Positions 1 to 64,000 of a DNA stretch of 64,000 bases are shown here, piece by piece; position 1 is the first letter of the stretch, and the number at the start of each line of letters is the position of its first letter. Origin of the DNA: Chondrosia reniformis (Eukaryota; Porifera; Demospongiae; Chondrillida; Chondrillidae); contig OX359200.1 in assembly GCA_947172415.1 (NCBI GenBank), positions 4,962,501-5,026,500 on the forward strand, in the 5' to 3' direction. The notes beneath the pieces were generated by a model. That model was not told where the DNA came from and searched no databases. It saw only the letters and a program-made list of their open reading frames with translations. Position numbers and translations under genes: made by a program.

Positions 1-2314
1 ATACAATATTAGAGTAATCAACATAAACAGATGATAGGGTTTTCTTCTAACTGTCCAAAACCTATCTCTTTAAGATGGTTCCAACATCTGATTCAAAAGA
101 AACAAACTATGTCTCAAGACACTCTAAAGACTAAAGATGAACCATCTCAAAGATAAAAATGCTAGGTAGATCCAGATCTAAAAACATGCAGTTTTAATAT
201 CAACCCATACAGATGGGTCCTAAAGAAAGCAATACACAGTTCGGTATAGGAAGGAAGATAAGCTTTATTGTACAAGTGCTCTCGTCCAAAGCTCTAGAGC
301 AAAAACAATCATTGGAAAGTTTTACGCCAAACCAGCCAAGTGACCAAGTCTAATCTTAGGGGGGGAAGTCCTATTAAATTGGCAACCAGTGATCGCCTCC
401 CAGTCATCCAAGATGGAAAAAGTCATCAAAGAACCGCAGAAAGCTGTTTCGCCCTCATTTGGGCTCATCAGTGTGGTACACTTCAATGATGGTGAGTTGG
501 ATGACTGTCTTCACTTAAGTTTTTAATCAACTACAAGTGAAACACTTGTGGTTTCATAATAAGAGAAGATGGAGGCTACAGTCTAAGTAAGACTGAGCAC
601 ACACAATGAAAACTTTTTGCTTATCATAATATCCTTTGCACGGCTCAGTGCAATTACACCCATTTAATTCAAAGCTCCAAAGGACTTAAGTCATGATTGT
701 GTTTTAGATGATTAGGTATATATAGGTCTTAAAGGTTCATGAATGTGATGTTTTCAAATTATTAACTTTACGCTGTGTTTTAAACATACGTACATTACAC
801 TTGATCTTAAAATTTACAACAGAGTATTCGAAATAGTAAGCCATCACATATAGTTATATTTGAGGCTAGAAATTGGCTAAATAATCGAAACTACATTAGT
901 ATCAAGTGCACTTACAATGTGTTTACTAGTACAGGATTTCTGTCCTTTGTGTTTTCTCTTAACTCTAAATGATGAGGATTTCCAAGTACGTAATGAGCCA
1001 CAAAAATGGCAGAATTGAAGAGCAACATGTTCTGGTGGAGCTACACAGAGAAAGGAGAAACGCACACTATACACTATACACTGTATACATGAGTGAAAAC
1101 TGGAATATGAAACTATGCTATGTGATTTATTCAATGTGAACATCTACAGAGGCATTTTTGTGAATCAAACTTGTAACACTTACCAACTTTTATTTCTTTG
1201 TATTGCCTCAGCAAATTTAGCCTAAGATAAATAGAATATATATACATGTACATAAAACTGAAAAAACAAACAAATTATATACAATTGACACTTCTGAAGA
1301 AGCTACATACATAGCTACCTAAACTATAAAGTCCCTAGACAAGATAGTGATAATACTCTGTTAAAGTACACCAGACATATGTCATGTGTAACAGAATTTT
1401 GGATACAATGACATTTTAGACATTTGTTCTCATTATTCAGATATATCTACTTATCATAATACAAATACAGTGGAAACTGGTTAACACAAATATAATTTAC
1501 ACAAATTATCACTTTACGTGAAGTACACTAGAAAAACACGGTCCCTATAATACAAAAAGTATAAGGAATAAATAATATGTTTTCTTATTAATATATTTAC
1601 TTATTTAGGTTTGTATTAATCAGGACACCCAGGTAGACCAACAACTTCAGCTGATGGGTCCTCCTGTTGAAATATCATTATTATCTATCTTCTAAAACTT
1701 GCAACCGTTAGTCACAACAACCTTACTAGAAGAATGACCAACACTGTATATGAAGGGATGGCCCAAGTAGAAGTTACAGTATTAAGACATTTTACGAATT
1801 TTCTACCATTGATTCAAACTCAAGGCGCTTGCGCTTTCTAATAATGAAAATTCTTAGACAATAATTTAAAGGCTTTATAACTCGAAGTAAAATTTCTGTA
1901 CACATGTAATGCTACCCTTTAAATGGAAGTTGCGGGTGAATAGTCAGTGCAATAATCTTATTCTGTAAGGAGTTTTAATTTCTCATTGTAGTAGCTCTCT
2001 CGGGATTACAAAATAATTGAAAGAAACTGCGAAGAAATATAAAACCAAATTTAGATAGAAACTCCGAATATAAGGGTTCTGATTTTAGGCCGAACATTAT
2101 CTACCAAATTAGATTTGTTTACTTTTTAATGATTAATTCAGCCCCAAAACTTACACGAGTAACCTTGTTATGCCGCGCGGTCCTATTCGAGCAGCTGACA
2201 TCAAGAGATCTGTAAGTCTAGCTTCCTCACTTTCACACTCAGCCTCAGCCATTTTTATGAATTACATAAGTAAATTGCGCAATTTGAACGCATAGGGGAG
2301 ATCCCATTTATGTA
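1..2314. repeat. Segmental duplication, copy A
   Basis: This block aligns by eye with 54293-56129 over most of its length, with small indels and moderate divergence. The copy includes the minus-strand exons described separately and, in both places, lies just left of a 218-bp repeat array. Copy A is separated from its array by the 6.7-kb insertion at 2315-9058; copy B is not. Outside the exons I see only AT-rich sequence. A short stretch near 310-490 resembles 26190-26340 (shared GGGCTCATCAGTGTGGT) and may be a SINE remnant. Another near 1468-1510 begins ACAGTGGAAACTGG, resembling a Tigger-type MITE tip. Confidence 0.85.
916..2252 (-). CDS. Small multi-exon gene, copy A (partial; last exon outside window)
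   Basis: First exon 2252-2155 starts MAEAECESEEARLTD and ends phase 2 at a GTAAGT donor. An internal exon at 1040-916 follows a strong acceptor (TTTCTCCTTTCTCTGTGTAG) and reads APPEHVALQFCHFCGSL, then a basic tail, ending phase 0 at GTAAGT. The FCHFC pair could be half of a zinc site. At least one connecting exon between 1050 and 2150 is needed to reconcile phases; a candidate lies near 1637-1672 but its donor is weak. Both exons are conserved in the paralog at 54037-56091, where a basic terminal exon is also visible. Function not recognised; nuclear location is only suggested by the basic composition. Confidence 0.55.
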
Positions 2315-2458
2315 TAGTCTCGTGCCCAGCCCCACTTCCGCAATAATGGCTGCCGCCTGCGTAAAGTGGGTCTGGCACATTTCGCCGCATTTCTTGGTCT
2401 TGCTGACTCAGCATACCAGGATTCTGGCGGGCCAATCAGATTGCTCGAAAATATTATA

Positions 2459-4360
2459 TCAGGGAGTACGGTAGTATATACTCCCTATGTAGGGATGACG
2501 CGGTTTTTTTCGTTTTCCCCATACATCGGTATAGGAGCGAAATCCCGAAATAGGCCGAAAATCGACAAAACAAGGCTATGTATAGCTAAATATACAATAT
2601 ACATACTCTAAATAGACCTTAAAAGCAAGCGAATATGTCCCGCTGGCGAAATAATAAACCTTAAAAATTTCCATTTTCGTCTTCTTCTTCGTCAGCCATA
2701 ACTAAAAAACTACTTAAGCTTTTAGACTAATTGTTGAACGAAACTATTGCAAATTTTACGCGCTGTATTCTTTTGTAGGAGCGAGAGCGATAACGTTATT
2801 ATTGGGCATGACGGTTTTTGTAGCCCCCGTAGCAAAGGCATCAATAAATCCGCCATTTAATAATGACATCATCTCTAGGATACCTTGGAGATTGCGAAAT
2901 AAAAGTAGGCCTTTATTTGAGTATTTGAGTACGTACATAGAGCTACGTGCGCTATTATATTGACGAAGTAGTATTGCCTAGAAGTGATTTTATATTGTTC
3001 GCAAATTGCTAGGTATGTATTTTCGTTTTGGTACCCTCGACATCTTTAATGGGCTAACCCGCTTCAAAGTTAGTCAGATGGCTGCCTCGGATAAGTGACA
3101 CAGAACTTGGTGAGTGAAACTACAGCAATTGAATTAACAGAGGCGATCTGTGTGTGTCTAAACTGTATTCTGAAACAGTTTGTTAGGGTAGGGTGTGGCC
3201 TAACAGAAGTACTCTATGTTGTATGTCGTCTATTTGTGTCAGTCATTACATTAACAGTGTAACTCCTTTTTCGGATGCGTTTCTATGTGCAAGTCTTTAA
3301 AGCGACTCATTACAGTAGAACGTTAAGAAACACTTTAATTTGTAAAAGAGATAATCTTATCACTATCGTGAATGAATTATTAGAATGCCTAAGACTACGG
3401 TCAAAATTATTTAACATTATAAGTCAGGTTAGGGGTAGCTTGAAAGGTGTAAACCTTACAAGCTAACATTATTAAAAGTAACGTGTGGAATGGAAAGATG
3501 GGCGTTTCTATGTGCGAATCTTTTGAGCGACTCATTACAATGTTACGTTTATAAACACTTTAATTCTAAAAAGAGCTAAGCTCATCAATAGCGTGAATGA
3601 ATTATTAGGAGGCCTAGGGCTACGTAGCTTAGTTCTTTAGAAACACTTTAATTTGTAAAAGAGATAATCTTATCACTATCGTGAATGAATTATTAGAATG
3701 CCCAAGGCCTAAGTTAGAAGTCAGATTAGTGATAGCATGAAAGGTGTAAGCCTTACTAGAAAGATAACATTAGAGTTTGTTTAGAAACACTTTAACTCGA
3801 GCTTATCAGTAGCGTGAATGAATTTTTAGGAGGCCTAGGGCTGCGTAGCTTAGCTCTTTAGCTTATCCCTAGCGTGTATGATATAATGTACGACTGCATG
3901 TGTTTCTATGTAGTATTCTTGCGGTGATTAGTTGATGTAGACATTCTTTAAATCTATAATTATGGTTGGCAATAGAATGGAAGCGTTTCTTTGTGCGAGA
4001 CTTCACTAATTTGTTGGTAATGAGGATATGCATTAAAGATTATTTAACAAAGTCTTGGCATCCCTCTTTGCTTGCTGGTTAGTACATGTATATTGTACAT
4101 GTAGTTTGACTCTGGATCATTTTGAAATCATAAAGTTATTAGAAATTTAATATGTAATTTAAAGAAGTTATGCAAGGAAGGTAATTCCCAGCTCATGCTC
4201 CATAAAAAGTACAGAAACTAGAAACAATAAAAATTTTCTACAAAAATAGTAAATATGTAGGGATGGCACAAAAAAGCACAGAAACAAGAAAGAATGTTAC
4301 ACAGTGAAGTATTATATAGCCATGCATAAATTATACAAGCAAGGATGTTGCACCATATCC
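2459..4360 (-). repeat. Dispersed element family A, copy 1 (interrupted)
   Basis: Begins TATCAGGGAGTACGGTAGTA, then CTATGTAGGGATG, the same end seen at 24888 and, inverted, at 14306 and 18084. Similarity runs to about 2900, is broken by about 1.2 kb of other sequence, and resumes near 4180 with CTCCATAAAAAGTACAG. On the minus strand it has the family's short acidic frame MADEEEDENGNF. Terminal hairpin GGGAGTAC-GTACTCCC is visible in better copies. Confidence 0.6.
3275..3880. repeat. Degenerate tandem repeat
   Basis: Roughly four imperfect copies of a motif containing GCGTTTCTATGTGC, AACACTTTAATTTGTAAAAG and GCGTGAATGAATTATTAG, with variable spacing. It lies in the insert that interrupts family-A copy 1. 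A 63-codon open frame at 3275-3466 is only a passage through this repeat and has no other support. Confidence 0.6.
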
Positions 4361-4582
4361 CTACATATATGGCAGCATTTTGCATGTTTTGCCTCCACTA
4401 GAAGCTGGTGTCTACTTCCCATGTACATAGGTAAACAGGTAGCCTTGGTCCATCCATTCTTATAGCTATATAGTGCAAACAAATGTTTTATTCCTTTGAA
4501 CCACTTAAATTTTACACATAACGTGTAACAAACATCTTCTTTGCTCTACTCAAGAGAAATTGTGACTGTGTCCAAGTTAAAA

Positions 4583-4893
4583 GTAGGGATGGCACTATAA
4601 CAGTGATTGGCACATCTAGAAAAAGTAACGAAACAAGAAAGTGATCATATTGTAAGGCTAACATTGCAGAAGTGGCATACTGAAACTTAACTATACACAT
4701 CACTTCTATGTTTGGGCGCATCATGGATATACTAGAAGTAGGGATCGATGCGCCCAAACATAGAAGTGATGTGTATAGTTAAGTTTCAGTATGCCACTTC
4801 TGCAATGTTAGCCTTACCATATGATCACTTTCTTGTTTCGTTACTTTTTCTAGATGTGCCAATCACTGTTATAGTACCATCCCTACTTTTAAC
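4583..4893. repeat. Foldback element, arms about 145 bp
   Basis: The left arm starts AAAGTAGGGATGG and the right arm ends CCATCCCTACTTTT. The two arms are near-perfect reverse complements across the middle near 4735-4745. Same general design as the foldbacks at 17329-17571 and 57565-57825 (the GTGCGCCCAAACAYAGAAGTG centre is shared with the latter). Confidence 0.8.
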
Positions 4894-4924
4894 TTCATTT
4901 TTGAATGTTTTTATTTAACTTGTA

Positions 4925-5273
4925 ATAAATACAGTAGGAAATAATTGTATGAGTTTCGACACCGCGTCGGCGCGAAATGGACAGCTGTGTTTCAGTTCCT
5001 CGCCTTGGTATCACGCTAGAAGCGTCCCCATCGAGCAGGTAATTTGCAGGTGATATGCAGCTAATGTATTTCAGTCCAGAATCACTCTTAACTGTTCCAT
5101 ATTGGAGAGAAATGATCAAAAGCTTATGTTACAAGGAGCACACTCTTGAAAATTACCTGCTCAATGATGGACGCTTCTAGCATGATACCAAGGCGAGGAA
5201 CTGAAACACAGCTGTCCATTTCGCGCCGACGCGGTGTCGAAACTCATACAATTATTTCCTACTGTATCTATAC
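4925..5273. repeat. Second foldback element with unique spacer
   Basis: Arms of about 115 bp (4925-5040 and 5150-5273) begin ATACAGTAGGAAATAATTG and include GACACCGCGTCGGCGCGAAA. The spacer is roughly 110 bp. It abuts the previous foldback. Open frames on both strands inside it are mirror translations of the arms and are not genes. Confidence 0.8.
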
Positions 5274-5867
5274 TATTATAATACTAGGACATACACTGAG
5301 GTGCAGAAGAAGCCTCGCTGTGAGGTCTGACAGTCTGAAGTGTATATGTAGCCCTGAAGAGTGATCAGAGCACACATATGTAATGCTATTCCAGACAGAC
5401 TAAGCGCACAAAGCAAGATGACTACAACTACGCCCCCCTGTACAGCTGCTGGCCATTTTGTGCCCGTGTAACGAGGGATTTTTCGTACCGGGACGTGGGC
5501 AGAAAATGGCCGACGCAACCTTTCCGCCAGGAAGTTGCGGGAAACGCACAAACACAGGTCCAGCGAGGAAGCATTCCCAGCGTGAAATGATATCTCAACG
5601 ATCTGAGCCGATGTGTAGCCACTGCGGGCAATAAGCTCCTTGTGCGCTCGTGGTAATCACGCGTAAATTATTTACACATTCCTTCGCTAATCTGTCTGGC
5701 TAGTTATACGCATGCGCAAGTGGCTAGCCAGGTGTGATCTGTCTCTAGTGTGAACAAAGCGGACAAAGTTGTTCCGAAGTGCTGTGAGTATCCCAGTTCT
5801 ATCAAGCGGTTCTTGGTTTTTAGTAGCTACGTAGCTAGCTAGCTAGCTACCCGCAGGCAGATTTGGA

Positions 5868-6092
5868 ATGGCTACTGGTGGTAGAAAGCGGGCATATGAT
5901 GAATTTTCGGACGTTACTGCAGTAGACCATGAAACAGATGGAGAAATCACCCAGCACATTTGATGTTTCGGCTTTGACGAGCACTGCAAGCAATGAAGTT
6001 ACACTTAATCAGTCCTCCGCCAGTCTGCGTGCCTCTTGCGCAACTGAGGTGTCGCGATGTAAATGCTACGAATATAGTTACAATATACTAAG
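5868..6092 (+). pseudogene. Broken first exon inside the 6.7-kb element
   Basis: An ATG at 5868 opens MATGGRKRAYDEFSDVTAVD and continues to HETDGEITQHI-stop. Moving one frame near 5945 gives MEKSPSTFDVSALTSTA followed by about 35 more residues ending at a GTAATC donor after 6092, so one indel seems to have split a single exon. The 200 bp upstream is less AT-rich and could be its promoter. It may be the start of the element's lost transposase or of a captured gene; I do not recognise it. Confidence 0.35.
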
Positions 6093-6105
6093 GTAATCTA
6101 AATAA

Positions 6106-6131
6106 ATAATATAATATAATATAATATAATT
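6106..6131. repeat. ATAAT microsatellite
   Basis: Five-base unit TAATA repeated about five times. No other feature from here to 8070 within the large element was supported; an open frame at 6432-6629 has no recognisable content. Confidence 0.7.
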
Positions 6132-8070
6132 AAATAATTCATATGGCTCCAAGAAAGGATCTAGAAACAAAATGGGCATATCATCATAAAGTATAGGGTA
6201 TAAAACTCGTTTTAAAATAAGGGATTTCTTATTTAGGCCTCCGTTTGTTAGAAAACGGAAGACAAAGTCTGCATATAAAAGGCTATAGGACTATAGAAAA
6301 CCTATGGAAAATTTATATTCAAACCATGTGTTATATTGATAAAAATTTTCAATTTGTCAGATAACTGTGAAACCAACATATATCATGGTACATGTGCATA
6401 GGAAACGTCTGGCGAAGTTTTGCTTAATTAAATGAGCAAAATAATCAAGATAATAATGAAGAATTCAAGGTTACGATTGCACAATCTGATGATGTATTAT
6501 GATGTTTCTCTAGTGCGTCACCAACACCTCTCGTATGTCGCTCATAAACATTTAGTGAATCTTGTGACGTTGGGAAAACGTCACCGCCTCGTTGCTAAAG
6601 AAGATCATCCCTTTCGTGAACGGCTATGACAAGTCGACGCTCTCCTACGAGAAGGAGCTACGGAATAAGCGAGTTGTAGCGAAGGTTAGATAAAGCGTAT
6701 TTGTATACATTCATGTTAAGTTAAAGCCAGAATTGTTGCTATATATTGATGTAAACTAGATAAAATAAATTCGTTTAGACGACCGTAGTAAAACTTTGGT
6801 ACTGTAAGCTCCGTCATCTCTTCTCTTGTTTTCTGTTAATATTTTTTCCTATCGATTTGTGTACGTTCGTATGCAGGAGTGTAATTGGATACGTAGGGGT
6901 GGATTTGGATAAATATGCGTACATACAACACATTCATCCATGTTTGTATTCAGTATAGTGAATATTCGATAGATTCAACTGTATATTTATGTACACATTC
7001 ATCCATGTTTGTACATATCCATTATGGGTGTATGTATCCATGTTTTATATATGTAACTTAACTAGAAAAACGGTTTGGCTCGTGTGTACCTATTACCTCA
7101 TTTGGAGCATTTTAAAAGTCTTTGAATATGATTGTGTGTTCTGTTTGAGTTCTAGAGGTACATTCTAAGGCAAAGTCTACAGTTAGTAATTTGTGACTCA
7201 AGAAAACGTAAATGGGAGATTTCAAAGTTCATTCATTTGCCAAATTTAAAGTAAACATGCTCCTATGCAAATGTATAAATAAGGAAACGAAATAATCGCT
7301 ACTATCCCTTGCAGTTTCCCTACACATTAATTGCTCTACATAAGAGTATATATATACCGTATATGCGTACTCTGATAAGAACAGCAATGTTTACATTCCA
7401 ATTACTAAATATGGAAGGTGTTTGACCACAGAACGGTTGGCATTAATTGCGACCGAGCAAAAGCAAATCAGTAAATAGGCTTCTCTTTTAAAACGACTTG
7501 AACAGAATATATACAGTGGATCACATGCATAATCACAGTGACTGGACATATCTCATTACTATTTCCAGAGTCTGATGTACTACTTTCTAATGCTTTATTT
7601 ATACCCCACTTTTCACTTGGTAAATTTGTTTTGAAAGTTTCCTTGGCAAAAATCCAAATAACATTGCACTCAAAGAGAAGAACAGGAACACATGTAACTT
7701 GCACTGTACATAGCTATTTTATTAAATTTGTTGCTGATTTGTACATGTGAGGTGATAGGTGATAGAACATAGAATAGGGCTGCAGCTGTTTTTCAGTAAT
7801 TTATATACTATAATACTTCTTTGAGATATATTTTACCCTACCCTCTGATATTACTGGAGTATATATATAATGCTCCCTGTTATCCCCCTATATATTTAGG
7901 TTAATTATGCAGGCTTAAAAAAGATATATGTATTAACTTAAATATATTTAAGTTATGTATACATATTATGTATGCCTGAAAGATTATATATATATGAATC
8001 ATGTCTAATTATAATCAATATATATAAATGAATTTTCAAACAAGTGTTTCATTGAACATAATATTAATGT

Positions 8071-8482
8071 CATTCATACACCTCCAGGAGAGTGTTAGTA
8101 TAGGTAGAGACTGGGGCGTCACTAGTATTAACCACTAGAACAAAACAAAGATTCGAAGCTATTGGATTTAATTACATTCATACACCTCCAGGTGAGTGTT
8201 AGTATACGTAGAGACTGGGGCGTCACTAGTATTAACCACTAGAACAAAACAAAGATTCGAAGCTATTGAATTTAATTACATTCATACACCTCCAGGAGAA
8301 TGTTAGTATAGGTAGAGACTGGGGCGTCACTAGTATTAACCACTAGAACAAAACAAAGATTCGAAGCTATTGGATTTAATTACATTCATACACCTCCAGG
8401 AGAGTGTTAGTATACGTAGAGACTGGCATCACTAGTATTAACCACTAGAACAAAACAAAGATTCGAAGCTATTGAATTTAAT
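8071..8482. repeat. Four-copy tandem repeat, period about 104 bp
   Basis: CATTCATACACCTCCAGG recurs at about 8071, 8175, 8279 and 8382, each followed by GAGTGTTAGTATA and GGGGCGTCACTAGTATT. Copies are almost identical, differing by single bases and one short deletion in the last unit. It lies inside the 6.7-kb element. Confidence 0.85.
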
Positions 8483-11400
8483 TTTTATACATATATATAT
8501 ATGTAGTACTACACAGTGCAAGTTACAAATTTATACACGAATGCAAGTGACTCCCAAGATAATCACACTAAGGTATATAATATAATACGGATGCAAATGA
8601 CTCCCAAAATAATCACAATCAGGTATATTAAAGACTTTAGCCACACTGAAATTCTCAACTGCTGTATACAGAGTAGTAGTCTCTACAGATCATATAAGGT
8701 TAAACGCATGGCCTTCCAATTACCTTTTCACACCTTAGTATAGACTGAAGATGATGCATCTGCATGCCATTATCAGCAAAAATTCCAGTCTCATGTAGGG
8801 GGTCTCAGCCAATAATCACCACAGATTTGACTTGCCTTGAGTGTGAGCTAGGAGTACCATTGGTTGCTTGCATGCATTCACATAAACAACAGGGTTAGAG
8901 ACGATTTGGTAACTTGCACACAAAGGACACAAAGGCTGGGGCCTTTAATTTATTTCATGAACAATGTCAGCAAGACCAAGAAATGCGGCGAAATGTGCCA
9001 GACCCACTTTACGCAGGCGGCAGCCATTATTGCGGAAGTGGAGCTGGGCACGAGACTAATTTATATAAGGCGAGTCAAGAAAAATAAGACGCTTTACCTT
9101 CAAGAAGCGAGTCCAATAAAATAGGCTGACGATCGTTACCTTCAATATGGTAGGAGTGACACTGTCAGTATTGTAGATGTAGTTCAGTTCTGACAATCTA
9201 TATGAAAATGTCAAATATTTTAAAAGTGCCGTCTAGAGCTATCATCTCTTTGATTGTAATAATTTCCTTCTGTTTCCATTAAATTATTCATATATTTATG
9301 AATATCTAGTTCAAATTTGTGAAGTTTATGACCAATTCAAATTCATATACGATACTTACTTTATTGATTGAATTGCTTTCTTGTATCTTTCACTATCTCC
9401 TCAATAAATTCAACAAATGAATATTATGGATTAACAGAGTGTGAGTATCTGCTTACTGTAGTAGTGTGCATCCATTTTGTTCCTGTGTGTGTTCCAAGTG
9501 AAATGTATAATGATAATAACATGTAGACTGTAAATTGTATACAGAAATGTAACACTTTATTGTCATGAACATTTTTTGTATTGACTGAGTTGTTTTCTTG
9601 TATCTTTCACTAACTCCTCAACTAATTCAACAAACGAATATTATGGATTAACAGGAAGTGAGTATCTGCTTAATGTAGTAGCATGCATCCATTTTGTTCC
9701 TGTGTATGTTCCAAGTGATGTGTAGAATGATAATGACATGTAGACCTTTAAATTGTATACAGAAATGTAACATTTTATTGTCATGAACATTTTTTGTATT
9801 GACTGAGTTGTTTTCTTGTATCTTTCACTATCTCCTCAACTAATTCAACAAATGAATATTATGGATTAACAGCTGGTGAGTATCTGCTTAATGTAGTAGT
9901 GTGCATCCATTTTATTCCTGTGTGTGTTCCAAGTGAAGTGTAGAATGATAATGACATGTAGACTATTAAATTGTATACAGAAATGTAACACTTTATTGTC
10001 ATGAACATTGTTTGTAATGACTGAGTTGTTTTCTTGTATCTTTCACTATCTCCTCAACTAATTCAACAAATGAATATTATGGATTAACAGGAAGTGAGTA
10101 TCTGCTTAATGTAGTAGTGTACATCCATTTTGTTCCTGTGTGTGTTCCAAGTGAAGTGTATAATGATAATGACATGTAGACCATTAAATTGTATACAGAA
10201 ATGTAACACTTTATTGTCATGAACATTGTTTGTATTGACTGAGTTGTTTTCTTGTATCTTTCACTATCTCCTCAACTAATTCAACAAATGAATATTATGG
10301 ATTAACAGAAAGTGAGTATCTGCTTAATGTAGTAATGTACATCCATTTTGTTCCTGTGTGTGTTCCAAGTGAAGTGTATAATGATAATGACATGTAGACC
10401 ATTAAATTGTATATAGAAATGTAACACTTTATTGTCATGAACATTGTTTGTATTGACTGAGTTGTTTTCTTGTATCTTTCACTATCTCCTCAACTAATTC
10501 AACAAATGAATATTATGGATTAACAGCAAGTGAGTATCTGCTTAATGTAGTAGTGTGCATCCATTTTGTTCCTGTGTGTGTTCCAAGTGAAGTATAGAAT
10601 GATAATGACATGTAGATCATTAAATTGTATACAGAAATGTAACACTTTATTGTCATGAACATTTTTTGTATTGACTGAGTTGTTTTCTTGTATCTTTCAC
10701 TATCTCCTCAACTATTTCAACAAATGAATATTATGGATTAACAGTTTGTGAGTATCTGCTTAATGTAGTAGCATGCATCCATTTTGTTCCTGTGTGTGTT
10801 CCAAGTGAAGTGTAGAATGATAATGACATGTAGACCATTAAATTGTATACAGAAATGTAACACTTCATTGTCATGAACATTTTTAGTGTTTACTGCGTTG
10901 TTTTCTTGTATCTTTCACTATCTCCTCAACTAATTCAACAAATGAATATTATGGATTAACAGGGAGTGAGTATCTGCTTAATGTAGTAGTGTACATCCAT
11001 TTTGTTCCTGTGTGTGTTCCAAGTGAAGTGTATAATGATAATGACATGTAGACCATTAAATTGTATACAGAAATGTAACACTTTTTGTCATGAACATTGT
11101 TTGTATTGACTGAGTTGTTTTCTTGTATCTTTCACTATCTCCTCAACTAATTCAACAAATGACTATTATGGATTGACAGCCAGTGAGTATCTGCCTAATG
11201 TAGTAGTGTGCATCCATTTTGTTCCTGTGTGTGTTCCAAGTGAAGTGTATAATGATAATGACATGTAGACCATTAAATTGTATACAGAAATGTAACACTT
11301 TATTGTCATGAACATTGTTTGTATTGACTGAGTTGTTTTCTTGTATCTTTCACTATCTCCTCAACTAATTCAACAAATGAATATTATGGATTTACAGCTG

Positions 11401-13653
11401 GTGAGTATCTGCTTAATGTAGTAGTGTGCATCCATTTTGTTCCTGTGTGTGTTCCAAGTGAAGTGTAGAATGATAATGACATGTAAACCATTAAATTGTA
11501 TACAGAAATGTAACACTTTATTGTCATGAACATTGTTTGTAATGACTGAGTTTTTTTCTTGTATCTTTCACTATCTCCTCAACTAATTCAACAAATGAAT
11601 ATTGTGGATTTACAGCTGGTGAGTATCTGCTTAATGTAGTAGTGTGCATCCATTTTGTTCCTGTGTGTGTTCCAAGTGAAGTGTAGAATGATAATGACAT
11701 GTAGACCATTAAATTGTATACAGATATGTAACACTTTATTGTCATGAACATTTTTTGTATTGACTGAGTTGTTTTCTTGTATCTTTCACTATCTCCTCAA
11801 TTAATTCAACAAACGAATATTATGGATTAACAGGGAGTGAGTATCTGCTTAATGTAGTAATGTACATCCATTTTGTTCCTGTGTATGTTCCACGTGAAGT
11901 GTAGAATGATAATGACATGTAGACCGTTAAATTTTATACAGAAATGTAACACTTTATTGTCATGAACATTGTTTGAATTGACTGAGTTGTTTTCTTGTAT
12001 CTTTCACTATCTCCTCAACTAATTCAACAAATGACTATTATGGATTAACAGCCAGTGAGTATCTGCTTAATGTAGTAGTGTGCATCCATTTTGTTCTTGT
12101 GTGTGTTCCAAGTGAAGTGTAGAATGATAATGACATGTAGACCATTAAATTGTATACAGAAATGTAACACTTTATTGTCATGAACATTTTTAGTGTTTAC
12201 TGCGTTGTTTTCTTGTATCTTTCACTATCTCCTCAACTAATTCAACAAATGAATATTATGGATTAACAGGCTGTGAGTATCTGCTTAATGTAGTAGCATG
12301 CATCCATTTTGTTCCTGTGTATGTTCCAAGTGAAGTGTATAATGATAATGACATTTAGACCATTAAATTGTATACAGAAATGTAACACTTTTTGTCATGA
12401 ACATTGTTTGTATTGACTGAGTTGTTTTCTTGTATCTTTCACTATCTCCTCAACTAATTCAACAAACGACTATTATGGATTAACAGGAAGTGAGTATCTG
12501 CTAAATGTAGTAGTGTGCATCCATTTTGTTCCTGTGTGTGTTCCAAGTGAAGTGTATAATGATAATGACATGTAGACCATTAAATTGTATACAGAAATGT
12601 AACACTTTATTGTCATGAACATTGTTTGTATTGACTGAGTTGTTTTCTTGTATCTTTCACTATCTCCTCAACTAATTCAACAAATGAATATTATGGATTT
12701 ACAGCAAGTGAGTATCTGCTTAATGTAGTAGTGTGCATCCATTTTGTTCCTGTGTGTGTTCCAAGTGAAGTGTAGAATGATAATGACATGTAAACCATTA
12801 AATTGTATACAGAAATGTAACACTTTATTGTCATGAACATTGTTTGTAATGACTGAGTTTTTTTCTTGTATCTTTCACTATCTCCTCAACTAATTCAACA
12901 AATGAATATTATGGATTTACAGCTGGTGAGTATCTGCTTAATGTAGTAGTGTGCATCCATGTTGTTCCTGTGTATGTTCCAAGTGAAGTATAGAATGATA
13001 ATGACATGTAGACCATTAAATTGTATACAGAAATGTAACACTTTATTGTCATGAACATTGTTTGTATTGACTGAGTTGTTTTCTTGTATCTTTCACTATC
13101 TCCTCAACTAATTCAACAAATGAATATTATGGATTTACAGCTGGTGAGTATCTGCTTAATGTAGTAGTGTGCATCCATTTTGTTCCTGTGTGTGTTCCAA
13201 GTGAAGTGTAGAATGATAATGACATGTAAACCATTAAATTGTATACAGAAATGTAACACTTTATTGTCATGAACATTGTTTGTAATGACTGAGTTTTTTT
13301 CTTGTATCTTTCACTATCTCCTCAACTAATTCAAACAAATGAATATTATGGATTTACAGCTGGTGAGTATCTGCTTAATGTAGTAGTGTGCATCCATTTT
13401 GTTCCTGTGTGTGTTCCAAGTGAAGTGTAGAATGATAATGACATGTAGACCGTTAAATTGTATACAGATATGTAACACTTTATTGTCATGAACATTGTTT
13501 GAATTGACTGAGTTGTTTTCTTGTATCTTTCACTATCTCCTCAACTAATTCAACAAACGAATATTATGGATTAACAGAAAGTGGGTATCTGCTTAATGTA
13601 GTAATGTACATCTATTTTGTTCCTGTGTGTGTGCCAAGTGAAGTGTATAATGA

Positions 13654-14306
13654 TAGAAATATTAAAAATTTTCTGCAAAATTAGTGAAGATGTAGGGATG
13701 GCACAAAAAGTAGAGAAACAAGAAAGGGATGTTACACAGTGAAGTATTAGCTATACATGAATCCTACAAGCAAGGGTGTTGTATGTTTATAGCCCATACT
13801 ACATAAAAAGTACAGTTTCTGTACTTTTTATGGAGTATTGGCTAGGAATTATAATTGTATACCATTTTGGTTTCGCAAACTTTGACTGATATGACGTCAT
13901 TAAAATGGCGAAATTATCGAGGCCTTGACTCAGGGGCCATGAAAACCGTCATGCTCAATAATAGCGTTATCGCTCTCGCTTCTACAAAAGAATACAGCTC
14001 GGGAAATTTGCAATAATATTGTTTAACAATTAGTCCAAAACCTTGTATAGTTTTTTAGTTATGGCTGACGAAGAAGAAGAATATGAAGAAGACGAAAATG
14101 GGAATTTTTAAAGTTTATTATTTCGCCAGCGGGACATATTCGCTTGCCTTTAAGGTCTATTTAGAGTATGTATATTGTATATTTAGTTATACATAGCCTT
14201 GTTTTGTCGATTTTCGTCCTATTTCGGGATTTTGCTCCTTTACCGATGTATGGGGAAAACGAAAAAAAACGTGTCCTCCCTACATAGGGAGAACTACCGT
14301 ACTCCC
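13654..14306 (+). mobile_element. Family A element, copy 2, inside array 1
   Basis: It interrupts a unit after ATAATGA and the unit resumes with TGATAATGACATG, a 3-5 bp duplication. The extra length is 656 bp. It starts TAGAAATATT and ends ACCGTACTCCC. It carries a CRE-like TGACGTCA followed by AAAATGGCG (YY1-like) near 13890-13910 and then a short frame MADEEEEYEEDENGNF at about 14061. No transposase frame. Confidence 0.8.
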
Positions 14307-15756
14307 TGATAATGACATGTAGACCATTAAATTGTATACAGAAATGTAACACTTTATTGTCATGAACATTTTTTGTATTGACTGAGTTGTTTTTTTGTAT
14401 TTTTCACTATCTCCTCAACTAATTCAACAAATGAATATTATGGATTAACAGAAAGTGAGTATCTGCTTAATGTAGTAGTGTGCATCCATTTTGTTCCTGT
14501 GTGTGTTCCAAGTGAAGTATAGAATGATAATGACATGTAGATCATTAAATTGTATACAGAAATGTAACACTTTATTGTCATGAACATTTTTTGTATTGAC
14601 TGAGTTGTTTTTTTGTATCTTTCACTATCTCCTCAACTAATTCAACAAATGAATATTATGGATTAACAGAAAGTGAGTATCTGCTTAATGTAGTAGTGTG
14701 CATCCATTTTGTTCCTGTGTGTGTTCCAAGTGAAGTGTATAATGATAATGACATGTAGACCATTAAATTGTATACAGAAATGTAACACTTTATTGTCATG
14801 AACATTTTTTGTATTGACTGAGTTGTTTTTTTGTATTTTTCACTATCTCCTCAACTAATTCAACAAATGAATATTATGGATTAACAGGAAGTGAGTATCT
14901 GCTTAATGTAGTAGTGTGCATCCATTTTGTTCCTGTGTGTGTTCCAAGTGAAGTGTAGAATGATAATGACATGTAGACCATTAAATTGTATACAGAAATG
15001 TAACACTTTATTGTCATGAACATTTTTTGTATTGACTGAGTTGTTTTTTTGTATCTTTCACTATCTCCTCAACTAATTCAACAAACGAATATTATGGATT
15101 AACAGGAAGTGAGTATCTGCTTAATGTAGTAGTGAGCATCCATTTTGTTCCTGTGTGTGTTCCAAGTGAAGTGTAGAATGATAATGACATGTAGACCATT
15201 AAATTGTATACAGAAATGTAACACTTTATTGTCATGAACATTTTTTGTATTGACTGAGTTGTTTTTTTGTATCTTTCACTATCTCCTCAACTAATTCAAC
15301 AAACGAATATTATGGATTAACAGGAAGTGAGTATCTGCTTAATGTAGTAGTGTACATCCATTTTGTTCCTGTGTGTGTTCCAAGTGAAGTGTAGAATGAT
15401 AATGACATGTAGACCATTAAATTGTATACAGAAATGTAACACTTTATTGTCATGAACATTTTTAGTGTTTACTGCGTTGTTTTCTTGTATCTTTCACTAT
15501 CTCCTCAACTAATTCAACAAACGAATATTATGGATTAACAGGAAGTGAGTATCTGCTTAATGTAGTAGTGTGCATCCATTTTGTTCCTGTGTGTGTTCCA
15601 AGTGAAGTGTAGAATGATAATGACATGTAGACCATTAAATTGTATACAGATTTGTAACACTTTATTGTCATGAACATTGTTTGTATTGACTGAGTTGTTT
15701 TCTTGTATCTTTCACTATCTCCTCAACTAATTCAACAAACGAATATTATGGATTAA

Positions 15757-16376
15757 CCCTTTATGCGCGAGATAATTACGTGGGCGTAATAATTACCAGA
15801 AGCGATATTTAATTGTCACGAGGACACCATGAGGCAGGAATTAAAATTCGTCACCTCTATAGTAATGTGGCAACTCTTTGTGACGGTAAAACTTTGATGC
15901 CGATTTTTAGCCATATTTTGTTGCTCTATTGGCTTCTAAGATGCTCTAATTTTCGAGATATTACCTCTTTTAGTGAAGAAAGTAAGCACGGCTATGTTTT
16001 CTAAGTTCCTTCGGGTAAGAAGCTTTCTCTGACTATCTACGGAAGCAAATTCGGTCAGGAAGAGCCCTGGTTATCCTTTTGTAACGGTATATCTTTATGT
16101 AGTATTTTCAAAGCCCTAGAACATTGGAGAAGCGTCGTAGCCTCAAACAAATTGTTTACCAAACCGTCAAGTGAAGTGTGGCAAGCAGAATAAGGCGCAC
16201 AAATAAACCACCGTCTTAAGTCTTTGTATCGCCAACATTTCGGCTGCAGCAGTGTTATATAGCTCTGTAAATCTTACTACAAAACGTCCATGGTATCTTT
16301 GACGCAAATATGCGGCACTCGCTATTGAAGATACCTAATTAATTGTCACAAATATGCCTCACTCGCGCATAAAGGG
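15757..16376. mobile_element. 620-bp TTAA element (piggyBac-like MITE), copy 1
   Basis: Flanked by TTAA at 15753-15756 and 16377-16380, with inverted tips CCCTTTATGCGCGAG and CTCGCGCATAAAGGG. TTAA duplication with CCC tips is typical of piggyBac-type elements. It landed within the acceptor region of one array unit, but the duplicated TTAA regenerates TTAACAG in front of the triplet AAT at 16384. A copy of exactly the same length is at 59929-60548. A 63-codon frame at 15813 is present in both copies but shows no known domain. Confidence 0.9.
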
Positions 16377-17328
16377 TTAACAGAATGTGAGTATCTGCCT
16401 ATATAGTAGCATGCATCCATTTTGTTCCTGTGTGTGTTCCAAGTGAAGTGTAGAATGATAATGACATGTAGACCATTAAATTGTATACAGAAATGTAACA
16501 CTTTATTGTCATGAACATTGTTTGTATTGACTGAGTTGTTTTCTTGTATCTTTCACTATCTCCTCAACTAATTCAACAAACAAATATTATGGATTAACAG
16601 GGAGTGAGTATCCCCTTAATGTAGTAACGTACATCCATTTTGTTCCTGTGTGTTCCAAATGAAGTATAAAATGATAATGACATGTAGACTATTAAATTGT
16701 ATTCAGAAATGTAACACTTTATTGTCATGAACATTTTTTGTATTGACTGAGTTGTTTTCTTGTATCTTTCACTATCTCCTCAACTAATTCAACAAATGAA
16801 TATTATGGATTAACAGAGAGTGAGTATCTGCTTAATGTAGTAGTGTACATCCATTTTGTTCCTGTGTGTGTTCCAAGTGAAGTGTAGAATGATAATGACA
16901 TGTAGACCATTAAATTGTATACAGAAATGTAACACTTTATTGTCATGAATATTTTTTGTATTGACTGAGTTGTTTTCTTGTATCTTTCACTATCTCCTCA
17001 ACTAATTCAACAAATGAATATTATGGATTAACAGAAAGTGAGTATCTGCTTAATGTAGTAGTGTGCATCCATTTTGTTCCTGTGTGTGTTCCAAGTGAAG
17101 TGTATAATGATAATGACATGTAGACCATTAAATTGTATACAGAAATGTAACACTTTATTGTCCTGAACATTGTTTGTATTGACTGAGTTGTTTTCTTCTA
17201 TCTTTCACTATCTCCTCAACTAATTCAACAAATGAATATTATGGATTAACAGAAAGTGAGTATATGCTTAATGTAGTAGTGTGCATCCATTTTGTTCCTG
17301 TGTGTGTTCCAAGTGAAGTGTATAATGA

Positions 17329-18084
17329 CTAGAAATATTAAACATTTTCTACAAAAATAGTGAAGATGTAGGGATGGCATAAAAAGTAGAGAAACAAGAA
17401 AGGGATGTTACACAGTGAAGCATTAGCTGTGCATGAATCATACAACACCCTTGCTTGTAGGATTCATGTATAGCTAATGCTTCACTGTGTAACATCCCTT
17501 TCTTGTTTCTCTACTTTTTATGCCATCCCTACATCTTCACTATTTTTGTAGAAAATTTTTAATATTTCTAGTTTCTGTACTTTTTATGGAGCATGGGCTA
17601 GGAATTAGATTCATATAATTAAAATCATTTTGGTTTCGCAATTTTTGACTGATTATGACGTCATTAAAATGGCGACTTTATTGAGGCCTTAACTCTAGGG
17701 TCATGAAAACCGTCATGCTCAATAATAGCGTTATCGCTCTCGCTTCTACAAAAGAATACAGCTCGGAAAATTTGCAGTAGTTTCGTGTAACAATTAGTCC
17801 AAAAGCTTATATAGTTTTTTAGTTATGGCTGACGAAGAAGAAGAAGAAGAAGAAGAAGAATATGAAGAAGACGAAAATGGGAATTTTTAAAGTTTATTAT
17901 TTCGCCAGCGGGACATATTCGCTTGCCTTTAAGGTCTATTTAGAATATGTATATTGTATATTTAGCTATACATAGCCTTGTTTTGTCGATTTTCAGCCTA
18001 TATCGGGATTTCGCTCCTATACCAATGTATGGGTAAAACGAAAAAACCGTGTCATCCCTACATAGGGAGTACTACCGTACTCCC
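17329..18084 (+). mobile_element. Family A element, copy 3, with an internal foldback
   Basis: Inserted at the same unit position as copy 2, with TGA on both sides (17326-17328, 18085-18087). Its first 243 bp (17329-17571) is a perfect-looking palindrome, CTAGAAATATT to AATATTTCTAG. Then come TGACGTCATTAAAATGGCG near 17658 and the short acidic frame from 17825, here expanded by extra GAA triplets. Subterminal TGTAGGGATGG occurs in inverted orientation near both ends. Confidence 0.8.
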
Positions 18085-18762
18085 TGATAATGACATGTAG
18101 ACCATTAAATTGTATACAGAAATGTAACACTTTATTGTCATGAACATTGTTTGTATTGACTGAGTTGTTTTCTTGTATCTTTCACTATCTCCTCAACTAA
18201 TTCAACAAATGAATATTATGGATTAACAGAAAGTGAGTATCTGCTAAATGTAGTAGTGTGCATCCATTTTGTTCCTGTGTGTGTTCCAAGTGAAGTGTAT
18301 AATGATAATGACATGTAGACCATTAAATTGTATACAGAAATGTAACACTTTATTGTCATGAACATTGTTTGTATTGACTGAGTTGTTTTCTTGTATCTTT
18401 CACTATCTCCTCAACTAATTCAACAAATGAATATTATGGATTAACAGGGAGTGAGTATCTGCTTAATGTAACAGTGTGCATTCATTTTGTTCCTGTGTGT
18501 GTTCCAAGTGAAGTGTATAATGATAATGACATGTAGACCATTAAATTGTATACAGAAATGTAACACTTTATTGTCCTGAACATTGTTTGTATTGACTGGG
18601 TTGTTTTCTTGTATCTTTCACTATCTCCTCAACTAATTCAACAAACGAATATTATGGATTAACAGATTGTGAGTATCTGCTTAATGTAGTAGTGTGTATC
18701 CATTTTGTTCCTGTGTGTGTTCCAAGTGAAGTGTATAATGATAATGACATGTAGACCATTTT

Positions 18763-20013
18763 CCCTTTATCGTGGATGAGCCACTATAGTGGCTCGTGTG
18801 TGACTGCAGCTGGTGTGGAAAAGATGTAGCTATTGCACAATCGTCATGGTGGTCATAGAACATATTTACGAACGAATGTGAACTTTCTTAGCATAATTTT
18901 TACCTTTTCCGTTAACTACACTTAATATTGAACACAATAATAAGTCTGCACTGATAAAATCGGGCATTTTACGATGGTGTTTACTCGCCGAACATGATTA
19001 TCAAAACATCTGGTATATCCCTACAAAATATCGTCATGTCTATTGTTTATAAAGTCTGACATTAGTACCTTTAAGATGGTCCGAAGATTTAGAGCCGATA
19101 ATATACCAGTGGGTGAGCCCGACTGGGACAATTCTGACGCCAGCTCCGATGAAGACGACTACTCAGAATAGATTCCCTCAGAAGACCCGCACCAGTAAGC
19201 AGAGGAGTCGGACGAAGATTCTGACAACTTGTACGATACAAATAACGAACCCACGAGCATCTCCACCAGTGATAACGCAACCGAATCTACATGTAATTCA
19301 CTTGTAGATATTACTACGTACGTACGGTAGACGTCAAAAAAGGTAAACGTTTCTTTCGTTAAGACTAAGCCAGAACGGCGTACCGTTTTGTTTCGGCTTA
19401 GTTTTCAATTCGTCCCAAAGCGTTTTAGATGGTCCTTATTATAGGCCTACGATATGAATAAAACGATCAATCGTCTATTGCTTGCGTTCCGACATAAGTT
19501 GTAAATTACTGTTAAACACGTGGATACTTGTTTAGCTTACTTGTGAAATACTTGGATAATTGTACTATAATTAACACGAAGCGTTTCTCACATGCATGCG
19601 TTCCTACGCAGGACCGTTCCGCATGCTTTAGAAAGTACAGATGATCGTTTTTCAAAGACGTTCGAGCGTTGTGTATCGTCTTCACACAGTTTTCGTAGGA
19701 ACAAAACGCCGTATAAACGAAACGAAACGTTTACTTTTTTTGACGCCTACAGTATATTATCGTAAAACTGCCGCATAACGCCGTATAGTCTCCTTGTACG
19801 TAAAGTTTTATATGTGTTATAACTTCGTTGTAATATACCGCATGGCTGTATTACTGCAAATTTATATACTACTCACTATGTGTTACCTAGGAATTTATTT
19901 TAAATAAAATCGGCTAAAGTAATTGAATCATCCACGACCACCAGTCGAGCCACTTTAGTGGCTTATCCACGATAAGGCATTATTGCGCAAGGACATTTTT
20001 CCACAATAAAGGG
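18763..20013 (+). mobile_element. 1.25-kb TTAA element with transposase remnant
   Basis: Tips CCCTTTATCGTGG and CCACAATAAAGGG; right flank TTAA (20014-20017), left flank TTTT where TTAA is expected. Palindromes GAGCCACTATAGTGGCTC (18778) and GAGCCACTTTAGTGGCTT (near 19948) lie just inside both ends and may be transposase binding sites. A decayed frame from 19078 is annotated separately. Inserted in an intron-like part of array 1. Confidence 0.85.
19078..19329 (+). pseudogene. Remnant acidic N-terminus, probably piggyBac transposase
   Basis: The frame opens MVRRFRADNIPVGEPDWDN and continues very acidic (SDEDDYSE, EESDEDSDN), with in-frame stops near 19168 and 19195 and a final stop near 19327. 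A short acidic N-terminus in a TTAA-flanked element fits piggyBac transposases, whose N-termini are often acidic. The DDD catalytic core is absent, so the element is non-autonomous. Confidence 0.5.
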
Positions 20014-23000
20014 TTAAATTGTATACAGAAATGTAACACTTTATTGTCATGAACGTTGTTTGTATTGACTGAGTTGTTTTCTTGTATCTTTCACTATCTC
20101 CTCAACTAATTCAACAAATGAATATTATGGATTAACAGGTGGTGAGTGTCTGCTTAATGTAGTAGTGTGCATCCATTTTGTTCCTGTATAGTGTTCCAAG
20201 TGAAGTATAGAATGATAATGACATGTAGACCATTAAATTGTATCCAGAAATGTAACACTTTATTCTCATGAACATTGTTTGTATTGGCTGAGTTGTTTTC
20301 TTGTATCTTTCACTATATCCTCAACTAATTCAACAAATGAACATCATGGATTAACAGGATGTGAGTATCTGCTTAATGTTGTAATGTGCATCCATTTTGT
20401 TCCTGTGTGTGTTCCAAGTGAAGTGTATAATGATAATGACATGTAGACCATTAAATTGTATACAGAAATGTAACACTTTATTGTCATGAACATTGTTTGT
20501 ATTGACTGAGTTGTTTTCTTGTATCTTTCACTATCTCCTCAACTAATTCAACAAATGAATATTATGGATTAACAGCAAGTGAGTATCTGCCTAATGTAGT
20601 AGTGTGCATCCATTTTGTTCCTGTGTGTGTTCCAAGTGAAGTGTAGAATGATAATGACATGTAGACCATTAAATAGTATTCAGAAATGTAACACTTTATT
20701 GTCATGAACATGTTTGTATTGATTGAGTTGTGTTCTTGTATCTTTCACTATCTCCTCAACTAATTCAACAAATGAATATTATGGATTAACAGCAAGTGAG
20801 TATCTGCTTAATGTAGTAGTGTGCATCCATTTTGTTCCTGTGTGTGTTCCAAGTGAAGTGTAGAATTATAATGACATGTAGACCATTAAATTGTATACAG
20901 ATTTGTAACACTCTATTGTCATGAACATTTTTTGTATTGACTGAGTTGTTTTCTTGTATCTTTCACTATCTCCTCAACTAATTCAACAAACGAATATTAT
21001 GGATTAACAGAATGTGAGTATCTGCCTAATGTAGTAGCATGCATCCATTTTGTTCCTGTGTGTGTTCCAAGTGAAGTGTAGAATGATAATGACATGTAGA
21101 CCATTAAATTGTATGCAGAAATGTAACACTTTATTGTCACGAACAATTTTAGTGTTTACTGCCTTGTTTTCTTGTATCTTTCACTATCTCCTCAACTAAT
21201 TCAACAAACGAATATTATGGATTAACAGAAAGTGAGTATCTGCTTAATGTAGTAGTGTACATCCATTTTGTTCCTGTGTGTGTTCCAAGTGAAGTGTAGA
21301 ATGATAATGACATGTAGACCATTAAATTGTATACAGAAATGTAACACTTTATTGTCATGAACATTGTTTGTATTGACTGAGTTTTTTTCTTGTATCTTTC
21401 ACTATCTCCTCAACTACTTCAACAAACAAATATTATGGATTAACAGGGAGTGAGTATCCCCTTAATGTAGTAACGTACATCCATTTTGTTCCTGTGTGTG
21501 TTCCAAATGAAGTATAGAATGATAATGACATGTAGACTATTAAATTGTATTCAGAAATGTAACACTTTATTGTCATGAACATATATTGACCGAGTTGTTT
21601 TCTTGTATCTTTCACTATCTCCTCAACTAATTCAACAAATGAATATTATGGATTAACAGGGAGTGAGTATCCCCTTAATGTAGTAACGTACATCCATTTT
21701 GTTCCTGTGTGTGTTCCAAGTGAAGTGTAGAATGATAATGACATGTAGACCATTAAATTGTATACAGAAATGTAACACTTTATTGTCATGAACATTGTTT
21801 GTATTGACTGAGTTGTTTTCTTGTATCTTTCACTATCTCCTCAACTAATTCAACAAATGAATAACATGGATTAACAGGAAGTGAGTATCTGCTTAATGTA
21901 GTAGTGTACATCCATTTTGTTCCTGTGTGTGTTCCAAGTGAAGTGTAGAATGATAATGACATGTAGACCATTAAATTGTATACAGAAATGTAACACTTTA
22001 TTCTCATGAACATTGTTTGTATTGACTGAGTTGTTTTCTTGTATCTTTCACTATCTCCTCAACTAATTCAACAAATGAATATTATGGATTAACAGAAAGT
22101 GAGTATCTGCTTAATGTAGTAATGTACATCCATTTTGTTCCTGTGTGTGTTCCAAGTGAAGTGTATAATGATAATGACATGTAGACCATTAAATTGTATA
22201 CAGAAATGTAACACTTTATTGTCATGAACATTGTTTGTATTGACTGAGTTGTTTTCTGTATCTTTCATTATCTCCTCAACTAATTCAACAAATGAATATT
22301 ATGGATTAACAGAAAGTGAGTATCTGCTTAATGTAGTAGTGTGCATCCATTTTGTTCCTGTGTGTGTTCCAAGAGAAGTATAGAATGATAATGACATGTA
22401 GATCATTAAATTGTATCCAGAAATGTAACACTTTATTTTCATGAACATTTTTTGTATTGACTGAGTTGTTTTCTTGTATCTTTCACTATCTCCTCAACTA
22501 ATTCAACAAATGAATATTATGGATTAACAGTTTGTGAGTATCTGCTTAATGTAGTAGCATGCATCCATTTTGTTCCTCTGTGTGTTCCAAGTGAAGTGTA
22601 GAATGATAATGACATGTAGACCATTAAATTGTATACAGAAATGTAACACTTTATTGTCATGAACATTTTTAGTGTTTACTGCGTTGTTTTCTTGTATCTT
22701 TCACTATCTCCTCAACTAATTCAACAAACGAATATTATGGATTAACAGGAAGTGAGTATCTGCTTAATGTAGTAGTGTACATCCATTTTGTTTCTGTGTG
22801 TGTTCCAAGTGAAGTGTAGAATGATAATGACATGTAGACCATTAAATTGTATACAGAAATGTAACACTTTTTGTCATGAACATTGTTTGTATTGACTGTG
22901 TTGTTTTCTTGTATCTTTCACTATCTCCTCAACTAATTCAACAAATGAATATTATGGATTAACAGACTGTGAGTATCTGCTTAATGTAGTAGTGTGCATC

Positions 23001-23714
23001 CATTTTGTTCCTGTATAGTGTTCCAAGTGAAGTATAGAATGATAATGACATGTAGACCATTAAATTGTATCCAGAAATGTAACACTTTATTCTCATGAAC
23101 ATTGTTTGTATTGACTGAGTTGTTTTCTTGTATCTTTCACTATATCCTCAACTAATTCAACAAATGAATATCATGGATTAACAGGATGTGAGGATCTGCT
23201 TAATGTTGTAGTGTGCATCCATTTTGTTCCTGTGTGTGTTCCAAGTGAAGTGTATAATGATAATGACATGTAGACCATTAAATTGTATACAGAAATGTAA
23301 CACTTTATTGTCATGAACATTGTTTGTATTGACTGAGTTGTTTTCTTGTATCTTTCACTATCTCCTCAACTAATTCAACAAATGAATATTATGGATTAAC
23401 AGGTGGTGAGTATCTACTTAATGTAGTAGTGTGCATCCATTTTGTTCCTGTGTGTGTTCCAAGTGAAGTGCATAATGATAATGACATGTGGACCATTAAA
23501 TTGTATACAGAAATGTAACACTTTGTCATGAACATTTTTTGTATTGACTGAGTTGTTTTCTTGTATCTTTCACTATCTCCTCAACTAATTCAACAAATGA
23601 ATATTATGGATTAACAGTTGGTGAGTATCTACTTAATGTTGTAGTGTGCATCCATTTTGTTCCTGTGTATGTTCCAAGTGAAGTGTATGATGATAATGAC
23701 ATGTAGACCATTAA

Positions 23715-24200
23715 CCCTTTCCGCACCAACTTATTGTGTGGGCGGACCTATACCTTATGACTGACTTTTTCGAAGGCCACGTGATGTACGTAAGTGCTAC
23801 GTGTAAGGTAAGGTTGTTTTTACGACTGAGGAAGTGGATTCTTGTCAAGTTTAGCCTTTCGAATCAAGTGAAGAGAACGGACCAGGCACTAAACCTAGCC
23901 CTAACCCTATGCGGTCGCATTCAGAGCCTGGTCAGTTCTCTTCACTCACACGGTACGTATACAGTTAATTCGAAGGCTTTTTTCGGCACGGAGGGAAGGT
24001 TCCTGCCACCTGTTTGCACTAATCGTAAAGTGCAACTGTCTGACGACCACTTAACACCTGTTATAGTTTGCTTTGGCCGCACATATGCTAATAATTTGCC
24101 GGGAAAGCCTGTCGCCTATCTATGACGATGTATATCGTCAACGGTTATCGGCTGCATATAATTATTATGACGATGTATATCGTCTGCGGTCATTAAAGGG
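23715..24200. mobile_element. 486-bp TTAA element
   Basis: TTAA at 23711-23714 and 24201-24204; tips CCCTTTCCGC and CATTAAAGGG. An internal inverted repeat (GAGAACGGACCAGGC near 23874 and its partner near 23928) forms a hairpin. A 129-codon plus-strand frame crosses the whole element including this hairpin; it has no recognisable domain and I regard it as chance. Confidence 0.85.
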
Positions 24201-24887
24201 TTAAATTGAATACAGAAATGTAACACTTTATTGTCATGAACATTGTTTGTATTGACTGAGTTGTTTTCTTGTATCTTTCACTATCTCCTCAACTAATTCA
24301 ACAAATGAATATTATGGATTTACAGCTGGTGAGTATCTGCTTAATGTAGTAATGTGCATCCATTTTGTTCCTGTGTGTGTGTTCCAAGTGAAGTGTAGAA
24401 TGATAATGACATGTAGACCATTAAATTGTATACAGAAATGTAACACTTTATTGTCATGAACATTGTTTGTATTGACTGAGTTGTTTTCTTGTATCTTTCA
24501 CTATCTCCTCAACTAATTCAACAAATGAATATTATGGATTTACAGCTGGTGAGTATCTGCTTAATGTAGTAGTGTGCATCCATTTTGTTCCTGTGTGTGT
24601 TCCAAGTGAAGTGTAGAATGATAATGACATGTAAACCATTAAATTGTATACAGAAATGTAACACTTTATTGTCATGAACATTGTTTGTATTGACTGAGTT
24701 GTTTTCTTGTATCTTTCACTATCTCCTCAACTAATTCAACAAATGAATATTATGGATTAACAGACTGTGAGTATCTGCTTAATGTAGTAGTTTCTTGTTA
24801 TATGTATGGACTAAAATATAGGAAAGAGATTTATCACTTAAAAAAAGCAAAGACAGTCATTCCAAAGATGTGTCACAATTGACTATC

Positions 24888-25520
24888 AGAGAGTACGGTA
24901 GTACTCTCTATGTAGGGATGGTACGGGTTGTTTTGTTTTCCCTATACATTGGTATAGGAGCGAAAATCCGAAATAAACTGAAAATCGCTGAAAAAAGCTA
25001 TGTATTGTTAAAAATTCACCAGCCATACTATAAACTGGCCTAAAAGGCAAGCGACCGTGTTCCGCTGGCAAATGAGCGAACTTTGAAGCATCCCATTTTC
25101 GTTTTCATCTTCTTCATCTTCTTTGCCCGCTGTAACTAAACAAGGAAGTAAGTTTTCGGGATACTTCTAAAGCGAAAATACTCCAAATTTTCCGCGCTGT
25201 ATTCTTTTTTAGAAGCGAGAGCGATAACGTTATTATTGAGCATGACAGTTTTCGTGGCCCTAGAGTCAAGGCTTCAATAAATTCGCCATTTTAATGACGT
25301 CATATTCAGTCGAAGATTGCGAAACCACAATGGTCTAATATATAATTCCTAGCTTATGCTCCATAAAAAGTACAGAAACTAGAGAATAATAAAAATTTTC
25401 TACAAAAATAGTAGAAGATGTAGGGATGGCACAAAAAGCCCAGAAACAAGAAAGTGATGTTACACAGTGAAGAATTATTTATGCACAAATCCTACAAGCA
25501 AGGGTGTTGTATGATTCATG
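24888..25520 (-). mobile_element. Family A element, copy 4
   Basis: Begins TATCAGAGAGTACGGTAGTA just beyond the end of array 1 and carries, in reverse, the CGCCATTTTAATGACGTCAT promoter-like segment near 25285 and GAGCGAGAGCGATAACG. It ends in the half-foldback starting CTAGAGAATAATAAAAATTT and GTAGGGATGGCAC. It separates array 1 from the exon at 25630. Confidence 0.75.
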
Positions 25521-25629
25521 CATACGTACGTACGTATGTAATAAGTATATATCAATCAAACCATATATATTTAGTTATGTACAGGTAGAAATGAATTATA
25601 GGGTAATAATGCATGTGCTATATTTGTAG

Positions 25630-25707
25630 GACAAGAAGGATATGTATGTTTCTGAAAATGCATCCAACACGAAAAACCTCGAAGAAGATGACTCGAAGGT
25701 TAAACAG
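25630..25707 (+). CDS. 78-nt exon downstream of array 1
   Basis: Between acceptor TATTTGTAG and donor GTAATT the frame reads DKKDMYVSENASNTKNLEED and six more residues. It is 26 whole codons in phase 0, the same phase the 3-nt array cassettes would need. It is rich in K, D, E and N like the array codons. It could be the first ordinary exon after array 1, or belong to the gene ending at 28707. No domain recognised. Confidence 0.5.
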
Positions 25708-25839
25708 GTAATTTTTGTATGTGATACAGCTGAGCATACCTTAAAGGTACAATTGTATGCGTGTGAAAATTTATGCAAATTTGACCTCTGAACAAATTTA
25801 TGTGCTTTTTATTTATGCGTTTTTGTCTATCAAGATTAA

Positions 25840-26113
25840 GCAACATCTTTTATTACTGACTGACTGCCGCTACATTTCCATTCTCGGCAGCGTATCTCCC
25901 TATGGCAGCTCTCTGTTCAGCGATAAACACGGTGTAAGCCTTACGCTTTCTCGGCTGGTTTGTTGTCTGTGTTGTACCTCGCGTAGAACGGCTGCATTTG
26001 CTGACTGTGTCACGACATCTCCGAGCTGTGTTTCTTTGGCTGTTGGCAAAGAATTCGCAGGTTGGAAGTAACGAAACAAAGCCATCATTCACTGCACTAA
26101 CATACGTACATGT
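25840..26113 (-). pseudogene. Fragment of pogo/psq-type helix-turn-helix ORF, copy 1
   Basis: The minus strand reads RKRKAYTVFIAEQRAAIGRY then AAENGNVAAV, resembling the N-terminal HTH of pogo/Tigger-type transposases (EQRA-IGKYAAENG pattern). The upstream part (NDGFVSLLPTCEFFANSQRN) is shared with a second copy at 28102-28324. No catalytic domain remains. Low-complexity AT-rich sequence follows up to 27557, with possible SINE remnants near 26190-26340 and nothing coding that I can support. Confidence 0.45.
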
Positions 26114-27557
26114 CTTCAGTACAGTCGTACAGTCTTATTCAACATACACGTACGTATGTACATATGAACTGCTAATAATCACTAGAAGATATTAAGCCAA
26201 CCAACCCAGTGACAGAGGTCAAACATTGGTTCAGAGACTGTAGCCCTGTTAAATGACAACTAATGGTTGCCTTTCATGCAGTCATCCCAGATGTGAAAAT
26301 CATCAAATGAGCGAGCTGAAGGGCTCATCAGTGTGGTGATCATTTTTAGACATTTCCCTTTTTTCTTTCTCTGCGCACGATGTTTGTGTATAACTTCCTT
26401 TCAACTAGGTAAATAGTAATTATGTACATACATTTGTATAAGGAAGTACGTAGTTGCTCCTTTTAAACCTTATATTACCATTGTGCGTCTCCATTAATCG
26501 TTTTATTTTCCTTAGTCAAAGAAATAAGTAATCCAAGTTTTCAAGTGAAAAGCTGAACTGTACTGTAGAAACTTTATAAGTGCTTATACGTAGGACCATG
26601 AGTTACTTTAAATTCCAATTTAGATTGGGTTGTTTAATTGCTATTGCTTAGCTTTGTAGTATGCATAATTTGCAAGCTGTCTTAGATGTAATTAGTTAGA
26701 TCTTGTGCATGTGATGTATTCTTATCTTTGAGATGGTTCATCTTTAGTCCTTTTTTAAGCGTTCATGGATGCAGTTTGGTTTTTGTGATTTGAAATGCGA
26801 TCAACATTTCAACCCTGAGTAGGGCAGGAGATAGAAATATATATTATACGTATTAGACTATACGTATATGAAAGCCAAAGCAGTACGTCCACATTTACTG
26901 TATTATGGACATACATATACGTATATATATGCATGTATTATAGCTGGTTTCTGACTCAAATTGGCACATCTGTACATGTATTATAGTACTTTTCCCAACC
27001 TCCACTTTACATGCTAATTCCAATGTCAAGATACTGTCGACATATGCATACTGTACATGTATACATAGCTGAAGGCAGCTATGGTGAAACACCTCATGCA
27101 ATACATGGACAATCATCTATAATATAATGGAGCTAAGATATAATGTTTGTGCATACATTTTATTGATAATTATATAAAAGTGGGTCATGTGATCAACGTG
27201 TGCACGTGGGTGGTATTCTCAATCTCACCGGTACCATCTCACCAAGGTTGCACATGTATATACACTAGCCTCCATTGGCACATTAGGATGTTGATAAGCT
27301 ATAATGTATACGTAAATGATCATGTACATGACACATGTATGGAAATGACACTATTAATATTATTACTGTGTATGTCGAATATGTGATCATATACGTATGT
27401 AACACAATTATTCATCACTGAACTATGCAAATGGCTTCTTTAATGAATGGGCTTATGAAAAGCCACCAAAGGTTAATAAAGATCAAGTGTATAAAAGTCG
27501 CAGATTTGAGGTATACCGTATAATACACAGTTGAAGTACTTGGTAGAGTGATAGACC

Positions 27558-28148
27558 ATGGGAAGGGTGACCTTTCTTCTAGCTGGTGTTATAGCTTTGG
27601 TAGCAGTTAGCTCATGTGCGCCAGGTGAGTTGCTAATCGTTGACTACATTACCACCACTTGAATATTATGTGCATATAATTAACTACGTATAATGTAACA
27701 CACTGCAGTAAAAACTCAATGGTGGACTGGATATCATCCAAACTCGGGTACAGAGCAACAGTCAACCAACACTGATACACAGGACACATCCACTAATAAG
27801 GATACATCCACCAATACGGAGAATACAGCCAATGTAGAAGTAGCAGGAACAGCAAAGGGCAAGATTCACTGGTGGACAGGCTACAGGTCTGGGAGTGCCT
27901 CCTCTCAATCTACCTCATCCAACACTAAATCACTGGGGACATTGAATAACAAGGAGACTGCCAGCAATAATGAAGCTAATGTAGAAGATGCAGGTACAGC
28001 AAAGGGTAAGATTCACTGGTGGACAGGCTACAGGTCTGGGAGTGCCTCCTCTCAATCTGCCCCATCCAACACTAAGTCACAGAACACTGCCGGTTCTAAT
28101 ACGTATCTCCCTATGGCAGCTCTCTGTTCAGCGGTAAACACCGTGTAA
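27558..28148 (+). CDS. Secreted protein with WWTGY repeats
   Basis: Exon 1 (27558-27624) encodes MGRVTFLLAGVIALVAVSSC, a clear signal peptide; donor GTGAGT. Exon 2 (27709-28148) follows CACTGCAG in the matching phase; total 168 residues. After the signal it has three copies of WWTGY-(H/R), spaced by S/T/N-rich linkers; the second and third sit in a near-identical block beginning AGTAKGKIHWWTGYRSGS. The last 15 residues (TYLPMAALCSAVNTV) come from the inserted HTH fragment at 28102, so the native C-terminus was replaced. It is likely an extracellular low-complexity protein; function unknown. Confidence 0.75.
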
Positions 28149-28324
28149 GCCTTACGCTTTCTCGGCTGGTTTGTTGTCTGTGTTGTACCTAGCGTAGAAC
28201 GGCTGCATTTGCTGACTGTGTCACGACATATCCGAGCTGTGTTTCTTTGGCTGTTGGCAAAGAATTCGCAGGTTGGAAGTAACGAAAGAAAGTCATCATT
28301 CACTGCACTAACATACGTACATGT
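28102..28324 (-). repeat. Copy 2 of the HTH-fragment repeat
   Basis: Nearly identical to 25891-26113 from CGTATCTCCCTATGGCAGC to ACATACGTACATGT. The left end is truncated relative to copy 1, exactly where it joins the WWTGY gene, and it supplies that gene's stop codon. Confidence 0.8.
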
Positions 28325-28623
28325 GAAAATCACCCGCAAATTTGATCATGTACTTTTATGCCGTACTAATTTACTGCGAATAGAAATTTATGCACCTAGG
28401 AATTGCCTCACATTATTTGCATAAATAAAACTCACGCATACAATTGTCGCTTTACGGTATTCTCAAGTAATTCCGTGCATTCATGCACACTAGTATAGAT
28501 ATATTGAAATATGTTTGAACTGATTATATACATTAATAAAATGTTAAAATATTTATATAATATATACCACAAAATGAAGTTGTATGAAAGAAATTGATAC
28601 CTATTGCAATCTAAATATATTAG

Positions 28624-28707
28624 GAAGAACTTTATGAAGCAAGAAGGCAATTGAAAGAGATTCAGCAATCTGATGCACAGAGAGAGAACAAAACTAATAA
28701 AATATGA
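28624..28707 (+). CDS. Terminal exon, coiled-coil tail
   Basis: After acceptor ATATATTAG the frame reads EELYEARRQLKEIQQSDAQR then ENKTNKI-stop, phase 0, strongly helical. The 280 bp after its stop is homologous to the 280 bp after the DEATH-domain gene's stop at 53084, so this looks like the end of a paralog. Upstream exons are uncertain; the exon at 25630 is a candidate, with the WWTGY gene nested between. Confidence 0.55.
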   Translation, partial: EELYEARRQLKEIQQSDAQRENKTNKI

Positions 28708-28918
28708 TTTAGAAAGCTGTTTCTTTCTTAGCTTGTAACTAAGACTTAGGTACTTGTGGCAGTAGAAAATGCTTGACATTTAGTAAATAAATTTCAAACA
28801 TTAGCTTCAACTCAACCCTCTAGCTATGTAGTCGTACAGATGATTCAAAGGTTATCCCATAATAATGACGTAATAACAAGTAACCGACCAATCAAATCGC
28901 CAACCGTGTTGATTAAAA

Positions 28919-29704
28919 ATGGAGAGACTCTCGAGAAGAAGTAGGAACAATGCCTTTTCCGCTAAAGCCCTTCTGGACTTTACCAGTCTGTGAGTTAAAG
29001 AAATCATATACATGAAGCAATAATTGACTTCTTATATATTCTGTAAGATAACATAGTGTAGGTTTTAATTTTACATTTTATGTGCATAATCATAGAGTAC
29101 GATAGTATTCTATATTATGTCTGATGATCGTATACATGATATAATTATATACCTTTGTGTTACCCTTGTTCTGTCATGGTGCTATTGTTAAAGTATATAT
29201 ATATATACTCTATGTAGACTGAAAAAAGGTCTTAGAAAGGTAGAGTATATACTTAGCGGACAATAATAATACTCACAACTAAGATACCAACTAGAATGAG
29301 AATACCACTCCTCATCACTAGCACTGGGTAGCGTTCAAGTTAATACCAAGTGACCCAAGCTTTCGCTAGGGCTTGGTCTACAACCTAGCAACTCTACTTA
29401 CATGTACATTATCTAACGGTATACTGTACGTACATGGAAACACTTTTATTGTTAATATATTGTTAGGATAAGGTAAATATTAGTCGTATACTATCTTCGT
29501 CTCACCATCACGGCGGAACACAGTGAGCTCTGATCCCAACTTGTGGGTTAAGATACTGAAAGTACATATGTTACGCGCATTGCTTATCCTTTCCTCAGAA
29601 CGAAGGGAGCGGCTCACCATCTAAAAACGGTGTACGCCGCTCTGTCAGCCACCATGATCAGTGCTGGAGTAGGAGCCGTTCTGTATTTCTTTGTGCCTTT
29701 TGGC
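28919..29704 (+). CDS. Bax inhibitor-1-like gene, first two exons only
   Basis: Exon 1 (28919-28989) encodes MERLSRRSRNNAFSAKALLD-FTS, ending phase 2 at GTGAGT. Exon 2 (29599-29704) continues TKGAAHHLKTVYAALSATMI then SAGVGAVLYFFVPFG and ends phase 0 at GTAAGT. The HLK-VYA motif followed by a first membrane helix matches the start of TMBIM6/Bax inhibitor-1, an ER membrane protein that restrains cell death. The remaining membrane segments were not found, so the gene is either truncated or continues across very large insertions. TGACGTAA and CCAAT elements lie 30-60 bp upstream of the ATG. Confidence 0.7.
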
Positions 29705-30026
29705 GTAAGTTAAAGATTGATTGTATCTCCCGTGACTGTTGAATGAATGTACGGTACGTACAAAAAAAAGGTTTACATCGAACTTTGATCGACTTCCAAG
29801 ATTCTACGCTTTTAATACCATCAAACTATGACTAAACTATGAACATCTTACGATAAAATATCAAAGATTATTCGTGCAAGTTACCGACGCATTACGATCG
29901 AAATTCGCTCTCAATTTGTATTTGGCTTTGAAATTATTAACACTTCTCGAGTATTAATAGTTACCTACGTACTCAGCTAGTCTACCGAGGTGTGATATTG
30001 GGAGCAAGAAACCTTAAAGTTTGAAA
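29705..30026. other. Gap: intron-like sequence
   Basis: After the donor of the Bax inhibitor-1-like exon 2 there is AT-rich sequence with no supported coding exon before the BEN ORF. Confidence 0.5.
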
Positions 30027-30361
30027 ATGTTTTATTTAGTGTTTTGGGAGAAAGAGAAGAAGACGTCAATAGTTGAAGCAAAGGCAATTTTGGACGATAA
30101 TGCAAATGTAGGTGCATCAGTTGGAGTGAAGTGGGGGAGAAAAGTATTAATAGCAACAGTAGTCGGAAGGGGTTCAAGGAAGCAAATGAAGAAGTTGCAA
30201 GATAACTATATGGAAAATCAAGAGAATCTTGGAAAGGAAGAAGAAAAAGCCAATAGTAGGCCTCCTGCCCAAAAGAAGTCAAATGGTGCCCAGAAACCAT
30301 TGGAAGAGAGAAGCAATGTAGCTAGTGTCTTTCCCAAAAAAAGAAAGAATGCTAACCCTGG

Positions 30362-32984
30362 CAGGGCCGGCGCCTCCGGTGCAGCTGCTACGGCCATGGC
30401 CGCACCACTTTTTACACTTCAACTTAAAATTTTAAAATAGCTAGCTACTGTTGCCACAAGGCAGAATAGAATTACTAGACTATATTTTAATTGAAACGTG
30501 TAGTAACTATTCTACCATAAGTCATTAGTAGTGCACTTACGTACGCAGCCAATATATAGGTGCCTATTCCCTTAGGAAATCGAGAATCGACACACGTCGC
30601 GATTGAAGACAGCCATTTTGGTATGGACACGTATGGACGTTAAAATGGCCATTTCCGTTGCTGAAGTGCGCGATGTGCCTGACAAGCCTTTCCAGCCACG
30701 CCATCTATCATTCCCTCCCCGCTCCTTCGGAAAAACTACTCCAGTAAGTCGTTTTTTTTCAAGCATCGTGGTTTAATCGTTTTACTTGGATCCATTACGA
30801 TGTCGGACTCGATGGCGCTTTCTATTTCACCTGCTGCAAGGCGGTGAAGATGGGTAAAGTGAAACTTTCCGGTACAGCTGAGCCAGCTTTTCTAGTCAAT
30901 GGCTTCACGAACTGGAAAGATGCTACGAGAAACTTCACCAAGCATGAAACCTGCGATTTCCACCGATCAGCTGCTGCTGCCCTCACCAATCGAGTTGATA
31001 TTGGTGAAATGCTATCAAAGCAGTATGCAACTGAGAAGCGAGCGAATCGTGAATATCTTCTGAAAATCCTATCTTCCGTACGCTTTCTAGCTCGTCAAGG
31101 ATTACCCCTCAGAGGTGATATGGATGAAACTGACTCAAATTTCTACCAGCTCTTGATGCTTCGAGGGGAAAATAGTGATGGACCAGGACTCAAAGCATTT
31201 CTAGATAAGAAGCAGCTGAAGTACACCTCCCACGAGATACAGAATGAAATGCTAGCTACCATGGCCTTGCAAGTCCTGCGTGATGTTGCAAAAAATCTAC
31301 AGTCATCATCATATTTTTGCATTATGATCGACGAAACCACTGATGCAAGCAACGTCGAACAAGTCGTACTTGTATTTCGATGGGTCGATGATGACTTGGC
31401 TGTCCACGAGGAGTTCATTGGACTTTATCAAAGCGACTCTATTGATGCTAAATCTCTGGTGGCGATCATCAGAGACACTTTACTTCGTATGAATCTTAAG
31501 ATCGAAAACTGTCGTGGGCAGTGCTATGATGGAGCAAGTAGTATGAGTGGTACCAAAGGTGGTATGGCTAAGCTAATTAGTGATGGTGAGCCTCGTGCAG
31601 TTTACACCCACTGTTATGGGCACGCATTGAATCTTTCTGTGGGTGACACAGTCAAGCAATGCAGAGTCATGCGATCTGCATTGGGCACTGTGTATGAAAT
31701 CTCAAAGTTAATTAAGAAATCGCCAAAAAGGGATGCCTCCTTTCAGAAACTTAAGCAGGAACTTGCCCCAGACACACCTGGCTTTCGTGTAATTTGTCCA
31801 ACAAGATGGACAGTACGTGCAGCGTCATTGCAGAGTGTGCTGGACAATTATGAGGTACTTCTTGGCGTTTGGACAGAATCACAGGAAGGACACCTGGACA
31901 GTGAGATTAGAGCTAGGGTGATTGGGGTTGAAGCACAAATGCACACATTCGACTTCTTGTTTGGGGTAGCATTGGGTTCACTGATACTGCGACACAATGA
32001 CAACCTCAGCAAGTCGCTACAGCATGAGCACATGTCAGCTGCAGAGGGCCAAGAGCTGGTGAAACTGACACATGAAGTTCTCAAATCTCTCCGCCAGCCA
32101 GAGCAGTTCCAGCTATTTTACCAACAGGTAATAAGACATCAGGAAAAGCTTAACATTTCACCTCCTACTCTATCCCGTAAGCGACGAGCACCAAGGCATC
32201 TGGAAGCTGGGTCTGCAGATAGTGATGGCCACTTCCACACATCACCTGAAGACCACTACCGGCAGATCTATTATGAGGCACTTGATTTAGTCATCTCAAG
32301 TATTACTGCTAGATTTGATCAGCCAGGCTATCAAGTCTACAGGAATGTGCAAGACCTTATACTAAAGGCCTGCAGTGGTCGTCCGTATGACCCAGAACTA
32401 TAGAGTATGTCTGCACCTTTTACAAGGATGACGTGAACATGTTGAAACTTCAAGCACAGCTTCCTCTGCTGAAGCCACTGATTACTGAGGGAAAGACTGA
32501 GCTGACTATTGGTGCCATAACTCAGCAACTTGCAGGCCTTTCCAAAGCACAGCAGGTGGCATTCTCTGAAGTGTGGGTTCTATTCAAGCTACTCTTAGTG
32601 ATGCCCGCAACAAATGCAACTTCAGAACGTTCTTTTTCAGCTCTACGCAGAGTGAAAACATACCTTCGGTCTACTATGACTCAGATGCGTCTTAACAACT
32701 TGATGGTTCTGCATGTTCATAAAGATAAAACTGATGCTTTAGATTTAACCAGCATAGGGAAAGAATTTGTTGCACTTAAAGATACCAGAGTTAGATTGTT
32801 TGGACAATTTTAACTATATATTATATTTTATTGTATACCAAGTACTGCCAACTTCAGTGTATCAGTTAAATTTTTTTGGCATTTATATTATTATAATATA
32901 ATATATATTATATAATGAATTCATGCATATATTATATGCATGAATTCAGGCCGTACCACTCTAATTTTGCTTGCTCCGGGCCTG
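30362..32984 (+). mobile_element. hAT transposon, 2.6 kb
   Basis: Tips CAGGGCCGGCGCC and CAGGCCCGGAGC (reverse complement of the right end). CCTGG lies on both sides (30357-30361 and 32985-32989), shorter than the usual 8-bp hAT duplication, so the outer bases may have mutated. It carries a transposase frame in the same orientation as the BEN ORF it interrupts. Confidence 0.8.
30633..32813 (+). pseudogene. hAT transposase, TTF zinc finger and DUF4371 type
   Basis: Three frames must be combined. 30633-30750 gives VRDVPDKPFQPRHLSFPPRS. After a slip in a run of eight T near 30752 come QASWFNRFTWIHYD and the zinc-finger region with FTCC and TNWKDATRNFTKHE. The long part to 32403 has IDETTD (a catalytic Asp region) and CPTRW. 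A second slip near 32400 joins to a segment with ATSERSFSALRRVKTYLRST, the hAT dimerisation signature. About 720 residues in all, as expected for the family. Two frameshifts make it inactive unless they are assembly errors. Confidence 0.85.
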
Positions 32985-33854
32985 CCTGGTAAAGAGCCAA
33001 AAAAATCCAAGAAGAAACAAGCTACAATTTTAATTGTTACTTCACCAGATAAGCAAGATAAGAACCTTCTACCCAAACCACAAGAAAAGGAAGAAGAATT
33101 GGTGACTGAAACTGAGGAAGAAGCAGAAGATACAGAGTTAGAGGAAATGGCCCAAATAATGCATGAAGAAAAAGAGGAAAATCATCATAGGGAGACACCT
33201 GAAATTTAACTGGAAGATGATTCATCCAGATATGAGAAATTCAATGTATTTACAACTAGAATGGAATCCATAGAAAGGAGTGTGACTGACCAACTGGTTA
33301 TGTTACAGGTTGCAAACACCATTCAAGCTAAAAAAATTGAGGAATTGCTCAGTAGAAATGAAGTCCAGGATAGAAAACTGAAGCAACTTGAATCTGATGT
33401 TGAAGCTCTTAAGAAAGAAAAGTCCATATTCAGCCCAGTTCCATTTTCCGACTCTCTCCTCAATGTCTCAAATTCTACAGTTGATCGAGTTGGACCCATC
33501 AGTGATCTGTTGCCATGCACTCCAACTGCTATAGATAATTGCCAACCTCAAGCATTAACTTTTTTCAAAGCAGCAACACAAAGGCAAATCAGTCGCAAGG
33601 AGATAGAGATAAAAACTCCTTCAGGAGACTCAGATGTAAGGCAGCCACCTGAGCTCAAGTCTCCAAATGCTGTCATAGAAGATAACATCCTGCTATTGAA
33701 GTCTACAACCAAAGCTGGACGCTTGGCAGTAAAATTAGCCAGAGAAAGCTTTTTTGGGACAGAAATGATGAAGAGCAGTACAGCTGCTACTCTGCCTAAA
33801 GACAAAATAAAGGCTATAAAGCAAATCATTTACAAGGAGTACAACTTTGAGTAA

Positions 33855-34373
33855 CCCATGGATTTTGAGCCACTATGGCAGAAATGTTCCGTTGCTATTG
33901 GCAAGGCCTGTCAGATCTTGAGATTTACAAAGTTTGCTATGCCATCCGAAGTATAAGCTGACTTGTACATTGGTCTGAGTTAACTCTTCATGCTGCATGC
34001 ATCAGAGTACCATTTGTTCCTATAGTAAATACGTATGACTTGAACTTGTTATTTTTACTTTATGTACTTATATGAACATTGACTAATTTATCCTTATGGA
34101 CGTTTTTGACATGACTTTATATGTATGATACTATTGAGCTTGAGCATGTCAATTAATAATGACAGTCTTAATACATAACAGTTTTTCTAGCCTGTGATAA
34201 GTGAAACTTTGTGTATTAAGATGTTATTATTCAACCTCAACGATATTCAACTTTAGTATCAAGTAATTTAGTTGATAATAGCTGCAAAGTGTATATTAAA
34301 ATATAACTTCAAATTAAATTAATATATGAGTTTCAAATACAAATATAATTCTATGATACATAAAAGATTGATG
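33855..34373. other. Gap: AT-rich, no gene seen
   Basis: 3' flank of the BEN ORF up to the Tc1-type pseudogene. No splice-flanked exon or repeat was recognised. Confidence 0.5.
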
Positions 34374-35525
34374 TTAGTAACCAGTTGGGCCGCCATTGTT
34401 CTCTATTATTTTTGGTAATACTTTCTTAAGATGATTAATGTATCTTGTGCACTTGGCTTTGTCAACAGTATCCCAAAAAGCTACAATTCCTTGAACAAGT
34501 TCTTCTTTGGTTCTTGGTTTTACTACTCTCCTTATGTATTCTTTCAGTTCATGCCACATGTTCTCAATGGGATTTGCATCTGGAGACTCTGCTGGAGTGG
34601 GCCACCAGTTTATTCCTCTTTCCACATAGAATTTTCTTGCAAAAGCTGATGTATGCTTCGGGTCATTATCTTGTATAAAACGATGACCATCAGGAAACAA
34701 TTCTTTAATCATTGGCAACAAGGTCTTTTCCAGGATGTTGACATAGGTAGGTGCATCCATACAGCCATCAAAAATACATATCCCTGAACGCCCCTTCTTG
34801 CTTATTGCTGCCCAGACATGCACCTTTACTGGGTGTTTTGGTCTAGGTTTGTATCTTGGCTTTTGGCCAGTTTTTGAACAACAGAATCTCCTGTGATTTT
34901 CAAGCTGCACAGTTGTTTCATCAGAATAGATGCAATCTTCAAAGGAATCTTCTATATTCTTCTTTGCCCAATCCAGCCTCTTCAATTTATTTGCTTCTCT
35001 TATTGTTTGACAATAGGCAGCTCCGCGATGGCTCCATCCAAGCTCACTTCGACATTTGAGTATTGTCATTCAACACAGTTTTTGTCCAATTTCACCCTGT
35101 AGTTTTTGTTGTAACTCTTTAAGGAACACAATCTGATATAAACCGTTAAAATATTTTTTATCAGATTTTTAAATGTTCAGATTCTATTCTCTGCGCATCA
35201 TTTGCTCTGGGTCCAAAATGTCTTTAAAGATTTAGTCATCTTGTATGTTTCTTTTAAGAGTATAAGACAGCTCAGAAATTTGTAGTTTAATCTTACTGAA
35301 TAAATAGTAAGTACATAAAATGATAAAATATGTTAAATAAGAAGTGTGTTTGATAAATTAGATTAAAAAAAGGTTTACTTCTAGTCTATACTGTCCCTAT
35401 CCTACTTTATTCTTCTATTTCTTCTACTTCTTCGACTACTTCTTTATTTTTTAGGGGCTGCCACAGGCAGCCCCTTATATTGTTTTCATTTGCCGATTAC
35501 GTTGTATGGCTTCATGTTACGGAAA

Positions 35526-35680
35526 GATATATATATATATATATATATATCTATATATATAATACGGGTTGATACGCAACTATTATAACACTTTATTTAT
35601 ACGTCGATATATATTTAATACAGGTTCATATATACGCAACTATTATAATACTTTATAATACTTAATTTATACATCAATAC
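35526..35680. repeat. TA microsatellite and short AT-rich tandem repeat
   Basis: (TA)n at about 35528-35560, then two imperfect copies of a motif containing ACGCAACTATTATAA, in the left terminal noncoding part of the 15.5-kb element. Confidence 0.6.
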
Positions 35681-35768
35681 ATCGTTTTGCAAATGGCGGC
35701 GTTTAGGAAGCTTTAGTTAACGAAGCTTTTCTGTCGCTATTTATAATGTTCAGGACACTTAAGCGTCC

Positions 35769-36429
35769 TCAATCGTTAGTATTACGAATATATATATTAA
35801 ATGCCAACGATACGGCCAAGTAGTTCGAGTTAATTCGGGGGGCGGCAGCCCCACGAGTTTTTAAACTCGAAATACTTGTTTTATCTTCATCTAAAAGATA
35901 CAAATACTCGGCAAGACTTCCGGTGGCTGTTGCCCCAATATCTGGGTCTTGGTAAAACACGATCCCATCTCTTCCCCCCCTCAGACAAGAAACGGCAAAT
36001 TGACCTAAAGTTGGAGAAAGTACAAATTTGCACATGTGTATACATATATACGTATTACTCAATGTGCAAATTTGCACTTGTAATTAATCAATTAGTAAAC
36101 AGCATACAAATTTGCACAAGTGCTTGATGAAGCCATATATTTTCATAATTGAATAATTGACTCAAGCCATAAAAGATGATTATACTGCAACATAATTACA
36201 TAATTCTTACCATTTGTGGCATCCCCTGTCATGTTGATAACAGTGTTGCCGACAAAAGAAAAGGTGTCCAATATCTTGAACAGCAACTCTTCTTGAGTTG
36301 CGTGGTCCAAGACATTGGACACCTCTCCCCTAATGTGCTGTGGACTTATCTTTCCATTTTGGGCCCAATGGCCAACAGTGATCAGTCTCAGAGCTTGCGA
36401 CATCGTCAAGCCTGCTGACAGATTGCTGG
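35769..36429 (-). CDS. Alternative 3' exons, methyltransferase-like C-terminus
   Basis: Exon A 36429-36211 (TVGHWAQNGKISPQHIRGEV, then DTFSFVGNTVINMTGDATNG) is flanked by ATTATTGTACAG and GTAAGAA. Exon B 36004-35769 follows TCTCCAACTTTAG in the correct phase and reads QFAVSCLRGGRDGIVFYQDP. The order FSFVGNTVINMTGDATNG then GRDGIVF resembles motif I and the following strand of an amino-methyltransferase (glycine-rich loop, then an acidic residue). Both exons accept the phase-1 donor of the upstream exon ending at 37677, so they would extend the ParB-like protein to 766 residues. The methyltransferase call is tentative. Confidence 0.5.
36023..36120. promoter_or_regulatory. Left cluster of CAAATTTGCAC motifs
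   Basis: CAAATTTGCAC occurs three times (near 36027, 36066, 36107), some as the full palindrome GTGCAAATTTGCAC. The same motif makes up the right cluster at 49783-50010. Lying about 0.9 kb and 0.7-0.9 kb from the two ends of the 15.5-kb element, they may be binding sites for its proteins. The first motif falls just beyond the acceptor of exon B. Confidence 0.45.
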
Positions 36430-37051
36430 CTGTACAATAATGTAAGCAAAAGTACAACTTTTCATATAGCAAAATATCAAGACAACATGCAGGATTAATA
36501 GATGCAACTTCTGTCAATTTGATTAATAGCCAAATTTAGGTAGCTAGATCCAACATTGGACAACATTGACTTAAAATGTAAGTCATTTTTAACAATAATG
36601 GCCTAAATATATATATATTAAACACTAATTAAAGTTATGAGAGGCTTATTTTCATTTTCACATTCTTTAATGCTTATGATGTAAGAATATATATTTCTGT
36701 CTAGCTGTGTCGAAAAAATGATGTTCCAAAGCGCTAGTAACTTTCCCTTTGGGAAGAGTTTCCTTCGACAAAAATTTCAAACCAAAACGGATATATGAAT
36801 GAATACCACTATAGTGTCCTTTGAATACTTAACATTTGTGTTTCATAGCCTATTGCCCTTTATATTAAAGGAGATATAACAAAAAAGCAGTAAGATAATT
36901 TCTGGAAACGTCATCGCCATTTTACATTAAAAATAAAAATGGCTACCGTAACAGTATAAGGTACAGTGCTGGAATTGAAATAGTTTAAAGTGTTTTTCAT
37001 AGTGATTAAGTTAGTTTGAGTATTGTCATCTCTTGTATAGGATGGTCATTG

Positions 37052-40000
37052 TTAATTGCCTTCATCAGAATCGAACCAATCATTATTCTCAAAGACATGA
37101 CGTGTGATACGCCAAATCACCCTTTCTTAGGATTGGACACAGCCAGTAAGTTACAAATAGATGTATAAAGGCTTTTTAAAAGGTTTTATAGATCGTAAAG
37201 TTTGGACGCTGTAAAAGCAAATATACATAATACTAAAAGCAGTGTTTACATACGCATACTAAGACAAAGATCTATTATTCTTTTTTTAAATACCTGAAGC
37301 TTGTGCACCGTTAGCAAAGCTCTAAACTAAACGATTTGTTTTACATAACTTTTGTAGCCAAAATAATGGCTGTTAATGACAACGGGTTAATATATGCAAA
37401 AGTGAAAAACGAAATTTATTGTTTATCTTTGTGTACCCATTTACTCATTATGAGCATGCATTAAAGTCTAACCCTAACCCTAAAGAATTTGCATGCTCCT
37501 TATTACTAAGTTAGGTATTCAAAGGTACTATGTACCTACGTATATAGCTTTGTATATAGTAGGTGCTATAATATATTAGGCCATACAAATTTGATTCGCA
37601 GTTTATCGTCCAGCAGTTTCGAATCTATGTTTTATGTTCCTTTTGATAAAAATGTCTACATGTTAATGACTCTTACTTAAGTTTCCTGTGGCCTTAGTAT
37701 TGTAAGCATAGGCGTGTTCCACTGAATCAAAGCAGCTGAGGCTGGATTCTATCCTACTCTTGTCCTCCATGTCTGATAACATTATAAAGTTGAAGACCTC
37801 AATATTCGTCCAGATTCGATTAATCTCCCTGGCAGTGTAGGCCAGGGAGGTAATCTGCTCTGTCTCCATCTCCTGCATTAGGGAATTTCAAAGTTTATAA
37901 ATGTACATTGGTAATAGATTATTTTAACTCTAATTATTCTGTATACCTCCTTGTACTATACTCTTTACACCTACGTAATACGTACGTATACTGCTATATA
38001 GACCTTATGGAAATTTATATTTAAATATCAAGAAATGATAGAGAGAGTATTTGTTGTAGGTATGATGAGTTAGTGAGTGTCAACAACGAGGGTTGAAATG
38101 TTCTACTAAAGAATTCCTTGTTGTTGATGCTCAATAACTTTTTAACTCTTAAATGTGGAGGTATGGAAATCTGAATCTATACAGTATTTATTCTACAGGG
38201 GAGTAAGTAGTCACTCTAATAACCTTGGTAATGACTGCAAACACAAGATTTGCACCACAGAAGTCAGGTAGGTGCCGCTTGATGTGCTCCCCTGTCTGAG
38301 ATGTACTCTCAGCTTTTAAAAACGAAACTGTACAGCCATCTTGCGAAAAGGTTGTTTTTGTAGCAGTGTCCATGGATGCTGACTCTGTAGACAACATGGC
38401 ACTGCGGCAGTAATCTTTAAATACGGAAGGCAGTCCACCTGTTAAAAAGAATTTCAGTTGTATTTTAATAGATTTTGTAAATTTGTATGCATTATTAAGA
38501 GTGACATAGGATGATCTCTTCTCTACATGATTACAAAGTGATGAGGTGGTACCTTTAAAGGAGAGGTTTGTGAATGTCTTCAATCTTTCCAGAACTGCAT
38601 GGTGTGGAAACCTGTCTCTTGCTGTTTCCCAATTATTGCTATCAGTAGTTCTTACGAAGGCACCCTTAACAGCCTCCAAAGCTCTAAAGCTCATTGCCCT
38701 CTGCCTCAGCTCTCCAAAAGATATTTTCTTTTGAAGCAGCATTTGTAGCATGTCCATCTTTGTACGGAAAGAGGTATAATATCATAAATTGGTAAGTTTG
38801 GGTCAATTGTGATCTGCATGTGTATATATTTGTCATTTTTTGTGTTTATAGCATTACGGTACCTTTCAACAAGTCGGCCAGTTATTTAAAGGTACCGTAA
38901 ATGAAGTGTTATGAGTATTATTTGGCTCAAACCTGGAAATCTTCTTCAAGGTGATGAAGAGGTTGTAAGTGATGCTGCTTTATGCTGTTGGTAAGTTGAG
39001 TTTTATTTGTGGGCTGAGATTGCCCCTTCAGCTGTCCCTTCTCAAAAGCATTTATAACCTGAGTGGTTAGCATCCACACCTTTGACGAAAATGAGGCCTG
39101 ATTTAGAATATTTTCTCTTTGGGTTTTTGACATGTTCTGCAAGTTGAAGTGAGGAGAGACATTCTACTTAAGAGCAACAACAAGACATGTAAGCTGAAGA
39201 GGTCAGTCTAATATGCTAATTTATGACACTATGTACATACCGTTGGTAGGATGTACTGCTGACATCTTTTTTTCCACTCTGTGGAGGGAAATGGTGTTGC
39301 ATCCTTTTCAGGATCTTTATTGGCCATAGTGAAAAGCCTTGCTCTGCAAGCATCAAGCTGTGTTAAAGTAGCAAACAGGACCCATAACATAGGTTAATTG
39401 TCTTGCGTATGTCTGTAACCTTGTTGCAAACTTACATAGTCATGGTGTGTCACCGCGTGTGTGAAGTGGCCATTTATATTATGTCTGGCAGCCAGACGCA
39501 AAGATTCATCATCTGTGAGACCACAGTAGATGATGCTTGAAACATCTTTGAATGCTTCGTATCCTGCATTGACAGTATAGGTGAGTTATGATGCTTGTTC
39601 ACATAGGGGTGTTCATTTAAAATTAGCATAAACATTAACACTGTATATGTCACCTGGATGGTCCTGTAATAACTCTTGCCAAGCTGTCACACTGTGTAAT
39701 CCCCCGAGCACTTCATAGCGGTACACTTTCTTGTGTGTCAGGTTGAAATCATTTGTCTCCTTTATATGTATGTCCTTGCATAGTACAGCAATTGGTGGTA
39801 TGCCTATAGCATCAGTAATTTCAATTTATGGCACCAACCAGAAATGTATCCCGTTAGCAAACCTGTCTATAACCCATATATAGTTAAAGGTACCTAAGAA
39901 GCAATTCTTGTATTGTTACCTGCATGTATGCACCTCTAGAACTCATATACATGTTACATCCTATAAAAAAAGTTAACCGTCTATGAGCGTATGCACATCC

Positions 40001-43000
40001 GTATGCATATCCGTAGACTGTCTGTATACCCATAAATTCTAATATATTAACTGTGGTCCTCTTAACGAAGTTCCACTGTACTATATATATGTGACCTACC
40101 TGGTGCTGTTGGATCTTCACACATGTTTTGTTTCAGTCCCTCGACAAAGAGCCTATCTACCTTCCTGAGAAGTCGTGATGGGGCTGGAGCAATGCAGTTA
40201 ATCACAGGAATAAAGTGCACACCTGTGAAATGAACATCAGGTATCATTAATTTGTATACATTTCTTAGGTATTATGATTAAATACTTTATGTCATGTGCA
40301 TGTTATATTATCACAGCAACCACTTGTATCCATATAATATATAATAGTGATCTTGATTGGTTATCATAGTAGCGTGATGCATGTATTATATACTTTTAAT
40401 TGGTTAAAGAGAAGTTTCATGAAGATACATGCATACAATATGCATAGGATTTTGAGGAAGAATCGTACCTGTCACAAAGATGGAGGTCCTGCAATGAAGA
40501 TTATATCAACTGTTGAAGAGCCTATTAATATAACATGCTACTAATGGTTACCCTTCATTCTTCATAACAGATCCAAAGGACACTATCTCTTCCAACTAGA
40601 GGTCAAAGTTTAAAGTGTAGAGCCTATCAAGATGTGCGGAGGTACCTTTATGAAGCACTTCTCATCATGTCATTCCTTTTTATCATATTTAACCAGCCAT
40701 AAAAACATAATAGCCTTGTACTATTCTCCAATGGCAGTCACTTGATGCCTATAACTAATGTAAAACGTGTGTATACTTAAGTATAGCATTATGCTAATGT
40801 AGACCTCCGGGTCGAAACATTTATTTTGTTTAAATACAATTATTGCTGAGTCTGAAAAAAAATTAGGTTACTTATTACGAACACAACAGAAACCCCTTAT
40901 CACTTGTGTATACTTATATAAAAGTTATAACTATTGCATCAATTTACTGTCATTGGAGTCACATTTAACATTAAAATACCATGCAGACCAGCCAAGTGAT
41001 CAGTTCCTTATCTTGGCTGGGGGACTGAAGTCATATTGAATTTAAATTTACTTATCACCAAATCCTTTATACATGTACCTTTTTATGTGTTTAAGTGTAT
41101 ATCTACTAATCATTGAACATCCACCTTTTACTCTTTTTGCTTCAATAGCAGCATCAGATTTATTCCCCAGTTGGTCACTGTGCTTGTTCTTCTTACTGTT
41201 AGTGGCTTGGATGGTGGGGGATGGCCTTTTACTTCCTGAGCTGCCACTACTCGCCTGCGATGAATTGCCATTGTCAAAGGCATCCATAGGTGTGTCTGTG
41301 AAATGAACATGAGTGTATGTGTAATTCTTACTTTATGTATTTAAGAATATTATACAGTACACAAAGAAAACATCTTTACATTCCTCGAGACAGTTCCTCA
41401 AAATTTCCTGAAAGTTATTTTTTTAATTCCTGAGGTTCTATAGGAACAATTTACCCTGCATGGACGAACTTTAAGAGGAAATTTTGAGGAACTCTCATAG
41501 GCAGTTTTCTTTGTGTACCGTATATTAGTCATGTGCATATCACATAATGTGTGGGTAATTGGGTAATTTGTGATGTTAAATTAGTTAAAAAAGATTAGTT
41601 TCTGAATGCTAAGTTACTATATATTGCCCAGTTTGACTGTCATGATGGTATTTTTTGGCTTCTTTTTTACATTTAAAACTTTTGAGAGCTTTAGGACAAA
41701 AGGTAGTTACACTTGTTACACTTTTTATTAGGCATCCATGTTTGTAAGTAGCCTAAGTGTCATTATCAGTTATTAAGTTTTAAATGTAATCGGATAGAAA
41801 TAAGTAGATGTAAGTATGTTCATTGCAGTATTTGCAATTAAAATAATTGACCCTAAATAGATTCTATTCTAGTTTTGAGCATTTACATTAAAGGTAATTT
41901 GTGATGTTAAATTAGTTAAAAAAGATTAGTTTCTGAATGCTAAGTTACTATTGCCCAGTTTGACTGTCATGATGGTATTTTTTGGCTTCTTTTTTACATT
42001 TAAAACTTTTGAGAGCTTTAGGACAAAAGGTAGTTACACTTGTTACACTTTTTATTAGGCATCCATGTTTGTAAGTTGCCTAAGTGTCATTATCAGTTAT
42101 TAAGTTTTAAATGTAATCGGATAGAAATAAGTAGATGTAAGTATGTTCATTGCAGTAGTTGTAATTAAAATAATTGACCCTAAATAGATTCTATTCTAGT
42201 TTTGAGCATTTACATTAAAGGTAATTTGTGATGTTAAATTAGTTAAAAAAGATTAGTTTCTGAATGCTAAGTTACTATTGCCCAGTTTGACTGTCATGAT
42301 GGTATTTTTTGGCTTCTTTTTTACATTTAAAACTTTTGAGAGCTTTAGGACAAAAGGTAGTTACACTTGTTACACTTTTTATTAGGCATCCATGTTTGTA
42401 AGTTGCCTAAGTGTCATTATCAGTTATTAAGTTTTAAATGTAATCGGATAGAAATAAGTAGATGTAAGTATGTTCATTGCAGTAGTTGTAATTAAAATAA
42501 TTAACCCTAAATAGATTCTATTCTAGTTTTGAGCATTTACATTAAAGGTAATTTGTGATGTTAAATTAGTTAAAAAAGATTAGTTTCTGAATGCTAAGTT
42601 ACTATTGCCCAGTTTGACTGTCATGATGGTATTTTTTGGCTTCTTTTTTACATTTAAAACTTTTGAGAGCTTTAGGACAAAAGGTAGTTACACTTGTTAC
42701 ACTTTTTATTAGGCATCCATGTTTGTAAGTTGCCTAAGTGTCATTATCAGTTATCAAGTTTTAAATGTAATCGGATAGAAATAAGTAGATGTAAGTATGT
42801 TCATTGTAGTAGTTGTAATTAAAATAATTGACCCTAAATAGATTCTATTCTAGTTTTGAGCATTTACATTAAAGGTAATTTGTGATGTTAAATTAGTTAA
42901 AAAAGATTAGTTTCTGAATGCTAAGTTACTATTGCCCAGTTTGACTGTCATGATGGTATTTTTTGGCTTCTTTTTTACATTTAAAACTTTTGAGAGCTTT

Positions 43001-44059
43001 AGGACAAAAGGTAGTTACACTTGTTACACTTTTTATTAGGCATCCATGTTTATAAGTTGCCTAAGTGTCATTATCAGTTATTAAGTTTTAAATGTAATCG
43101 GATAGAAATAAGTAGATGTAAGTATGTTCATTGCAGTAGTTGTAATTAAAATAATTGACCCTAAATAGATTCTATTCTAGTTTTGAGCATTTACATTAAA
43201 GGTAATTTGTGATGTTAAATTAGTTAAAAAAGATTAGTTTCTGAATGCTAAGTTACTATTGCCCAGTTTGACTGTCATGATGGTATTTTTTGGCTTCTTT
43301 TTTACATTTAAAACTTTTGAGAGCTTTAGGACAAAAGGTAGTTACACTTGTTACACTTTTTATTAGGCATCCATGTTTGTAACCAAGGAATCTCACATTG
43401 TATATATATATGTATATACATGTGTTACCTAATTTATAGTGTTAATTATGCGCGATAGCATGAAAAAGATCTTTGTTACCTGCTACCACTATGTATCCTT
43501 TGTCAGAGTCCAGTGTGGTGGCTGTGCCCCACGTAGCAGAGAATTCTTCAGCTCCTACTTTTCCCTGAAACAGTTGGGAGAAATCATTTTTTGCCCTAAA
43601 ATTTTTGGTGCTTAGCAATACTTTCAATGCTCCTTCATGGTCAAATATAACCTAAGTATACCAGAAACACAATAAATACTAATTTGATAACGACTACCTT
43701 ATATATATTATTCATTTTATGTGCATTTCTCATTCTCCTACTGATACAGGTTGTGTGCAAGCAAGACTGCGCCTATGTGAATAATTGCATTCCTTTAATA
43801 ATTGACAGCTTGACCTTTGTCACCACATTTTGCACTGTTATCTTAACCTTTTAAAAGTGTTAAGTGTACAATAAATATTTGACTTTAACCTTACCTGTAG
43901 TACTTGTGGAGTGTCATTGCTGGCTGGGCGTAGGCTATACACGCTACCAAAAGGCAATTTGGTCCTTAAGTTAAGCAGCGGCGACCCGTCATCGTAACGT
44001 ACGTGGATTTGGTTGCTTTCATCCACACTAAAATGCCAGCGCTTCGGTTGGGAAGACAT
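37052..44059 (-). CDS. ParB/sulfiredoxin-like protein of the 15.5-kb element
   Basis: Twelve exons in consistent phase: 44059-43895, 43651-43480, 41295-41125, 40222-40100, 39803-39654, 39563-39436, 39357-39241, 39136-38933, 38757-38553, 38438-38224, 37872-37677, 37125-37052; 639 residues. The start is MSSQPKRWHFSVDESNQIHV. The middle (from the fourth exon) has KVDRLFVEGLKQNM, GIPPIAVLCKD, YEVLGGLHSVTAWQELLQ and GLTDDESLRLAARHN, the layout of the ParB/Srx fold (locus of partner peptide, then G-G-H/R box). The last exon ends VFENNDWFDSDEGN. A different 3' end is possible via 36429-35769. It probably binds DNA or nucleotides; its role in transposition is inference. Confidence 0.7.
41356..41518. 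repeat. MITE in an intron of the ParB-like gene
   Basis: Inverted tips TACACAAAGAAAAC and GTTTTCTTTGTGTA, with a second internal pair (TCCTCAAAATTTCCT and AGGAAATTTTGAGGA). TA-flanked, so Tc1/mariner-like. Confidence 0.6.
41564..43383. repeat. 327-bp tandem repeat, about 5.5 copies
   Basis: GGTAATTTGTGATGTTAAAT recurs at about 41564, 41892, 42219, 42547, 42873 and 43201. Copies are almost identical. The array lies entirely in the intron between the second and third exons of the ParB-like gene, so its copy number can vary without touching coding sequence. Confidence 0.95.
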
Positions 44060-44233
44060 TCCAGCTTTTTCCCTATAAAGAACGAAACTAAGCAGTCGCT
44101 ATGGCTTGGCGGTAACGACGCGCCATCTAGTTGCAAATCTAAGCAACCCAATAAAACTACTCGTAGATATCGTAGTTACCGCCTTTTCGTTCTTTAGAGA
44201 TATTGAAAGAGCTGAATTGAATGTTTTAATGTT
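44060..44233. promoter_or_regulatory. Bidirectional promoter of the 15.5-kb element
   Basis: Only 174 bp separate the leftward ATG (44059) from the rightward ATG (44234). The interval is less AT-rich than its surroundings. It contains inverted short motifs (AAAGAACGAAA near 44077 and CGTTCTTTAGAG near 44188). No TATA box is evident. Confidence 0.5.
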
Positions 44234-47200
44234 ATGGAGTATTCACCAAGCAGCTACAGTTTGAGCCCTCAGTTGGAAGTGCGTATGGTAGGTACTTATT
44301 TTATTTGGGTGTGCTGCTCTGGGGACATAGCAACGTCTTATATTAACCCTTATTCTTACGTACACGGAAGTCATTAACAAAGTAATATTTGTCATACTTA
44401 CGCGTATTGCGCATATGTAAAGTTTCAAGTTAAGATAATAATCGTGGGTCGGCCTCACTAGAATGGCCTGAATGCTTGAGACATAAGAACTTGCACTTTA
44501 TAACTGCATGTCTTCAGCGCTTATATATGTATATAGCGGTACCATGCTGTATGTTAAGGACGCTTTTATAATTAGTTAATGTTTCTAATGGAGCTTTACT
44601 AATTGAATTCTAAGCATACACAACGTTAATTGAGAATTCACTAAAAAGGAAATACAAAACATAAAAATACAAAAGAATATTTAAAATTTAAATGATTGTT
44701 AATTGATTATAAAATGGTTCTTCTCAGGTTCAAACTACATGTGAAACACAGGACATCAGAGACCTTATGGAAGCTGACAGTGTAAATTGTGGAAACTATA
44801 CCTTGCCAATTGGCAGCGTCGTTGATTCTGACTCATATGGTCTAATTGAGCTGGACACCTGTAGTGAGAGTAGTGAAAACTGTAACTTACCAGTGGAAAT
44901 GGATCTTAGCAGCATTGTTGATTCTGACGCATATGGTCTAATTGAGCTGGACACCTGCAGTGAGAGTACCTGCAGTGAGAGCAGTGAAAATGGTAACTTA
45001 CTAGTGGAAATGGATCTTAGCAGCATCATTGATTCTAGCAGCATCGTTGATTCTGACGCATATGGCTTAATAGAGCTGGACACCTGCAGTGAGAGTACCT
45101 GTAGTGAGAGCAGTGAATACAATACAGAGGACATAGAAATGATCAGTCAACTTCAAAGCTCGCCAACTCAAGTGAACTGTTGTTCACAACGATGCACTGC
45201 AAAATTCAGCCTGATAGAAATGGAAAACATTCAGTCAGTATTTCAGCGGAAGTCACAAACAGAGCAACGGCAATTCATCCTTGACCAGCTGACAGTAGCT
45301 CCCATCTCAGTCAGTTGTAGTGCTTTCTCTCAAGTTAAACAGTTAAATCTAAGTGGAAAGAGAGTTTGTAAGAAGGCATTTGTTGTAATTGTTGGTACCT
45401 CTTATTCTCGACTGAAGTGCATATATGATGCATGGCAAGGTGGTGCAAGTAAGCTTCCAGGCAGAATAAGGACATCAAGATGTCTCTCTGCAAAGCATAC
45501 AACTATGGTAGCTTGGCTTGAGGCTTATGCCAACAGACTAGGGGAGAAGATGCCACATCTTGACCAAATTCATCTTCCTCACTTTTTGACAAAGAAGGCT
45601 GTGTATGAAATAATGAAAAGTACGAGTGAGACATGTAGATAAGAAATTACAACTCACAAATAAACATGTATATAACACAGATCATTATACATACGGTACA
45701 CATCATAAAAAAGGATTAACTGGTTAAAAGTTAATATTTTTCAGGTAATTGGTTACGCAATAATGCTGATATAACATTTTACAATTAACCATTATCGATT
45801 ATCGGTTAACCGTTAACCGATAAATTTTAACTGTTTAGAGTTAACCATTAAAAATAACGGCAAAGGTTGAAAGTTATAACGTTACCTTTTTTATGATGCG
45901 TACGGTACATATAAATATAAATAATCCAATACACCATTCTTCAGTATGCTACATCTATTTTAGAGTACAGTGGACCCTTGCCTATCCGGACCCACCAGGA
46001 CTGGACTATATCTGTCTGGATAAGCGAGGATCCACTGTAAAATGCTTATTTAGCTTAATGGGAACAAAATCTATAGTGAGAGGTTTGGATGAGAATACCT
46101 TTGAAATGCTTTTTCAGGTTCACTACAGGAAGAAGGACTTGCCACAGATGACATCATCTCATTACAGCATTTTGTCACAGTCTGGAACAGAGACTTTAAA
46201 AAAATTGTAATTCCTAAGGTAATTACATGTTACATTGTACACAATACGGTACTACTTTTCATCAATGCCATACAGATGAGCCGTTTCAGCAAATGTGACT
46301 TGTGTGTCAAGTATGCTGACCAACGATTGAAAGTGTATGGTGATAAAGAACAGTCCAAAGAATTGGAAAGAAATTACACCAAGCATTTAGAACACGTGTC
46401 GTGAGTGTACATTGCTAAGCAAATTATAAGATTCCCACATGTATGGTACGTGCGGAAACTCAGCTTCCGTGTGAAGTTAAATTGTCTCGAAGTTCAACAG
46501 CTAGCAGTTCGATTTCAGTTTAGCTGAAATTCGATCGCTTTTTTAACAAAGCTGTTAAGGTATTCCTATGTGATCTAGAAATACCATACATACGACAGGG
46601 GCATGATATACCGTATGGACCTAAATTTTCACGGTTTTCGGTTTTTCACGTTTTTATTTTCACAGATGCTTCCTTACTCACGGTAGCCATATTGCGAACT
46701 ATGATGTCATCGCATTCTAAACTGGTAATTCGCTTGCACTTTTAAAGCTCTATAATTATAGTCTAAATTTTTGTGGGATTAAACTTTCACGGATGGCTGC
46801 CAATCCACGATAACTGCAAAGGTTTAGTCCCATGAAAATTTAGGTCCATATACGGTATATTTTAAATTTCATTATACCAACAACATAAGACATTTTTTGC
46901 CCTTATTTAATACATTCCAGCATCGAACGAAAAAAGTATTATAAACACAGGGAGAAGGCCAGAAATGACCCAGAAAAGTATTTGTGCATTATTATTGATG
47001 GGATGGACCAGGCAAAAACAAACCTTCCCCAGCTCCCCAAAGTGGCAAAGTCCACACAAAATTTGTGGCGTCTGCGAACACACGTGACTGGTGAGTGACC
47101 CCATCTGTACAGCAACCTGCAGCTTAAATAATCATCCTTAAATTAAGGTCACTAAATCACATTTAAACATTTAAAAACAGTGTCAACTTAAATGTATATA

Positions 47201-50200
47201 CAATTTCATCTTTTCAGGTGTGCTAGTACATACGCGAACTGATGGAGGAAAGAAGCCATATATTTTTCTAGATTTGCATCAGTGGCCAAGCACCAGCAAC
47301 ATGACCATTCAGATATTGCTTCATGTGCTAAGAGAACAAGAAAAACTACCACGTGTTCTCTATCTGCAATTTGACAACTGCTACAAAGAGAACAAAAACC
47401 GCTTTATGCTGGCCTTTTGCAGTCTCCTTGTGGAGTTGAAGATATTTCAAAAGGTGGGTTGTAGTTACAGCAATATTAGAAATCCAATAAATATAATAAT
47501 AATAATAATAATAATAATATATAAACCTATATGTATATAGTATATTGTTTGCTAGTATAGTGTTAAAACCCATGATGGAAGAATCCATTTGAAATACTAC
47601 ATCACTTTGACTCAGGTGAAACTCAACTTCTTACCCGTGGGTCACACTCACGAAGATATAGATCAGCTTTTTTCAAGAATATCTAAGAGACTAGAGAGGA
47701 CCGGGGCAGAAAGTTTGGCAGGTTGGTGTCCTCCTCTACACTTTTAACACAAATTTATGCACATGTGCTTAAATCCAGGATTGAAAACAGCAATAGAGGA
47801 CAGCTACAGCCCTACTCCATCAGTAATCCTCACTAAGCACCTCTACAATGCCAAAGACTGGATAGAGGACAGCATAGCCGAGGTTCATGGACATTCCGAA
47901 CCACTGTGCTTTAAATTCCAATTGGACGATGAAGGAAAAGCACAGTTGTTTAGTGCAAGGTGGAGCAATACTCCATGGAAGAATCATGGCAATTTATTAA
48001 AGGTATTAAGTGTAACGTTACATTACGTACATGTGTATGGAAAAGGCAATTGTTAGGCATAAAATTAGCAAGCCTGTACAAAGTGGCAAGATACCAATTT
48101 GCATTGGGTAAAAGAACACTGTATCTATACTACAAATTACAGCACAGTTAACCATGAATTTTTAAGGTCACTGGTTACTTTTCAATCCTGTTAGACACTC
48201 TCAACTGACTTACCTGAAGTAATACAGCCATCGTTAGAAAATATGGACCTTCCAGTCCTTCAACAGGACATCAAAAAGTGGCTGCCTTGGTTATCTGTTC
48301 CAGCACAAGCTGAGTGGCATGATTTTTTCGAAAATCTTGTCCCCGAGTTAACAATGAACCAAGCTCCCTCCTGGCTACTGCCAATACTACTACAAAAAGT
48401 TCAGGAACAAGAGGTGTCAAGGTATGGTGCCCATACTTGCCAAAATACATTTTAAACCAACACATACAGTGCATTCAGTACTGTAGTACAAACATGTTTG
48501 ATAATAAATTATGTGCATCTATTTATACATGTAGGCCAGAGACTGCATCCATACCACGAAATGACATCTTTGCATCAGAGCAGACACAAGAAAGCCACGT
48601 AAGTGTACACACAGCTAAATGAGTAACAACTTACTCTGGGGGTTAGAAATTAATTAAGAAAAAAATATTCCAGTAAAAAAGTACAAATCACAAAGAAATG
48701 GATGTACAGTACAAATCATAATAAAATAAACGTTTTGCAAACTACAGCTGGGTAGCAGTACAGGTGTGATATGAATACGGCTACGGGCGTAGTACATCTA
48801 CAGATACAGGCGTAGACATTTAAAGCTACGCCCATAGCCATTCAAAGCTGTGTCCGTAGTAAGTGTAAGGGAGTAGAACATTTACTTTATTATGATTTGT
48901 ACAGTACAGGATCAAAGAATACCCCCACAGGAAACTATGTCTTAATAATATCAGCCTTATAATCACAGCAAACTCAAATAACCCAGAGCAGCACCAATCT
49001 GGTGTGAAACTATTCATGGCAAGTGTTATTAGCACACCCACACATTAGCAATCTCACCAGATATAAAGAGATTTTACCGAGTGACCACATGGTGATGTAC
49101 TAAAATTAAAGCACTTCTTTTAATAAACCGTATCCATCATTTCGATTCCACTCTCTTGACTAACCATTTCTCTCTTCAGAGAAGGCAACCTGTCAGCTCT
49201 ATGTAATGAATCCAATTTGAATGTTTCTAAAATAACCAACGGTTCTATTCTATAGCCAACAATACGTTTTTCGGTATCTTCAGTTGCACTGTAAAGTTGC
49301 TTTGCTTGCCCCCTCATTATATTGCGCTCCGCTTTACTCTATGCACACAAGAAAGAATGACTCAACACACTGAAAACTTGTGGGGCTTTAGCCCCACCGC
49401 ACTTATAATAACATCAAAAGGCTTCCTCCCCCGCACTTATAATAACATCGAAAGGCTTTGTTGCAAAATTGATGTATTGATGTATAAATTAAGTGTTATA
49501 GTAGTTACGCATGAACCCGTATTATAAATAATCGGCAAATATCTATAGAGATGTATTTAGTACTAGAAATATTTTTTACAAAAATAGTGAAGATTTAGGG
49601 ATGGCACAAAAAGTACAGAAACAAGAAAGAGATGGTACACAGTGAAGTATTATCTATGCATGAAGCATACAACACCCTTGCTTGTATGTAACGAAACAGC
49701 CGTTACCATCCCTACATAGAGAGTACTACCGTACTCTGATATACTTTCCAGAGGTTGAGTATATAGTATGTAGCTATATAGTACAAATTTGCACTTTGTG
49801 GAGATGAGTGCAAATTTGCACTTTGTGGAGATGAGTGCAAATTTGCACTTTGTGGAGATGAGTGCAAATTTGCACTTTGTGGAGATGAGTGCAAATTTGC
49901 ACTTTGTGGAGATGAGTGCAAATTTGCACTTTTTGGAGATGAGTGCAAATTTGCACTTTGTGGAGATGAGTGCAAATTTGCACTTTGTGAAGATGAGTGC
50001 AAATTTGCTTAATCTGTAATCTTAATCCTTTCAGATGTACATTGGGAGATATCAGCCACCACAGAACCTAATTACAACTGTGGAGAACACCAGTAATCTG
50101 GAAATTGGACATCTTGTGGCTATTCATTGTGAGGATTGCCCCACAGAGCCAGCAATTGGGGAAGTGACAGACATCGGTATTGATGATATTAACCTAAAGT

Positions 50201-50412
50201 GGATGGAGGGGACATATTCCACAGCATGGCACTACTACAAGATCCTAGATGCCAGGGATAGGAGAAAGAAAGTGGATTGGATACAAAGTGTGCCGAGAAG
50301 CTCTATATTGTTGTTTAACTTTACTTTTACAAAGACTAATCATCTAAAAAAGAAAACAGTATTAAAGTTAAAGGAACTATATACAAGAGAACACACCACG
50401 TCATCATCATAA
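44234..50412 (+). CDS. Putative DDE-type transposase of the 15.5-kb element, 855 residues
   Basis: Eleven exons in consistent phase: 44234-44278, 44728-45619, 46118-46218, 46276-46400, 46921-47090, 47218-47453, 47616-47721, 47779-48002, 48195-48421, 48535-48598, 50035-50412. It starts MEYSPSSYSLSPQLE. Exon 2 has near-identical acidic repeats (DAYGLIELDTCSES), then a basic domain with KLPGRIRTSRCLS. Exons 3-5 include SKCDLCVKY, a possible zinc site. Conserved blocks CIIIDGMDQAK, YLQFDNCYKENKNR and LPVGHTHEDIDQLFSRIS offer D, D and E/D candidates of an RNase H-like core; I associate them with an uncharacterised family (probably DUF7869), from memory. The C-terminal exon has an SH3-like look (GHLVAIHCEDCPTEPAIGEV). 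No disabling lesion was found. Confidence 0.75.
45692..46042. repeat. Two MITEs in intron 2 of the transposase gene
   Basis: 45692-45908 has inverted tips around CATCATAAAAAAGG. 45966-46042 is TACAGTGGACCCTTGCC to GCGAGGATCCACTGTA, matching Tigger/pogo-type tips with TA flanks. Confidence 0.6.
46607..46860. repeat. TA-flanked MITE, intron 4
   Basis: Inverted ends ATACCGTATGGACCTAAATT and AATTTAGGTCCATATACGGTAT. The ACCGTAT tip and AAATTTTC interior resemble the HIRAN-carrying element at 61172-61736. Confidence 0.65.
48702..48906. repeat. MITE in intron 10
   Basis: Inverted ends GTACAGTACAAATCATAATA and TATTATGATTTGTACAGTAC; TA duplication possible. Confidence 0.65.
49561..49738. repeat. Family A, internally deleted copy
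   Basis: Starts CTAGAAATATTTTTTAC and ends ACTACCGTACTCTGATA with the TGTAGGGATGG-type subterminal motifs, but lacks the promoter-like and acidic-frame middle. It lies in intron 10 of the transposase gene. Confidence 0.65.
49783..50010. repeat. 27-bp tandem repeat, right CAAATTTGCAC cluster
   Basis: Eight full units of GTGCAAATTTGCAC plus TTTGTGGAGATGA and a partial ninth, ending 24 bp before the last exon of the transposase gene. The core is a 14-bp palindrome shared with the left cluster at 36023-36120. Long open frames on both strands are a by-product of the 27-bp (9-codon) period. Confidence 0.9.
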
Positions 50413-50635
50413 TCCTACACCAGAGTACATAAATTTTACCACATTTCATTATAAATTAACATGACACTATAATTGTATTAAAATTTACCAGTCACTTGTA
50501 TAACTGTAAATGTTGGGATGTGCAAGAGAAGCACTAGAAACATGGTTAAAATGCTTCTAGGAAGAAACTCTGAGTAAGACACACGAGATATTTACAGGAA
50601 AAGACCAATTTAGTAATGATTTTGAGGTATTTTAT
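50413..50635. other. Gap: right noncoding end of the 15.5-kb element
   Basis: AT-rich sequence between the last stop and the right TIR; no further feature seen. Confidence 0.5.
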
Positions 50636-51329
50636 TAAAAAATATTTTAACGGTTTATATCAGATTGTGTTAAGGGTTTTTTCATCGTCTTCTTCCATTC
50701 TTTTATCTATGAAGTCTCTTATATTAGAGGTGAGTTTTGGTTTCCTTCCATTGCCACCAGCATGATAAATACTTCCAGTGGATTTGTATTTCTTCAGAAA
50801 TTTACTGATCCCTTAATTGTCTGGATGCCTTTAAATTCTCAACAGCAAGCTTTTTTGTTATTGTTGGGGCCCTGTATCCTTCAGCTGCAAGAGCAACGAT
50901 TCTCAATCTTTTGTATTCACCGAACATAGCTTTATAACTGTCAAAACGAGGTAAGTTAGCTCTTGAGTATGCCGAACTTGCTATATATCACTTGCGTGTT
51001 TGTTAATCGTCAGCAATCGGTTGTTTGGGGTGTTGATTTTTATTAAACATCTTGTTAACGTGTGTAAATCGTCAGCGCTTATTTTCGATGCCATTTCGTA
51101 CGTAATTCGATCCAAGTACTATCGAAATTGCGTAGAAGTTCGCTCCCTTCCACATGCCATTTAGCGTGAACTTGGTGCGAAAAACGGTCGAAAAGTGTTC
51201 CCAATTCGATCGAAATACGAGCACATTTCGCACGCAATGTAAACGTTTTTTTTTGTACGTACCGTATGTAGAGGTGCTTACTTGTGTATTTAGTTTCTTG
51301 GCTTTATTGGCTTTATTGGCGCGAAAGCC

Positions 51330-53690
51330 ATGTTGTTTTGGCTCCTTTTTACTCCACTGGATTACAACTTGAATCAGCAACAACAGCTGGAACTGCAGAA
51401 GAAGAGATTTGGTTAGTATATTAGTAGTGTTATAGCTCATTCTCCTATATGAAGTAATAGGTGGGTTCCTCAGCAATGAATGAGGTGAAAAAGGATATAT
51501 CCAGTTTTATTGGAACAAAGTGTCATGAATCATCTAGATTTATAGAACATCGATTGTTATATCCTTAAGTACTTAATTCAGACACCTCTCTCTGTATGCT
51601 ATAGCTACCAACTGGATGGGACTTAGAAACCTTCCTTTACTGCTGTTTCAGTTTTAATGATCTCTACGCTAACTTTAATATATCTTTATTCATATGGTGA
51701 ACTAAATACAGGGTGCAGTTAGGGTAGAGGATGTATTTATTTAATCTTGCCACTGGTCTACACTTGTTAAGATCTGCCAATAATATGTATCTTAAAATTA
51801 TTGAGAAGACATCTTTGAATGCCACCTAATTTACATATACGTATGTCTCTGGTAATACATACAAAATGTACAAACATAACATCAGTCAAACGCTAGAAAG
51901 ATGATTTCTTGATGCTTCAATGTGTGTCTTGTAAGAATCTTATGTGGATTTGGACTGCAGCTGTTTACTGGACTCTCAATTGGGCCATTACTTGATATTA
52001 TTACTTGTGTGTACCAATGTAATGAAACTGCAAGGTCTCAGAAGTATAAGAACTGTAGTCTAGGTGTAATTCATTAAGTTGATAAGCCATGTGCAAACTT
52101 ATGCATAAGTGTGATCATGTCAATGTCTCAATGTCCGATTTGTAGATTACATTCAGTACAATATGATATGTAATATATATGTATATGAGCCAGTGATTAA
52201 AATTTAATTCGATTGTGGTTTTGTAACTTGCACTGTGTTGTAGTTGTAATAGCAGTACGTATATACGTAATTTATAATTTACATATTATGTATACGTATT
52301 ATTTAAATTATATATTCTAGGAAGTAATTGAAAGGTTAAGAGGCGAAAAGGATGCTGATTTGATAAAATCCAGGAATGAATTGAAAGTATTTTAAGCAAT
52401 GTTAAGATTTGGTATAGACTTGTTTATGTAGTAGTTATACTTTTAGGATAAGACTGATGAGGCAAGCAAAAGACTTGAGGCCATGGAAAAGGAAAGAGCT
52501 GCTTTAGAGGAGAGAAATAAAAGCTTCCAAGCTAAAAAGCCATTAAAAATGATTGAAAGTATGTCAACACACCTTAAGTTGGGCCTTCTTGTTGTAATGT
52601 AAATTGAATATACGTAGTACAATACTTTTACTTAGTCAATGTTTATGAACTTATTTATTGTTTTTAATTACAGAGTGTCAGAACATTGAGACACTCTTGA
52701 GGTAAACGTATACATTCAACAGTGCAACCTAATTGTCAAGATTGTTATTACAATGTACAGTGGACGTATACTTTTATATACAGTACTCAGCTCAAAGATG
52801 GCCACTTATCAGTCCTGCAAACAGTTGTGGTTGACCGGGTATCACACAAGTGGAGAGGGATTGCTACCTTTCTCATGTTCTCCATAAACAAAATGGACTC
52901 CAGAGAACATGATTCAGGCAAGGATAAGAAGGAAATATGCTTTAAGATGTTTAGTGAATGGCTGAAGAGAGCTAAAGAAACTGGAGACTTGCCAAGGACA
53001 CTTGGAAGTGTTTGTGAAGCTCTTGATGATCGTGATGAGAAACAAGTAGCCGATGGACTTGTGGCAGCAATACAAAATGCTTGAAGCAACTTGCACAAAA
53101 CTAGTAAAAATAATTTAGAAAGCTGTTTCTTTCTTAGCTTGTATAACTAAGACTTGTGTAGGTACAAACATGTGGCAATAGAAAATGCTTGACATTTAGC
53201 TATTTGGTAAATAACACATAGAATTAACTTCAACTCAACCCTATATCACTTATTATGATAACTATACATGATCTGTTTGATTGCAAGTAACCCATTTGAA
53301 GGTTATTCCTAATAATGACGTCATATAAGTAACCGACCACTGAATCGCCAACTGTGTTGATTATAAAGTGGAGAGACTCGGGAAGAACTCTATGATTACA
53401 ACAACAGCAGCCGAAACTGTAGAAGAAGAGATTTGGTTAGTATAGTGTTCTCCTACGTATATGAAATATATAACATGGGTTCTTAAGCAGTGAATGAGGT
53501 GAAGGATATATATAACCAGTTTTATTGGAAAAGGTGTCATGAGTCATCATCTAGATTTATATATAGAACATCTGTAGTTATATCCTTAAGTTCTTAATAC
53601 AGACACCTCTCTCTGTATGCTATAGCTATACCAACTGAGACTGGGAGACCTTCCTTTCCTCCTTGTATATATCAGTTTTTTTATGCAATG
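51330..53690. repeat. Local tandem duplication around the DEATH-domain gene
   Basis: 51363-51665 and 53397-53690 share GAAGAAGAGATTTGGTTAGTAT, CAGTGAATGAGGTGAA-type blocks and ACACCTCTCTCTGTATGCTATAGC. The left member may hold a first exon (51330-51411, MLFWLLFTPLDYNLNQ), the right member one starting MITTTAAETVEEEIW, but neither phase matches the next known exon. 53107-53395 is also homologous to 28708-28990, including TAATGACGTCA and AACCGACC. Confidence 0.7.
52321..53084 (+). CDS. Coiled-coil plus DEATH-domain protein (5' end uncertain)
   Basis: Four phase-consistent exons: 52321-52386 (EVIERLRGEKDADLIKSRNE), 52447-52558 (KTDEASKRLEAMEKERAALE), 52674-52701 and 52784-53084. The last ends in a domain with KWRGIATFLMFSINKMDSRE, CFKMFSEWLKRAKETG and LGSVCEALDDRDEKQVADGL, the helices and Trp positions of a DEATH domain, an adaptor fold in apoptosis and innate immune signalling. 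The upstream part is a charged coiled coil for oligomerisation. Its 3' flank is shared with the gene ending at 28707. First exon(s) lie upstream but could not be fixed. Confidence 0.75.
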
Positions 53691-53699
53691 TCATATATT

Positions 53700-54036
53700 T
53701 CCATAAGAAAGAATAAGGAGTGCACGTGCTTGCTGCGATTATTATATGAGAATAAAGCCTTGACCATCAGCAACATAATTTCTAATTGATGTTTTGACCC
53801 GGAGGTCTAGATCTTCATCGGCAATATATGAGGATTTATTCTCACTTCCATGCTACATCTACCTGCACTCATTTGCACTCTACTGGTCATGACATCTAGC
53901 AATAATATCTCTTCCATATAAGCACATTCTACTGCTATTCAATTGCATATAATGTATAAGGTATCAAATCAAAACAAAAATGCATTTAATGGCATATCTT
54001 CTCTCTCCTACAGCACATAAGGATACACTTTAACAA
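53700..54036. other. Gap: no gene seen
   Basis: AT-rich; end of the tandem duplication to the 3' end of the minus-strand copy-B gene. Confidence 0.5.
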
Positions 54037-56091
54037 TCATACAGTTTCCAGAAAGGATCGCAAGGAGTTTTTTGGTTCAGAGTGACACAATCTCCTTTCC
54101 TGATCACTGACAGCCAACTTCAGTGCATTCAACTGCCTCTTCCTCCCAGTTGACAGAGCAGGAGACCTTCTCACCTGCTTCTTTGGAGTATCCATTTTGT
54201 GCTTGGATTTTGGTTTGTTCTGTAAATCAAATGAACATGTCTTTTTACAAAAGTGGCAGAGTGCAACCTGGATAGCAGAACGACGTTATAACATGCAATA
54301 TTAGAGCAATTAACATAAATAGATGATAGGGTTTTCTTCTAACGGTGTTAAACCTATCTCTTTGAGATGGTTAGAACATCCAATTCAAAACTGCATGTTT
54401 TTAGATCTGGATCTACCTAACATTTTTATCTTTAGTTTTTAGAGTGTCTTGAGACACAGTTTGTTTCTGAGTATATGTTGGCAGATTGGCCAATCAATGA
54501 AATCTAATGCACCTCAACCCATACAGATGGGTTCTAAAGGAAGCAACGCATGGTCTAGTATAGGAAGGAAGATAAGCTTCACTGTACAAGATCCAGGAAT
54601 GTGATGTTTTAATTTATTAACTTTACACTGTGCTATAAACATACAATCTACAAAAAACACAAGTGCACTTAGAATGTGTTTACTAGTATGGGATTTCTGT
54701 CCTTTGTGTTTTCTCTTAACTCTAAATGATGAGGATTTCCAAGTACGTAATGAGCCACAAAAATGGCAGAATTGAAGAGCAACATGTTCTGGTGGAGCTA
54801 CACAGAGAAAGGAGAGACACACACTATACACTATACATTGTATACACGAGTGAAAACTGGCATATGAAACTATGCTATTTGATTTATTCAATATGAACAT
54901 CTACAGAGGCAATTATTTTGCAAATCAAACTTGTAACACTTACCAACTTTTATTTCTTTGTACTGCCTCAGCAAATTTAGCCTAAGATAAATAGAATATA
55001 TATACATGTACATACAACTGAAAAAACAAACAAATGAATAATTTTTTTACATACATTTGACACTTCTGAAAAAGTTACATACATAGCTATCTAAACTATA
55101 AAGTCCCTAGACAAGATAATACTCTGTTAAAGTACATCAGATATGTGTCATGTGTAACAGAATTTTGGATACAATGACATTTCAGACATTTGTTCTCATT
55201 AATCAGACATATCTACTTATAATACAATTACAGTGGAAACTGGCTAACACAAATATAATTTACACGAATTATCACTTTACGTGAAATACACTAGAAAAAC
55301 ACAGTCCCTATAATACAAAATTTATAAGGAATAAATAATATGTTTTTTTTATTAATATTTATACGTTTTTATTATTCTTATTATTCTTCTTTTCTTATTT
55401 ATTTATGCTTGTATTAATCAGGACACCCAGGTAAACCAACAACTTCAGCTGATGGGTCCTCTTGTTGAAATATCATTAATATCTATCTAGCCATCTAAAA
55501 CTTGCAACTGTTAGTCACAACAACCTTACTAGAAGAATGACCAACACTGTATATGAAGGGAGGGCCCAAGTAGAAGTTACAGTATTAAGACATTTTACCG
55601 ATTCTCAGAATTACTATATACCATTGAGTTTGATTAGAACTCAAGGTGCTTGCGCTTTCTGATAATGAAATTCTTAGACAATAATTTAAAGGCTTTATCA
55701 CTCGAAGTAAAATTTCTGTACACAGGTATGACCTAGTCTGATGAAATCAGACCTTTCATTGCGCAATCACCGATTTCATCAGACTAGGTATGACCACCCT
55801 TTAAATGGAAGCTGCGGGTGAATAGTCAGCGTAGTAGCTCTCTCGGTTAAGATTACTGAATGATTGAAAGAAACTGCGAAGAAATATAAAACCTAACTTA
55901 CGTAGATAGAAGCTCGAAATATAAGTGTGGACATTATCCACCAAATTATATTTGTCTACTTTTAATGATTAATTCTGCCCCAACACTTACACGAGTAACC
56001 TTGATATGGCGCGCGGTCCTATTCGAGAAGCTGACATCAAGAAATCTGTATATCTAGCTTCCTCACTTTCACACTCTGCCTCAGCCATTTA
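54037..56091 (-). pseudogene. Small multi-exon gene, copy B
   Basis: Paralog of 916-2252. First exon near 56091-55997 reads MAEAECESEEARYTDFLMSA. The CHFC exon (54797 leftward) keeps its acceptor, but the phase-0 donor GTAAGT of copy A is CTAAGT here, at about 54670. A terminal exon 54219-54037 after GATTTACAG reads NKPKSKHKMDTPKKQVRRSP then TGRKRQLNALKLAVSDQERR and stops; it is strongly basic. Loss of the donor may inactivate copy B, or a GTAAAC site 15 nt upstream may serve. Function not recognised. Confidence 0.5.
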
Positions 56092-56129
56092 TATGAATTG
56101 CGCAATTAGAACGTATAATCATTTATGTA
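54293..56129. repeat. Segmental duplication, copy B (empty site)
   Basis: Matches 1-2314 and runs without the 6.7-kb element into ATTTATGTACAGCGAGTCAA (56121 on), then CGATCGTTAGCTTCAATATG, shared with 9130 in copy A, then into array 2. A 54-bp foldback (TAGTCTGATGAAATC tips, GTATGACC duplicated) is inserted at 55734-55787. Confidence 0.85.
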
Positions 56130-57556
56130 CAGCGAGTCAAAAGTCAATCAAAGGCGGACGATCGTTAGCTTCAATATGGTAGGAGTGACACTGTCAGATG
56201 TAGTTCAGTTCTGACACTTAAATATTACAGTGTTCGCTTGGACAAATATTTTAAAAGTGCAGTCTAGAGCTATCATATTTTTTATAGTAATTATCTTAAC
56301 ATTTCCTTCACTTTCTATTAAAATATAAAATTATTAGCAATTTATAGCAATGTCTAGTTCAAATTTATGAAGTTTATGAAATTTATAACCAATTATTACT
56401 TATATGTCATACTTACTTTATTGAGCATTGTTTGTATTGACTGAATTGTTTTCTTGTATCTTTCACTGTCTCCTCAACTAATTCAACAAATGAATATTAT
56501 GGATTAACAGGCTGTAAGTATCTGCTTAATGTAGTAGTGTGCATCCATTTTGTTACTGTGTATGTTCCAAGTGAAGTCTGTAATGACAATGACATGTAGA
56601 CCATTAAATTGTAGACTTTAATTTATTGTCATGAACATGGTTTGTATTGATTGAGTTGTTTTCTTGTATCTTTCACTATCCCCTCAACTAATTCAACAAA
56701 TGAATATTACGGATTAACAGAAAGTGAGTGTCTGCTTATTGTATATAGTAGTGTGCATCCATTTTGTTACTGTGTGTGTTCCAAGTGAGGTGTATAATGA
56801 TAATGACATGTATAGAACAGTAGACTGTAATGTAATACTTTATTGACCATTAAATTGTAGACAGAAATGTAACACTTTATTGTTATGAACATTGTTTATA
56901 TTGATTGAGTTGTTTTCTTGTATCTTTCACTATCTCCTCAACTAATTCAACAAATGGATTAACAGGCAGTAAGTATCTGCTTAATGTAGTAATGTACATC
57001 CATTTTGTTACTGTGTGTTTTCCAAGTGAAGTGTAGAATGATAATGACATGTATAAACCATTAAATTGTAGACAGAAATGTAACACTCTATTGTCATAAA
57101 CATTGTTTGTATTGACTGAGTTGTTTTCTTGTATCTTTCACTATCTCCTCAACTAATTCAACAAATGATTATTATGGATTAACAGGCAGTAAGTATCTGC
57201 TTATTGTAGTAGTGTGCATCCATTTTGTTACTGTGTGTGTTCCAAGTGAGGTGTATAATGATAATGACATGTATAGAACAGTAGACTGTAATGTAATACT
57301 TTATATTGACCATTAAATTGTAGACAGAAATGTAACACTTTATTGTTATGAACATTGTTTATATTGATTGAGTTGTTTTCTTGTATCTTTCACTATCTCC
57401 TCAACTAATTCAACAAATGGATTAACAGGCAGTAAGTATCTGCTTAATGTAGTAATGTACATCCATTTTGTTACTGTGTGTGTTCCAAGTGAAGTGCATA
57501 ATGATAATGACATGTATAGACCATGGCCAGTTGACTGTAATGTAACAAGTACATAA

Positions 57557-58378
57557 AAAACATTTACAAAAATGATGTTAGAAGTACGTAGGAATGACAG
57601 TGTTCACTAATGCATCTGCAAAAAGTATTGAAACAAGACACTGATTATATGATAAGGGTTAGTGCGCCCAAACACAGAAGTGTATGGTTAAGTTACTTAA
57701 ATTTCAGTATATATGCAACTTCTGCATGATTAGCCTTATCATATAATCCCTGTCTTGTTTCGATACTTTTTGCAGATGTATTAGTGAACACTGCCATTCC
57801 TACTTCTAACATCAATTTTATAAATGTTTTTTATTTACTTGTATTTCCCCTTGTTTCTTCTTAATATTACTTGTTTTAAATTGATTTGAAAGGTTTCTTA
57901 GCGAAAATCTCAAAATAACGTCTTAGATAGGAGAAATATGCCGAAAACCATGAACTCTTAATTAAAAAATTTGGCGTCCGAGGAGACCACAATTTTCCCT
58001 TTTCACAATTAACATGCTTCTTATAGAGCGCATTCCGATTTAGGGCTGTCTATTCCCTAGTTCTGAAATATTTATGACGATTTATAACTTTTACGTGCCC
58101 TCATAAGTTCGCATATTAGCGCTAGTCTATTCAATAAAAGAAGAAGAAAAAAAATGAATTTTGGAAATGGGTCTATTCCTGGTTAGCCGATTTTTGAACG
58201 CTGTAGAGCGTGTAGAGCGTCGAAACATATTTTGGCATTTAGGAAAGCGTGCATTAATGGCTGCAAATAACCGAATATAACCGAAAATCGCTTCGTTGGT
58301 GATTTATGAGGTGTTACTTGCTAATACATTGGATAGGGCGGCCATTTTTTACCCGGCCATTCCTACTTATATTCTCTG
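57557..58378. mobile_element. Foldback-ended element inside array 2
   Basis: The left 260 bp (57565-57825) is a palindrome containing GCATCTGCAAAAAGTATTGAAAC and its inverse; the right end reads GCCATTCCTACTTATATTCTCTGATA. Same architecture as family A, with diverged sequence. No ORF. Confidence 0.65.
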
Positions 58379-59928
58379 ATACTTTATTGACCATTAAATT
58401 GTAGACAGAAATGTAACACTTGATTGTCATGAACTTTATTTATATTGACTGAGTTGTTTTCTTGTATCTTTTACTATCTCATCAACTAATTCAACAAATG
58501 ATTATTATGGATTAACAGGGAGTGAGTATCTGCTTAATGCAGTAGCATGCATCCATTTTGTTACTGTGTGTGTTCCAAGTAAAGTGTATAATGATAATGA
58601 CATGTATAGACCATTAAATTGTAGACGGTAATGTAATACGTTATTGTTATGAACATTACTTGTATTGACTGAGTTGTTTTCTTGTATCTTTCACTATCTC
58701 CTCAACTAATTCAACAAATGATTCTTATGGATTTACAGCTGGTGAGTATCTGCTTAATGTAGTAGTGTGCATCCATTTGGTTACTGTATGTGTTCCAAGT
58801 GAAGTGTATATTGATAATGACATGTGTAGACCAGTAGACTGTAATGTAATGCTTTTTTGACCATTAAATTATAGACTTTAATGTAACACTTTATTCTCAT
58901 GAACATTGTTTGTATTGACTGAGTTGTTTTGTTGTATCTTTCACTATCCCCTCAACTAATTCAACAAATGAATATTATGGATTAACAGGCAGTAAGTATA
59001 TATCTGTTTAATGTAGTAGCATGCATCCATTTTGTTCCTGTGTGTGTTCCAAGTGAAGTGTATAATGATAATGACATGTAGACCATTAAATTGTAGACTT
59101 TAATGTAACACTTTATTGTCATGAACATTGTTCGTATTGACAGAGTTGTTTTCTTGTATCTTTCACTATCTCCTCAACTAATTCAACAAATGAATATTAT
59201 GGATTAACAGGCAGTAAGTATCTGTTTAATGTAGTAGCGTACTTCCATTTTGTTACTATGTGTGTTCCAAGTGAAGTGTATAATGATAATGACATGTATA
59301 GAACAGTAGACTGTAATGTAATACTTTATTGACCATAAAATTGTAGACAGAAATGTAACACTTTATTGTCATGAATTTTGTTTGTATCGACTGAGTTGTT
59401 TTCTTGTATCTTTCACTATTTCCTTAACTAATTCAACAAACGAATTTTATGGATTAACAGGGAGTGAGTATCTGCTTAATGTAGAAGTGTACATCCATTT
59501 TGTTACTATGTGTGTTCCAAGTGAAGTGCATGTATAATGATAATGACATGTAGAACATTAAATTGTACGTAGAAGTTAATGTAACACTTTATTGTCATAA
59601 ACTGTTTGTATTGACTTAGTTGTTTTCTTGTATCTTTCACTATCCCCTCAACTAATTCTACAAATGAATATTATGGATTAACAGTTTGTGAGTATCAATT
59701 TAATGTAGTAGCATACATCCATTTTGTTACTATGTGTGTTCCAAGTAATGTGTGTAATGATAATGACATGTAGAACATTAAATTGTATGTAGACTTTAAT
59801 GTAACACTTTTTGTCATGAACATTGTTTGTATTGATTGAGTTGTTTTCTTGTATCTTTCACTATCTCCTCAACTAATTCAACAAATGATTATTATGGATT
59901 AACAGCTGGTAAGTAAGTATCTGCTTAA

Positions 59929-60548
59929 CCCTTTATGCGCAAGATAATTACGTGGGCGTAATAATCACCAGAAGTGATATTTAATTGTCACGAGGACACC
60001 ATGAGGCAGGAATTAAAATTCGTCACCTCGATAGGAATGTGGCAACTCTTTATGAGGGTAAAACTTTGATGCCGATTTTTAGCCATATTTTGTTGCTCTA
60101 TTGGCTTCTAAGATGCTCTAATTTTCGAGATATTACCTCTTTTAGTGAAGAAAGTAAGCACGGCTATGTTTTCTAAGTTCCTTCGGGTAAGAAGCTTTCT
60201 CTGACTATCTACGGAAGCAAATTCGGTCAGGAAGAGCCCTGGTTATCCTTTTGTAACGGTATATCTTTATGTAGTATTTTCAAAGCCCTAGAACATTGGA
60301 GAAGCGTCGTAGCCTCAAACAAATTGTTTACCAAACCGTCAAGTGAAGTGTGGCAAGCAGAATAAGGCGCACAAATAAACCACCGTCTTTAGTCTTTGTA
60401 TCACCAACATTTCGGCTGCAGCAGTGTTATGTAACTCTGTAAATCTTACTACAAAACGTCCATGGTATCTTTGACGCAAATATGCGGCACTCGCTATTGA
60501 AGATACCTAATTAATTGACGCAAATATGCGTCACTCGCGCATAAAGGG
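59929..60548. mobile_element. 620-bp TTAA element, copy 2
   Basis: TTAA at 59925-59928 and 60549-60552, tips CCCTTTATGCGCAAG and CTCGCGCATAAAGGG. Almost identical to 15757-16376 and exactly the same length, so both insertions are recent relative to the arrays. Confidence 0.9.
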
Positions 60549-61171
60549 TTAATTAGCGTGCATCCATGACATGTATAGACCATTAAATTTTAGACTGTAA
60601 TATAATATGTTATTGTCATGAACATTGTATTGACTGAGTTATTTTCTTGTATCTTTCACTATCTCCTCAACTAATTTGACAAATGAATATTATGGATTAA
60701 CAGGGAGTAAGTATCTGCTTAATGTAGTATATAATGGTGTGTATCAATTTTGTTACTGTGTGTATTCCAAGTGAAGTGTATAATGATAATGACATGCAGA
60801 CCATTAAATTGTAGACTTTAATGTAACACTTTGTTCTCATGAACATTGTTTGTATTGACTGAGTTGTTTTCTTGTATCTTCCACTATCTCCTCAACTAAT
60901 TCAACAAATGAATATTATGGATATAAAGGGAGTGAGTATCTGCTTTTAATGTAGTAGTGTGCATCCATTTTGTTCCTGTGTGTGTTCCAAGTGAAGTGTA
61001 TAATGATAATGACATGTAGACCATTAAATTGTAGACAGAAATGTAACACTTTATTGTCATGAGTATTGTTTATATTGACGAAGTTGTTTTCTTGTATCTT
61101 TCACTATCTCCTCAACTAATTCAACAAATGATTATTATGGATTAACAGGGAGTGAGTGTCTGCTTAATGTA

Positions 61172-61736
61172 CCGTATGCATACAAATTTTCGCGGTACAT
61201 AAATTTCACGATTTTCACAAATCAGCATGGGTTTGTGAAAATAAAAACACGAAAATTTCTCCATATACCTAGGCCTTTCTGTTGATTTCTGTAATTATGC
61301 ACACTATTGAGCCACTTTGCCATAGAAACATGGAGCAAATGAGGATATGATACGCAGAACGTGGCCAACAATTAGACCATCTTTCTTGACTGCCACTGCG
61401 TGAGGATCTTTCATGTTCCTAGCTTCCCGTTCGCCCTGCAGAACTGCTCCTACTGAAGCCGACCAGACATCCTTGTATATATACATGATACCCACGAACG
61501 CAGCTACGTAGATAAAACGAAGACATATCTAGAGCCTGTCAGCAGTGTTCCTCCAAAGTGTCTATAGCGAGATCATTCGGTAAACGTTTGAGTTCTCCAG
61601 CTGCAGATGTTGATACCATGTGCACAAAGGAGTCAATCTTCAGGTACACTCAGGACTTCGCGAAAAATAAAGCTAAAATACCCACTTGAGGGTAAATCGT
61701 GAAATATACGTCCAGCGACAATTTGTATGCATACGG
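61172..61736. mobile_element. TA-flanked element carrying a HIRAN-like fragment
   Basis: Perfect 17-bp inverted tips CCGTATGCATACAAATT with TA on both sides. A minus-strand frame at 61495-61304 reads YKDVWSASVGAVLQGEREAR then NMKDPHAVAVKKDGLIVGHV, which resembles a HIRAN-type domain (E-N-x-D-x-A-V-A-V then VGH(V/I)). It looks like a host gene fragment captured by a mariner-type MITE. Confidence 0.7.
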
Positions 61737-62455
61737 TAGTAGTATGCATCCATTTTGTTACTGTGTGTGTTCTAAGTGAAGTGTATAATGATAATGACAT
61801 GTAGACCAATAAATTGTAGACTTTAATGTTACACTTTATTATCGTGAACATTGTTTATATTGACTGAGTTGTTTTCTTGTATATTTTTCACTATCTCCTC
61901 AACTAATTCAACAAATGAATATTATGGATTAACAGTTTGTGAGTATCTAAATTGTAGACAGAAATGTAACACTTTATTGTCGTGAACATTGTTTGCATTG
62001 ACTGAGTTGTTTTCTTGTATCTTTCACTATCTCCTCAACTAATTCAACAAATGACTATTACGGATTAACAGGCAGTAAGTATCTGCTTAATGTAGTGTGC
62101 ATCCATTTTGTTACTGTGTGTGTTCCAAGTGAAGTGCATAATGATAATGACATGTAGACCAGTAGACTGTAATGTTACACTTTATTGTACATGTCGTGAA
62201 CATTGTTTGTATTCACTAAGTTGTTTTCTTGTATCTTTCACAATCTCCTCAACTAATTCAACAAATGAATATTATGGATTAACAGGCAGTAAGTATCTGC
62301 TTAATGTAGTAGCATTCATCCATTTTTTTACGGGTGTCTGTATTCGCTGGACTAGACTAGTGGACTGGACTACTGGACTCCCATAATGTTATGCGAAAGT
62401 GCAATTACGCATAATAATCATGTCATAAACGGTGGGTGTATGATGCAGATGGTTT

Positions 62456-62632
62456 TAACCTGTCTGTGGGTGGAAGCCCGGCAGGTTAGCCGCAGGGACT
62501 TTCGGACTGTTTCTTGTCCAGCGACAGACATTAGAGGAAGCTTATAGATGCCGTCCAAGTGTCCCTGTGGCTAATGTTCGAACTCTTGCCATCCCAACAG
62601 AGGCCCAATGGCAGCAACTAAAGCTACGTACC
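62456..62632 (+). CDS. Possible terminal exon downstream of array 2
   Basis: An open frame without ATG ends at TAG 62632: GRLAAGTFGLFLVQRQTLEE then YRCRPSVPVANVRTLAIPTE and QWQQLKLRT. It looks coding by composition. A phase-0 acceptor at …GTGGGTGGAAG or a phase-1 acceptor at …TTAGCCGCAG could join it to upstream exons, including array 2. No domain recognised. Confidence 0.35.
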
Positions 62633-62639
62633 TAGCGCT

Positions 62640-62965
62640 TATCCCTAGAGTAGCATCCTCACCATGCTGTTGCAGAAAAAGATTATCCACTGCCATCTCC
62701 TATTCCTATATATCGTTCGATATACGTTCCGTTCCGTATTTTTCCGTTCCTTTCCATTCCGCTCGTAACCGCTAGTTAGCAGCTGCATGGGGATCGGACT
62801 GGCAGCAGCTGCCAAACAGCTGCATATTCATCACCAGTGTAGTGGGTCCGTCATTTGAGGATTGTAGAGAAGACTTGCTTGTGGTTACAAACAGAGGAGA
62901 TCGAGTACAGAGACAGTGTGTGTTCAAGGATCACCCTTGAAAGTGCTCCCTGCAGCCAAGTTTCA
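62640..62965 (+). other. Possible 5' exon ending at GTGAGT
   Basis: Less AT-rich than the surroundings; ends CCAAGTTTCA|GTGAGTAT. No convincing ATG connects to the next exon, so it may be 5' UTR or coding from further upstream. Confidence 0.3.
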
Positions 62966-63158
62966 GTGAGTATATATGCATCTAGCTATATATTATTATT
63001 ATTATTATTATGAGAGAACTGTAATCTGGATAGAAGGATCCTATCTAACACCATGCAGATAGCACTTTCAAGTGCAAACATGACACCATCCTACCATAGC
63101 TGAACTGCATAATAATTTACATCTTTTCATGCATTATGATATACCATATTCTTTGTAG

Positions 63159-63826
63159 TGATACAATAGTATTATTGGACAGTCCAAACCCTGACATCAA
63201 AGAGGAAGCAGTGTTTTTTGTCAAGGAAGAACCTGACTTCGATGAAAGTGAGTAAGCTACACTGCTATTGTACAATGCTTGCATGTGAGTGAGATATTGC
63301 CCAGACAAGACATGGCAATACAATAGGCAATTAGTTGCACAGTAGCATCTTGTCAGCACTCCATATAAATACACATCCGTTGTTTATATAGGTGCACATG
63401 GTACCGGCACTGTACGGAAGAAATTAAAGTTTATTGCTGACAGCCCTGAAGAAGATTCCCATCAGCCGGTGTACGAAATCCCTCCATCAAGGTATAGCAC
63501 AGAGCGAATCCTCCAAATTTTACTCTGTCCAGATGAAACAAGGATCTGCAAAGTGAAACCAACCTTGGTGACTCACAGTGCAACATATTTGGTTGATGTC
63601 CGCCAGCTCCAGAACATAGATGATATAAAGAAGGATGAGTTCGGCATATGGAACTACCCTGGGTCACACCCACAGCCATTTAAGGTATTTGATGAGGAGG
63701 ATGATGATATCATAATCGAAAAATGTGCTGAAGGTGCTACAGGAAGTAATGTAGTACTCCTGCGTTGGCTTTGGTGCACACATCCGTCAAATGTAGAGTT
63801 CAAACGGCTTATTTGTTTCTTGACAG
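63159..63826 (+). CDS. Unrecognised gene, two internal exons
   Basis: Exon 63159-63247 (DTIVLLDSPNPDIKEEAVFF then VKEEPDFDE) lies between TTCTTTGTAG and GTGAGT. Exon 63392-63826 continues in phase and reads through GTVRKKLKFIADSPEEDSHQ, PVYEIPPSRYSTERILQILL and ends at GTACGA after RLICFLT. VKEEPDF fits a SUMO-site consensus. The gene continues past 63826; the rest of the window looks like intron with MITE-like AAAATTTCGC. Family not recognised. Confidence 0.6.
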
Positions 63827-64000
63827 GTACGAAGTATGCCCTGTATTGTGCGTATCCTTCCTCATTGCTTACTTACCATGTATCAGGAAAATTTCGCAAG
63901 GTTTAACGTTCGCGATTTTCCCAATATGTCCAAATTCACAAAATTTCACGTTGCAGAATCTTCTCCCGTATGTAATGAGTCGCAAAATTTAAACTGCAAA

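Follow-up and report, generated by a model that had tools for sequence, protein, structure and literature searches.

Some genes of the kidney sponge, Chondrosia reniformis, seem to contain stretches divided into hundreds of one-codon exons with near-identical introns, which would oblige the cell to assemble parts of a protein by splicing in single amino acids. The window analysed here, a stretch of 64,000 nucleotides, maps to chromosome 12 of this species. An earlier note had taken a tandem array in it to consist of single-codon exons, and this core inference is supported by a fixed 3-nt exon length with conserved AG/GT and branch region, by phase-specific stop scarcity and avoidance of NAGNAG acceptors, and by adjoining ordinary exons in phase 0 and further arrays with other introns. 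Judging from sequence, we consider it probable that the single-codon exons are real and are spliced serially, and that the chromosome 12 arrays form a variable segment of Death-domain proteins. Each array, in phase 0, would be part of one open reading frame with up to about a hundred one-codon exons in genomic order. The chromosome 12 arrays would supply a variable and largely hydrophilic segment to a gene family that has duplicated in tandem; its members would run on into ordinary coiled-coil exons and then a terminal Death domain.

The first array and a sample unit are laid out as follows.

9362..24795, plus strand: 54-unit array of putative single-codon exons, concatenated reading SELEKQFGPLLGPAEQLLLKKKEEEENGRKKKGIVDQQNKGGEKKFETDVLLLT
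9619..9665, plus strand: splice anatomy of a sample unit, conserved across units, with branch-like CAACTAATTC at 9619-9628
ending at 9654, plus strand: acceptor AACAG of the sample unit, read from the sequence
9655-9657 and 9658-9665, plus strand: exon GAA and donor GTGAGTAT of the sample unit, read from the sequence

The earlier description of this array was borne out, both in its count of 54 near-identical units (triplets at 9438 to 24766, spacing usually 217–219 bp) and in its count of 16 distinct triplets. AAA (10), GAA (9), CTG (8), GGA (6) and CAA (4) lead, the other eleven have one or two copies each, and there are no stop triplets. The setting of the triplet also agreed, with ...GGATTAACAG on its 5' side, GTGAGTAT on its 3' side and a few variants, as did the upstream pyrimidine tract, CAACTAATTC and stretch without AG up to the acceptor. 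The signals of a spliceosomal 3-nt microexon were all found: branch site, pyrimidine tract, AG-free stretch, AG acceptor, GT donor and an exon of exactly 3 nt. Five wide gaps interrupt the array (13581-14451, 15545-16383, 17256-18229, 18669-20138 and 23621-24325), and the DNA inserted in them looks transposon-like by eye. Counting against the serial reading, both the transposon-like DNA and a signal-peptide gene cut across the gene with this array, and this copy may therefore be disrupted.

Searching the whole genome for AACAGNNNGTGAGTAT returned 319 forward and 22 reverse matches (reversed control pattern, 2 and 2), while the branch-region motif CTCAACTAATTCAACAAATGAATATT, with ≤3 mismatches, gave 392 forward and 0 reverse matches (control, 0). 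As these counts far exceed those of the controls, the arrays are not due to chance. The family on chromosome 12 spans 251 kb of a single strand and comprises 393 scored units, more than the earlier note reported, with array sizes of up to 54–101 phase-0 triplets. The window holds a second array, which the earlier note lacked.

56511..62288, plus strand: second array, 17 putative single-codon exons

Its triplets are GCA (7), GGA (5), TTT (2), GCT, AAA and CTG, and its spacing is less regular. Arrays of like design with different introns, likewise new, were found on chromosomes 9, 2, 7 and 13. Introns in the arrays are near-identical and 72 to about 455 nt long. An Rfam search of the window found no family.

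Exon length proved close to invariant. AG, exactly three bases and GT stand at one fixed distance after 389 of the 392 branch-region motifs, which are the entire genome count and were chosen without regard to splice sites. On chromosome 9, where units were also anchored on upstream sequence, 17/17 are 3 nt, and samples from chromosomes 2, 7 and 13 gave 45 pattern-selected units in unbroken succession. A joint acceptor–donor pattern yielded 363 exons of 3 nt and 2 of 7 nt, both of which can also be taken as 3 nt by placing the donor four bases earlier; the 75 matches without a donor within 60 nt are mostly chance acceptor-like matches, with some units whose donors have diverged. Column variation averages 1.7% in the 66 nt upstream of the exon and 1.8% over donor positions +1 to +8, compared with 3.5–5.1% in the remaining intron and 66, 49 and 39% at the three bases of the triplet. 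One unit, with CTGAGT as its donor, counts against the serial reading.

The triplets behave as codons. Stops make up 1/393 in phase 0, whereas the two remaining phases have 14/383 and 34/383; 17.6 would be expected for independent positions. Genome-wide, CAG-NNN-GTGAGTAT occurs at 848 sites, with TAA at 0, TAG at 0 and TGA at 5, none of the five inside located arrays. Phase-wise stops and genome-wide stop forms both indicate a triplet under coding constraint, as in a 3-nt microexon; one TAA unit in a 79-unit array counts against the serial reading. K/E/Q codons on the chromosome 12 arrays have A as their last base 165 times and G a single time, whereas A- and G-ending K/E/Q codons are about equal in the long ORFs of the locus. 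A single NAG codon was counted on chromosome 12 where 19.9 were expected (Fisher P 4e-12), a scarcity that we read as a splicing constraint because NAG would create a second (NAGNAG) acceptor. That NAG codons are present in arrays of chromosomes 2 and 13 counts against the serial reading.

These counts bear on a very unlikely alternative, a non-coding satellite with splice-like signals that leaves within one long intron, its triplet being a mutable spot. Tandem arrays with transposon-like inserts do resemble ordinary satellites, but such an origin leaves unexplained why stops are scarce in a single phase, why NAG is avoided, why the triplet diverges faster than almost any other column and why like-designed arrays exist with other introns. 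A different origin is raised by the 40 unit pairs with fully identical introns, whose triplet differs in 22 and at all three bases in 6. Given that triplets without a single base in common can lie between fully identical introns, divergence is far more rapid in the codons than in the introns, and the 22 pairs are what would be expected had identical introns been dropped between different codons. Serial exons could then derive from an introner-like element inserted repeatedly in existing coding sequence, the codons being old and the introns new. We regard this as unlikely: that insertions should recur at exact three-base intervals and invariably in phase 0 is hard to explain, whereas a tandemly duplicated exon–intron unit yields this spacing for free. 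In addition, nearest-relative units share the triplet in 145/393 cases against 48.6 in within-gene shuffles, and since this is above chance, codon and intron have often been copied together. For the chromosome 12 intron, the one searched in this way, all 392 branch-motif copies fall in one 251-kb stretch rather than being dispersed in many genes as introner copies are.

The earlier note had also offered a bank of alternative single-residue exons, with one or a few triplets per mRNA in the manner of mutually exclusive exons. Near-identical splice sites would make any acceptor plausible with any donor, phase-0 stop scarcity is expected here too, and paralogous arrays differ. We nonetheless give the bank very little credence, as a bank requires ≤20 residues and redundancy is extreme, with CAA filling 34/79 units of array F. 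Composition is moreover regional by eye, in Q/L/I, K/E, G/A and D/S blocks. Hydrophobic residues in array order favour the coil spacings 3, 4 and 7 over 2, 5 and 6 (62 vs 45, contrast P 0.02). Of two order tests, Fourier amphipathicity of the array peptides was negative (0/8 arrays significant) and the lag test that also gave this contrast was weakly positive (P 0.046), and duplications complicate both. A homologue search with the peptide of the 101-unit array found none, which, like the negative order test, counts against the serial reading. Of the two readings in the earlier note, serial splicing fits better.

Serial splicing is also consistent with ordinary exons near the arrays, which in the window are as follows.

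2142..2211, plus strand: tentative upstream ordinary exon of 70 nt between acceptor ATTCAG and donor GTAAGT; it reads ..PKTYTSNLVMPRGPIRAADIKRS and its end is in phase 0
25630..25707, plus strand: 78-nt exon, phase 0 to 0, DKKDMYVSENASNTKNLEEDDSKVKQ, with TATATTTGTAG before and GTAATT after
52447..52558, plus strand: coiled-coil-like exon DKTDEASKRLEAMEKERAALEERNKSFQAKK.., phase 0 to 1, 5 copies
52674..52701, plus strand: 28-nt exon, phase 1 to 2, 28 nt in 3/5 copies
52784..53084, plus strand: last coding exon, Death domain (Pfam PF00531) and stop TGA (53082-53084)
55978..56047, plus strand: copy of the candidate upstream exon ahead of the second array, degenerate acceptor TCTG, donor GTATAT

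Phase-0 ordinary exons come after arrays A, B, D/E, G and H; none was recognised downstream of arrays F, I and J/K, which counts against the serial reading. On chromosome 12, phases are consistent from the ordinary exons to the Death-domain stop, and arrays and Death domain are collinear. The Death-domain exon matches PF00531 above the cut-off (E 7.8e-5, 23.2 bits, cut-off 22.6) and, weakly, the Death domains of RIPK1 and FADD in the PDB; a shorter, 64-aa piece of it gave no Pfam match. Its other four copies, of five, are 81–94% identical to the copy at 52784..53084. The coiled-coil-like exon is 112 nt with phase out 1 in 4/5 copies, those whose donor was resolved by script, and the 28-nt exon is visible in a fourth copy and altered in the fifth. 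Exon 25630-25707, which the earlier note had named, is a plausible phase-0 partner; by eye it resembles the coiled-coil exons DERDRYMSKAKVLES..EEDDLKKKQ of the duplicated genes, and it is the single copy of its form in the locus. The candidate upstream exon has 8 copies in the locus, two of them preceding array B. Seven stand 463–1144 bp ahead of the next unit, and the copy at 2142..2211 stands 7.2 kb ahead; none was found ahead of arrays F and I. By eye, donors are GTAAGT in 5/8, ATAAGT in 2/8 and GTATAT in 1/8, with an AG acceptor in 7/8. The tentative status of this exon also counts against the serial reading.

The region of the signal-peptide exon, which sits between arrays, is the start of a gene, possibly a separate one, rather than the 3' portion of the array gene. 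One match was obtained for the signal-peptide/WWTGY protein: a 2.16-Mb ENA contig carries a 117-aa ORF that, by sequence, apparently represents the same locus. Chondrosin is a known cytotoxic, secreted protein of C. reniformis. It was rejected as a candidate, its cleavage context AEA/SK, as given in an excerpt of PMC7459819, being absent from the signal peptide found here. Also rejected as exons were a K-rich segment near 4,856,530 with its copies, which belong to a repeat present on both strands and of which, among the four on the plus strand, three are frameshifted relative to the fourth. A 52-aa ORF that recurs on the minus strand (8 copies) was the other. Most other ORFs tried against Pfam had no match above the cut-off; DUF7869 did pass it.

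We propose that splicing would proceed by a ratchet. U1 can presumably base-pair with the donor GTGAGTAT at intron positions +1 to +8, so no exon bases would be needed. Removal of an intron would leave the newly added codon abutting a strong donor again, and the next short intron would then be removed, one codon being gained per step. Units probably multiply by tandem duplication as near-identical introns recombine, a process that adds or drops whole codons without a frameshift, while selection would keep or diversify codons and introns remain homogeneous. Serial splicing of 54–101 consecutive 3-nt exons has no precedent known to us and would demand very high fidelity. A more tentative idea, doubtful at present, is that the codon-sized-exon architecture arose several times in a single animal, its ratchet-spliced, recombination-edited codon cassettes permitting Death-fold signalling proteins to alter their length and sequence by single residues, free of frameshifts, and perhaps to differ between individuals as an allorecognition or immune repertoire.

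If transcripts confirm this architecture, ideas on exon definition and on how small an exon can be will need rethinking: dozens of codons would be joined one after another by the spliceosome, each singly and without exonic guide sequence. The arrays would offer a testable route by which intron recombination writes protein sequence codon by codon, in a gene class that standard annotation would likely miss. Several arrays with different introns in one genome suggest that the sponge splicing machinery tolerates what others may not.

Among known systems, recursive splice sites (ratchet points) are zero-length exons that leave nothing in the mRNA. The proposed sponge splicing resembles them in that the donor is regenerated directly after each acceptor, and differs in that each step would leave one codon. 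Fungal HNWD/NLR repeat proteins, which are of immune type, carry near-identical tandem repeats with few hypervariable codons; their repeat is coding, whereas the sponge repeat is all intron except 3 bases. RPS24 contains an isolated 3-nt microexon. Other single-codon spliceosomal exons exist in mouse Ncam and Drosophila TnT (PMC8042270, in excerpt). As far as these sources extend, all such microexons are single cassettes or small groups, unlike the long sponge arrays. Introners and introner-like elements provide many near-identical introns per genome (PMC9860276, in excerpt) and, on that account, insert into many genes, whereas the sponge copies follow one another in tandem with exactly three bases between them. 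In the accessible portions of open-licence PMC papers, we recognised no arrays of one-codon or tandem microexons. The micro-exon genes (MEG) of Schistosoma have serial very short exons, mostly multiples of three, with much longer introns: 10–20 such exons per gene, of 6 bp (3 in the abstract) to 81 bp and mostly 15 bp, with introns up to about 5 kb (PMC10526429, in excerpt). At 3 nt, the sponge array exons lie outside the MEG range of about 6–81 bp, mostly 15. Set against that excerpt, the sponge also differs in its arrays of up to 54–101 exons, its near-identical introns, which range from 72 to about 455 nt, and the Death-domain tail of the chromosome 12 arrays. MEG products are typically secreted by way of a signal peptide; in the sponge a signal-peptide exon lies between arrays, possibly in a separate gene. 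What the two systems would share, on the same partial account, is coding sequence divided among a series of very short exons that annotation easily misses.

The 54 units that the earlier note had placed at window positions 9362-24795 are all present (array G; triplets spanning 9438-24766, 16 kinds, no stops), each a near-identical intron with branch region, AG acceptor, variable triplet and GT donor, and the unit series extends far outside the window, which covers chromosome 12:4,962,501-5,026,500. Using a permissive pattern that tolerated three substitutions per side, we identified 393 plus-strand units in chromosome 12:4,840,001-5,120,000, with 29 kinds of triplet; on the minus strand of this region the pattern matched one unrelated-looking sequence.

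Units per array, chromosome 12, plus strand
Array A: 28 units
Array B: 8 units
Array C: 1 unit
Array D/E: 28 units
Array F: 79 units
Array G: 54 units
Array H: 17 and 3 units
Array I: 101 units
Array J/K: 74 units

As the permissive pattern is biased to intact sites, units were recounted by anchoring on the branch-region motif alone. This motif occurs at 392 places, its whole-genome total (117,379,552 bases, 15 contigs), and in 389 of these AG, three bases and GT follow at constant distance; the three exceptions are one insertion, one donor changed to CTGAGT and one unit with an additional upstream AG. A joint acceptor-donor pattern returned 363 exons of 3 nt and two of apparently 7 nt, also readable as 3 nt. 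The Chondrosia reniformis assembly odChoReni1.1 comprises 14 chromosomes and the mitochondrion, chromosomes 9 and 12 measuring 7.70 and 7.52 Mb (PMC12181767). Within array G, an insert at window 15757-16380, piggyBac-like by eye and bounded by TTAACCCTTTATGCGC and GCGCATAAAGGGTTAA, lies exactly at the TTAA of the acceptor TTAACAG; TTAACAG-AAT-GTGAGTAT is retained and the branch region displaced.

Further arrays were found on four other chromosomes.

Arrays outside chromosome 12
Chromosome 9, 1,516,731-1,527,502, minus strand: 17 units, spacing mostly ~455 bp
Chromosome 2, ~9.735-9.7515 Mb (among the matches listed), minus strand: unit family of ~107 bp
Chromosome 7, ~5.582-5.589 Mb (among the matches listed), plus strand: unit family of ~107 bp, common to chromosome 2
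Chromosome 13, 4.776-4.799 Mb and 4.8235 to at least 4.852 Mb (among the matches listed), plus strand: units mainly of 115 and 75 bp

Concatenated, the chromosome 9 array reads QHFFFQQFFHQHHQFFL. Samples of 1.5-1.8 kb from chromosomes 2, 7 and 13 held unbroken series of 14, 14 and 17 units, with no stops in any of the three and one GC donor in that from chromosome 7. Introns of chromosomes 2 and 7 are mostly 87-89% identical, while comparison of the chromosome 12, 9, 2/7 and 13 introns gave short matches only (≤23 bases), most of those printed falling on the exon or its splice sites. A distant relationship may link the chromosome 13 and 2/7 introns, which puts the number of intron families at three or four.

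The array triplets behave as codons. In phase 0, with each triplet read as one codon, the chromosome 12 arrays contain 1 stop in 393 codons, compared with 14 in 383 in phase 1 and 34 in 383 in phase 2; 17.6 would be expected were triplet positions independent. The units share descent by duplication, so that a plain P value would make this scarcity look stronger than it is, and comparing the phases is fairer. Across the whole genome there are 848 matches to CAG-NNN-GTGAGTAT, 671 on the forward and 177 on the reverse strand (12 and 10 for the reversed control pattern); their triplet is never TAA or TAG and is TGA five times, none of the five inside the arrays located here. The sole stop among the 393 units, a TAA in array F (chromosome 12:4,945,348; donor GTAAGTAT), may be a recent change, since its intron matches that of a CAA unit without a base difference.

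From patterns of constraint, we infer that the array triplets serve as exons. Were a codon to end in AG, it would supply a second acceptor three bases downstream; on chromosome 12, 1 of the 393 codons does so, where 19.9 would be expected (Fisher P = 4e-12). Among units there that encode lysine, glutamate or glutamine, the codon ends in A 165 times and in G once, compared with CAA/CAG 172/194, AAA/AAG 273/284 and GAA/GAG 331/201 in long ORFs from this locus, of which many look transposon-like. G-ending codons of other kinds, such as TTG, CTG, GTG, TGG and ATG, do occur. The avoidance is not universal, the arrays of chromosomes 2 and 13 containing GAG. Columns vary on average by 1.7% across the 66 bases 5' of the exon, 1.8% at the donor, and 3.5 and 5.1% in the remaining intron, where a few columns are more variable (≤40%); the triplet columns vary by 66, 49 and 39%.

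What the sequence shows directly are these features; splicing, order and product of the arrays we infer from them. U1 could pair across eight intron bases at each array donor, in which case exon bases would be dispensable. Such pairing would permit a ratchet, one codon being gained per intron removed. The arrays might instead form a bank of alternative single-residue exons, as the earlier note also proposed, although their redundancy (CAA in 34 of the 79 units of array F) and regional composition make this less likely than joining in genomic order. Tests of order were equivocal, one negative and one weakly positive.

In 40 pairs of units the introns show no difference at all; 18 of these pairs also carry the same triplet, and the others differ there at one (10 pairs), two (6) or three bases (6). 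By two intron differences the mean triplet difference is already near its plateau, at 1.72 of 3. Nearest relatives share a triplet in 145 of 393 units, compared with 48.6 in within-gene shuffles; unit and codon are thus often copied jointly, after which codon change or intron homogenisation is very fast. Rather than an origin by insertion of introns between old codons, we favour one in which units would duplicate, introns would be homogenised and selection would act on the codons.

The chromosome 12 arrays sit in tandem duplicates whose flanking blocks are mostly ~88-98% identical, and some are adjoined by ordinary exons in compatible phase, including the one, downstream of array G, that the earlier note had named.

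Ordinary exons beside arrays
Chromosome 12:4,871,577-4,871,786, phase 0 to 0, at most 110 bp after array A: exon beginning NPPPQGVPPQQYQPPQGAPPQQ
Window 25630-25707, plus strand, downstream of array G: exon DKKDMYVSENASNTKNLEEDDSKVKQ

Coiled-coil-like exons, such as DERDRYMSKAKVLESKNGDLKVQLQSLNHKVKSEEDDLKKKQ, lie downstream of arrays B, D/E and H; for arrays F, I and J/K we recognised no ordinary exon on that side. Farther along are three more exons: one coiled-coil-like (phase 0 to 1), one of 28 nt (1 to 2; altered in the copy downstream of array H) and a last one matching the Pfam Death domain PF00531 at 23.2 bits (cut-off 22.6). PDB searches with this domain gave weak matches to RIPK1 and FADD, the search that yielded RIPK1 also returning one unrelated CRISPR protein (E ~0.05). 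Judged by eye, the exon start keeps the frame in four of the five Death-domain copies, and the copy at 5,046,808 looks broken. For arrays B, D/E and H, the succession of array, coiled coils and Death domain is complete within ~3.3-5.5 kb; the link is weakest for array G, since 27 kb containing transposon-like DNA and a signal-peptide gene intervene. A 70-nt candidate exon precedes the next unit by 463-1144 bp in seven of eight copies and array G by 7.2 kb in the remaining one.

Other features of the window
27558-28148: two-exon gene start with signal peptide MGRVTFLLAGVIALVAVSSCAP, 49-aa repeats with GKIHWWTGYRSGSASSQS, then a stop; no Pfam family above cut-off; signal-peptide exon in five copies among the arrays of the locus, one missing its ATG
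30748-32813: transposase-like ORFs, which we take by eye to resemble hAT
34374-35069, minus strand: Tc1/mariner-looking sequence
41562-43382: AT-rich 327-bp repeat, 5.6 copies, 98% alike, carrying several sites that resemble splice signals, TTATTAG-GCATCCATGTTT-GTAAGT among them, and, in contrast to the arrays, no triplet seen to vary
44713-50412, plus strand: ORF series, possibly one element-like gene
47748-48053: DUF7869 match (PF25273)
49780-50008: 27-bp repeat, 8.5 copies, containing palindrome-like GTGCAAATTTGCAC

On chromosome 9, a gene lies 3' of the array on the same strand (1554-5300 of stretch L026, minus strand). By eye it carries a Walker-A-like GPSGVGKST and a DTGGQ-like DTGGQPAF; searches of the gene against Pfam and PDB gave no match, and its tail is weakly CARD-like (E 0.12, under the Pfam cut-off). 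Here, too, an array may neighbour a gene for death-fold signalling.

Isolated 3-nt exons (PMC8042270) and serial micro-exon genes (PMC10526429) are already known; searches of the open-licence literature listed no paper describing one-codon exons in arrays. What would set this architecture apart is that each exon is a single codon through long series, with three or four families of introns. The micro-exon gene comes closest among known kinds, and the reactions involved would be those of normal spliceosomal splicing.
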